A stretch of DNA of 57,215 nucleotides from Paramacrobiotus metropolitanus (lineage: Eukaryota > Tardigrada > Eutardigrada > Parachela > Macrobiotidae): contig NW_026570535.1 in assembly GCF_019649055.1 (NCBI RefSeq), forward strand, positions 1-57,215, given 5' to 3'. The notes beneath the pieces were generated by a model. It was not told the origin of the DNA. It did no database searches and saw nothing but the letters and a program-made list of their open reading frames with translations. Made by a program: the position numbers and the translations under genes. Of the stretch, positions 1 through 57,215 are shown piece by piece (within the stretch, counting starts at the first letter, position 1; each line of letters opens with the position of its first letter).

Positions 1-2001
1 GCGACACTGCCAGAAGCGTCGAATACTATGCGGGAACATGTGTTTGCGGTGATCGCACATCAGACCAGTCAGCCGACGACTTATGAAGCTTTTGCGACGT
101 CCTGTCAACAATGGCTGCGTGATGGACGAGAAGGGATTTTCTGGAGAGAGGTATATGGATATTACAACCATACAGTGTTTGCATTTACTGTACAAAGTAT
201 TCACTTAAATTTTTGATAGCATGTAGCGGATATTCTTACTGTTAGTTCATATAAATTTCTTATAGCATAAATTCTAATATTGCTCGTACCACTTTCGCGC
301 TGTGTGCTTAAATAGTTTATTTTCTTACATTTTATTCACAAGGGTTTTTCTTGATCTCGGTTACAACACTTATTTTCCTAATTTTCGTAATTCTGTTACC
401 GGTATAATGCAGTAATTGTAGTAGAAGTACTTAATGTTTTGCTAGCTGTATATGTAGTTTTGCTACTCTTAATAGTTAACTCTAATTTCACATTTATCAC
501 AGTGCGATTGTTTAAATTGACGCGGTTTACGTGTGGGATTTTTTAACATGTCATGGCGAAGTACGTAATGTTGAAAGTTGTCGTTGTAGTCAGTGTTGAA
601 GTTCTGTGTTTTGCAGATGTTACACTTTATCAACCGCCGCGTGGACATGGGTGTGTGGGACCAAAGTCGGTGTTATTACTCAGTCGACGGGACGTTGTAT
701 GATCCGGCTCATCGGCAGCGAACGGAGTCGGATGAAGAAGTGCAGGTGGTCAATGTGGTGCTGCGGGATCCGCGTCGCCGACGCAACGTGGGGAATGTGG
801 AGCTGATTGTGGTATCAGATGATGAGATCAGTGTGTCGACCAACGGAGGGCGGACCATTGATTCCACACGGGCCACCAACGGGACCGGAGATTCCGATCG
901 GGAGATGAACGGGCTGTCGTCAGAGACCGATACGGATGCTACAGAGTTCCGAGATCACTGGGATCGCGAGATAGAAACCAGCGATGACCACATGGATGTG
1001 AGCGAGGATTCGCGAGCGCGAGCGCAGTCATCCCGGTAAGGGCGGAATGCGGTTCACTTCACTCTAAATTTACATCTTATTAGGCGCTTAGTAGCGGCGC
1101 AATAGTTTCTGGAATTTTGTGGTTGAAAATGACGAATGATTTATTAAGTTGGGATTTTCCGTTTAATCTTTGTCAACATAATTTATTGATTGAATTACGT
1201 TGAGTTACATCAAGCATAGTTTACTGTTCATCTTTTTCGTTAAGTTTTTACCGTTCTTGCTTTTGGGAATTATATTATAAAGGATTGTTTCATTTTACTT
1301 AGACGCCGTGACACTCCGGATCCGCGTTCGCCCTCGCTGGACCGCAATATCCAACGTGAAATCCAGCGTCAGCAACCAATGGTCGTGCATTCCATCAATT
1401 CCATTCACATGCGTCGACAGCAGCGGCGCGGCCCGGAATCGCGTCAACTGCACCGTCAGGAAACCTCACGCCCGGTGCGCAGTAGCGCCAGCAGTCGCAG
1501 CGCTGCCGAGCGTCGCCGCTCGGTGCGCCAGGGGCGCAGCACGACGACGACGAGCCGCAGTTCGCGGGTGATGCGCCACGGTCTGCGCGGTACGACGCGC
1601 TCCACACGCCCACGCGACGACGAGGATATGGATACGGAGGGCGAGGGCGATCCGCTGCCGGTTCCCATCCCGTCGCGATATCCGCGCAACCGCATACTGC
1701 AGCGAACGGCACGCGGGGATTCACCAGATCCGCGACACCGCAGTTTTGCTCCCAGGCCGCGTGCGTCAGGTAAACGGTTGTTTTTTAATGGCGGAATTTT
1801 GTGATTTACGTACTTGTGTAATGTTAGCTTGCAAGACGGTAATGTTTATTGTTTGCGATTAACCGAATAGTTTTTGTATTAAAGTAATGGTTTTATTTAT
1901 TGCTTTAAATCTTGACATGGGTTTTCGTTGCAGGTTCTATGGAGCGCCGTCCTATGTCGGGACGATTACGCAGCGGCGGCAGTCGCCGCAATCGTTACTA
2001 G
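1..2001 (+). CDS. 3' part of an unrecognised Arg/Ser-rich, acidic-patch protein (4 exons)
   Basis: I do not recognise this protein. Exons fit at 1-150, 617-1035, 1303-1769 and 1934-2001; every junction has GT/AG borders and the phases (0, 2, 1) agree, giving one open frame of about 368 residues that is still open at the left edge. The first ~100 residues look folded (WLRDGREGIFWRE, then LHFINRRVDMGVWDQ and CYYSVDGTLYDP). After that the chain is low complexity: an acidic Ser/Thr/Asp stretch (DGDSDREMNG-like), then long runs rich in Arg and Ser with a TTTT tract, ending RSGGSRRNRY. Such tails are typical of nuclear, RNA- or chromatin-associated proteins, but that is inference. The true start lies outside the window. 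The frame and splice sites are what I trust; function is unknown. Confidence 0.7.
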
Positions 2002-2745
2002 TGAACGCGCGTGACCTCACGCGAATATTTTATTTTTCCTCGATGGAGGAGATTGGTGTGAGAAGATTTGAAAGGACTGCAATAAGTGCTTGGGATGTGG
2101 AAAGTGACAAGGATGACCAGTGTTATGTGTTATCTTTGTGTCTTTCAGCGTTCGATTGACTAATAATTATTTGAATTAACCTACCTGACTCTTGGAATGG
2201 ATCCAAATGCCAGCAGTATCGTTTTCTTTTTCGCTTCTGTTTAACATTTTGCAGATGTTGTTGTTTCTCTTGTCGTTGGTTTTTTTGCTGATGAATAGAA
2301 ATTTTTTGTAAAGACCCCCTAGCATTTTTCTCTGAGATATTATGCAAAAATCGTAAGTAAGTGTGCTTTTTTAAATGCGGGTTTTATTGTGATTAAGTAT
2401 CTTTTCGGGTTTGATGTTCGGGTTGTGAAACCGATGCGTTTCAACTGTTATAGTGTAGTAAAATTATTTGCAGTTAGAATTTTGTATTGCTACTTGAAAG
2501 TTACAAACTGGGTCGTGTCAATTTTGCGTTCTTAATCGAGCGAAAAGCTTCCAAGTCGCCGGTTTACTTGATTATCTTTTTTAAAGATACAGTTTACCAA
2601 TTGATACGGACATAGAATGTTATATTTCGTGAGCAGATGCAGTGGAACAAGAAGTTGACATTTGCCGGTTTACTTACAGAAATGTACACACAATTAAACA
2701 TTCAATTAATACGGAAATAAAACTGTTTGTTTTCACTTCAGTGAA
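2002..2745. other. gene-free stretch
   Basis: AT-rich spacer between two convergent genes. I see no coding exon, RNA gene or clear repeat in it. Confidence 0.5.
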
Positions 2746-4059
2746 CTACGTGGCTAATTTATTTACATGGCATAAGAATGCGTTGAAATCATTCAAAGAA
2801 CTTCCGCCTGTTGTCCACACTTTCCCGATAATTTCTTTCCATTGAGCACACTTGTCCGCAAACGGCGATACACCATGCGTTGAATCCCAACCAGCAGCTT
2901 TATTAATCCACTCTTGGATCTCGTTCGCCGGTACCACGCGGGCGTCCGGTCCGAGTTTGGTCTCAGGCACCGTCACGCCCACGCCGATGCTGGCCTGCCA
3001 CGCGGCATTGGCATGCTGATCAGCGAATCCCGGCCACGACACCATGGGGACACCGCAGGTCAATCCTTCCACCGCGCTGTTCCATCCAGCGTGCGTGATA
3101 AACACCGCGACAGACGGATGCTGCAAAATCAGTTTCTGCGGCACCCACGGCAGAATCAAGTGGCCGCCGCCATCCGGCTGCCGGTCCGCTGGTAAATACT
3201 GATGCAGCGGCTCGGCCAGTGACCAAATATACGGCCGCTGCAGTGCGGTCAGTGCGTGGTGGATTTCGGCTATCTGAGCGGGCGCGGCTCGGACCACGGT
3301 CCCGAATGCAAAATAAATAACCGACCGCTGTGGATGATCATCCAAAAACGTCTGCACTTTTTGCTCCGCTGGAGTGAATTCCTTCTGGACCGTCTCTAGG
3401 GGAAAGAGTGGTCCCACATAAAATGTTGGGAGATTGTCCTCGCGGGGTGGAACACTTTCCCGGAAATTATTTACGATGCGTCCAAAGAGAAACGGTTCCG
3501 CGCGCTGTTTCAGCGCCAGCCATTTGCCGATGGCTGACTTTTCGTCTGGTCGCTCTGTGTGGGTCTTCTGTGAGCGATTGCGAATTTCCGAAGACGGAAC
3601 GAATTCGAAGCACGGCACGCCGCGCTGGTGACCGGCCTCCGGCACGAAGCCGACCAGAAAATGGTCAAATATCACCGCATCCACGGCTGGCATTTTCGTC
3701 GCGCCGATTCTGGTCAGTTCTGCATTCTGAAGCGCCTCCCCATTGCGGACAGGCATTTCTCGTAACAGTGTTTCCACTGCCGGGCGGATGAGTTCCATAG
3801 CAATCAGGATTCTTTCCAGTCCCGGTGTGTTGGACACTTTTGCCACATCATCCGGCAGTCCATCGTCAATCGGCAGTAAATGAAAATGCGGATTACTCTG
3901 GTATTTCAGGATATTGCGATCTGTCAGTTTGGGGACAAAGGATTTCGAGATTGTCACGGTGACATCGTGGTGTTCGGTAATGCGGTGGGCAAATTCGAGT
4001 AGCGGGATCAGGTGACCCATGGCCGGTGCATTAATAACGAGAAAATTTTTGCGATCCAT
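2746..4059 (-). CDS. UGT-A: plant/bacterial-type GT1 UDP-glycosyltransferase
   Basis: Intronless 437-residue GT1 enzyme, expected to move a sugar from a UDP-sugar onto a small lipophilic acceptor in the cytosol. The ATG at 4059 is chosen because it begins MDRKNFLVINAPAMGH, matching the start of its closest relative UGT-C; the frame stays open further upstream but without an ATG. His16 (AMGH) and the Asp in VDAVIFD form the presumed catalytic dyad. The PSPG box reads LPWVPQKLILQHPSVAVFI then THAGWNS, and ends FADQ; the usual Cys of HCGWNS is replaced by Ala. There is no signal peptide and no C-terminal membrane helix. A block in the C-terminal half is nearly identical at the DNA level to UGT-C at 20.7-20.9 kb, on the opposite strand. 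An AATAAA lies just inside the end of the reading frame. Confidence 0.95.
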   Translation of the reverse strand: MDRKNFLVINAPAMGHLIPLLEFAHRITEHHDVTVTISKSFVPKLTDRNILKYQSNPHFHLLPIDDGLPDDVAKVSNTPGLERILIAMELIRPAVETLLREMPVRNGEALQNAELTRIGATKMPAVDAVIFDHFLVGFVPEAGHQRGVPCFEFVPSSEIRNRSQKTHTERPDEKSAIGKWLALKQRAEPFLFGRIVNNFRESVPPREDNLPTFYVGPLFPLETVQKEFTPAEQKVQTFLDDHPQRSVIYFAFGTVVRAAPAQIAEIHHALTALQRPYIWSLAEPLHQYLPADRQPDGGGHLILPWVPQKLILQHPSVAVFITHAGWNSAVEGLTCGVPMVSWPGFADQHANAAWQASIGVGVTVPETKLGPDARVVPANEIQEWINKAAGWDSTHGVSPFADKCAQWKEIIGKVWTTGGSSLNDFNAFLCHVNKLAT

Positions 4060-5039
4060 CTTACAGTTAGGGTGTTTCAGCGTTGGATCGCATGCCACTT
4101 GCAAGAGGCATCGGCAATAATCGAAATCAACTATTAAACGGTTTAATTTAGCGCAACGTTTCGACTATAAGCGGCGGTAGAGTAGTACTTAATTATAATC
4201 GGCCACAGATGTGCCGGACCAGCTAATACAGATAAGATAGCATTGATGCTGATAGATGACTGCACTTGATTTAAGGCAATAAAATTAATGCGCTTTCTGT
4301 AACCTTTTCCAAAGTATCTTGGACGTCGTTAAAAGTGCGTACGTACTTAAATAATTTAGGTTATCACCGTATACACCGGCTCGAAAACGACTGGGGATTT
4401 GCGCATGACTTCACATTTTCCAGCTACAGTGTACCAGCAGTACAGACACAATAATATTTTGCAACTGCATAGCAGCATAGTGCATACGAATTCTACGGCA
4501 TATTGTATTGATTTTAGTACGAATATATCAGGTGCTGGCAGTACAGGATATTTGTGTATAGTGGAGGCATATCCGGTTAGAACTTAAAATCGTTTGCCTG
4601 TTCAAATATTCATTAATTTTCCACAGAAGCGTTCTGCAGGATTGATGCAGTATCATCATCATGCATACGCCGTACATACTACGTAAACATCGATGCAGGC
4701 TATTAGCAGGCATGCATCACATGCATTTTTTACCGTTTAGTGCGTTTATGCATCTGGTCTTTGTAAACAGTATCATTCCAAAAAACAAAACCAGAGCACT
4801 TGGTAGAGCAGTAGCAGTAAATGGGCAGAATTCAACGACACAAAAACAATCTGACGCAATGTGCAATACTCTTCAGTTTCCAGTCTTAAATGAAAATAGA
4901 ATGTGAAGTGAGACGGCATACGGTATTTGTGTACAAAGATTTCACCAGCAGAACGTATGAATAAACATGCATTTCCAGTCGAATAAACGGTCAGTGATCT
5001 TTCCATAATCCACCAGGATACAAGAACCCATTTTTGTAA
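4060..5039. other. gene-free stretch (5' flank of UGT-A)
   Basis: Holds the upstream region of UGT-A and the 3' flank of the DNAJC8-like gene. I see no exon or repeat worth calling. Confidence 0.5.
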
Positions 5040-6637
5040 TCAGCTCGGCTTCGCTTCACGCTGTTCGGCTTTATGCTTTGGCGGCTTATAGCCTAACGGT
5101 TTAGTTGGTCTAGCGGTATCACCGGTGGTCTTTTTGGTTTGAAATGTGCGCCAGCTGTCCACACGCTGAGTACGAGAAGCCTAAAATAATACAAATTAAA
5201 CCTTTAGAACACAGAATTCATAAGCAAATAAAACAAAATCAAATTTAGATAGTCACGATCATCCTTTCAAAAGAGTTTGACATTTTACAGCTTTTGTACA
5301 ATTTGCCAATTTTTGTTACAAATCTAAAGCGGTCACAACTAGAATGTTTACTTTTAACTCGCGTACGTTTACGTAAATAATTCAATAACAATATACCTCA
5401 AAATTTTTCTGCCATTCTTTATCATCCTTCTCCTTTTCCTTTGCCTCTTCCTCTTCCAGATGTTTTCTTTTTCTACAAAAATATCAAAACAAATATTAAA
5501 ATGATAACTCTTTCCGAACAGTTTATGTACAGATACGCGTACTTTTCGTGTGCGTTTTTCGTTTCCTGCTCTCGTCGCTTTCGTTCGAGCTAAAAGAAAC
5601 AAAAAACCACATATATCACAGATGACACAAAAATCAAGCCTCTTAGCAGAAAAGGCTTTAGACGACTTACATCTGCAAATAGCTTCATCGTCAACACATA
5701 GACGGCATGTTTGTACTGCAAAATAAGCACAGTAAATCACAACTGGCGTCGAATGTGTAAAATAAGTAGTCATCGTATCAACTTACCTTCTCAGGATCAT
5801 CCTCCTCCACAGCACCGGATTTGCCTTCCTTTCTCAGTTTCTTCTTCTTCTCCTTAATCTACCGGGCAAATGAGATAAAATTAAAAATTGTTTAATTTTT
5901 GAATAACAAAAGCACCAACCATCTGGTCAGTTCGGCCTTTGGCTTCTTCCACAATTTCCATGCATTTTTTGTATCCTTCTTCGATTTCCAGAACCTTCCA
6001 AGCCTTCGCCACCGCTAAATTTTACAAAAACATAATGAATTAAAATAACTTACAAATCACAAAAAAATATAACAATGCTGCAAGCATTAAAACAGAAGAA
6101 CGGGTGAAATATTATTTTTTTACCATCGAAAGCTTTCTGCGCACGATCATCATCGGGATTCTTATCGGGATGGACTAAAATGGACAATCGACGGAACTGC
6201 TTCTTAATCTCATCCAGGGGCGTTTCGGGCGTTACCTGCAGGACGTCGAAGGGATTGAGATTGGCGTAGGTGGAGCCCGGACGGCACAGACGATCGATCT
6301 GCTGTTTGGGTGTTAATTTGCTGTCCTGCTTCTCAATCTCTTTCACCTGCAAGTTTCAAACACCCTCCCCTAGATTTTCTACCTTTACTTGCCTCCAGTT
6401 ATTTACATACACAAAGAATGAAAATTCACGACAAATATGAGTGAAATCGTAATTAGTAGCCAAAGAGTCAAAAATACTAACATCAAACGAAGAACTTGCT
6501 AAGGTACGAGTATCTGTAGTAACCTGTAACGTGTAACATGTGCATACCTCGGTGAAGAAGCTCTGCAGTACTTCATCAGGGGCCCCGCTGGATTCCGCTG
6601 GACCAGCCGCGGATGAATCCTCTGTAAACGAGCTCAT
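5040..6637 (-). CDS. DNAJC8: DnaJ homolog subfamily C member 8 (spliceosome-associated SPF31)
   Basis: Eight exons can be assembled with matching phases: 6548-6637, 6124-6346, 5920-6014, 5788-5859, 5671-5715, 5543-5589, 5397-5472 and 5040-5180. The product is about 262 residues, close to the ~253 of the human protein. The J domain begins near NPFDVLQVTPETPLDEIKK and carries the HPD triad at residues 89-91 (ILVHPDKNPDDD). After it come the family hallmarks AVAKAWKVLEIEEGYKKC, a Lys-rich coiled-coil segment (LEEEEAKEKEKDDKEWQKNFE), and a C-terminal SWRTFQ...KPLGYKPPKHK motif. DNAJC8 is a J-domain cochaperone associated with nuclear spliceosomes and SR-protein kinase 1. The ATG at 6637 is the only one in a sensible context. 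One exon end (5859) may be off by a base. Confidence 0.93.
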
Positions 6638-7487
6638 CTTCGATATGTGACAAGAGATGACAGACAGACACAGGGTTGCGCGCTCTGGCTGCTGTCAGTA
6701 ATTACACTATCACGAAACAAATTAGGTATGTGATCAACGTTACTCCTGTCTCCTCCACTCACGCAGGCCTCCACCAGCCACTTGACGGACAGATTATCAT
6801 CCAGGTGATTCCTTTACGTTAAAATTCAAGAACATAACCCGTCTGTATATCAGATTAGAGAAACTACTAATTTGGGTTATTATCCTGAAAATATCGAACG
6901 GATTCTGGCATTCTGCTGGTCTTAGCGTATGTTTTGATGAGATGATGACTGCAAGGCAGCAAGGGTTTCGAAATTAATTACATAGGCAAATTAGCAGCTG
7001 CAGTAGCGCAGGGCGTGTGGTTACACTGGCTCACCTAATGGCCACGGCGTCGTTTGACTGTGAGTGTGAAATTGCCAACCGCCTATGGTTGTAAACCAGA
7101 CTCGTTAAGCGTTTCGTTTATTTCCTAGCATTTATGCAACGCAACTGGATCAGTCTGGATGAATCGTATTCTCCACATTTTTGCTTATCCCAGTCTTATT
7201 ATTTACGTACATATTTTACGTCTCGGTAATGCCAGTCACCAGAAAATCACTGTGACCGTTTTAATACTATCGCTGCGGCCGTTTTACTTTACTTTTAATA
7301 CCGGATTTCCTTCAGTTTCTTTTTTATAATATTCTGTTCCTTACCGGGAGTCGACAATTTTGCGATCGTACTCTACGAGTGCCATAAATGTTAATTTTTT
7401 TGCTGACGTCAAACTTTTTTACGCGTGTATATATATGAAGCACCTCAGGTTTTACTGCACCCTCGCAGTTTTTAACCGCCATTCATT
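6638..7487. other. gene-free stretch between divergent genes
   Basis: Shared 5' flank of the DNAJC8-like gene (-) and the coiled-coil gene (+), so probably a bidirectional promoter region. No TATA box or repeat stands out. Confidence 0.4.
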
Positions 7488-8090
7488 ATGCCGTCGTTAC
7501 CGGCGCCCACCCGCAAAGGTCGCAATGACAGCCTGGAGCGGCTCATCGCCGAGGACTCGCAGGAAGATTTGCAGATCCTGCAGACGAAAAGCAGCCACAA
7601 AAAGAAACAGGGGGCACCGCGTGTCTCCATCAATCACCGCGGCAGCAGTATCACCCTCCCCACGGGCGGTCCCACCCCGGCCGACCGTCTCCTGGGTGAC
7701 CCCCGCAGAAAACGCTACCGTGATGAGAGCGCCCAGACCGGCCCCAATGAGCAGGAGAAGAAACTCCGTCAGCAGCAGCTGAAGCTCAAGAAACTAACCC
7801 AGGACAATCTCCGCCTGGAGACTCAAGTGCGCGGCTACGAGCAGCGCTTCCGCGATATGCGCCACGACGCCGCCTACCATGACCTTACGGGCGGGGAGCA
7901 TCCCGATGGCGGAGTGTGCGCGCCGGTGAAGGATGCTTGGCGATCGTTTAAGAATCTCTTCTATACCGCATGGTTTCAGTGTTGGTTTAAGATTCAGGTG
8001 AAGCTGGAGGAGAAACACCGGCAGTTGTCCAAGGAGGAAAATGATGCCGGGAAGATGCAGCAGGAACGCGAGAGTATGACGGATCGGTGA
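7488..8090 (+). CDS. small coiled-coil protein, family not recognised
   Basis: Single-exon frame of 200 residues starting at an ATG preceded by ATT. Residues 1-60 are basic and Ser-rich (MPSLPAPTRKGRNDSLERLI). Residues ~85-125 read as a heptad-rich coiled coil (QEKKLRQQQLKLKKLTQDN then LETQVRGYEQRF). A middle block follows with several aromatics (WRSFKNLFYTAWFQCWFKI), and a second short helix closes the chain (EEKHRQLSKEENDAGKMQQE). Codon use is GC-rich like the other genes here, and the frame is long and biased, which supports real coding. No signal peptide or confident membrane span is seen, although the aromatic segment could lie at a membrane surface. I cannot assign a function. Confidence 0.75.
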   Translation: MPSLPAPTRKGRNDSLERLIAEDSQEDLQILQTKSSHKKKQGAPRVSINHRGSSITLPTGGPTPADRLLGDPRRKRYRDESAQTGPNEQEKKLRQQQLKLKKLTQDNLRLETQVRGYEQRFRDMRHDAAYHDLTGGEHPDGGVCAPVKDAWRSFKNLFYTAWFQCWFKIQVKLEEKHRQLSKEENDAGKMQQERESMTDR

Positions 8091-9085
8091 TCATAGTGGT
8101 GCGGCTAATTGCTGAAGTTGGGTAAAGGCCAGAGAAATTGTTTTTTTGCTCATTACTTCGTATTTCGTTAAGGCGAAAATGTTGTCTTTTTGTGAACGAC
8201 TGTGATAGATTGCTGGAATGTTGTGGTTTTGATGGGGTTATGTTTTTGTTTTTATTATGACGGGAAATTTTTGACCTGACGTTTGACAAGTTGGACACAG
8301 ACATATTTACATAAGAATTTTCCATAAGAATTTCAGTGAGTTGTTTACCCATCTATGTGCTAATTCAGAGACGTCATACTAATACGACTACGTACTACAA
8401 ACAGTACATACCATAATGTACGAGTACTTACTGACAAATTAATGTGAGTACAGAACTGTTTTAATTTTACTCATGTTTGTTATGGTGTCTGGCGGACTGA
8501 TTATGCAGTTAAAACAGTTTTCGGTGAAAATTATGTGGGATTGTAATTATTATCAATTCAGTGGTAAACACGATTGATTAATGATTCATCGCCGACATTT
8601 CGTCTGTAGATAAACAACATGAAAGGAAATGATGCCGGTACTTCCTCTTCTGGGCATCATTACACTAATACAGTAAGTGCCTACTCGTTAATGCTGTAGA
8701 AGTACAGACCGACCGGCACCTTCAACATTGTCGATTGCTGCGAAAATTAATGCCATAGGTACCAAGAATAATTTGACATCTGTTCTTTTGCTGTCGCTAG
8801 ACCGGAGTGATTTTTGCACTATTCTCGCAAATTATGTACTTTCTTGACAAGCGATTTAGTTTCCAGACAACCAGCAAATGTCTTGTAAAGAAATCGAATT
8901 GTCTGTGGAGAAGTGGCATTGTTTCTGCCGCAGAAATAAATAGCAGTTACAGTAATGTTGCAACATTTATTTCCCATAACCGCGCTTTCTTGCACAAAAA
9001 GTGCCGGTAAAGTCATAATATAGTACACAAAAAATACTGTCTCAAAAACCATCTACCATATAAAATATGCATGTAAACACAAACG
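8091..9085. other. gene-free stretch
   Basis: 3' flanks of two convergent genes. No exon, RNA or repeat seen. Confidence 0.5.
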
Positions 9086-10556
9086 TTATTTTGACGGTTG
9101 ACTGTCAATATGATACGTCCCGATATCAACAATCAGCTCCTGTAGCGCGACATACGAACTCCCGCCCTTCCGCACCGCGATCTCCGTCATCTTGCGCGCC
9201 ATCTTGGCATTGCGCCGGAACGGCTCAATCATCATGGCGCGCCCCGTAGCTCCGCCCACCTTCAGAATCACCTGCACGATCTCTTCCGCCGTCACCAGCC
9301 GCGTAAAAAACAGATCCGTATCGGGGATCTTGAGCGCCATGCCCTCTTTGACCAACAGCTCCGCATCCCAATGTTGATCCCCAAACAACGGCCACGCCAC
9401 TACCGGCACCCCGCCCACGATGGCTTCCATCGTGCTGTTCCAGCCGCAATGCGAAATAAATAAGCGGGTGGCGGGGTGTTTCAAAACCATCTTCTGCGGG
9501 ACCCACGGCACGATAATATACTTGAGATCGCATTCAAACTGGTTCTCCATATTGGCTAGGAGTTCCTCCGGGAGGTACTCCTGTTCCGCGGTCTTCAGCG
9601 ACCAGATGAACGGCCGCTGCAGGGTCATCAGGGCTTTGGCGATCTCCCGGATTTGGTCCTGCGACGGAATGGCCATGGAGCCAAAGGACACGTATGTCAC
9701 CGTATTGTCGGTGCGGTTGTTAAGCCACTGCCGGATCTGGCTGAGGGTGACCTTATTGCTTAACGGCTGTTTGGCGTTCTTCCCGGTGTCGGCTTCCGGG
9801 AACAGGGGTGCCACGAAGCGGACCGGTTTGCCTAGGACAAACGGGTGCTTTTCGATGGTCTTGGTGGTGTTGGGCTCGAATTCGGTGACGGAGTTGATCA
9901 AGACCGACTGCGCCACGGAAATTGCGTTAAGGTACGCTAAAGTGTTTTCCTTGAAGATGGCTTGGACACCTTCGGCCGAGCCGAAATCATGACGCTTGCA
10001 GAACTCTTCATCACTCAGACACGGTGTACTTTCTTCCAACCTCCAGGAGTTTCAACAAAATAATTCCCGGACTAGGATTGAAGATGTGGAAGGGCACGCC
10101 GCGGTCAAAACACGCCACGGCATACGCGCCCATCACCAGATCACTGATCACCGTATCCACCGGCCATTCCATGGTCCCCGTAAACAATTGGGATTGGTAG
10201 TCGCATTTCTGATTGTCCTTCGACCCCACTGGCATAGTTCGGTAGATCTGTCGCATCACGGTGCCGGCACGCTTCAGATTGCTCATAAACCGAGCCGGCG
10301 TCAAATTCTTATCGTCCTCATCGGTTAAACCGTCCATTAAACCCAGTAATTTCACCGAGGAATCGGAATCATCCTGGTGCAGCATTATCTCCTTTCGGCG
10401 AATGGAGGCGATTTTACAGTCGGACACGAGAAACGTGACATGATGGGATTCCACCAGCTTCTTACCCAGCTCCAATAAGGGTGTGACGTGCCCGAATGCC
10501 GGGTACGGGACCAACAGGACGTGCTTTTTCTTAAAGGTCATTGTTGTTACCGTCAT
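9086..10556 (-). pseudogene. UGT-B: GT1 glycosyltransferase interrupted by a one-base frameshift
   Basis: The N-terminal half is open from the ATG at 10556 (His23 in FGH, Asp in VDTVISD) and ends in a stop near 10011. The C-terminal half is open in another frame from about 10039 to 9086 and carries the PSPG box (PWVPQKMVLKHPATRLFI, SHCGWNS, ending GDQH). The frames overlap at 10011-10039. Alignment by eye to the sister UGTs puts the switch right after KLLEV: dropping one G from GTTGG would join it to EESTPCLSDEEFCK, the usual '.TPTVPDEEFF' region. No intron-sized gap exists there. Either this is a recently disabled gene or a sequencing error in an intact one of about 489 residues. Everything else in the gene looks well preserved, so I lean only weakly to pseudogene. 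Confidence 0.75.
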
Positions 10557-13072
10557 TGTGGCTGCTTCGGATTAAGACTCATTAACAAAAAACTCGCAGC
10601 TACCGCTTCGTCAACATATTGATTTTGTGACTATTTTGTGGTTGGTTTGTATGGGGTGTTTATTTTTCTTATATTTCCGACGGATTTTTCGCTTTTTGCC
10701 CTGTAATCAGCACATGTCGCCTGCGGGTTGCAGGCGGGCCAATCAAGACAGAAATTGTCTTTTGGACAGTGTAAGAGCTTGTCTCATCGGTACTGAACGC
10801 TATGAGTCAGCCGTGGAAGTTTTTCTTGTAAAATGTTTTTGTTAAAACAAACGACCCTGGGCGAAATGTTATAAGCGTGCGTCTGTATGACCGATGACAA
10901 AGCTGGTGCTTTCTCGGACTTCAAGGTTTTGCTTTCACAAACTATCTTGGCAATTCATTGATAAATTTTTCTGTTCCATGAAAAAAATTATTTGCTTATG
11001 CGTTTACTATAATTATAAGAGTTTGATTGGTAAAACTAGGTAGGTGACATTAACATGACAGCCAAAGTGACCTTTACATCATTCGGTATCATATTAACTT
11101 GTTGTCTACATGCACAACGCAAATTCCAAGCCATATTATTTTTACAATAAATGTAGAAACTTTATTGACATTTTTTAACTTCAAAACGGAAAAGTCACAG
11201 AAGAAGATGGAAATAATCTCACTTTATTGTTAGCACTACGCCCAGCTGGGGCCTGAGGTTTTGTACAGATACTATCGTATTCATATTGCTGCGCCTGACT
11301 TAAATGTCTTAACAATATTGCAAACATTTTATACGAATTGATAAGCTACGTCATTCGCGCGTATGATTTGCTTTGCCGTACTTAATTCCAGATATTGTTG
11401 CTGCACACGCTTACACTTTATAGAACGTTTTCTGTCACAGCGTTTGTACAGCTTGATTGCGACTAAGGAGAGTTATAGAAATTAATTTATGACGGAACTC
11501 ATTTCATTTCTTAAGTTCTGGGTGCGTACAATAGTCATAGTACTCGAAAAACTAAGTTTTTTGACTATGACGCTTTCATATTAGCAAACGTCACAGCCGC
11601 CGTAAAAAAAATTACAATAAGAACGCCTTTTATACTATACGCTGTCACTACATAATATGTACACCTAATATTTATAGTAATCATTTTACAATGTGTCACT
11701 GGCACATAACGTGTACAGATATACAATACCTGTGTTAGAGCATAGGCTGTATAGCATGTAATGGTAATTTACTCAACAAGTAACAATGATAATAAAGCTG
11801 TGGTTTTCTTGACGTCACAAGCCAAAAAACGTTCCTTTCGCATCCTAGACACTAAATGTGTAACCTACTTCAGCATTTTCTTAATGACAATATGCAGCTT
11901 GCAGATTGTATACTTCTATCTATAGAAGTACAGTAGTTGAAGTAAGTACGCTAACCTACTTGTAGCTGAGTAATAAAAATGTCGTATTACTCACGCCCAA
12001 AATTACCTATTATTTCACCGACACGAGTATATATGCAATAATCACAAAAATTTATTAGTCTATTACTTTCGCGGCAACGGCGGCTTTTTTTCATTGCCAC
12101 CATTAGGATCGTGTCCAAGCTGTCAAATTATACGCCTTGAGCGGCATTGACTTTCAGTGCGAGTGATTGTTTTTGACTGCAATAAGTAGCTGATGTAACT
12201 TACTTAGCCGCACTGACAGGGGCACAATTAAATTATACTTACACAATTAAAATAAAAGTAGCTAATTGTGGCACTGAAACCGGGCATGAAATTCTGTTAA
12301 ACAAGTCAAAAAAAGTGTTTTAAACTGCTGACATTATGAATGAGAGTACAGATAATTACATCCAGGCATAAATGTAAATTCCATTTGTTAAAAATTTCAT
12401 TATTTACCCCGGCCGACACTTGACTGCAGAAGATTGTGCTGATTCAGCCCCTTCGTCCGGGTCTCGTGGACTTGTTGTTTAACTGTAAAATCGATTAATT
12501 GCCGCTAAAACGCTTATGTACGCTACCTAGTTCGTGCTTACCAGGTAAAACAATTTTGATGATGCTCGTGCTACGTGAGTAACCGCGTCGATAAAGCACA
12601 ATGCCTGGAACGTGAAGCCTTTTACGCGTGTGTTGTGTTATAATGCAAACACACGCAAGAAGGATTTTACCGGGTTCGAAGTCCAGGGCAGTTGCGGTCG
12701 ATCGTCAAGTGTGTGTAGGATAGTACAATAATTATGTTTTTATGTTATGACTGGGCCATACAATGCAATACGGTTAATCAACGCGTTTAACGGTATTCGT
12801 CGTATCGTACCGATATCAAATACTGTATCCGGTAACAAACCGGACAGGAAGCCGACTCATTTTGTACCTTATGCAACTGCACAGGTACCGATAAATAAAT
12901 GGTCTTAATATTACACGGTTTAACGGGAATCGACAGTTGTTGTCACTTTGCATGTTTACAGCGCATTTATTTAACTGGTCGTAATTGATGTCTAATATTA
13001 ATATTGGCAAAAGCATCGGCTATTTTTGGCTTTAAATAATTATTGCTGTACATGTTGTAGTTGTCTGTGAAA
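10557..13072. other. 2.5 kb gene-free stretch
   Basis: AT-rich, many short direct and inverted stretches but no organised repeat, exon or RNA gene that I can support. The 3' end is the promoter side of the GH17 gene. Confidence 0.4.
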
Positions 13073-14620
13073 ATGCGGCCGAAACTTATGTGGTTGGCTT
13101 TGGCATGTGTCCTAGCGGTCAAATACGGTAAGCAGCGAACTAATATGTTTTTTCTGTGAAACTGCGATTCTCTCGGACATGCATATATAAGCACACAGAT
13201 TTTGAGGATTTCGTGTTTTGTAGTTGATGCGGCTGGTTGTCAAAAGCAGTCGAACAAAGATATCCATGGCGGACAGGCCATCCGGGATGTTAGTGGGCGA
13301 CGGGAATCGGATTGTTGTCAGTTGTGTCGCGAGACATCGGGTTGTAAAGCTTATGCATGGAACAGTTATCAGGGTGGAACCTGCTGGTTGAAATCCGCTA
13401 GCGGGCCGATTGTCGATGCTGCCGGCACTTCCATCGGGATCCTTGATGGATCAGGAGGAAATCCCGGAGGAAGCGGTATGTAAAAAATAAAAATTTAGAA
13501 TTTAGGGGATGGGGTTGAAGTATATTTGAGTGCGTAATGATGGACAGCGATATGTCAATCATTTTGGGTCGTTTCTGTGATAATATAAAGGATCGCTTCG
13601 TGGGCATTACGTACGGTAACTGCGCGCAAGGAAGCGTATGTACACGTCCGCGCGCAGTGTGGCTACGCCTTGATACTCGTATTAAACTGCTGAAGACGGA
13701 ATCAAGCCAAGGGAAAACCGTAAACTGATCATTCTTTAGCCTCGAGTATACCACATTTAAGGTAAAAAATGTTGCCAACAGGTGTGGGACAATTGGGCAT
13801 CTGCTACAGTCCCTTCCACCACCCCAACTACGGCAGCGCCGCCACCATCCGCAGCGTCCTAACCGAGGACATCAAAAAGATCAAATCCCTGGGCTTCAAC
13901 TCCATCCGCACGTACTATGCCGAATACTTCGGCCAGTCCATTGCCGACATCCTCAACGAACAGGGCGGGGTCACCGCGGCACTGGGTATCTACATGTACC
14001 CCGACCACGCCGACTGGATCGACGCCCAGATCAACACCGCCGCAGCGGCCGCCAAGCGCTACCCCGGACTGATCAAAGCCATCTACGTCGGCAATGAGAA
14101 CATCCCTCCGGTGGGCGGTTTCTCGGTCGACAGCCTGATTGGCTACATTAACAAGATGAAGCAGAAGCTCAGTCAACAGGGCGTGTCGGTGCCGGTTGGG
14201 ACGGTGCAGCGCTACACGGAGTGGGTATCGGGACGGGAGGATGTAAAGCGGCTGGTTAATGCCTGTGATGTGATCGGGGCGAATTTGTATCCGTTCTTCA
14301 ATGCCGGCACGAATCCAGCGGATCCGGTCCCAGTGTTTGACAGCCAGTTGCAGAGTGTCAAGAATAAATTCCCCGGGAAGCGCATCGAGATTACGGAGAC
14401 GGGATGGCCGTCGGGCGGGAGTACGTGCAATGGGTCCAGTCAGCCGCGCAGTGTCGATCAGATTAGGAGCTATTTCCAGAAGATGCGGGACTGGAGCAGG
14501 AGTCACTCGGAGAAGGTGTACTATTTCCAGGATTTCAATAAGGTCACCAATCCGGGTAACGACTGTGAGAACTATTTTGGAATAATGGACGCTTATGGAA
14601 ATAAAAAGTTTGACATTTGA
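13073..14620 (+). CDS. secreted PAN/Apple-domain + GH17 glucan endo-1,3-beta-glucosidase
   Basis: Three exons join in phase: 13073-13127, 13224-13475 and 13782-14620, giving 381 residues. Exon 1 is a signal peptide (MRPKLMWLALACVLAV). Exon 2 is a PAN/Apple-like module with six or so Cys (GCQKQ...DCCQLCRETSGC...GTCWLKS) followed by a Gly-rich linker (GGNPGGSG). Exon 3 is a full GH17 barrel: it opens GICYSPFHHPNYG, has the acid/base Glu in YVGNENIPP, and the nucleophile Glu in ITETGWPSGG, the GH17 signature. The family cleaves beta-1,3-glucans of fungal, oomycete or algal walls and laminarin. PAN modules bind sugar or protein, so the N-terminal domain may tether the enzyme to substrate. GH17 is a plant, fungal and bacterial family and not a standard animal one. 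The host-style introns show it belongs to this genome. Confidence 0.93.
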
Positions 14621-16259
14621 GTTGGGGGCTTTTACTGCACGATTGGCTCATAACGCGGTGCGTTCTCATTTTACAAATAACTGATTTAGATCGTTCTATA
14701 TATTATGACGAAGTTTCCGTTTGTAAGATACTGTACTAGTACTGGGTGTAATACTGACACCTAGTAACGATCTTTGAAGTTTGGAGCGACTGACCGTGAG
14801 TAATACTGTATTATAAAAAAGTAACTACGGTTGACCTTTTATTACTACAGTACTGTACAGATATGTACGATTCACATCGTTCACGGAGATTGCATAAAAG
14901 TAATAAATTTTATAACTGTTCACGGAGATTGCATTACAGTATTTATAACTGAAAAATAAAAGCTGCAGCAGCTGACGTATTTTAATTAAGTGCATAAACT
15001 CATTTACTTAGCGCAGCGGAAAATTCTGGTGCACAATACATTTTGCAATTGCTGTGAGCACTATACCAGCGTGCCATCACATGTACCTAAGCATTTACGT
15101 AGAAAACAAACTTATACACGATCGCGAGTCGGCAGTGGAAAAGGGTTATCTACGTTGACACAATGTTGCACTGTAGTAAAGTACAACCTATAAGAGGGAG
15201 TTTTGCATACCCGTATCTGTATGTCTCTTTTTGTTTATGTTATTATAAAACATAGCGTGAATTGACTGGTTATGCACGATAACAAAGGTACAATCGCGGT
15301 CTACGGGATGTAACATCCAGTAAACAAGCTACAGAACGTTCTTTGCGCAAGCTGTACATCAAATGTGTAAGGCACGTTTCGAATCTTTTTAATTACATCA
15401 TGAAACTAATAATTTACCGCTTATCTGGCTGAGTAATAACAATGTCATATGGAGATGAAAAGTTTTCATTGTAACCACAATTCTTATTAATTTTACAGAA
15501 TTTATTGATGTTATTCGCAAAGATTAATTAACGCTTTTTGCACAATCAGAATTCAGGATGGTATAAATGTCATTTCCCAGCGCGACGGCGTTAGGACTCC
15601 ATCCTTTCTCTAGTTACGGTTTCTCGGTTTCACGGGTTTGCACCAGCAAAAGGAGCATCTAGCAGTATCTCGTATAATTTGAATGATTCGATGGTTTTTT
15701 GGCATCCATGTGGGCATGTATAGCGTCACCGGCTTTCTTTCAGTAAATGTAGAAGGTTATTTGCAGCGTCAACTTTCCGTAGAACTTCTTTAATCGACAT
15801 ACCTCGTATTCAGGCGGTATGGCATAAAAGGTCGAGTTCATAAAAGGTCAAGTTGCACTGGTCAGTACGATAGCAGGATACTGTCGTATCAGACTTTTGT
15901 TAGTTGATTACATAAAGGTCAATCCCTACCATTAGTGATTAATTAATTATGTAAGACGGTTATTATATAGAACGGTACTATTAGCACCGTCACACACGGA
16001 ACCATCTTTAGCGCTGTAATAATTAACTTAAAAAATTTAGTACAGTACAGGGCACGCGAAAACTGTAAATTAGTACAGTGCGAGAAATATTAATGCTGCG
16101 CTGATTTCTGTTACGTTACTTTGTGGCTTGCGCTGGATGATTCCAACTGGACTCGTATTAGACAATTCGATCGATAGCGGGTGTACAGCCTATACACACA
16201 GACTAGTACTTACTGTAATCAAACTGCACCAATTTTGTTTCGAAAAGTTTCCTGATTCT
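14621..16259. other. gene-free stretch with a short direct repeat
   Basis: No exon seen. A direct duplication of a ~35 bp unit beginning GTTCACGGAGATTGCAT occurs at about 14879 and 14918, each copy ending TATAACTG. The rest is AT-rich spacer up to the transposon. Confidence 0.5.
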
Positions 16260-16267
16260 AACCGGGC

Positions 16268-18303
16268 CAAGGGCGTCAAAGGGGGGGTGTCAACCGGCAA
16301 ATTTTCGGAGTTTGACTCCCCCTGTTTTTCGAAACCGGTTGCCCCCCGTCAATTTTTTACAGGTTCTGGAAGCCAGTTGCCCCCCTGTCAAGTTTTGACT
16401 CCCCTGTCAAATCATTTTGCTTGAGCTGCTGCTATTTAATTTTCTAAATTACGATAAGAAATTTACAAATTTACAGTACGACTAGGAAACAACCGTGCTC
16501 AGATCTACTGAAACTTTTAGGCGTCGTCTCGAATTCGAAGCGATCTCGTTATGGTACGGTTGCTCAACCGTACGAGGTAGCTGTATCCAGTGGCCACTCC
16601 TACAGATACGGTACGCGAAGCCACCTCGCGAGGTGGAGTTGCTATATCGCAACAATCTTCGCTGCGAATGCGGGACGAGGCCTTATTAATCAGTAAACAA
16701 TCACAAGAAAGGACAGATTTAAGTCGATTTCTCGTGAACATTTAATCACTTTAATGTTTAATGCATTTACGTACCAAAAAAACTAAAATGTACAGTAAAA
16801 TTTTGAGAAAAGTAAAATCCAGAATGCAAAGACAGTGGCAGACTGGCAGTGCCGCAGTATGCAATACGCACTGTTGCAATACCGCACTAAACTGCAGCTA
16901 CCTGCTTACTGCTATTAGTCTGCTACCGAAAGGATTTTCTAGTGTGTCGTCGTCTTTTGCCAGTGTAATTAATAGTGCATTAGCGCTGCAACTTGTATGT
17001 GTACAAGTTACGCATGCATACATACAACTAACGTTAGAACCGCCTGAAAACTGGCTTGTATGTATGGGTCGTAACGTGTTTGAGCGAGCTGGTGTGCGGC
17101 ACGCGTGTAGGTGCCAGCTGCCTCGCATGTACATATACAAGTGGCCAATCTGACTGCCCGTTGATCTCCAAAATTTTGAAAACTTCTCTTTCGTACATCT
17201 CTCAACGGATCTTCCCAATCGACATATCAGAAGATGAAGAATTAAATTTAAAACTTTTGGTATCTAGCAAGTAGATATTTATGGCGAATCAAGAAAGTTA
17301 TGGCCGTTTTGGTTTCTCGTAGACTTAGCATAGGCCCGTGAAAGGAGGCGGTGGCTTGCATCCTATGTTAAGTCTACGAGAAACCAAAACAGTCATAACT
17401 TTCTTGATTCGCCATAAATATCCACTCTGCAAAATACCAAAAGTTTTAAATTGAATTTTCCATCTTCTGATATGTCGACTGGGAAGATCCGTTGAGAAGC
17501 AAACGAAAAAACGAGCGTTTGAAATTTCGAGGTTGACTGGCAGCTGGATCGGCTACTTGTATGTATGCATGCAAAGAGGTGGAGTTACAGGCATACACGT
17601 AAGGGCCTTACGTGGATGGATTTTTGGCACCGCCTTCACACACGCATACATCTAATTTGCGCGGCAGCGAATCGCCGCGGTGTGGGTTCGGTCATGACGT
17701 AACTTGTATAGATGGATCCTTACTTGTCGGCCATACAAGTAACCAACGCACATGGTCTAATAATTTATAAATCAACAGTAAACAGGGCATAATCGTACGA
17801 GGTGCTACTCATGGTACGAGGTGCTCGTATTATGGTGCTACTCATGGTCAGCTACTCTATATTACGCTTCGGCTTCTACAAAAAATATGAAACTTTCCTG
17901 ATTGATATATATAATAATATATTATAGTATTATACGAATAGGCAACAGCTGAACGGATATTGCGTTAGCGTATTGCAATATGAATAGTATGCAATATGAA
18001 TAGTATACAATAATATGAATATAGGGGCGCCGGGCGGTGACATGTAACATCACTGCGCTTTGAATTTATTTATTAATAAGAGAAATTCTTAAGCATAACC
18101 GGTAGATCTGAAATTTTTCTCAGGTAAACCTCGCCTCAAAAAATCAATGTTCAATTTAAAAAATTGTCATTTGACACCCCTGTCAAATTACTTTGACTTC
18201 AGAAAACCGTTTGCCCCCCGTCAATTTTTTTGATTTTTCATATTGAGTTTGCCCCCCTGTCAAAATTTGACACCCCCATTTTGCCAGACCTGTGACGCCC
18301 CTG
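16268..18303. mobile_element. non-autonomous hAT-type DNA transposon (2036 bp)
   Basis: The element starts CAAGGGCGTCA and its other end, read inward, is CAGGGGCGTCA: short terminal inverted repeats of the hAT 'CAGGG' type. It is flanked by an exact 8-bp target duplication, AACCGGGC, at 16260-16267 and 18304-18311; eight bases is the hAT hallmark. Both subterminal regions contain the same G/C-tract modules (TTGCCCCCCGTCAATTTTTT and TTGCCCCCCTGTCAA) in direct orientation, as expected for transposase-binding repeats. No frame inside resembles a transposase, so it would depend on an enzyme supplied elsewhere. A large inverted repeat occupies its centre. The intact target duplication suggests a fairly recent insertion. 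Confidence 0.85.
17113..17575. repeat. large imperfect inverted repeat (foldback) inside the hAT-type element
   Basis: Left arm ~17113-17334 and right arm ~17362-17575 are reverse complements with scattered mismatches, separated by a 27-base loop. The innermost ~60 bases of each arm (ending GACTTAGCATAGG on the left) pair almost perfectly; similarity fades outward. Transcripts across it would fold into a long hairpin. Confidence 0.85.
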
Positions 18304-18436
18304 AACCGGGCTACCATGGAGAATCTTTCAAAACTATGGGAATTATTTGGCTTCCATCAGGATAACAACATACAAGTTATAACTAAATAATATGGAACAG
18401 CTACAGAGTACAGACAGTACCATGAGCCCGATCCAG

Positions 18437-18900
18437 TTATGAAGTTCCGGTGTAACGTTGGCCGTCTCCGCAGGTCATCTCCAGATGACACTCATGATCT
18501 ACACTACAGCTCGCCCATTGTTGCAGACCACCTGCCGCGCCCAGCTTCTGAGTACAGCAGTAACAGCACCAGGGATCTCCAGCCTGCATTTTATCCCAAC
18601 TGGCGTACGCCAAAAACCAGTTCCTGTAGCAGCCACAAGTGTCCAATCCGACGCAAGCTGTGGCATCACCTTCCTGCGCTAAATTTTTAAAGCATGCAAT
18701 ATACATAATAATAGCATCTTCTCGTACAACGTGATTTTAACAAAGGTAGCTAATTGCTGGGACTGAACATGGCTTTAAATACAGTACTTACGAAGGGTCA
18801 TCATGGAAATCTGATCGACAAACAGATATATAATTTGTCCATCTTTGTTGAAAGTTGTGGAAACAATATCTAGCATACAAAAATTACTTAACTTAGAGGC
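18437..18900 (-). CDS. possible last exons of a Cys-rich protein, partial
   Basis: The last exon would run from about 18686 to 18437 (acceptor AAAATTTAG) and encodes ~80 residues with about a dozen Cys: ACVGLDTCGCYRNWF, then GDPWCCYCCTQKLG, then CSVDHECHLEMTCGDG, and a stop. Upstream, a short exon near 18790-18893 (VSTTFNKDGQIIYLFVDQIS) ends at a perfect GTAAGT donor in the matching phase. The dense, spaced Cys and consistent splicing suggest an extracellular disulphide-rich domain. I see no signal peptide exon, and the 5' end is undefined. It sits directly beside the transposon. It could also be a gene relic. Confidence 0.35.
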
Positions 18901-19138
18901 TGCATATATAACTTGTAAAAGTTGTTGAAAAACAAAATTTGAAGTTAAATTTACGAAATTAAATGCCCGTATCTGGCAATTTTATGTGTCGTTACAGAGG
19001 ATGTCGAAAGGTGCCGTCGTAAGATCTAAAATGCCGACTTTGATCATTCCGGGACAAATTTCTGAAGAAATTGCGTAGGTTGGAACTAGAAGGTCATTTT
19101 TGCGCAAATGGAGCACGTACTTCATCTGCGTAAAAATA

Positions 19139-19194
19139 ATCCAAATATTTGATGTACAGTATAATTAGTTATACTGTACATCAAATATTTGGAT
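19139..19194. repeat. perfect 26-bp inverted repeat with a 4-base loop
   Basis: Arms 19139-19164 and 19169-19194 are exact reverse complements (core CCAAATATTTGATGTACAG) around the loop TTAG. It lies in a gene-free region upstream of UGT-C. Confidence 0.9.
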
Positions 19195-20002
19195 AGGAGG
19201 AAATTTTTGCGAAATTATTTGAGTGAATTAAACATTGTATATTAAAAATTACGTGAGTGAATCTCTTTTTATGCATCTCCGTCAAGTGAATGGGAACACA
19301 TCTAACTGAACTAATTACTAAACAAAATAAAGCGAGTACACTGGTATTGGTGCACGAAATATAAATGGATTTAATAGCGGCGTCTGCAAACGTTAGTATA
19401 CGGTTCTGTAGCGCTAATTAAAAGCGGTGCATACATGCAATGCTTTCAGATCAATCAAATTTCCGTTGAAAGGAAAAACCGGTGGAGTATTTGTTCTCTT
19501 CTCCACTATATATATTCCAACAAGTAATCTGAATAGTTTTACACAGATATGTGCGACATTGCGCTTGTCAGTAGATTATAACGGCTTATGCAGCAGCGAC
19601 AAACATGCAGTACATAACGACAAAAAAACAGGTTGCAGTTTGCTATTTGTGTAGGCCTTGGATGGTCCGAAGCACCATAGGCACACGTTGTCTATCTGCA
19701 TATACAGCCTGTTAAAGGCAACCATGTGATTAGGTGTAAACAGGCCCGATTTAGTTGCATGCATAATTATTTTGAAGCTTTGAACATCTTTACCGGAACA
19801 AAAATCGCTAGGTCATAGTTCTATTCGCCGATTATATTGTCATAAACCTCGTTGCTATTGCAAGTCTATTAATACAGTTCCTGTTACAAGTGAAACATTC
19901 TGCTATAAGTAGCATATACAGCTCAATTTTACAAAGTTTACTTCACCAATCAGCTCACTTTAGATAGCGTACCGAAGCGTTTTCAACTATAGTTGATAAA
20001 AC
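19195..20002. other. gene-free stretch (5' flank of UGT-C)
   Basis: Spacer with no exon seen. A CCAAT pentamer occurs near 19946, about 55 bases before the UGT-C start. Confidence 0.4.
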
Positions 20003-21315
20003 ATGGCGAGGAAGAATTTTCTCATGTTCAACGCACCGGCAATGGGTCATATTATTCCACTATTCGAGCTAGCGCACCGCATCAGCGCTTACCATGACGT
20101 TACTTTTGTGATTTCCAAATCCTTCGTTCCTAAACTGACAGAGCGGAATATCATTAATTGTAAAAACAATCCGCATCTGCGCACGTGATAACACTTGAAG
20201 ATGGGATGCCTGATGAGCTAGAAAAACTTTCGCATGTTTCGGGGTTTGGAAGAATATTGGTAGCCATGGACATAATGAAGCCAAGCGTTGTAACTCTGCT
20301 GAAAAGTATGCCCTTATCCCACGTGGCATCGTCGGAACCGGTGGGTGAAGAACTGCCGAAACTTGGAATTAGTGAACTGCTCCCAGTGGATGCTGTTATT
20401 TTCGACCAGTTCTTAACCGGTTTCGTGCCGGAACATAGTCACAAGCGCGGCGTGCCATGCTTTGAGTTTATTCCCTCTTCCAACATTCGTAATCGCGCGG
20501 ACAGACTACACACTCGTCCACCACAAGAACAAGCGGACATTGGCGTCTGGTTGCAGCAGAAACAGCATTCCGAGCAATTCCTCGCCGGGCGCATTGTCAA
20601 CAATTTTCGAGAAAGCGTTCCACCACGACAGGAAACCCTTCCAACGTTTTACGTGGGGCCACTTTTCCCATTAGAAACTGCACAGAAAGCTGTAACTCCC
20701 TTGGAGCAGACGGTGAAAACATTTTTGGATAGTCATCCACAGCGGTCGGTTATTTATTTTGCATTCGGGACCGTGGTCCGAGCCGCGCCCGCTCAGATAG
20801 CCGAAATCCACCACGCGCTGACCGCATTGCAGCGGCCGTATATCTGGTCACTGGCCGAGCCGCTGCATCAGTATTTACCAGCGGACAGGCAGCCGGATGA
20901 CGGTGGCCACTTAATTTTGCCGTGGGTGCCGCAGAAACTGATTCTGCAGCATCCGTCTGTCGCTGTCTTTGTCACTCACGCTGGATGGAACAGCACAGTG
21001 GAGGGTCTAATGGGCGGTGTCCCCATGGTCGCGTGGCCGGGATTTGCCGATCAGCATGACAATGCAGCGTGGGTGGAGAGTATCGGTGTGGGCGTGACGG
21101 TGCCCAATACAAAACTCGGACCGGACGCTCGTGTTGTGCCGTCGAAGGAGATTGAGGCGTGGATCAGCAAAGCTGCCGGCTGGGACGCGGTTGATGGTGT
21201 TTCGCCGTTTGCGCGGAAATGTACTGAGTGGAAAGAAATTAGTGGGAAAGCCTGGATGGACGGCGGCAACTCGACAACCGATTTTCAGCTGTTCCTTGAA
21301 CTTTTTGCTGGCTGA
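20003..21315 (+). pseudogene. UGT-C: GT1 glycosyltransferase with an early frameshift
   Basis: The ATG at 20003 opens MARKNFLMFNAPAMGH (His16), a close match to UGT-A, but this frame stops at 20188 after NNPHLRT. The rest of the protein (LEDGMPDELEKL onward to the stop at 21315) is in the frame one base back. UGT-A spans 1314 bases from ATG to stop and this locus spans 1313, which fits a one-base loss near 20180. The remaining ~370 codons are intact, with VDAVIFD, PWVPQKLILQHPSVAVFV and THAGWNS (Ala for Cys as in UGT-A). No start that would give a working N-terminal domain exists in the second frame. It is either a young pseudogene or an assembly error in a 437-residue enzyme. Confidence 0.78.
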
Positions 21316-22089
21316 GAAATTGCAAACGTTATGCTTTTTGGTTGTTCCTTGTGTGTTGCATTTCCGGTATTTTGAAGTGGACAGTATCGGTAGATTGTAG
21401 GCAATTGAGTAGTAAGCTATTTTGTGTTGCAATTATACAGAGTGAATGTTCGAAAAATTAATGAGAAACACACCAAAATAAAATTTCTGCAAACCTGGGT
21501 TTTGTACAGTATGTATACCGGGTAGCGCATTTTTTTCCCGCATACCAATATCGATGAGAACAGCTACTGTATTGTGTTTACTATAGTTCCAATCCATTTA
21601 GTTGTTTTAAGCATCGTAGAATGCACTTGAACAATTTATGCAAAATTCATTAGCCCATGACAGCACAATATTGGTACAAAAACTAGTACATCACTCCCCT
21701 GCAATATAATCCCATCCCGGTAATTTAAATCTATCCAGTGAGACGTTCACAAAATTTTGTGACCCTGGGATTCTGACTTGATGATAACGATCACTGCCGC
21801 TGAAGCGCTAATAAGATCAGATTTCCGCTGCTTTTACAAGGATAACAAGGCTACAAATACCACAAGACTATTCATCGCCTCGTAAAACAGGAATCACCGG
21901 CTTGCCATCGCTTCAGTACCTGCAGCAAGAAAGGAGCTGAAGCCGTTATTGCGCTGAGTCTCATAATCGGTTATATCTGTACTCGTACCGGTAGTAACGC
22001 GAAAGATTTCGCTGTACTAACGTTTTAAATGTGACACCACAAGCAAATACGCACAGCCGAAATGGGCGTTTTTGTTATGTCGTCGTCTT
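21316..22089. other. gene-free stretch
   Basis: 3' flanks of UGT-C and the F-box gene. A further small 3' exon of the F-box gene cannot be excluded here; otherwise I see nothing. Confidence 0.4.
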
Positions 22090-24194
22090 TTACCTGTAAT
22101 ACGCTAGTGCTTTTGGTGAAGGATGTGTGTCCAGTTGACTTTGTAGCGCCCGAATATCTTCCATCGACCGACAATTTGTCTTTAGTAATTCGCGCACAGA
22201 GTGTGTCAGTTCTTTTTCGTGCGTGTTAATGACGCATTTGTCAAAGGTCACCGGGGTACGCGAGAACTGGAACGAGTCATAATAACGCTTGTTGGAAACT
22301 TCCCAGTTGGAACTGCCCGGTTCGATGCCTATAGACATCCATCCACCAACATCCACATTCTCCAAAACCAGTCGTTCACATACATCTCTCCAGTCCGATT
22401 GAAGCTGCAGCGATAGTGAGTTAGAGAACTCGAAGACATTCGCTGCCGATGCATACCAATGCGAAATGATAATTGTGCGTAGTTTAATGTGTTTTGCTTT
22501 CAATAAGCCAATAATCATCGCTATGGGCTCAGTGGAACGAGTGTAATATCGGTACATGTAGTTCCAACGGCAGGAATCGCCCGATAATACGATTGTTCCA
22601 GTGGCAGGACTGGTGTTTCTATCGACGATCAGGGCTAGTTCGTCGTTCTCGTATTTCTGAAGGCTGAATTCCATCCGGGAACATGTGGGAGGGGTTGTTA
22701 AAATAGTATGCCAGGATTTACACACTGTGCGGCAGCGAAGTTGTTCCCGGAATTCCAAAAAGGAAAATATTCGGCGTAGCACTTCTACTGGTACAACGGT
22801 GTTGATAAATGATCGGCAGTCGTATAGTGCTGCGGACTTGGGAGCCTAAACGGAAAAATCATGCTAGTGAAATTTTTAATTATTGAATATTCTATATATT
22901 AATTTTAACTTGCTCTCTGATTACAATACCTGAAGAAACTTGGAAGACCAACGCTGGTTGCTGCTACAGCATCGAGCCGGAGGATTTTTCTTGCTACGCA
23001 AATCTTTATATGTTATTCGTTTAGTCATAATGCGGAACATTTTCACCTAAAAACAAGTTAATTAGCTTATTAGATGTCGAAGACTTGGAGTACGTACTCG
23101 AATTCTGTTCACCGCTTATTTGTGGAAATGTTGCTCATTTCGCTAATAATTGAATTAGCGAACGAGGGGCACAAAACTAAACTCATTGTTCTTCGCAGGA
23201 TTCTATTTTAAGTAATAAGTGCCAAAAAAGGCAAAATAACCAAAAAGATATTTAAAAAAATGTTAAAAAAGGCTGCAGTGGCTAAATATTTTGTTGCACT
23301 GGATCTGTAGAATCTATAAACAAAAACGCATAATACCGCGGGAATCCACCAAATCCATAGAACCATTTAAATTAAAAAAATATTGCTAGAAGGCGTATCA
23401 AAAGCCGCACAAAACGACAAACGACCAACTGAAAAGCACAACTCTTAGTCAGTTGGTCGTTTGTCATAACTTTGTATTTTTTCGAAGCTACGGGTTAGCT
23501 GTTTTCAAACGATTGCTTTTAATTAATTAGGAATTTATTTAACTCGGACAGGAAGCTTTCGGTCTTAACTCTTGATAAAGTGTTTGCTCAAATTTAAATG
23601 ATGTACCAGTTGCCAAAAGGTCCATCCTGAATCAGTGTAGAAGCTAGAAATATGGATCAGTTTTCCTCTCTCAACCTTCACCAGTATCCTCCTTTTATCT
23701 TCGTGTTCGCGATTCCACCACCGAAAATCTTGCTCACTCGGTATCTCGACAAGAAGTTGAATTATCCAACCCAGTGTCAAATGGTGCTTACGGTATTGCT
23801 CCTGCTGCAACGGATGACGTTGGCCTGCCGGCATAATACACCCATGTTTTAAGCTGACCACTTCCCTAACAATTTTTCCATCCCATTTACTCTCCACTAC
23901 GACGAACGTATCGAAGGATCCCATGATCTTAATGGCCGGATACCAGCGCCATGCTTCATTACTTGAGTGCCGCCGTAAAATCTGCACATCATCTCCAGGT
24001 GGAGCAAGCTGGGGATCAATCTGACCGAAACACCGGTCGAATGGGATGAGTTCAGCGTGGTGGCCGGGACAGTCGAAATCAACGAAAAAACCATGGCAGA
24101 CGTATAAATCAATGATCAGACCGTGACGAAATGAACCGTCATCATCCTTTATGTCTACGGCGCCGTAACGCCAGACCGGGCTGCTTTTGAACAT
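22090..24194 (-). CDS. F-box protein with an N-terminal tardigrade-type domain (3 exons)
   Basis: Exons 23607-24194, 22930-23046 and 22090-22845 join in phase 0 at both junctions for a 486-residue protein. Exon 1 (~196 aa) starts MFKSSPVWRYGAVDIKDDDG and carries GFFVDFDCPGHHAELIPFD and later RRHSSNEAWRWYPAIKI; I recall domains of this kind from a large tardigrade F-box family, which is memory and not a search. Exon 3 has a clear F-box at about residues 253-290 (VVPVEVLRRIFSFLEFREQ, then CRTVCKSWHTIL), which would bind Skp1 in an SCF ubiquitin ligase. The C-terminal ~190 residues should hold substrate recognition; no LRR or WD pattern is obvious. The ATG at 24194 is the only good start. Exon 1 would otherwise stop at 23565, which supports the donor at 23606. 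Confidence 0.8.
23416..23465. repeat. 17-bp perfect inverted repeat in the first intron of the F-box gene
   Basis: GACAAACGACCAACTGA (23416-23432) is followed after 16 bases by its exact reverse complement (23449-23465). Confidence 0.8.
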
Positions 24195-25927
24195 TGGCTG
24201 GTTTCTGCCTCCTTACAGAAGCCTGTGAACCTGTTATTGACAACAAGCTGACCAGCAAGTAGTACAAAACAAGGACATTTTTGAAATAGCGCTAGAAAAT
24301 TCTTTGTTGAAATTTGAACGAGGTACGAAAAACTAACGACAGTTATTTGTACGTAAGCTGTATACTAGTACGGTAAGTACCGAACGTCAGTTTGAATCGA
24401 TCGATAAAGGATTTTTCCTGCCGGTAGCGGCACCGTTCAATTACGACGCTGCAGAGCAGTACTGCACTTCATACAAGCTATTTCTCCAACATCTGTTAAG
24501 ATCGCTGTAAGTATCAAACAGCGCTACGAAGCACGCTAAAAACGCTAGTCACAACTACAAGTTCTTCTGCAAGCCGGATAAATGTAGTTTGCGTAGTTTT
24601 TATTTTTCGTTCTTGGCAAAGGAAAAAATTAATACCTTATGGTCGACGAAAAACGCTCTGAGAATCGTGTGCGCTTTTCTCTTGCTTTGTACAAAAATCT
24701 GTTGACGCACGATCTCGGACACAAATAATTGTTAATATCTCATTTTTCGGCAGAACTGACCGCTATTCTGGCATACACAGGGAAAAACAAGAAGTGAATA
24801 ACAGCTCAGGTTCTAGGCTTGACGGCGGATTACAGTGTCTATGATATTTTTCCTGTTTATCGCAAATTGCCAACGATGAAACTTATATCATAGCCTGGGA
24901 TTTGTTGATGCTAATAATGTATGGCGGCTGGGTTGACTAAATTCGTATGGCTAAAATCCGCTCAGCAAAGTACTCTGAGAGCAGAACAGCTGCTGCGCTG
25001 TGTTCTCCTAATACGAGGTACTTAAACATTTCTTAGTTCTGTATGCACCCACATTCTTCTTAATAAAACTTTTCTAGTATAAGTTGTGAAACTTCCAGCA
25101 CAAAAAAATTGTAGCTTACCTATGCAGTTGCTTAAAAATAGCAGTTATTTTTGCTGTTAATACGACTATAGCATGTTAAAGGTCATGTCTCCAAAGGTGG
25201 CTGGGAACTTCGTTTCAAGCGCAATTATCCGACTGGGTGTGACTCCGATCGAAAATACCATGGTCCTCAATTTAGGAAAGTATTTATAACCGGTGGTTCG
25301 CCGTACTGTTTACTGGACAGTCTGTTCAAATAATAATGTCAGTAAAAAAAAGAGAAAAGTCACAGGAATGCCCGAAACTAGAACAAAATTATTTTCAAAA
25401 CGATCAAAAGTTAAAACAAACCAGGACAAGGCATATGAAATCCCAATGCGCAGGACATGGTTATCTGCCGACATATTAACCCATATTGTTCCCGTAATCA
25501 ATCAACGAGTGATGAGCACTGACAGCTTTATTCTTTTCAGCAGATGAAAGTTGAAACTATAGTAATCAGCTTTAATTTTAGCTACACCGCATTGAAGTAT
25601 TCGCACAAGCGAGGACAGCAAGAATAAAGTGTATCGAGTTTACATAGAAAAACAGCAACGTACGCCAGCGAGATGTACTGTATGTATATCGAAACTACAG
25701 TGCAAAATGTATAAAACTATAAACTCGAATACCACTACGATTATTTTTTAGTACAGGCATTTGATGGCTAATAATTTCTTATTTCTCTTAATGCAATGAA
25801 ATTCAGTTACAGGCGTTTGTCGGAATGACCATGGGTTAAGTAAACAGTGCGCTCAAAATAGAAAGCGTCGTGGAATGCTCAGTTCTTGACGACGGAGTAC
25901 GGTCGCTGTAATCACTGTCCCGTGCGA
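24195..25927. other. gene-free stretch; right part belongs to the chemoreceptor duplication unit
   Basis: No exon seen. From about 25175 (GTTAAAGGTCA) onward the non-coding DNA resembles the stretch from 28449, marking the start of a tandem duplication unit. Confidence 0.55.
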
Positions 25928-27753
25928 TCAGCTGAATGTGCTACCATTGCACGAATGTGTGCAGATGGCACAATAAGAGTTTGGGAAAACGTGGTTCAGT
26001 GGTGGTACGGCGGTCAGATTACAGCCCGATGCCTTGTCACTGTCGGCTAATTCCGAAAACAGCAGTACATAACTGCAAGTGGCACCGACAGCCTAAATGA
26101 CAGAAAATGATGCTGCTAAACCTGGCCGTTGCGCGAGGGTGAATCTAAAGGTTGTGACCTTTTTTGGTTTCACTACTGTACTATCTAAAACTGTGGTTGT
26201 AAACACGATTACGCCATCGTTTATGCAAACAGCTCAAATAGCGTATCACGTACCACGAACACCGCTTCGCGGTTAACCGGCAAACCGGCCATCGATAAGC
26301 CGGCTGGAAACTGCTTCTGGTCGGCTACGTACTCCTTGAATTCCTTATCACCTTTACGCGACAGCCTGGTAATGCCGGATGCCTGCACATAAAACACTTG
26401 TTACAATTTTGCTTTGGTCGACACTCGACAGCTTTCATATCATGGTGGTTGTTAAATTTTTGAATCTTACTCAGCTAACACGACACGCGACTGAAATGCA
26501 ATTCAAACTTACAAAAGGGAAAACTGTAGTGAATTTCGGGGTTGAGCAATAATTCAACGTTAACATTTTGTCGAAGTTGAAGCATTTCATGGAGACAGCG
26601 AAGATATTGCTCACACATAACTAGTACAACATCCTGCTCATACATAACTATTAACTGCTGAGGTAGGATTCTCTGCGGGCAAGTTAACGCAACTGTTTGC
26701 ATCGCTGCCTTGCTTGTCCGATGAAATAGCTTTTTACCCTAAATCGCCGATCAATTCCGTAATTTGGCTTACACTTACTTGTTCAGTTAGATAGACGACA
26801 GCCGTAGCATACATAATCAAAATGTAAGTGTACTCTGCCAGAGTGGCAACATTCCCAAGATTCACGGTATTCGTAGTTTTGTACTGCGTAGCGATTTCGT
26901 ATATGCAGAGTATAATGCTGATCAACGACTGAACGTACAAGATTGCATTAACTCCCGAAACTGCCGAATCAAAGCTATTGGTCAGATGGACTAGGCGCTG
27001 ATGTTCCTCTGTGAGCACTGAAATCGCTTTAAAATTGTTTGGCTTCGACAGTTCATTGGATAGCCGTTCTGTGACCTTTCGGAATTGTTTTCCCACAGCG
27101 AAAGCAAATGAAGCGATGAAACTTTAAAGCATCATGGCGCTGATGCAAGCAGCTCGATAACATGCGCAATAAGCAACATACACGTACGTATAGGTCTTAA
27201 AGGTCACATAGCGTGCAACCAGCACATAATCCAGCTGAACTGAACGATAGAAACCGGCAATGTCCGAAGTCACGATGTTTTCAACCGAAAAAACGATAAT
27301 CATGATCAGGCTGAAGCCCATAAAAATGCAAATTTGCCTAATGTCTTTTTGGTTCAATAGAGAGATAACTCCGCCTCCCGAGCTCACACAGCGCATATAG
27401 CGCACCAAGTTGGTGTTGAAATAAAATATGGCGAAATAGTACAACGTTCCAATGGTGTCCACCGTATAAGCGGCCACAGTCAATGTAACAGCCGTGAATC
27501 ACATCTCCTGTGGTATCTGCCAGATTATGTTACAAGCGCAATATACAAATGCTAGGCTTTGAAAAGAATTTGATATTAGTGAGAAGAGTTTGCGGATGTG
27601 ATGTCTCGTGCTCCCGGTTTGATATGGTTGTGGCAGGAAAAAGCCCACCGTTTGCAGACTTATCATCCAGATATCCTCGATCCTTTCCGCAACCTTTTGT
27701 ACCGAGACCATCTTTGGTAAATCATTAGAAACTGACAACTTTGACATTTCCAT
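25928..27753 (-). pseudogene. gustatory-receptor-like 7TM gene with two in-frame stop codons
   Basis: This is a tandem copy of the gene at 29242-31193. The ATG is at 27753 (MEMSKLSVSNDLPKM). Without any frameshift, the first exon meets TGA just after WQIPQEM (about 27500) and TAA just after SAMML (about 27125); the sister gene has sense codons at both places. Past the stops the frame continues to YLTEQ and a perfect GTAAGT donor. An exon at 26487-26738 follows (GKKLFHRTSKAAMQ ... FELHFSR), then one near 26370 (ASGITRLSRKGDKEF ... AGLPVNREAVF) and a last one ending at 25928 (AVGATCSYVLLFSELAD). Splice sites survive, so disablement looks recent. Hydrophobic spans and the C-terminal PAGL..VNRE / SYVLLF pattern resemble insect-type gustatory receptors. 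Confidence 0.8.
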
Positions 27754-29241
27754 GCTGGATAATTCAGAATTCAAATTGGAAGGTCAGCGATTTCCTTCGG
27801 CTGTTGATGGGTTAGCGTTAGTCTGAAATGCTCTAGATGTGAAAGTTGAGTTGCAGAGTAGCGTGCGTTTTCGACTGGCAAAATTCTACGTGTGGAATCT
27901 AGGCAGTCGCTTGTGTTAGTACTATTTTTATAAAGCAAATGCTCCAAAATACGTAAGATTGCACATGGTGTTGTACTTATTACCATAATTTACCATTTAC
28001 GCAAAGCGACACAGGCTAAACCCCCCATCATGAGCCCGATTTACGTAACAGAAAAATTTAATATCAGTGGGATTTGCTGGTAAACAGATTATGAGCTCGG
28101 TTTCTTGCAAAGGGACTGTGAAAGCGATATCGTGACATCATTTTGTACTTTGCACTACATCAAACTGAGGTTGGTCGCTGGTCTCATTTGGCAAATTGCA
28201 AGTAAGTATTGTCAATTACAACAAATTACAACAAATTGCAAGCACCAAACATCAACCACTCATCAACAAAATACGTTCACAACAAAAGTGCCCGTTCGTT
28301 GCTTACTTGCCAGTGACAAATCGCGTCCTTCGAACAATATGTTTCCATTACAGACCGTCATTTAAACACTCCACTTTAACTACTAGAGCATACTGCTCTA
28401 CTATCTAGCTGCAAAGCTACCTCATGTTTACCGTTTTGATTGCCGAGTGTTAAAGGTCATCCAAACGTGTTTCTAACTTCGTTTACGCCGGCCGCAATAT
28501 CCGATTGCTTGTGACTGATTGTGACTTCCCTTTACGGTTCCTCAATTTCTGAATGTCTTTGGAACCGGACGTTAGCGATTTACATCAAAATGTGTCGACT
28601 AGAAAGGAATCGCGGGGAAGAGTGAAACGAAAACGATAGTCAGAAATTACTGATTTTTCACGTTCTGGCTGGATGTCACATTTTTTATTCGACATTTTAG
28701 ATCTACTTCACGCAAATTTCTTAAACGAAATAATTTCAAACGCTTAAAACTAGCAATAGCAATACAGTACAAAATCCGAATGCGCAGAATATGGCTTTCT
28801 GTTGATCTTATGTTAGAGACAATGACATCAACCCATAAGCAGACATCAGATGACAAATATTTTCCTGCACATGAGAAGTGAAACTATTGAAATCAGGTAC
28901 AAATTTCACAAGTGCGCATTTGATGTAGGAGTTTAACAGAGAAAAACAATGATGTCCACAAGCGACAAATCCACAACGATGCAAACTGCCCAAGATTAAG
29001 ATTCATATACAGAAAACGCGGAGATACTCCCTAATGTACCTATTGTTCATGCAGCTGACTGCCAATTATTTTTGAGTTTTGTTAATTTGTTTATACTTTG
29101 TACAATAAAAAATAAGTTGTAGACAGTTCTACGGTATGGGCCAAGGAAAGAGCGCGCTCCAAATAACAAGCTTCGTAGCGTGTTTAGCTTTTGCAGACGG
29201 AGTAAGCCAGAAAGGTAACTGCAATGACACTGTTCGTGAAG
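27754..29241. other. gene-free stretch within the chemoreceptor tandem duplication
   Basis: Contains the 5' flank of the pseudogene copy and, from about 28449, the start of the second duplication unit (same GTTAAAGGTCA junction and a TCCTCAATTT match to 25263). No separate exon seen. Confidence 0.55.
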
Positions 29242-31193
29242 TCAGCCAGATATGCTGGCGTTGAACGAAGTGCAGATGGCGCAAAAGGAATTTAAAAAAG
29301 CGTGGTTCGGTGGTTGTGTGGCGGTCAGATTGCAGCTCGGTGGCTTATCGCTGTCGGCTAACCCCGAAAACAACAGTACATAGCTGCAAATGGCACCAAC
29401 TGCCTGAAAACAGAAGATGTTAAACAAAACTGACCATGGCGTGGCGCTTTGTTAAACGGTATGACCTTGTTTGTTAATTATCGCACTAATAAAATCAGCT
29501 ATGGCTGCAGTTATGACGTGATAATTACATCACCGTTGATAAAACTAGCCTAATTCTGTGCCACTTACCACGACTGCAGTTTCGCGGTTCACCGGCAAAC
29601 CAGCCATTGTTAGGCCGGCTGGAAGCAGTCTTTGGTCAGCTACATACTCCTTGAATGCCTTATTACCTTTACGCGACAGCCTGGTGATACCGAATGCCTG
29701 CAAATAAACACATGCCACGAGGTTGGCTCGAGCTGGCGTCACCCGGCAATGGGCAATCCATGAATAAAGGTCACAAAAGAGTTGGGTTTTGTCGAAAAAG
29801 TGGACCATTTCTTTCACGAAATATTTGAACGCCGCCTAATAGAATTACTGTACTGCCTAACGTTTAAATTTTTTTTTGTCATGAAGGCTTATAACTTATA
29901 ATTAGTGTCATGCACCGCGCGTGCACTTCGTATCTTTGGTGGCTATTGCCAATAAAGGAATGTAAATTCCATGTTTAGTACCTTTATCTGTCCTGACAAA
30001 AAAGTAATGGTAATTCCAGTCTGACCATACTAAGCACATTGTTCGACGTAATGTTGCCTAATAAGTGGCCTTTAAAGTTGCATGCGCCATTGTGACTGCT
30101 TTCAAATGAGAAAATCTTGATTTTTTATGGATTAAACCGGTAAATAGCTGCTGGAAATATACAGTCTGTAGAAGGCCAGATATGACTAAATTCACTTAAT
30201 TTAGTCTGTACTTTGTAGTTTACTAACTTGTTCGGTTAAATAGACGACAGTGGTAATAAACATGATCAAAATATAAGATAATTCAGCCAGCGTGGCAACA
30301 CTCCAAAAATCCACAGTATTCGTACTTTTGTATTGCGTAGTGATTCCGTAAAAGCAGAGTATAAAACTGATCAGCGACTGAGTATATAACAAGGCGTTGA
30401 CTCCCGACACCGCCGAATCGAAGCAGTTAGTCAAACTGACCAAACGCTGATGTTCTTCAGTAAGCAGCGAAATGGCTTTAAGATTATTTGGCTTAGCTAA
30501 TTCTCTAGACAGCCGCTCTGTGACCTTCTGGAATTGTTTCCCTACAGCGAAAGCAAAGGAAGCGATGAAATTTTCCAGCATCGTAGAGCTGATGTAAGCG
30601 GCTCGATAACATGCGCAATAAACAGCATACACATACGTGTAGGTGTGAAAGGTTACGTGGCTTGCAACCAGTTCATAATCTAACTGAGCCGCACTATGGA
30701 AACCAAAAATGTCGGTAGTAACAATTTTCTCTACCGACAGAATGATCGTCATCATCAGACCAAAGCCCATGAAAAGACAAATTTGCACGATGTCTTTTTT
30801 GGTCAATAACGCAGTAACTCCGCCTCCCGAGCTAATACAGCGCATGCAGCGAACCATATTAGTGTTAAAATAAAATATGGCGGAATAGTACAAAGCTCCG
30901 ATGATGTCTACCATAGAGGTGGCTACAGTCAATGTAACCACCGTCATGGACGTGCCCTGTGGTATTTGCCAGATCATATTATAACTGCCATACCCAATTG
31001 CAAGGATCTGCAAGAAGTTTGACGACAGTGAGAATAGTTGGCGAAAGTGATGTCTCATATTGTCGGGTGGGGGTAGAAAAAACCCCGCCGCCTGCAGACA
31101 TGTTATCCAGATATTCTCGATAATTTCCGCAAAAGTTTGTACCGTGCTCGTCTTTGGTAAATCATTAGAGAAAGTCACCTTTGACACTGTCAT
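29242..31193 (-). CDS. gustatory-receptor-like seven-transmembrane protein
   Basis: Exons 30228-31193, 29743-29835, 29569-29697 and 29242-29403 all join in phase 0 for ~449 residues. Exon 1 (322 aa, MTVSKVTFSNDLPK) has about six hydrophobic spans, e.g. IVQICLFMGFGLMMTIIL and AELSYILIMFITTVVYL. Exon 3 ends in a perfect GTAAGT donor after AGLPVNRETAVV, and the last exon supplies the final span AVGAICSYVLLFSGL. This order and the C-terminal pattern resemble arthropod gustatory receptors (ligand-gated channels of sensory neurons), with the usual 'TY....Q' loosely kept as SY without Q. Compared with the neighbouring copy, exon 2 here lacks about 53 N-terminal codons, so an exon may have been missed or lost. 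Family assignment is moderate. Confidence 0.7.
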
Positions 31194-32736
31194 GCTCGAT
31201 ACTTAATTCAAATCTGAAGTACAGTATTTGCTCTGTAGGCCACGGGCGGAGTGAGTGTTGATCTAAATTATTCTGAAAGTTGAGCTGCAAAAATTATAGA
31301 TGTAGTACTGCTACTGTAGATAATGTAGATCTGCAAACGTTTTCATGGGGAAATCCAGACACCGCTCCAATGCACAAGATTTCGCGCACTGTTTTACCTA
31401 TTACCACATCTCAGCGCTTATTCTAAGCGATACAAGTTGAGTTACACTTCGTGTTGGTTATCAAGAACCGGACTACTTGTGCGTCCCGTTTATGTATGTA
31501 CAAGTACTTAACTAAAAGTATCAGTGGGAGCAACTGGTAAACAGATTGGGCGCTCGGCTTACTATTAGGGAGTTTGTCTTCGATAGAAGTATGCATGTAA
31601 GCAGACAAGGTGCAACGTGCAGTGCGAAAACGATACTGATACCTCGGCACCATTTTACACTACCTTGAACTGACCATGAGGGATGTCGCTGGTGTTATTA
31701 GAGCAAATTATTATTATTGGTCACATGTACTCGTATTGTAAATATCAGGTACGGAAAAAACCACCCATTAAAATCAACCACCCATTAAAATTTAACGAGA
31801 TACAACTTGTGCGCGCATATATTGCAAAGGAAAAGAAACTTATTCGTAAGCTTGCATTTTGTTAAAGGTCAACCCTCCAGAATTTTCTTTAAAATTTCGT
31901 TTTCAGCACAGTACCCGACAGCTTATGTGATTCCCATTTGCATAGGCTGTACATCTGTTCTGAATTTATTCGGAGCCCGGGAGCCGACAGTTTGCCATTC
32001 ACACCGCAGTGCGTCGGCTGGAAATAGTCAGGGAATAGGCGCCTAAATAAGGGAACACTCAGCGATATTCGACGTTCTGACTATGTATTTCACAGTTGAT
32101 TCTTATTTTGATTCATATTGCATGGAAGTATTCATTTACAGGAAGTATAAATAGATTTCTTAATAGTTTCAAGCAAAATAACAGATGAAGCATTTTTTTC
32201 GATTTCATTACTGTACAATACTAAAATCTGCAAATCCGTACTAAATCCGTAATAAATTTTGTACTCTGCAGCCAGTTACTCGTACTTGAATTGCGTATAT
32301 ATGGAAGTATGTCGTACTTACTTGTACACGACAGATATAGCGTGCGTACATTTGATTTGTGTGCGATATATTTACTACATGTACCAGTAAATAATATTTT
32401 ATTTTATTATTATTATATTAACGGTCCGTTTGCTTTAGAACTACTTTCAGTGGCTGAGAAAATAATTATGGACAAGCAATGATCGAAACTTTCAAACGCG
32501 TTTAGTGCAGCCGAATTTTCTTTGTAATTCGTTGTTTTTAAAAAAAATATTTGGGGCAAACTGTTTGTAACTATGATGTTGATCCTGAACTATGAAGCAT
32601 CAAGTACGTAGTGTGTTTCCAAACTTTTACGTTGTAAGATTTCGTGCCACGCATGAAGCAATTAAATCAAACAAGAAGTGTGAATAAAAAACATAGAAAA
32701 CCAAAGGCACTTATTAGCCTTTGCGGGTATTCGAAA
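31194..32736. other. gene-free stretch; includes a third duplication-junction fragment
   Basis: 5' flank of the chemoreceptor gene. Near 31863 the GTTAAAGGTCA junction sequence seen at 25175 and 28449 appears a third time, followed by only weak similarity. No exon seen. Confidence 0.5.
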
Positions 32737-34867
32737 TCATCCAAACAAGTGCTTGCGAAATTTTTCAAAATCTTTCCGAGAACTTCCTTCCTTGTCCCAG
32801 ACTTTCCCAGCAACCTCACTCAGCTGCTTAATACTCTTGTAATATTTCTCATCGCCGTTTTTGTCCCAGTTGCCCACTTTCTGAATAAGCTTCGTAATAT
32901 TCTCCGCCGCGCAAATATCTTCTCCCCGCAATGACGTATTGGGCACCACCACGCCCACTTCCCGTTCTGCAACGAAACCGGCATTCAGAGGTTGATCCCC
33001 ATACAACGGCCATCCAACAAGAGGAACCCCGGCCGTCACTGCCTCCAGCGTCCCATTCCACCCACAATGCGAGACGAAGACTCCGCAAGCCGAATGCTTC
33101 AGCACCGCCGTCTGCGGAATCCACGGCGCAATCAGGAACGGTTGCTTCTCCACGGAGTGGAACTGCTGCGCGATATGACGCTGGAGATCGTCCGGGAGAC
33201 AGCGCTGTTGTTCCGGCTTCAACGACCAGATAAACGGCCGCTGCAGACTGCGCAACGCTACGGCTAACTCACGTAACTGCGCCACGGATGGGAAGACCAT
33301 GGAGCCGAAAGAAACGCATACCACCGAGCGGTCTGACTGCGCGTCTAGCCATTCCATGACCTTTTCCGCTGCCTCGCCACTGGTTTTCTCCTGGGGAATC
33401 AACGGTCCGGTGAAGAACACCGGGAGCTCCTCGAACACCGGGTTGCCGGCGATCATCCCGACGGCCGCCGGTTCCAGCTCGCGGAAGGAGTTGGCGATGA
33501 CGCCGGTGGATAGCTGCAGCATTTCTTTGGTAAAGAGCAGGAAATCCTTCATGGATTGCTGCAGCGGCAAGGGGTTGCCGGGCGGGGCCGGTAGGTAGTA
33601 GGTCTCGTCGGGGGCCACCGGGATTTCTTCGTTAATGGTGAGAAACATTGGGACGGTAAAACCACAGGATGTGGTAAACATATAACAGGGAATCCCACGG
33701 GCCCTGCACAGTTTAGCCGGCAGGCCGACGAAGCTGTCCGTGATGACGGCTTGAACGGGCTCGAAGAAGGGATTCATCAGGGGCTGATCCGCTGATTTGT
33801 GTACCTCGATGACATCGCGAACGTCGGCGGTGGGGATGGTATCGAATAGGTATTTGAGTGCCTGTTCCATACCTGCAAAATGCGTATAAATACAGTAAAA
33901 TTATATCCTAGTGCGTACATAGCGCATTGTAAACATCCAAAGTCGACGCTCTGTTGTTGAGCTTTATGCTGGACATCCCTCACTGATATCCTCAAATCAC
34001 CACAATCACAGGATTCGCAGCAACTTGAGAAAGATGAGTAATATGCGCAATACTTTGTACACTAAACATACAGTGCTTTTCTGGTTTATTTATTTTTGTA
34101 GATTTGGGCATTATTACAAGTACTGGCATTTGCGTGCTAAAAAATGTTACCTAATACCAAATTAAATACCGCAACAGGTAACTTCTGTTGTTTCTGTTTA
34201 CAGCCATGTAAACTCATTACATAATGGAATCAACCACAATAACATTATTTACAGTACCACATGGCTCGTTAACAATAAACACATAGAAAAATACATACGC
34301 TCTTTATCGAACAAAATAAATCAAGCAATTCGACACACGTTCACGCTTAGCGAAGCGGCGAAATAATTTTGCGTATTTTACTGCATTCAGAACCAGCGAG
34401 TAAACTTTTGTATAAAATTAGGTAAAATTAGATCAACTAACAGGTTCATGTTATATATAAATGCGCCCATAATTATTGATACATAAATGCGTTAAAATAA
34501 TCTTATTATACTTAGACTTTATTAGATCATACTGCATTTGAAAAATTACTCTAGACTAGCGTTAAATTTATATATGCAGGGGCTTGAAAGTACCATTTTT
34601 AATCTCCATTTTGTGATTAACTCCGGGATCCACATCAATATCAGCGCGAATTTTGTCATTTAACGGAAACAGCCGAATATTATCCTTCAGGCTGTTTGGG
34701 ATTAAACCACGCTGTCGCGTCTCCTCCACTTTGACCGCCGATACGGCAAAGGTCACCAACAAAGAGGTATCCTCCTCCACCAGCCTCTTGATAAACTCCA
34801 TCTGCGGAATAATGTGCCCGAACGCCGGAAAGGCCACTGACAGGATATGACGTCGAATTTCCGGCAT
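32737..34867 (-). CDS. UGT-D: two-exon GT1 UDP-glycosyltransferase
   Basis: Exon 1 (34594-34867) starts MPEIRRHILSVAFPAFGH with His18. Exon 2 (32737-33872) starts GMEQALKYLFDTIP. A phase-1 intron of 721 bases with GT/AG borders separates them; the joined protein is 469 residues, the longest intact one here. Exon 2 carries VQAVITDS (dyad Asp), VVCVSFGSM, and the PSPG box PWIPQTAVLKHSACGVFV, SHCGWNG, ending YGDQ. The Ser of HCGWNS is Gly in this copy. The ending GDQ corresponds to the plant PSPG position where Gln goes with UDP-glucose use, but donor choice here is inference. No signal peptide or C-terminal anchor. None of the other nine UGT reading frames in the window has an intron at this place. 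Confidence 0.95.
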
Positions 34868-36169
34868 TGTTTACTTTTTTTGCTGACTTTGTTTAAAAAA
34901 TATGGGCAGAATTGGAGAACCAGTTGAGGGAAAGATGGAAATGGAGAATCGATAATTGATGCGTTTTGCGTAATTTATGTGCAGAGTTGCGCGGTTTGGC
35001 CGTGCAAGCTGCAAAACGGGCCACAATTGCAGATTGATTGCCAATGACCTTTGACTTGGTGCAAGAATGGCGGTATCGATTACCGAAAAGTTGGTCGATA
35101 AGATAATCCCTTTATACGTGTGATTGTGTTTTTGTTGCGCATTACACTGATTACTTACATGGATGCTTATGCATATGACCAAGGAAGCAAAGACACTCAA
35201 AATTGCTTGAACCGGCACTGCACGGCATGCTTTTATATCCGGTATACTTGCACATGTATGTTCTGTACGTATTGCATAAGCATGCATATTACACACGCTG
35301 GGTATCTGCCAAATCAACAATCTTTTTAATTAACCGTTTGATTAACAACAAATAAAACCGGCTGTGTGCAAAATGGTATGTACCAATTTAATACAGTATC
35401 TTTCTCGGATAGCCTAAAGTTAACATTAGCAGCCGTATAAATATATTAAATGTTCGCACAAAACGAGCACTAAAACTAATTTAGTACAGTAATAATTTAC
35501 GTGGCAGAGCATGGGCATTGCAGGATTGTGTTACTAGCATCTTGGATTGCTCTTTATCATGAATAGATGTCAGACAAGAATAGTTTAATATGAAAACATA
35601 TTTTCACCGCCCTTTGGTTTGCATGTTGAGTGCTGTTAAATACCGATCGAGCACAGGTGAATTATGACGCACAAACGTCGCCCAGGATTTTTGATTATTG
35701 GATAAAGGATGTGGAGCATTTAGCGATTAGCTACAATAGGAGCCAAAATCACATGCGATAAATGCTTCAACATCGCATTATTGGCCTGTCTCACAAAGAG
35801 GCTGCAGCCACCACTAAAAGGTCACGCCTTAATGCACCATCAATATTGAATAGAACTCTTCCCCATATCACAATGCAGGATTTCCTTTTAAACCAGGAAC
35901 ATATGCCAGCAAAAAAAGGCTTTGGCAAAAATCCATCTTTTCAATACTCTGGGCTTTGTACATGTGTCGACAACAAAAAGAAAGAGAGCGAGAGTAATGG
36001 TAGTGGATTGACCGGAGAAGAAAAAAGGCAATTATAAACATATCGCAAGGTTTCTGACAAAGAGAGGAAAATCACGCCATCCCAAGGTCACTGTGTATAC
36101 ATAGAAGCATCTATTCATTTGGATCCGGATTGTGGAGGTTTTGATTGGAGGAAATTGCCGGCTGCAAGG
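34868..36169. other. gene-free stretch
   Basis: 5' flank of UGT-D and 3' flank of the next gene. A 91-codon frame at 35762-36037 is not convincing (mixed composition, no domain). Confidence 0.45.
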
Positions 36170-39100
36170 TCAGATGTACTTCTTAGGCATACACATCAGG
36201 CCGGTGCAGAAGGGCACCGTCTGGTTTTGGTGGGAAGAGATACGCAGTGAGCCGCTGCTGCGCCCCTGGAGGGAGCGGTCCGACTTCCGGCGCAGAAGCT
36301 CGGGCGTGTCTGCAAGGAAAACAAAACGTAATACATTGTCGGCGGGCATGGATAAATACGTTTGGACTTCGTAAGTATTATTCCAACAGAAAAAGTACTT
36401 ATATTAAAAATTAATCGTAAAGCACTACACCGCTTTTTTGTTAAACTATCCCTGAATTGTTTTGCATTATCTGCGTCATGGTTTATTCTACTTGGCTTCT
36501 TCAACATATTTTTGTAAGCGTTTGTCGTTTCGTAGGCGAAATAGGTTTGTCATTCAGTAATTTTTTCATTTTATAAGCGAATTTGTTTTTTCTTAAATAC
36601 CGGAACAGTGTAATTTTTGTTTGCCTTTTTTGCTTGAAAAGGTAATAATGACCGTAGCACAACGTATTCGACAGACGCGTTTTTTCTAAGGAATGTTGTT
36701 GGCATAATTTGGAGTGCCTTTTATGCAAAATTTTATGTTCAGTGGCGTCTGCACTCTGCGTATATGAATGCTTAATTATAAACTGTAGTACTCGCAAAAT
36801 TGAAATAGTCAAAATAACAGCATCCATCGATGCATCAGTCTAAATTTAGACGAAAACTATGTGTCCTGTTATATCAAGCATACCATTGGTTAAGATTATG
36901 GAAGACTGCAGTTAGGAAGAAAGGTCGAAGCGTTAATAACCTACAATACAAAGGCCAGTGTTAAGCTCTATCTGTTACCGCTGTTAAACGCATGCATTTT
37001 TTATTTATTCGTAAAGGTTAGAAACTGTAGCAGATTGTGGTTTCCGTAGTAATTATCAAAACCGGCATCAGCCGTAAAGTTTTGAGTTACAAGAACAGAA
37101 GCGTTAATAACCTACAATACAAAGGCCAGTGTTAAGCTCTATCTGTTACCGCTGTTAAACGCATGCATTTTTTATTTATTCGTAAAGGTTAGAAACTGTA
37201 GCAGATTGTGGTTTCCGTAGTAATTATCAAAACCGGCATCAGCCGTAAAGTTTTGAGTTACAAGAACAGAAGCGTTAATAACCTACAATACAAAGGCCAG
37301 TGTTAAGCTCTATCTGTTACCGCTGTTAAACGCATGCATTTTTTATTTATTCGTAAAGGTTAGAAACTGTAGCAGATTGTGGTTTCCGTAGTAATTATCA
37401 AAACCGGCATCAGCCGTAAAGTTTTGAGTTACAAGAACAATAAAGTTTGTAACATAATAGGCAGAAATTTAAAATGCACTACTTAACGATAAAAAGGTCA
37501 AGTATTTTTAAATTTATTCCTTTTGTAGTGTTGCTAATTTTTGTTTTTAATAGATCTTTTTTCGAGAAGTTTCAAGTAATTTTACAAACATAGATATGTA
37601 TAAATACGCAAACACTGCATGCGGGGGATACGATGGATAGCGTGCGTGTTACATAATAAGAAAACGCAACGTCTGGGATAATTGTTCATCAAGTCAAAAA
37701 GTAGAAATGGCCGAAAGTGAAGGGAAATAAAGTGTAATCGATCGGTGGAACTAATCTACATCCTGCTATGATTTCAAGTGATCCAGCCGGCCCAGTTTAG
37801 AGACTACAGTCGTTTCTCTTGCCCACGGTTGATGATCAGCATCAACGACACACAAACCTTATCACGACGCCAGGCCGCCGGAAATCACTGACGTAATCGA
37901 GTTGCCTTAAATAATTTATCATAGAAAACTGCTCGGCGTTTTTCTGCTATTAAGCGGTTGGTTGTATATTACCAGGGGTTACACAGCGAAATTAAGAACA
38001 CCACAAATCACAATGCACGCACAAAGTGGCAACACATCAGCGTTGACAATTGATATCGATAAAAAACTGCAATTGATAGTTACAGTTATTAACAGATTGT
38101 AATTTTAGAAAGCAAAACGAATAAAATAAATATTAAAAAACCGGCATTAATGTACCTTTTTGAAAAAGACCAAAATAGCAACCGAATGTGCAAAAATTGC
38201 GGATGTATTTTAAAAAATGTTTGCCAACCGGCAAGTTAATAGTTAGTATTCGACTGTACCTGTTTCGGAACTTGGACGGATATAATGTACATGCTTTTCC
38301 ACGGTGTGCAGGATTCCATCAATTTCAATCAAATCACTGGCAACGACAAAAAAACAACCTCTCCTTAATTACGTGCACTAAGCGCGGAAATACTGGGTAA
38401 AACTGTAGAGTGTATGTGGCAGTCCGTACTTTTGGAGACTTTCCGGGGTAAGCGAATTATCGTCCTTCAACTGGAAGCTCGTGATTAAATTAAGGCCCTT
38501 ATGCAGTTCACCCTGCATGTACGTCAGGCAGAATCCGAATATCCCCAACTGCTGACCGGCTTGGTTCTGCAGTTTCATGTTATCGCGACAACTAAAAACA
38601 ACGGCGAATAAAATAACTGATGAACGAACCGAAAAATTACCAGCTAAAAAACACGAAGCAAGCTGCTCATTACTCACAATATTAGTATGTACTCTGTATA
38701 TCCAGTATTTAATTCTATGCCTTGTTGTTTATACACATATTTTGTGTTACTGTATTTGTACATTTCATTTTGAAAAATATTTTTCCCGTTAATTTACGAT
38801 AGAAAAAATATATATTACACTAACGAGAAAAACTTTTCAACTAAAAATGAAACTATATACTTATATCAACAAAAGTAGATACGTGGAAAGTGCTGCTGGA
38901 GTTATCGTAAATATTTGGTTTGTGACTGTCATAGCACGAATTGGTGAGCGGAAGTGGCACTGCTTGCGTACTGTATACATCGCTACAGGCTATTTAGCGG
39001 CGTTGTATTTATGCTGATTCAGTGTGCAAATTGTTTAATGAGCCATATGGGATTAGCGGAAGGATAAAAGGGCATTAGCCAAATACATCTTCACTGTGGT

Positions 39101-40967
39101 CCCAGCGCTGCCTGGTGCGTAGCACAGCGCCACATATTATTAGTGTGGAAAGTGTCGGCGGGATAACAGTTGGTCATTTACATGTCAATGCAATCTGACA
39201 CCAGCTGCAACATGTACAACCACACTGTTCCCGCTTACACGTCCTCCAAAACAGAAACTTTAGATGCCGCTCTGCGACATTATCCGGCATGCCGGCGATC
39301 AGATTTTACAAAAGACAACAAACACTTTGATATACGCTTTCTGTGCATTATTTTGAAAATATTTTGTTCACAGTATTATAAATAAATAGCTAGAAACAAA
39401 TATGCATTCGCACGTACGTATTTATATCATACAATTTAATAGTTATTTTAATTAGCAAATGCTTTGTAACACAAGCGCATAATTATTAATTTTAAATAAA
39501 AAATCTACAGCACTTTTGATTTTATTGGAAAACACTTGTCGGGTTCGTTATATGTGTGGAAAATTATGTTTACGGGGCTTGACTGATAATATTCGTAAAA
39601 CAATAACGCATTGTTACCTACTTGAGCACAATATAGAGGAAGCGCTCCTTGGCATTACGCGCCACTTCCAGGCAGTGTCTGATCACATTATTAATTTCCC
39701 GCCGCAGCTGCGGGCTGTCCTTAACGGATCCCAGCTGCGTGAGCAGATCGTGTAGCTGGGCAATATCATCGTTAACCTGAACGGTGCACTGCAAAAACAA
39801 AAATAACCTCAACTGTTTCCGATGAAATCCGGCACTGATTGCTTGGCGGAAATTATTATACCAAGGAATATCAAAATTATTCGAAATACAGAACAGCTAT
39901 AGGTAGTTCATAATATTGGCGTGTAACGAGCAGTTTTGAAATCTGAATGTCAATTCTGCGCGCAGGCATTACTTGTAAAACTTATTAATGTACAGATAAA
40001 ACAATATTGAACCGGGTTATGCGACGGCGTGATGTACCGCCATTTCCGCCGATTGTGGGAAAAATTAACGTTCGATTATAAAGTGCGCGTATATATGCAC
40101 AATATTTAGAGATCGATAAAGCCGGTTGGCAATTGTTTCCATTAAAACAGAACCCCGTAGTCAGCTGGGCAATATTTAAATGCTGCATATACCCCTTTCG
40201 GCCCTCTCACACATATGCATGTATTGATAGCTGCCTGCGATCGCTCATGGGAGAAAACGATCTGCAAGTCATTTGGGATGTAAACGGGATAGCCATTATA
40301 AAGAAATGCGCCGGTAAACGTAGATGCCGCATAGTTGCAATTGCCGTGTTATATTATACGTATCAATTTATATATACACACTTATTCCCGATTGCTAGCC
40401 GGCATTTACTAACGTGGAGCGGTGGTCTGTCAGGCAGTTGTAAGCCAATTGTAGCTGTTGACAAATATGCCGCTTCCTTTCTGGCCAGCAACAGTAGCAC
40501 CCGGTTACAGACAAATCGACACCCGGGACAAATGTCTCAGGATTAAATTACCGCACCGCGTGCGCGCGGGGAGGTGTGCGCGCGCACAAGGGATTATCTT
40601 ATCAGTGCGGGGGATACTCATAATCCCGGGATTATAGCGACGACACGCGGCGCCAGTCTCTGTCGCCGATCTTAACTGGATCTGCGCACAATTAGTCCCG
40701 TTTCGAATAATCGCATATAAAAAATTGTACTTACGTAACACACCTTAGAAATCAAATTAATGCAGCGGTTCTACGAGCGAGTTCTACGTTCTACGAGCCT
40801 TAAATTCCAAGAAAAATGCAGAATAAATTTATAAGAAAAACTAAAGACGTTTCAGTAGTTATACTTAATCGTACCTGAATACATTCCAGTAAATGTTGCG
40901 TTTCCGTGGTCACAGCCAGCGCGGACGAGCGGCGCTGCTTACGACTGGCCAGTGACACGGCACTCAT
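36170..40967 (-). CDS. four-exon helical protein, tentatively R7BP/R9AP- or syntaxin-like
   Basis: Exons 40875-40967, 39622-39788, ~38404 or 38440 to 38591, and 36170-36309 fit in phase (0, 2, 1). The ATG at 40967 has a good AAG context (MSAVSLASRKQRRSSALA). Exon 2 encodes amphipathic helices (NDDIAQLHDLLTQLGSVKD, then NNVIRHCLEVARNAKERF), exon 3 NMKLQNQAGQQLGIFGFCL, and exon 4 a basic/Ser tail (LLRRKSDRSLQGRSSGSLR) ending CTGLMCMPKKYI. The pattern, including Cys and Lys near the C-terminus, resembles the RGS7-binding protein group (palmitoylated membrane adaptors of RGS7-Gbeta5), itself related in fold to syntaxin Habc bundles. That match is from memory and loose. The exon 3 donor is not certain. 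Intron 3 contains the 171-bp tandem repeat. Confidence 0.6.
36927..37439. repeat. tandem repeat, 3 copies of 171 bp
   Basis: Copies begin GCGTTAATAACCTAC at 36930, 37101 and 37272, exactly 171 bases apart, and I see no differences between them. The unit includes ACGCATGCATTTTTTATTTA and CAAAACCGGCATCAGCC. It lies inside a long intron of the - strand gene. Confidence 0.95.
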
Positions 40968-43686
40968 CTTGGCGCCCAGGCAGTGAAATAACAGCACGAT
41001 AAGTAATCAGTCGCACACGGAAATGGCATAGTCGAGCCCGCCACCACGCAACGGCTAACCGGCCGGCAAAGGTCAAACAGCAACAGAGACGTCGGCATTG
41101 TTGCAGCGTTGCGCCATCATCACGAGGGAATAATATCAGTTGCCGCTGCGCGCGCGTCTTAGATACAAACGGGATTTGTGGCTTAATTTTCGCCGCTTGC
41201 TGAGAGAGGAAAAGTTAGTGTGTTGCCACAATCATCAAGCGTACTGAGCGGACTGAGGCCGGGAAAGAGAGACAGGCAGGCGGAAACGGCACAGCTGACT
41301 GGATATCAGCGCGCAATATACAGCTGCTAGATCGCCGACTGGCAGTTAATGCGGCACGCACAGCGCTCGCAAAACCGGCTAGTATTACTCATTGATTCCC
41401 TGGCGCTGCCATCGTAGATATCCGGTACGCGGTATGGAACTGCCGGTATATTTACGCGCACTGCCACAGCAAATGACGAAACCCGTCGACAGACTGCCGG
41501 GTCGGTTCACGGTCAGCTTCCGGTTTGGCGGCGTCCGTTGCTTTTTGTTATACTTTGGTATTGTTGAATAGTCTTTTGTTTATTACGTTTTGGCTTTTAA
41601 TTTTTTTTTCTTAATGAAATTTGCGATGCGGGATCTGCTGAGTCTGCAACCAGCTAAACAGCAAACGGCTGAGGACGCCTAAATTAATTAATGTCATGGC
41701 AGGTTTTAGTGAGTTGCACTGCTACAGTATCACGGTAATTCAAAATGTTACAAGTTGGCGTATAAGTAGAAAGAGATATACCTGGATTTAATGGAATGTT
41801 ACAGACATAATATATACAACGAAATTTTCACCAACGGGTACTGTAGGTGTCGGACAAAATAAAAAAAACACGGTTGCCGGTAATCGGCAGCTTGGATATA
41901 CCGCGCGGTCGCGGTTGCGGCTCGGTTCGTAGGAGGTTCAGGAAATGGATACAAAATCTCATCTTCCCAACTGCCAGGAAAACACTTTTCCCATCGCGCG
42001 TCCGCCCGTCTCAATATATGACCAACCAAGCACCACTTGAAAGCTTCCACCAACTGCACCGAATCACCCACAAAAAAGTCCGATAATTCAGCTGCATTAC
42101 ATCCGCACACACATACACATAGACACCAGCTCACTCCATTCCCGTAAGCGCTGCATGAGTACACAGCCGGCTGTTTTAACTGTTAATGCACGACATATCC
42201 AATCGATTACCGTCGACAGTCTAATATATCGAAAAAGCCCTTTCCACACCTTGGCATCATAGCATTAGTGCTGGCTGGCAAGGACAATAGGGAGTATTTG
42301 CTTAAATATTGGCGTGCTGCGCTGAAAGCTCCTGTTTATGACTATGTTTTTGCATATATATGTACTCATAGACGAGGATGTATACGGTGCCGGAGGATAA
42401 GCGCGGTTGTCTGGCCACTTGTCGATGCGCGCGTCGGGGGCCTGCTTCCCAACGTGGTTACATTATGCCGGGTGTATAAGTGTGTTTTAGCAAGAGATCG
42501 GTGGCGGCGTATGTGGACGCGACCACCACTTAACATTTCCATAATCAATACACACACAGTCGTAATTTGTTCGCAAATTTCCGGTTTTTAAATGGAATAA
42601 TTTCCTACAGATTTTTGATCTCCTCTTAACGGAAGCTCTGGAAGATTTACTCAGCAAAAATCGCCGTACATCCGATCATCGTATGCGTATCCTGCCATTT
42701 CGAAATAGTTGACCTTGAACGAACATTCGGCACATTAACATTAAGTTTTTTTAAAAACCGACAATCTTATGTTAATTTTGCCGGTTTTTGTTTTCTTCGA
42801 TCACAAATTCGCCGTGACCTTTGGTGAATAAAAACAAACTAACAATCTATTTATAAACACACATTTCCACCTTCCCGTACATACAGAGTACTTTCCGTAT
42901 TTCAGAAATGGATTGTTTCGGGCGAAGACGAATGACGTGGATGATCAGCTAATATTATGATTGTAATAGAAGATGCGAACATTCCTTTGCGCCCAACTGT
43001 GCTCTGTTGGCTGATGGTTAAACATGATCTATCAAGGCGCTATTTATATATCGCTGTCACTGTACCCGGCCTTGACAAGCGGGAACATTGTAAGAAGGAG
43101 AAGAAAAAACCGACGCTGCGCTGATTATGCGTACCACGCATGATTGCCACCAAAAATTCCCTAGCAGCCGGGATAGACACTGCATGCGCACATATGTAGA
43201 GCAAAATAGATTATTTTAACGTTTGTGTATCTGTAGACCCACTTATAACGTACTTTACACGATTGGTTGCGGCTGGTTGGTAAAGTGCACTGTCAAATAT
43301 GAAATATAACGAGCCTATTAAGTGACGATACAGTGTCGGTTCCGGGCTATTTTTAAGCGCTTTTATTTTCAACGGGCTCGTTAATTGTAATGTTAACAGC
43401 CCGTTCTTCAATCGGCAAATTAAATTACTCGACTCACAGCTATCTCCTATATGCAGCACACATCCATCACCAGGCGCCATTACGACTTGTCCATTGCGGT
43501 ACTGATCACGTTTTTAACAATAAGCACTTTTACGTAATTTTTTTCGAAGTTAAAAACGTTTGATTAAGCGTATAATCCATTTTATTGCAAGTACAGTGCA
43601 CATACAACGTTACAAAAATAAAATAAGAAATAAATAATACATAAAATAATTCTAATTAATTATTGTTATTATTATTATTTTGATAT
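40968..43686. other. 2.7 kb gene-free stretch
   Basis: The first ~500 bases, upstream of the helical-protein gene, are comparatively GC-rich and probably hold its promoter. A - strand frame at 41799-42164 and one at 43211-43480 are possible but unsupported. No repeat stands out. Confidence 0.4.
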
Positions 43687-44152
43687 ATGCCCGATTCACC
43701 AGCACGAAAAAGTTGGTCGATGATATTGAAAAAGCTAAAACTTAATAGGCGTATAGTTGGTACTGTACAAAGCCCACACTCACAGACCATAAACATTTTA
43801 CGTAATGAATATCTGCTCTCAAGCAAGGTAAGTAGACCACAAGGTTGCTTTCGTTTCCGTTGTACCTTGAAGTCGATCATGCACCACTACTCTGTACCGA
43901 ACCACCACCGCGCGCTTGTTTTAGCTTTTGGATAAAGTTATCTCATAATATATATCCTGCAATTAAGGCATACGTTGGAACTGAATCATGTGTACTTACT
44001 GGATGAACGTAAATAATCAGCTTGACCGCGTTAGTCCAAGCGCATCCCCACAGTTCGTACCGGTAGTCCGCTACAGTCAGGACATACCGTACAATCCGAT
44101 GTTATACGGCTTATCGGCTTCTGGTGGTGGGTGCTGGCTAAGCCGCCGGTAG
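43687..44152 (+). CDS. possible two-exon small basic protein
   Basis: Exon 1 (43687-43827) starts MPDSPARKSWSMILKKLKL and ends NEYLLSSK at a perfect GTAAGT donor. Exon 2 (44021-44152) follows the acceptor AATAATCAG in the same phase and reads LDRVSPSASPQFVPVVRYSQ, then DIPYNPMLYGL and a stop after WLSRR. The joined product is 90 residues with no signal peptide or recognisable domain. Exon 2 has coding-like composition and the phases agree, but both exons are short enough to be chance. An overlapping frame to 44334 in another phase also looks coding-like, so the 3' end may be wrong. Confidence 0.38.
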
Positions 44153-44776
44153 TTCCTAATTGGCAGCGGATACGGTTGTTGTCGGGCAGAATGGATTTCG
44201 ACTTTGTTCACACGTCGGACGGTAATCTGCCGGTTTCGGAGATTGCCATCAGGTTCAGCACAAACGCTATTCTTAATATTCTGAATACACTCAATTTAGT
44301 CACATGTATGTTCGTTATCATAATTCATTACTAAAACAAACAAACTCCTCACCTGATTGTACGGCTGGTTCGGCACGAATAGGTAGGCACGAGTAATTTG
44401 GCTTGTTGTAATTACAACAGTAACAAGATACGATATCAACGCATTATTGTCAACAATTGTGTAAAATTCATTAGCGACTTATTATAATTATAACTAAAAT
44501 ATACCACAATTTTCCTTTACGAATTATGCGGCCCGACTAGTTCGTTTATCATCTAGCTGTGCAGAGTATTTGACAGATATTGTCCGTAATTCTGGCTTAT
44601 CGGCTAACCTGTTAATTTATTTAACTTTTTGTACGTACAAGATGAGTATGGTCCAGGACCTATTCACGAGCGAGCGGTTTCCAGCCTGTATAAAACGCGG
44701 GGAAACTTCGGCCTCAGAACCGAGAATTTAGCATTTGAAGATTTTTCTTCATGTATTAGTATACCCGGAGTTGACC
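44153..44776. other. gene-free stretch (5' flank of UGT-E)
   Basis: Spacer; apart from the TATA box listed separately and the coding-like frame up to 44334, nothing is seen. Confidence 0.4.
44689..44695 (+). promoter_or_regulatory. TATA box of UGT-E
   Basis: TATAAAA in a GC-rich context (CCTG before, CGCGGGG after), 82 bases before the UGT-E ATG; transcription would begin around 44720. Confidence 0.65.
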
Positions 44777-46036
44777 ATGCACAAGCGCAAGCACATCCTG
44801 GTGATCAGCTTCCCAGCGCTTGGTCACTACCTCCCACTGCTGGAGTTAGCCAAGCGATTAGTCGCACACCACGAGATCACCGTGACCTATTCCCAGGCCA
44901 ACCTTTCCAATCTGGAGCGGCGCCATATTCTCCCTCCTGCCCCGATCAAACTACTCCCCTTGGCTGACCAACTCACGACAGATTTCGAAGAGGGCGTCAA
45001 CGATGTCAAACAGATCGTCAAGACCATGGATTCAACGGAATTATTCTATCCTGATTTCTGCCGAAATCTCCCGCAAAGCTGCAATCAGCCTATAGACGCG
45101 GTCATTATCGACAGCGTATTCTATGCCACCTTCAGCCCGTTACAAGAAGTAAAGGTCAAAGTGTACAGTTTCAACGCATTCCCCATCAGTATGACCCTTA
45201 AACGCTTGATGATTACGGACAGCACACCCACTGTTGCGGATAATGAATATTTTACGAAGGGTTGGGCGGGTGTTCCGCAATCATTGAAGGTCTTAGCGAT
45301 GAAGGTGAACAAAAGCATGGATCACATGGAGACAATGATTTTTTCCTCGTTTGAAGATCTGGAACCAGGTGCGGTGGAAACGTTAAAGAAATTCAAGCCA
45401 AACCTCGATGTCAAGTTTGTGGGACCTCTTCTGCATTTCAACGAACACGTTCCAGATAATAAGGTCACTGATTTCTTGGACCGGAAATTGGCTCGATCAG
45501 TTGTCTACGTTTCCTTCGGAACTGTTGCCATAATGTCGGCGGAACAGATTGCACAAGTCGCAGAGGCGCTTCTATCTCTTAAGCGGCCTTTTATTTGGTC
45601 GCTTCGACCGGCCCAGTTGGAGCTACTTCCATCAAAGATCACTCATGCAACGGATGATCATCTTATCTTGCCGTGGGTTCCGCAAAAACATATCTTGTCT
45701 CACAAAGCCACGGCCGTGTTCGTCAGTCATTGTGGATGGAACAGTACACTAGAGGCACTGTCGTATGGCATTCCCATTGTTGCCTGGCCGAGTTTTGGTG
45801 ATCAGTTAGTCAACGCAGCGCTGGTGGAGAAACTGGAAACCGGTTTGATGATAAAAAGTCGCAACACTGTTTCCTCTGACGAGATTGTGGGGACCATTGA
45901 AAAGGTCGCGGGGTGGAACGGCAGCGCTGATCGGTATGCACAGAATGCGGAAGAGCTAAAGGTCAAGGCTATGATGGCGGTGGCTCCTGATGGGAAATCT
46001 ACGCAAGATTTATTGCAGATAGTGAAAGACGTTTAA
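44777..46036 (+). CDS. UGT-E: plant/bacterial-type GT1 UDP-glycosyltransferase
   Basis: Intronless, 419 residues; the first member of a six-gene head-to-tail array. The ATG at 44777 (context GACC) gives MHKRKHILVISFPALGH with His17, aligned with the sister genes; the longer frame upstream has no ATG. The dyad Asp is in IDAVIID. The fold's second half starts near VVYVSFGTVAIMS, and the PSPG box reads PWVPQKHILSHKATAVFV, SHCGWNS (His318), ending FGDQ. It is closest to UGT-F and UGT-G (shared YLPLLELAKR, AGWNG and short C-terminus). No signal peptide or membrane anchor, so soluble. It has its own TATA box. Confidence 0.96.
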   Translation: MHKRKHILVISFPALGHYLPLLELAKRLVAHHEITVTYSQANLSNLERRHILPPAPIKLLPLADQLTTDFEEGVNDVKQIVKTMDSTELFYPDFCRNLPQSCNQPIDAVIIDSVFYATFSPLQEVKVKVYSFNAFPISMTLKRLMITDSTPTVADNEYFTKGWAGVPQSLKVLAMKVNKSMDHMETMIFSSFEDLEPGAVETLKKFKPNLDVKFVGPLLHFNEHVPDNKVTDFLDRKLARSVVYVSFGTVAIMSAEQIAQVAEALLSLKRPFIWSLRPAQLELLPSKITHATDDHLILPWVPQKHILSHKATAVFVSHCGWNSTLEALSYGIPIVAWPSFGDQLVNAALVEKLETGLMIKSRNTVSSDEIVGTIEKVAGWNGSADRYAQNAEELKVKAMMAVAPDGKSTQDLLQIVKDV

Positions 46037-46868
46037 GCTGCTTTGTTCGCGGAGTACGCGCTTTTATGTGTCTAATCACCAAGATTTACAGAAAAATTAG
46101 ATTGAATTAGTCAGAAGAATTTTCGGTGCAAAGACTTCATAGGAGTAGCGCTTCTGTTTTGTTTTGTCAGAAAAATCTCCTTCTTCTGCTCAACAAATAT
46201 CTGCCCGAAAGTTTGAAAGTTAACATATATATGTAGTAACAACTTAGTTTTTACTTGCAGATGAGTTGCACCGTATACAAAAACACAAATGCTTCTCATT
46301 CACGAACCGTTAGGTCATTATATGTTGCACATCATCATTTAATATTTTTTTTTCAGTTAAGCACAAAAATGTATTATTATTGTCAAGTAACCGTAAAAGG
46401 CGTCTTCAATCTACAGTATATCATCAAATTCATCAAGCACTTGAAATTCTTGAATAGCGGTATTTTGCTATCTGTACAGCTCATAACCGGAATAACGCTA
46501 CGAGTAGGTACCTCATTATCAGTACGAGTACGTATCACGGTCAGTACTTTACTGTCTTTGATTCCGATGACTCATATGCAATAATTTATAAAATGTAAAC
46601 TATAGTTTTATCGGTCAAGGTCGAAATTTATCTTTTGCCTATTTTTCATGATAAACGACGCTTCCGTTTCGCGCGATAACAACAGCGACTCGCTACGAGT
46701 ACTCCGTAATAACAGTTGATTGTTGATGTACAGTTGCGCACAACAAGACCGTATTACTCTGTATAAATTTGGAGGTGAAGTGACAAAAAATTACATAAAT
46801 TTTTATTTGCATAACTGTAATTTACATAACATAATTATTGCTGGCGAATTAAGAAGGTTAACTGAACG
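46037..46868. other. intergenic spacer UGT-E/UGT-F
   Basis: No exon seen; holds the UGT-F promoter. Confidence 0.5.
46762..46768 (+). promoter_or_regulatory. TATA box of UGT-F
   Basis: TATAAAT 101 bases before the UGT-F ATG, a similar distance to that in UGT-E. Confidence 0.5.
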
Positions 46869-48140
46869 ATGGAGCAGCGCAAACACGTTCTGCTGATCAG
46901 CTTTCCGGCACTGGGTCATTATCTGCCGATGCTGGAGCTAGCCAAACGAATTGTCCAGTACCACGAGGTCACAATGACCTGTTCCAAATCGGCCGTTGTC
47001 AATCTGGAACGCCGTAGTATTCTCCCGCCGGCACCGATCAACTTCCTTTCATTGGACGACCACGTGACGTTGGAACTAGACGAAGGTGTCAAGGATGTGA
47101 AGCAGATTGTAGAGATCATGGAATCCACGGAAGCCTTCTACCCAACCTTCTGCCGCGGCCTCCCCAAGGGATGCAACGCACCGGTAGCCGCCGTTATTGC
47201 CGATGAAATCATGTATGCCACGTTCAAACCGCTGAAGGAAAACCGAACGGTTAAGGTGTACAGCTTCAGCGCTTTCCCGATTTCTCTGAGCATTAAACGC
47301 GCGTTGACCATGGAAACGGCTCCAACAGTTCCCGATGAGGAGTACTTCACAAAGGGTTCCTTCGGAGCGGGTGTCCCCGAGTCCCTGAAAGCAATAGCTT
47401 TAAAGGACAAAGAAGCCATGAACTACGTCAACACCGTTATCTCCAGCTCCTTTGAAGAGCTGGAACCGGATGCGGCCGCTTCGTTGAAGACTATTAAACC
47501 GCACATGGAGATTAAATTTATCGGACCTATCCTGCCACCGGCCAACAACACCCCAGACGAATTGATTAAAACCTGGATGGATGGCAAACCCGACCGGTCC
47601 GTGGTGTACTTCTCCTTCGGGACCATCGCCGCTGGATCCGCCGAACAAATCGCGGAGATCGCCAAGGCGCTGTTATCGCTAAAGCGGCCGTTTATCTGGT
47701 CGCTGCGTCCTGTCCAGCAAGCGCTCCTGGCATCGGAGATCAGCCGCAACGGCGACTCACATCTGATTCTTCCCTGGGTTCCACAAAAACAGGTCCTGGC
47801 GCACCGAGCCACTGCGGTGTTCGTGAGTCATTGCGGTTGGAATAGTACGATGGAGGGGCTGTCGTATGGAGTGCCCATTGTTGCCTGGCCGGGTTTTAGT
47901 GACCAACCTGCTAATGCGGCATTGGTGGAGAAGCTGGGAGCGGGCATGGTCGTACAAGGTGTCGGGCGGGTTGTGCCGTCCAGTGAAATAGCAGCGGTGA
48001 TTGAAAAGGTGGCCGGATGGAATGGTAATACCGATCGGTGTGTACAGATGGCACAAGAAATGGGCGATAAGGCTATGGCGACAGTGGCGCCGGGTGGAAA
48101 ATCTTCGCAAAATTTCTTGGACCTGATGAAAGAATTTTAA
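46869..48140 (+). CDS. UGT-F: GT1 UDP-glycosyltransferase
   Basis: Intronless, 423 residues, starting MEQRKHVLLISFPALGH (His17). The acceptor-binding N-terminal half includes LERRSILPPAPINFL and VAAVIADE, where the dyad Asp is followed by Glu. The donor-binding half begins VVYFSFGTIAAGS and holds PWVPQKQVLAHRATAVFV, SHCGWNS (His321), ending FSDQ. UGT-E, F and G form one subgroup. The gene is GC-richer than its flanks, as are the other UGTs. Start, stop and motifs are all intact, so it should be functional. Confidence 0.96.
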   Translation: MEQRKHVLLISFPALGHYLPMLELAKRIVQYHEVTMTCSKSAVVNLERRSILPPAPINFLSLDDHVTLELDEGVKDVKQIVEIMESTEAFYPTFCRGLPKGCNAPVAAVIADEIMYATFKPLKENRTVKVYSFSAFPISLSIKRALTMETAPTVPDEEYFTKGSFGAGVPESLKAIALKDKEAMNYVNTVISSSFEELEPDAAASLKTIKPHMEIKFIGPILPPANNTPDELIKTWMDGKPDRSVVYFSFGTIAAGSAEQIAEIAKALLSLKRPFIWSLRPVQQALLASEISRNGDSHLILPWVPQKQVLAHRATAVFVSHCGWNSTMEGLSYGVPIVAWPGFSDQPANAALVEKLGAGMVVQGVGRVVPSSEIAAVIEKVAGWNGNTDRCVQMAQEMGDKAMATVAPGGKSSQNFLDLMKEF

Positions 48141-49121
48141 TTACTGTGCGCCTATTGGATTTGCAATTGGTTTGCAAACGTTTCCTCGTGTTGGCAAATT
48201 ATCATATCGTAAAAAAATTATCGTACTTAAAGCAACTTCACGCAATCTGCCAAAATTTGATTTTTCGAAAACCTTACAACTGGGTTGTAACTTGTAACTA
48301 GTATAATATTTTTGCTTATTGCTTGCGGTATTGTATTTATTTATGCCCTATGGCATTCTGAAGACGCTGAGGAAACAAAATTCCTAACTTTTCATCCAGT
48401 TAAAGTTTTGGCAGTTGACTCTCCAGACTGCAGGTATAACATTAAGGTAATACTACGGGCCTTTATTTGTAAACGACTGCAGCATACAAATCCAAAAAAA
48501 AATTTATACTGATTAGGTAATTAAACTATACTAGAAACTGAAACTCAAAGCACACAATCCTTATCGTTATCTGGCCATGAGTAAGCAATTTGGTTTAATT
48601 GTGCTGCCGTATCGGAAAAGTAAAAATAATTACCTTTACAACTATTACAGTACCGCAACATCAGAGCCAAAGTTTACTGTCTAATTTCGAGACTGTTGTT
48701 ATGCGCTATTATGCATTACAATTTACTTTTACGAGCAGGAGTGTAAAAACTTGAATGGTACACGTGCAGCCAGTGAAAAGTCGAGAATCCATGGTAAGGA
48801 CTGAACAGATTACGCTAGAAGAAATCTGGAGAATTATCCACAGTCTCCGTGCAGTCTCAGATTATGAACTATGGGCTTATCGCTCAACTAAGATAATGCG
48901 TTGATTGGGGTCAAAAGTTTCCGATACGAGACAAAGGCGAAGAAATACCGTTTCTCTGGCTGCATGGGAAGTCAAACATGCATGCATGATCTATCTAAGC
49001 CGGTCGCAGTTTGGATGGCAGCAGGGAGAATTTTCTAATAACCACAATTTAGCCATTTATTCAAAATTCGCCGCTTCGACGCTCAGGATTTAAGAGCAAC
49101 GCAGCTACATAAGCCAGAGAA
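48141..49121. other. intergenic spacer UGT-F/UGT-G
   Basis: AT-rich, no exon or repeat seen. Confidence 0.5.
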
Positions 49122-50405
49122 ATGAGTGAACGAAAGCACATCCTGGTAATCTGTTTCCCGGCTTTCGGCCACTACCTCCCTATGCTGGAGTTCGCCAAAA
49201 AGGCCGTCCAACACCATGACGTGACGATCACTTATTCCCAAGAGCGGATACCCGACCTACAGCGGCGCAACGTCCTCCCACCTGCCCCCATCCAACTGCT
49301 CCCGCTGGAAGACCACATGCACATGGCCCTGGATGACGGCATCAGCGATCTAAAGGAGCTCGCCAAGATGATGAAATCCACTGAGATCTTCTATCCGGAT
49401 TTCTGCCGAAATCTACCGCATGGGTGCAACCGCCCCGTGGACGCCGTGGTCTGCGACAATACGTTTTACTGCGCGTTCCGCTCCCTTCAAGAGAACCAAT
49501 CCCTAAAAGCGTACTACAGCTTCAGTTGCTTTCCTATTACGCTGATGGTCCAACGGTCGATGATTACCGAAGAGCTGGTCACGGTGCCGGATGAAGAGTT
49601 CTTCAAAGCCAAAGGTCAAATGGCTGGAGTCCCTGAGTCTATTAAGACCCTCGCGATGAATATGAATGAAAGCATGAAGTACCAGAGTGAGATCATTAGT
49701 TCATCATTCGAAGAGTTGGAACCCCGGGCGGCCGTTTTGCTCAAGGTGATGATGAAGAGCCTGAACGTCAGATTCGTCGGCCCGCTGCTGCCGTTGGAGG
49801 AGGACCACCCCGATGCGTCGGTAAAGAAATGGATGGACGGTAAGGAAGACCGGTCGGTTGTGTATTTTTCTTTCGGAACCGTTGCCACCGTCTCGGCCGA
49901 ACAGATCGCCGTGATCGCGGATGCTTTATTATCGCTCCAGCGGCCGTTCATCTGGTCACTGCGCCCAGCCCAACAAGAGCTGCTGTCCGCCGACATTCAG
50001 CGGACTACCGATAATTACCTTATTCTGCCGTGGGTGCCGCAAAAGCAAGTACTGGCGCATAAGGCCACCGCGATTTTTGTAAGTCACTGCGGGTGGAACA
50101 GCACACTGGAGTCCCTGTCCAATGGGATCCCCATCGTGGCCTGGCCGGGATTCGGTGACCAGATCGCCAATGCCGGTTTGGTGGAGCGCCTGGATGCGGG
50201 TATGCTTGTTAAAGCAGGAGGGAAAGAAGAGATTATCCCGGCCAAGGATATTGTGGCGACCATCGAAAACGTTGCCGGATGGAACGGGAATACGGACCGA
50301 TGCGTGCAGGTGGCGCGCGATCTCGGAAATAAGGCTATGGCTGCTATTGCCGCTGATGGGAAATCGACTAAAAATTTGAAAGAAATATTGAAAGAAATTA
50401 ATTAA
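49122..50405 (+). CDS. UGT-G: GT1 UDP-glycosyltransferase
   Basis: Intronless, 427 residues, starting MSERKHILVICFPAFGH (His17), with VDAVVCDN for the dyad Asp. The second half holds VVYFSFGTVATVS, PWVPQKQVLAHKATAIFV and SHCGWNS (His322), ending FGDQ. The same AGWNGNTDRC motif as UGT-F follows. An AATAAA at 50404-50409 overlaps the stop codon, so the 3' UTR may be extremely short. It is closer to UGT-E/F than to the downstream trio. Confidence 0.96.
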   Translation: MSERKHILVICFPAFGHYLPMLEFAKKAVQHHDVTITYSQERIPDLQRRNVLPPAPIQLLPLEDHMHMALDDGISDLKELAKMMKSTEIFYPDFCRNLPHGCNRPVDAVVCDNTFYCAFRSLQENQSLKAYYSFSCFPITLMVQRSMITEELVTVPDEEFFKAKGQMAGVPESIKTLAMNMNESMKYQSEIISSSFEELEPRAAVLLKVMMKSLNVRFVGPLLPLEEDHPDASVKKWMDGKEDRSVVYFSFGTVATVSAEQIAVIADALLSLQRPFIWSLRPAQQELLSADIQRTTDNYLILPWVPQKQVLAHKATAIFVSHCGWNSTLESLSNGIPIVAWPGFGDQIANAGLVERLDAGMLVKAGGKEEIIPAKDIVATIENVAGWNGNTDRCVQVARDLGNKAMAAIAADGKSTKNLKEILKEIN

Positions 50406-50868
50406 TAAATGCGCGTGGTCGTTGAGTACTTGTATCCATATTTCGTGCTGCTAATTGTTCGCGGTTGTCGCGTGGAACGGGTGGAATATTATTCATCACA
50501 GTGTTTAATGTTTATTACTCGTATAATCTTGCATGTTAAAGTTGAGCTATTAGCTGCAAATTTTAATTCATGAGAAACCTCCGATAAATAATTCTTTTTT
50601 TTGTTGAATCGTTATACTGTAGAAGAAAACCGTTGCACTGAGCATTGTTCACACAGTTATGTTGCTGTGATATCAGTTCAATATTATTCATCGTATTTAC
50701 GAATGTACTCTGTACAGTACTCGTACAGTACTTGATTCTACCTTATCGGCTCGTATACGCTGATTAGACACGCTAAACTAATAAGTACTGTAGTTTGAAT
50801 TTTGCACAAACTGGAATGTAATTGCTATGTTTAAGTGCAATGAAATCCACCAGACATTCATAACAATA
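50406..50868. other. intergenic spacer left of the MITE
   Basis: No exon seen. It contains a short run of TACAGTACTCG-like direct repeats near 50710-50735. Confidence 0.4.
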
Positions 50869-51050
50869 CAGGCCCGTCTTTAGCTTTTTGGAGGGGGGGC
50901 GCACCATTGTTCTCCCCAAGGAAGAACAATGGCACCAGTTCCGAATTTCCCTTTTTTAACATGTAAGGTCCGACGCCAGTTGCGCCAGTTTGTTTCTGGA
51001 TGGGGGGGGGCGTGCGCCAGTGCGCCCCCCCCCCCTTAAAGACGGGCCTG
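50869..51050. mobile_element. 182-bp MITE-like element with terminal inverted repeats
   Basis: Begins CAGGCCCGTCTTTA and ends with its exact reverse complement. TA dinucleotides flank both ends; the 8-base flanks (TAACAATA and TATAACAT) do not match, so the superfamily (Tc1/mariner-like or an old hAT) is open. Inside are G- and C-tracts and a small hairpin (CCATTGTTC / GAACAATGG). Too short to encode anything. Confidence 0.8.
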
Positions 51051-51496
51051 TATAACATGATGCAGTATAAAGTACGCCTTGTGGTCATAACTAATACCGG
51101 TAACGAGCAAGAACAGTAAGCGCTTATACGAAGGGAAAATATACGTAGAATGATAAAGCAGTATGTACCACTATTAATCTGTATGGAGACGTGTCCGTAT
51201 TTGTATCAAAATCGATTATGCAAGCTAGCAGATAGATCCTTTGAGGGAGGTAAACCGCTCAAGGGTAGTTTGTATCGCGAGAGTAGCAGGCAATTTGATA
51301 CACTTGGTTGATTAGATAGCATAGAACATTAAATAATCAAATTATTGACACATTCAATCTTGCAGTCGGCTGTTCTTATGTAAAGCATTTGTATTTCAGG
51401 TAGGTTAATTATCAGGTTTGTGCATATTTTTACGACAGTTTTACACTTTTTTCTTGCAGCTCCGTTCTACAGTCCCTACAACGCTTCGATAAGAAA
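51051..51496. other. 5' flank of UGT-H
   Basis: Shortly before the ATG is a good acceptor (TTTTTTCTTGCAG at ~51460), which suggests an intron in the 5' untranslated region. Confidence 0.4.
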
Positions 51497-52849
51497 ATGC
51501 CGGTCCGGAAACACATACTGGCGGTTGCCTTTCCAGCTTTCGGTCACTACATTCCGCTGCTGGAGCTGGCCAAACGTATCATTCCCCATCATGACGTCAC
51601 CATGGTTATTTCGGCCACCCGGGACAAGGTCATCCGAGAGCGCCATCTCCTGCCGCCCGCTTCCATTGGTTTCCATACGGTGGACGACGGCGTATCCGAA
51701 CGGATCGACGAGAACTTCACCGATCTCGGTATGCTGGTCCGAATTGTCGAAAGAAGTAAGCCCCATTATGAAAAATTCATCGAGAGTTTGAATACCGATA
51801 ATTCGCCATTGCCACATGTCGACGCCGTGTTCTGTGACATCACTTTAAGCCAAGCGTGCGAGCCTTGTGCAACCAAAGGTATTCCGCTGTACGTCGTCAA
51901 CCCTTTACCGACAATGCTGATGGCCAAGTCATTCACCATCCAAGAGGATACGCCAACGGTGCCGGATGATACGTTCTTCAAGGAACACGCACCTGGGACG
52001 AACTTAGCTAATTTGCCGGTGCAAAACAGCATTAAAGTCCTGGCGCTCGGTAACATTCGCGCGTGCAAGAAGGCACATGCCATTTTATTTAATTCGTTCG
52101 ACGAACTGGAACCGGGCGGGCTCGAATCCTTCCAACAGAACCCACACACGAAGGACAAAATGGTGAAATTTATTGGGCCGCTGGCAACAACAAATGACCA
52201 GGAAAGTAACAGCGACGGTTTAGCCGATAAGGTCATGCAGTGGATGGACACGCAGAAAGAACGCAACGTAGTTTATTTTTCGTTGGGTTCCATCGCCACG
52301 CTTTCCAAGGAACAGATTGTCGAGATAGCCAACGCACTGGTATCTTTGAACCGGCCGTTTATCTGGTCGCTGCGACCTTTCCAGCAGGTGCATCTCCCAG
52401 AAGTTATGAAAGGTCAGACCGCTGACAGCTTCGATTCAGACTCAAAATATCTGATTATTCCATGGGCGCCACAGAAGCGCATCCTAGCGCACAAGGCAAC
52501 CGTCTTGTTCGTCAGTCACTGTGGATGGAATAGTACACTGGAGTCCGTCTCGTTTGGTGTGCCGATTGTGGCTTGGCCGATGTTTGGAGATCAGCATGTT
52601 AATGCGGCGTTGGTCGAGCAGAGGCAAATCGGGATAAAGGTCAAGGGTACCGGCACGAAGAATCCGACTGCAGTTCCGGCCGAGGAGATTGCTAGAGCTA
52701 TCGCGACAGTGGCTGGATGGGATGCGGGGCAGGAGAAGCGAACATTATATGCAGAGAAAATGGAATTTATGGGACAAAAAGCCAGAGAAGCAGTTGCAGA
52801 AAAGGGACCATCAACTAACAGTTTGATGGAAATCCTGCAGGGAATCTAG
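51497..52849 (+). CDS. UGT-H: GT1 UDP-glycosyltransferase
   Basis: 450 residues in one open exon, starting MPVRKHILAVAFPAFGH (His17). VDAVFCDIT carries the dyad Asp. A subgroup-specific insert (NPHTKDKMVKFIGPLATT, then DGLADKVMQWMDTQKE) makes it longer than UGT-E/F/G. The second half has VVYFSLGSIATLS, PWAPQKRILAHKATVLFV and SHCGWNS (His341), ending FGDQ. UGT-I has the same length and is clearly a duplicate. Upstream, an acceptor 37 bases before the ATG points to a 5' UTR intron also hinted at in UGT-I. Confidence 0.96.
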   Translation: MPVRKHILAVAFPAFGHYIPLLELAKRIIPHHDVTMVISATRDKVIRERHLLPPASIGFHTVDDGVSERIDENFTDLGMLVRIVERSKPHYEKFIESLNTDNSPLPHVDAVFCDITLSQACEPCATKGIPLYVVNPLPTMLMAKSFTIQEDTPTVPDDTFFKEHAPGTNLANLPVQNSIKVLALGNIRACKKAHAILFNSFDELEPGGLESFQQNPHTKDKMVKFIGPLATTNDQESNSDGLADKVMQWMDTQKERNVVYFSLGSIATLSKEQIVEIANALVSLNRPFIWSLRPFQQVHLPEVMKGQTADSFDSDSKYLIIPWAPQKRILAHKATVLFVSHCGWNSTLESVSFGVPIVAWPMFGDQHVNAALVEQRQIGIKVKGTGTKNPTAVPAEEIARAIATVAGWDAGQEKRTLYAEKMEFMGQKAREAVAEKGPSTNSLMEILQGI

Positions 52850-53914
52850 ATCGGGTGATATAAGTGCGAGTACCGACAGAGATTTCTTTGTTTACTGACT
52901 CTATCTTGCAATTAAATGAAAATCTATGTTAGCACGCAATATTTCCAGTTGCACATACGAGTACAAAACAAAAAGCCGTTTTTGAACGATAATTTTGTTC
53001 TCGTTGCATTTTGTGGTCCATCATCAGGATACTCTGTATGTCGCCAGTTCACCGGCCATCCGCGCGCTTCTAAAATGCCAAATCGAGCACGATGTGAAAA
53101 TTCGAGGTGGTATAAAGTACAATACAAACGTTTACTAGAGTATTGACACAGATTAACTGCGGAATGTTGATTGATTAAACGTTGAATAATTTAGCCAAAT
53201 CTGCGCAGCTGTTGAATCTTCCTCGACCGCAAGTAATTGTTTTAAGTAAACAAAATGCCGGCATCTTGACCTACAGTAGATAAGATAGGCTGGAGATGTT
53301 GTCTATACATGCTTTGAGTTAGATCTTGGAAAGTGAGACTTATTATACTGTATAATGCACATGTCATAATACCATATGAGCAGCATTCTTGAGGATTAAA
53401 GTGTTAAGGTTTCAAAAATTTCAATAACCATTTTTGTGCTGGCTGGCTTCATTTAGGGCTCTGTATATTATAAGTACTCATAGGTAAATAAGTACTACTC
53501 TAGTCAGTGTTACGTCAGTCTTGCACCCAGTGAAATTAGGCCTAGCACCGCCAAATTCAATTACTTTTTTCATCTACCATAAGGGAATTGATGTTTTGCC
53601 GCCAATTACAGAACCATCGATTTTTGCTGTCTCAAAAGATATTGGTCGGAATTCGATGATAAATACCCTGGCTCATTGAGTAATTGCTAATTTGCTGGGT
53701 AGGCTAATCGATCTGTGTTACCAGCTGATAAGATAGCACACCACAATAGACTAAGTAGTGCACAACAACAAAGATCGCCACATTCTACTCGACAGCTGTG
53801 TGCCGCTAGCTGCTCTTGCACTGGACTGATCAATTCCGTATTGTTTTCAAGATTCATTACTCGTAAAACTCTGTTGAATATTTTTTCCAGGGTTGCCGCG
53901 ATATTCAGCTGAAA
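52850..53914. other. intergenic spacer UGT-H/UGT-I
   Basis: No exon. An acceptor-like TATTTTTTCCAG ends at ~53890, 24 bases before the UGT-I ATG, matching the arrangement in UGT-H. Confidence 0.4.
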
Positions 53915-55267
53915 ATGCCGATCCGTAAACATGTTTTGGCAATGGCCTTCCCGGCGTTTGGCCATTACATTGCCATGATGGAGTTGGCCAAACGCATCGT
54001 CCCACACCATGACGTTACTGTGGTAATTTCAGATACCCGAAGGGAAGAAATTCGTCAGCGCCACCTCGTGCCTCCCGCTCCCATCGGATTCCACACAGTG
54101 GATGACCATGTATCCGAGCGGATCGACGAGAACTTCACCGATCTCCGCGTTTTGATTAATATTATCGAGAGCGCCAAACCTTATTACAACCATTTCATCA
54201 GTATGTTAAACACCGACAACTCACCATTGCCCTTTGTGGATGCCATCTTCTGCGACATCACTCAGCACTCTCCGTGCGACGCGATTATAGCCAAGGGCAT
54301 TCCATTATATATTGTCAACGTCTTACCGACGTTTTTGATGGCGAAAGCGTTCACCATTCAAGAAGATACACCAACGGTGCCGGATGAGACATTCTTTAAG
54401 GATGAGGTAGACGGAACGAAGGCGGCTGACTTGCCGGTTCAGGAAAGCATTAAGACTCTGGCGTTTGGCCATCATCATAATTGCAAAGGTGCCCGCGCGA
54501 TGTTGTTCAATTCGTTCGCGGAACTGGAGCCCGGAGCACTGGAAGCGTTCCAGCAGAATCCGCGAACAAAGGATAAAATCCTGAAGTACATCGGGCCCCT
54601 GACAACCCCGAGCGATTCAGCGGTTGATAATGACGGTTTAGCCGAAAAGATCATGCAGTGGATGGACAAGCAAAAAGAGCGCAGCGTGGTTTATTTCTCT
54701 CTGGGATCAATCGCGGTGATTTCCAAGGAACAAACCGTGCAGATAGCGAACGCACTAATGTCGCTGAATCGACCTTTCGTCTGGTCATTGCGACCCTTTC
54801 TGCAGGTGCACCTTCCCGAAGGCATGAAAGGCCAGTCTGCTGACAGCTTCAATCCTGACTCTAAATACCTTATTATTCCATGGACGCCACAGAAACGCAT
54901 CCTGTCGCACAAGGCAACCGCTCTGTTCGTCAGTCACTGTGGGTGGAATAGTACACTGGAGACTGTTTCGTTTGGTGTGCCGATTGTAGCTTGGCCGATG
55001 TTCGGTGACCAGCATTTCAATGCGGTGCTGGTGGAGCAAGTGGGGATTGGGCTAAAGGTCAAGGGCACCGGCATGCTCAATAAAAAAGCGGTGCCGGCGA
55101 GTGAGATCGTTGATGCCATCGAGACCGTTGCTGGGTGGAAAAGTGGAGACGTGGAACAAACGGCCTTTGCGAAAGAGATGAAGTATATGGGAGAAAAGGC
55201 CCGAGAAGCAGTTGGAGAAAATGGCCCCTCAACCAAAAGTTTGCTTGAAATTCTGGATGCTATTTAA
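53915..55267 (+). CDS. UGT-I: GT1 UDP-glycosyltransferase
   Basis: 450 residues, starting MPIRKHVLAMAFPAFGH (His17), the closest relative of UGT-H across its whole length (shared HTVDDHVSERIDENFTDL and QEDTPTVPDETFFK). VDAIFCDIT holds the dyad Asp. The second half has VVYFSLGSIAVIS, PWTPQKRILSHKATALFV and SHCGWNS (His341), ending FGDQ. All motifs are intact. No signal peptide or anchor, so a soluble cytosolic enzyme is expected. Confidence 0.96.
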   Translation: MPIRKHVLAMAFPAFGHYIAMMELAKRIVPHHDVTVVISDTRREEIRQRHLVPPAPIGFHTVDDHVSERIDENFTDLRVLINIIESAKPYYNHFISMLNTDNSPLPFVDAIFCDITQHSPCDAIIAKGIPLYIVNVLPTFLMAKAFTIQEDTPTVPDETFFKDEVDGTKAADLPVQESIKTLAFGHHHNCKGARAMLFNSFAELEPGALEAFQQNPRTKDKILKYIGPLTTPSDSAVDNDGLAEKIMQWMDKQKERSVVYFSLGSIAVISKEQTVQIANALMSLNRPFVWSLRPFLQVHLPEGMKGQSADSFNPDSKYLIIPWTPQKRILSHKATALFVSHCGWNSTLETVSFGVPIVAWPMFGDQHFNAVLVEQVGIGLKVKGTGMLNKKAVPASEIVDAIETVAGWKSGDVEQTAFAKEMKYMGEKAREAVGENGPSTKSLLEILDAI

Positions 55268-56364
55268 AACTGTTTTCGACCGTTACAACAAATCTGCTGC
55301 AACTGTGTCACATTGTAATGCTTATTTATTCTATTATTTGATGCTTTGATAATCGTTTTTTTAGGTGTTATGTTATTTCCGTCTGGGAATGTTTAGATCC
55401 TAAACATTTATCGTCGCAGCTGTGGAATTGTCTGTATTTCTAATAGGCTGCTTTAACGCTGCAGATAGAATTTTCGTGATATACTTGTTGTACTATGTTT
55501 CCGATACGTGCTCTCTCCGGAAACAAAGTATAAAACCAATTATAATATAGCCTCATTCGTTTTCGCTACATTAGTATTTTAAGGCATGCTTTTTATTCAA
55601 ACGATATACGAGTAGTTAAATCGCACACAGGCATGCGCCTGGATCCCAAAGCGTCAAACCGAACCAAAATTATAATAGCATAATGTTTTGTCATGGTCTT
55701 ATTGTTCGTGAATTACAGTATTACTTAAACACTGGGAGCTGTTGTCAGCTGTCATGCGCCAACATAGTGACATCAAAACGATTGCAACGATTTTGCCACT
55801 TGCACAGTTGTCAACTTGTTGTACTCGTACAGCAGTGCATTCAGTGCAGCTCACTCGCAAAGGGCAAATAATAATTGGTGTTTAATTTTATAGATCGTTC
55901 CATGGGTCTCGCTTAAATAACACTAATAAAATCCAAAACGGTAGTTCCCCGCCACAAACAGAGTAACACCGACTTTGAACCGGATAAGATATGCAGGCCA
56001 CGTATTTTTAACCGGCAATCACAAATACAATCAATACTGGGAATAGACAATTGCACAATTACTCGTATTTTAGTACTGTACATGCTAGAAAGTAGACACA
56101 ATCATAATTATTACAAAGTGTTATGTACCTCGTCCGTCTACGGGTAGGCCATTCACCGCGTTTTCGAGAAGCCGATACCAGTCATACTGACAGTTGTTAT
56201 TCTACAGTCTGGCTAACACTAACAGCCAAACTCGTCTAGTACTAAACGCTGTGCTTTTGCTATTGAGTTGTTCCAACATCTACCATACACACGAATTTCT
56301 TGAGACCTACAATATTCTTTCAATCATTACTGTAATAAAAGCGACATTTGCCAACAATTGCATT
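55268..56364. other. intergenic spacer UGT-I/UGT-J
   Basis: AT-rich; no exon, RNA gene or repeat seen. Confidence 0.5.
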
Positions 56365-57215
56365 ATGGCTACGAGGAAGCACGTTCTCGTGATGAGCTAC
56401 CCGGCATTCGGTCACTACATCCCCATGTTGTCCGTGGCCGAACGCATCATTCCTCACCACGATGTAACGTTCGTCGTCTCCGCGTCCAAAGCCAACGACA
56501 TCCGCAAACGCGGTCTCCTGCCACCGGCACCTATCCGTTTCCACACCTTCGACGATGAACTCACCATCAACCTGGACGAAAACTTCAGCCAGCTGCGCAC
56601 TCTGATGGACATCATGTACGATCAAGCGCCGCGTTACGCTCGTTTCATCGGCAGCCTGAACCGAGCGGGATCACCATTACCTCATGTGGATGCGGTGTTT
56701 TGTGACATTTTCAATCATGCGCCGTGCCAACCGTGCCGCGACAATGGAATTCCGTTGTATATTGTCAGCGTCCTTCCGGCCATGCTCATTGCTGGAGGAA
56801 CGCGTGTCACGAAGGACACACCCACTGTGTCCGACGACACGTTTTTTAGCAGTGCAGCGGCCGGTGAGGAGAAAGATATGACGAACCCACCGATGCAGGA
56901 GAGTAGCAAGATCATTAATCTGGATGGGATCGAAGCGATCAAATGCTGTAAAGCGATTCTATTTAATTCCTTCGAAGACCTGGAACCCGGAGCCATACAG
57001 ACGCTTCATGACATCCCGTGTATGAAAGGTAAAATACTTAAATTCATTGGACCGCTGATGCCGACCAATGACAATTTGGACGGTTCCACCGGACTTGCTG
57101 GTAAAGTGATGAAATGGATGGAAAAACAAAAGGAGTGCAGCGTTATATACTTTTCTTTCGGCTCCATTGCTGTCGTTTCCCAAGAGCAGTTAATCGAAAT
57201 CGGCAACGCTTTGGT
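56365..57215 (+). CDS. UGT-J: GT1 UDP-glycosyltransferase, 5' part (runs off the window)
   Basis: Open from the ATG at 56365 to the right edge: 283 codons of an expected ~450. It starts MATRKHVLVMSYPAFGH (His17) and has VDAVFCDIF for the dyad Asp. TPTVSDDTFFSSAAA and GKVMKWMEKQKECSVIYFS follow, placing it with UGT-H and UGT-I though more distant. The window ends just before the PSPG box. The array probably continues to the right. Confidence 0.95.
   Translation, partial: MATRKHVLVMSYPAFGHYIPMLSVAERIIPHHDVTFVVSASKANDIRKRGLLPPAPIRFHTFDDELTINLDENFSQLRTLMDIMYDQAPRYARFIGSLNRAGSPLPHVDAVFCDIFNHAPCQPCRDNGIPLYIVSVLPAMLIAGGTRVTKDTPTVSDDTFFSSAAAGEEKDMTNPPMQESSKIINLDGIEAIKCCKAILFNSFEDLEPGAIQTLHDIPCMKGKILKFIGPLMPTNDNLDGSTGLAGKVMKWMEKQKECSVIYFSFGSIAVVSQEQLIEIGNAL

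Follow-up and report, generated by a model that had tools for sequence, protein, structure and literature searches.

The genome of the tardigrade Paramacrobiotus metropolitanus carries, on a contig of 57,215 nucleotides (NW_026570535.1, analysed whole and hereafter called the window), a predicted three-exon gene in which a PAN/Apple module precedes a glycoside hydrolase of family 17 (GH17) with both catalytic glutamates in place. We read it, with a probability of about 0.6, as a single-copy tardigrade gene for a secreted, retaining GH17 beta-1,3-glucanase with an N-terminal PAN/Apple module, gained horizontally and cutting the walls of algae, fungi or oomycetes. The new element is the presence of PAN before two unrelated families of wall-degrading enzymes, GH17 and GH45, in one animal. 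Secretion, activity, substrate, binding through PAN and site of use are properties of the protein that we infer.

Gene structure

Joining the three exons located at 13073-14620 of the forward strand yields a single frame of 381 amino acids that is closed by a TGA at 14618-14620 (Table 1). Neither intron can be read through as coding sequence because of the in-frame stops that they contain. The preliminary description had proposed a PAN/Apple-GH17 gene of this extent, and the predicted model, with GT-AG introns and phase 1 at both junctions, bears it out. It had also placed the PAN/Apple module on an exon of its own, which agrees with the match of PAN_4 to the symmetric exon 2 (32 bits against a Pfam cut-off of 27, E 1.3e-7). 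The coincidence of exon borders with domain borders that had been suggested is found for the PAN and GH17 exons but not for the signal peptide, which extends into exon 2: the probable cleavage region, VDA-A, is encoded there, past exon 1 (MRPKLMWLALACVLAVKY), so that the border between signal and PAN is only approximate. The signal peptide was assigned by eye, and the protein, described earlier as secreted, is probably so.

A Gly/Ser linker spans the junction of exons 2 and 3. Exon 2, symmetric and with a single PAN domain, is of the type used in exon shuffling, which is compatible with such an origin and no proof of it. The GC content at third codon positions (GC3) is 0.75 in the GH17 exon, 0.47 in the PAN exon and 0.48-0.67 in eight further window ORFs. 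Patterns typical of prokaryotic promoters and terminators did not rise above the level of shuffled sequence, no tRNA genes were found in the window, NCBIfam profiles rendered a single weak and irrelevant match, and for the flank at 11000-13060 no further copy was reported in the same genome.

Table 1. Features of the PAN-GH17 gene and of the window, and positions of protein X elsewhere in the genome
Feature	Position	Strand	Remarks
Exon 1	13073-13127	+	Begins with ATG; encodes the larger part of the signal peptide (MRPKLMWLALACVLAVKY), with a hydrophobic run; donor GTAAGC, junction in phase 1
Intron 1	13128-13223	+	96 nt, GT-AG, phase 1; one in-frame stop, TGA at 13157
Exon 2	13224-13475	+	Encodes the last part of the signal peptide, the PAN/Apple module (PAN_4) and the first part of the Gly/Ser linker; symmetric, phase 1-1
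Intron 2	13476-13781	+	306 nt, GT-AG, phase 1; eight in-frame stops
Exon 3	13782-14620	+	Encodes all of the GH17 catalytic domain, up to the stop codon; family assigned from sequence, profile and predicted fold
Glu208 codon	14096-14098	+	GNE motif; Glu in 44/44 aligned relatives
Glu308 codon	14396-14398	+	ETGWP motif; Glu in 44/44 aligned relatives
UGT ORF	2746-4164	-	Pfam/protein search
UGT ORF	9086-10571	-	Pfam/protein search
UGT ORF	20009-21315	+	Pfam/protein search
UGT ORF	32737-33900	-	Pfam/protein search
UGT ORF	44732-46036	+	Pfam/protein search
UGT ORF	46866-48140	+	Pfam/protein search
UGT ORF	49113-50405	+	Pfam/protein search
UGT ORF	51404-52849	+	Pfam/protein search
UGT ORF	53867-55267	+	Pfam/protein search
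UGT ORF	56368-57213	+	Pfam/protein search
F-box ORF	22090-22845	-	Pfam; similar-looking F-box region in locus L013 by eye
Hydrophobic ORF	26734-27123	-	Weak 7tm_7 chemosensory receptor similarity, 20.4 bits against a cut-off of 26.6
Hydrophobic, membrane-protein-like ORF	27124-27498	-	
Hydrophobic, membrane-protein-like ORF	30201-31202	-	No Pfam match at 0.1
Protein X	C61:80874-81473 (L127)		About 200 aa; one of two genome matches
Protein X	C164:44846-45433 (L128)		About 200 aa; one of two genome matches

Identity of the catalytic domain

The assignment of the exon 3 protein to GH17 is sound. The Pfam profile PF00332 scored 25 bits on the PAN-GH17 protein against a gathering cut-off of 28.2, and in a control scan of seven relatives five passed with 40-52 bits and two fell below the cut-off, namely a partial stretch annotated as GH17 (26.5 bits) and an unannotated sequence from a MAG (18.1 bits). 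In a phmmer search of exon 3 against the PDB the five best sequences, two of which are one enzyme and its mutant, were all GH17 (E 6.5e-11 to 6.4e-4). The AlphaFold2 model of exon 3 (pLDDT 86.7, pTM 0.89) predicts the beta/alpha barrel fold of the family; the first six rows retrieved with it by Foldseek were all GH17, as were the first twelve of a second structural aligner (Z 24.0-28.1), with other barrel families at Z 22.4 or lower. In the latter comparison microbial GH17 structures (Z 27.3-28.1) rank above plant ones (Z 24.0-24.9), and the modelled tardigrade domain looks microbial, not plant-like.

Both catalytic Glu motifs had been recognised in the preliminary description, and both residues are identical in all 44 relatives aligned, of which 43 come from genome contigs of bacteria and one from a viral contig. 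We take Glu208 to be the general acid/base and Glu308 the nucleophile, as would be expected from GH17 biochemistry. The counterpart of Glu308 is the glutamate that was changed in the active-site mutant of the Rhizomucor enzyme, 4wtr, as judged from the alignment and the title of the entry. On the other hand, a C-terminal Asp-Glu motif found in 44 and 41 of the 44 relatives, respectively, is Asn-Lys in the tardigrade protein, and three conserved Trp are replaced by Tyr, Phe and Phe (residues 69, 171 and 264 of the exon 3 model). Because of these replacements, which set the protein apart from the aligned bacterial set, its specificity or activity may differ.

Rhizomucor miehei 4wtp, Formosa 6fcg and Penicillium G7048 8akp share with the tardigrade domain the barrel and motifs of the GNE and ETGW types, although 4wtp and 8akp have GSE instead of GNE at the first of them. 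Identity to the three in structural alignments is about 21%, and the tardigrade protein differs from all of them in its N-terminal PAN and in being encoded by an intron-bearing gene of an animal genome.

PAN modules in the genome

A genome-wide search with PAN_4 rendered 12 matches at E<=0.1 (24 candidates scored), among which the exon 2 module scores highest. They were counted as ten genes, half of them encoding glycoside hydrolases: PAN precedes GH17 in one and GH45 in four, and the others comprise one gene for a protein here called X, one for a protein with a Cys-rich tail (contig C77) and three weaker cases (C4, C68 and C74), for which no such enzyme was seen by eye in the 3-kb loci. Seven matches were obtained when the PAN of the window served as query, among them weak ones on C92 and C186 (E 0.02-0.3), where no enzyme was seen. 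Aligned with five other PANs of the genome, the exon 2 PAN shows 27-34% identity and has five Cys columns and one Trp column in common with them; because of this low identity and of its own introns it is not a recent copy of the local modules. On C77, the PAN protein with the Cys-rich tail, which is short, looks secreted and is encoded at 57448-57939 (L130 449-940); a PAN-like fragment (E 0.0045) is found about 1.2 kb downstream.

PAN lies ahead of GH45 on the same strand at all four GH45 loci found (six matches). Both share one open frame at C164 only, where the protein scores 254 bits to GH45; the frame is broken at C94, C319 and C61. The broken frames of these three copies (L017, L018 and L126, respectively) could reflect pseudogenes or assembly indels. 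C94 and C319 are 99% identical over 3.1 kb, and judging from this they may be two copies of one locus. A search of plasmids with the GH45 protein found nothing. Like GH17 here, GH45 of tardigrades and rotifers is a wall-degrading family in animals that is presumed to have been transferred, and in this genome it also has a signal-PAN front end; it differs in that its catalytic family is unrelated to GH17 and that at C164 PAN and enzyme share one open frame. In PMC6509783, tardigrade and rotifer GH45 were grouped with Neocallimastigaceae fungi with a weak bootstrap (14), and the word PAN is absent from the main text of that paper. No PAN-GH17 or PAN-GH45 fusion was seen among the open-access papers listed for these combinations.

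As to what these modules might bind, the GH45-linked PAN of C164 had as its best PDB match Toxoplasma MIC4 (E 1.6e-4), followed by plasma kallikrein (E 4.3e-4), and the PAN of the window matched one chain only and weakly, the microneme antigen L2 (E 0.021). The Apple domains of these apicomplexan proteins bind galactose; plasma kallikrein is a protein binder. Since the match of the window PAN is weak and kallikrein comes second for the GH45-linked PAN, glycan binding is something that we infer rather than observe. PAN has been described as a protein- or carbohydrate-interaction module, and cellulose is bound by CBEL, in which oomycetes combine PAN with CBM1 (PMC3532174, PMC1192801). CBEL and Toxoplasma MIC4 link secreted PAN/Apple domains to carbohydrate or surface binding, as proposed for the tardigrade PAN, although in CBEL the partner is CBM1 and not GH17.

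A signal-PAN cassette copied between genes

On C61 a GH45 gene (- strand) and the gene of protein X (+ strand) are divergent, and the signal end, two consecutive PANs and the linker form an inverted duplicate (L126 1383-1942 and 3017-3576) that BLAST aligns with 98.3% identity over 539 nt and 97.1% over 560 nt. Beyond the linker that they share, the two arms part, one continuing as GH45 and the other as X. The same divergent pair is present on C164, where X, 74% identical to that of C61, has a short N-terminus of its own; PAN is absent from the part of this locus that was read, and on this contig the matches listed by the PAN searches are confined to the GH45 side. Searches with protein X itself were negative against both Pfam (at 0.1) and the PDB (at 1).

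From the sequences, a signal-PAN cassette has been copied from one gene to its neighbour in this genome. That it went from GH45 to X is suggested by the PAN-less X of C164, the alternative being that PAN was lost from X there. C61 provides a worked example, on genes other than GH17, of the addition of PAN to a gene inside this genome, and PAN looks like a transplantable front end. A broader idea, which we hold only tentatively and consider on balance improbable, is that PAN became, in the tardigrade lineage, what carbohydrate-binding modules are to the cellulases of fungi, with the cassette copied before the imported GH45 and GH17 and the secreted X; once fitted in front, it would make imported enzymes secreted and surface-bound.

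Origin of the GH17 domain

Exon 3 has a single match in the genome (169.8-Mb assembly of 533 contigs, the window being the whole of C315), which is itself (645 bits), and the gene is therefore single-copy. An alignment scan of bacterial genome contigs with GH17 confirmed at least 553 of at least 590 pattern matches; among the best 80 of these at least 553 loci the best-segment identity was at most 33% (31-33% for the closest), and the top bacterial relatives among the matches listed by phmmer reached 82 bits, the self-score of 645 coming from another program. The same scan of viral contigs confirmed two of 14 pattern matches. A GH17 protein scan gave no confirmed relative in genome contigs (56 pattern matches) or viral contigs (seven), the phage sequences searched contained no GH17 relative, and plasmid sequences contributed nine records with GH17 similarity, at identities of no more than about 30%.

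The GH17 phylogeny called for in the preliminary description was built quickly from 53 rows: 44 of the 82 loci that the alignment scans of genome and viral contigs had supplied, five plasmid rows, three PDB fragments and the GH17 of the window. The 38 loci dropped by eye were mostly partial, had long inserts or a stop, or were near relatives of rows kept, and some were full-length. In this tree the tardigrade protein falls outside the sampled groups, on an end branch of 5.87 (median 0.22). A close bacterial donor was considered and rejected, given the identities above and the lack of placement in the tree; because of the low identity and the long outside branch, no bacterium among the best 80 is a plausible recent donor. 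Fungal, oomycete and plant GH17 proteins entered the comparison through a few PDB entries only. Our impression, which is not counted as evidence, is that oomycete GH17 proteins presumably resemble the tardigrade one closely.

The horizontal acquisition that had been suggested for this gene is likely, although the tree offers no donor clade; the gene has introns and is linked to host genes. The donor was most likely an unsampled, probably eukaryotic, microbe. With regard to GH17 in animals, where the literature searched led to the whitefly, Colinet et al. (PMC11800479) stated in 2025 that, to their knowledge, GH17 was undocumented in animals before the plant-derived enzymes of the whitefly Bemisia tabaci (Bta06115 and Bta06118), which were gained horizontally and of which Bta06115 is an active beta-1,3-glucanase. 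The open-access literature rendered no report of a tardigrade GH17, 'glycosyl hydrolase family 17' or laminarinase; GH17 is not mentioned in the parts of PMC6011409 available, which hence provide no test of its absence in animals. The tardigrade protein is like those of the whitefly in being a GH17 of an animal, probably secreted and transferred, but the latter are plant-type with a signal peptide alone, whereas the former is nearer to microbial structures and has PAN.

Proposed function and alternatives

In the reading that we favour, the signal peptide would direct the protein to the gut lumen or the salivary fluid, PAN would hold the enzyme on polysaccharide or glycoprotein surfaces or wall material, and the barrel, by means of its two glutamates, would cleave beta-1,3-glucan in the walls of algae, fungi or oomycetes. 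The catalytic domain would have been acquired by horizontal transfer, PAN being a module that also fronts a GH45 cellulase in this genome. Use of the enzyme in digesting algal or fungal food is likely; Paramacrobiotus sp. TYO is cultured on an alga and a rotifer (PMC8277472).

Regarding the gene itself, an in-frame ATG at 13769, 13 nt upstream of the acceptor of intron 2, would make possible a signal-less GH17 starting inside that intron, and exon 3 might then be a gene of its own or the three exons be spliced otherwise; this is very unlikely, considering the consensus donors, the phase 1 of both junctions, the common strand and the linker that crosses the junction. Still less probable is an origin of the contig from contaminating microbes or food organisms (Chlorella, the rotifer Lecane). 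The culture was fed with both of the latter (PMC8277472), GH17 has no second copy and the third codon positions of exon 3 are rich in GC, but the contig has introns, an ORF similar to 7tm_7 (below the Pfam cut-off) and an array of some ten UGT ORFs, and contamination is unlikely because this array has relatives on 21 other contigs. All four UGT ORFs scanned match Pfam UDPGT, the others match by protein search, and one of them has 85 matches on 22 contigs (21 besides its own) by hand count. Two other window ORFs scanned alongside had no Pfam match. The HCGWNS/HAGWNS motif of the window UGTs is plant-like. UGT clusters with plant-like signatures of transfer are known in the tardigrade H. dujardini (PMC5531438), and the array of the window is of the same kind. 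By hand count, the genome has seven TPS matches on three contigs and 48 trehalase matches on eight, which fits the three TPS-TPP genes and eight paralogues of trehalase published for Paramacrobiotus sp. TYO (PMC8277472). A more serious possibility, though one we still consider doubtful, is that the fusion of PAN with GH17 predates the transfer, the donor being for example an oomycete or fungus with both, and that the two were imported together, the tardigrade adding introns only. Secreted PAN proteins are numerous in oomycetes, which also have a GH17-like endo-1,3-glucanase (PMC1192801), CBEL has PAN (PMC3532174), and the distance of the exon 2 PAN from its five relatives in the genome speaks against a recent local copy. 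On the other hand, the symmetric phase of the PAN exon and its GC3, so different from that of the GH17 exon, fit separate histories without proving them, the PAN cassette is common to two unrelated neighbouring genes of the same genome, and the available portions of the two oomycete papers (PMC1192801, PMC3532174) do not name a PAN-GH17 protein.

With respect to function, the protein could serve, instead of digestion, to defend the animal against fungi, oomycetes or bacteria present on it, or to lyse their walls. The walls of fungi and oomycetes contain beta-1,3-glucan, and the genome has the PAN protein with a short Cys-rich tail on C77; nevertheless, the other PAN-bearing enzyme belongs to a family of cellulases, GH45, and speaks for feeding on the walls of plants or algae, which leaves a defensive role improbable. 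Slightly less improbable, though still not to be expected, is an enzyme like a beta-1,3-glucanosyltransferase, or one of altered specificity or weak catalysis, in place of a plain endoglucanase. It would account for the top position of the Rhizomucor glucanosyltransferase 4wtp (Z 28.1) in the second structural comparison, which is however tied with the Formosa laminarinase 6fcg (Z 27.9), and for the replacement of the Asp-Glu motif and three Trp that relatives conserve, but both catalytic glutamates and the ETGWP strand are intact, and animals have no glucan wall of their own to remodel.

Implications

GH17 is a type of enzyme almost unknown in animals, and it is represented by a single gene in this tardigrade genome. 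An independent GH17, of other than plant origin, in a second animal phylum would extend the set of digestive enzymes that animals have imported. The larger point is the pattern of PAN modules, which illustrates in a concrete case how a front end for secretion and binding may be added to an imported enzyme, a step that is traceable here from the genome sequence.
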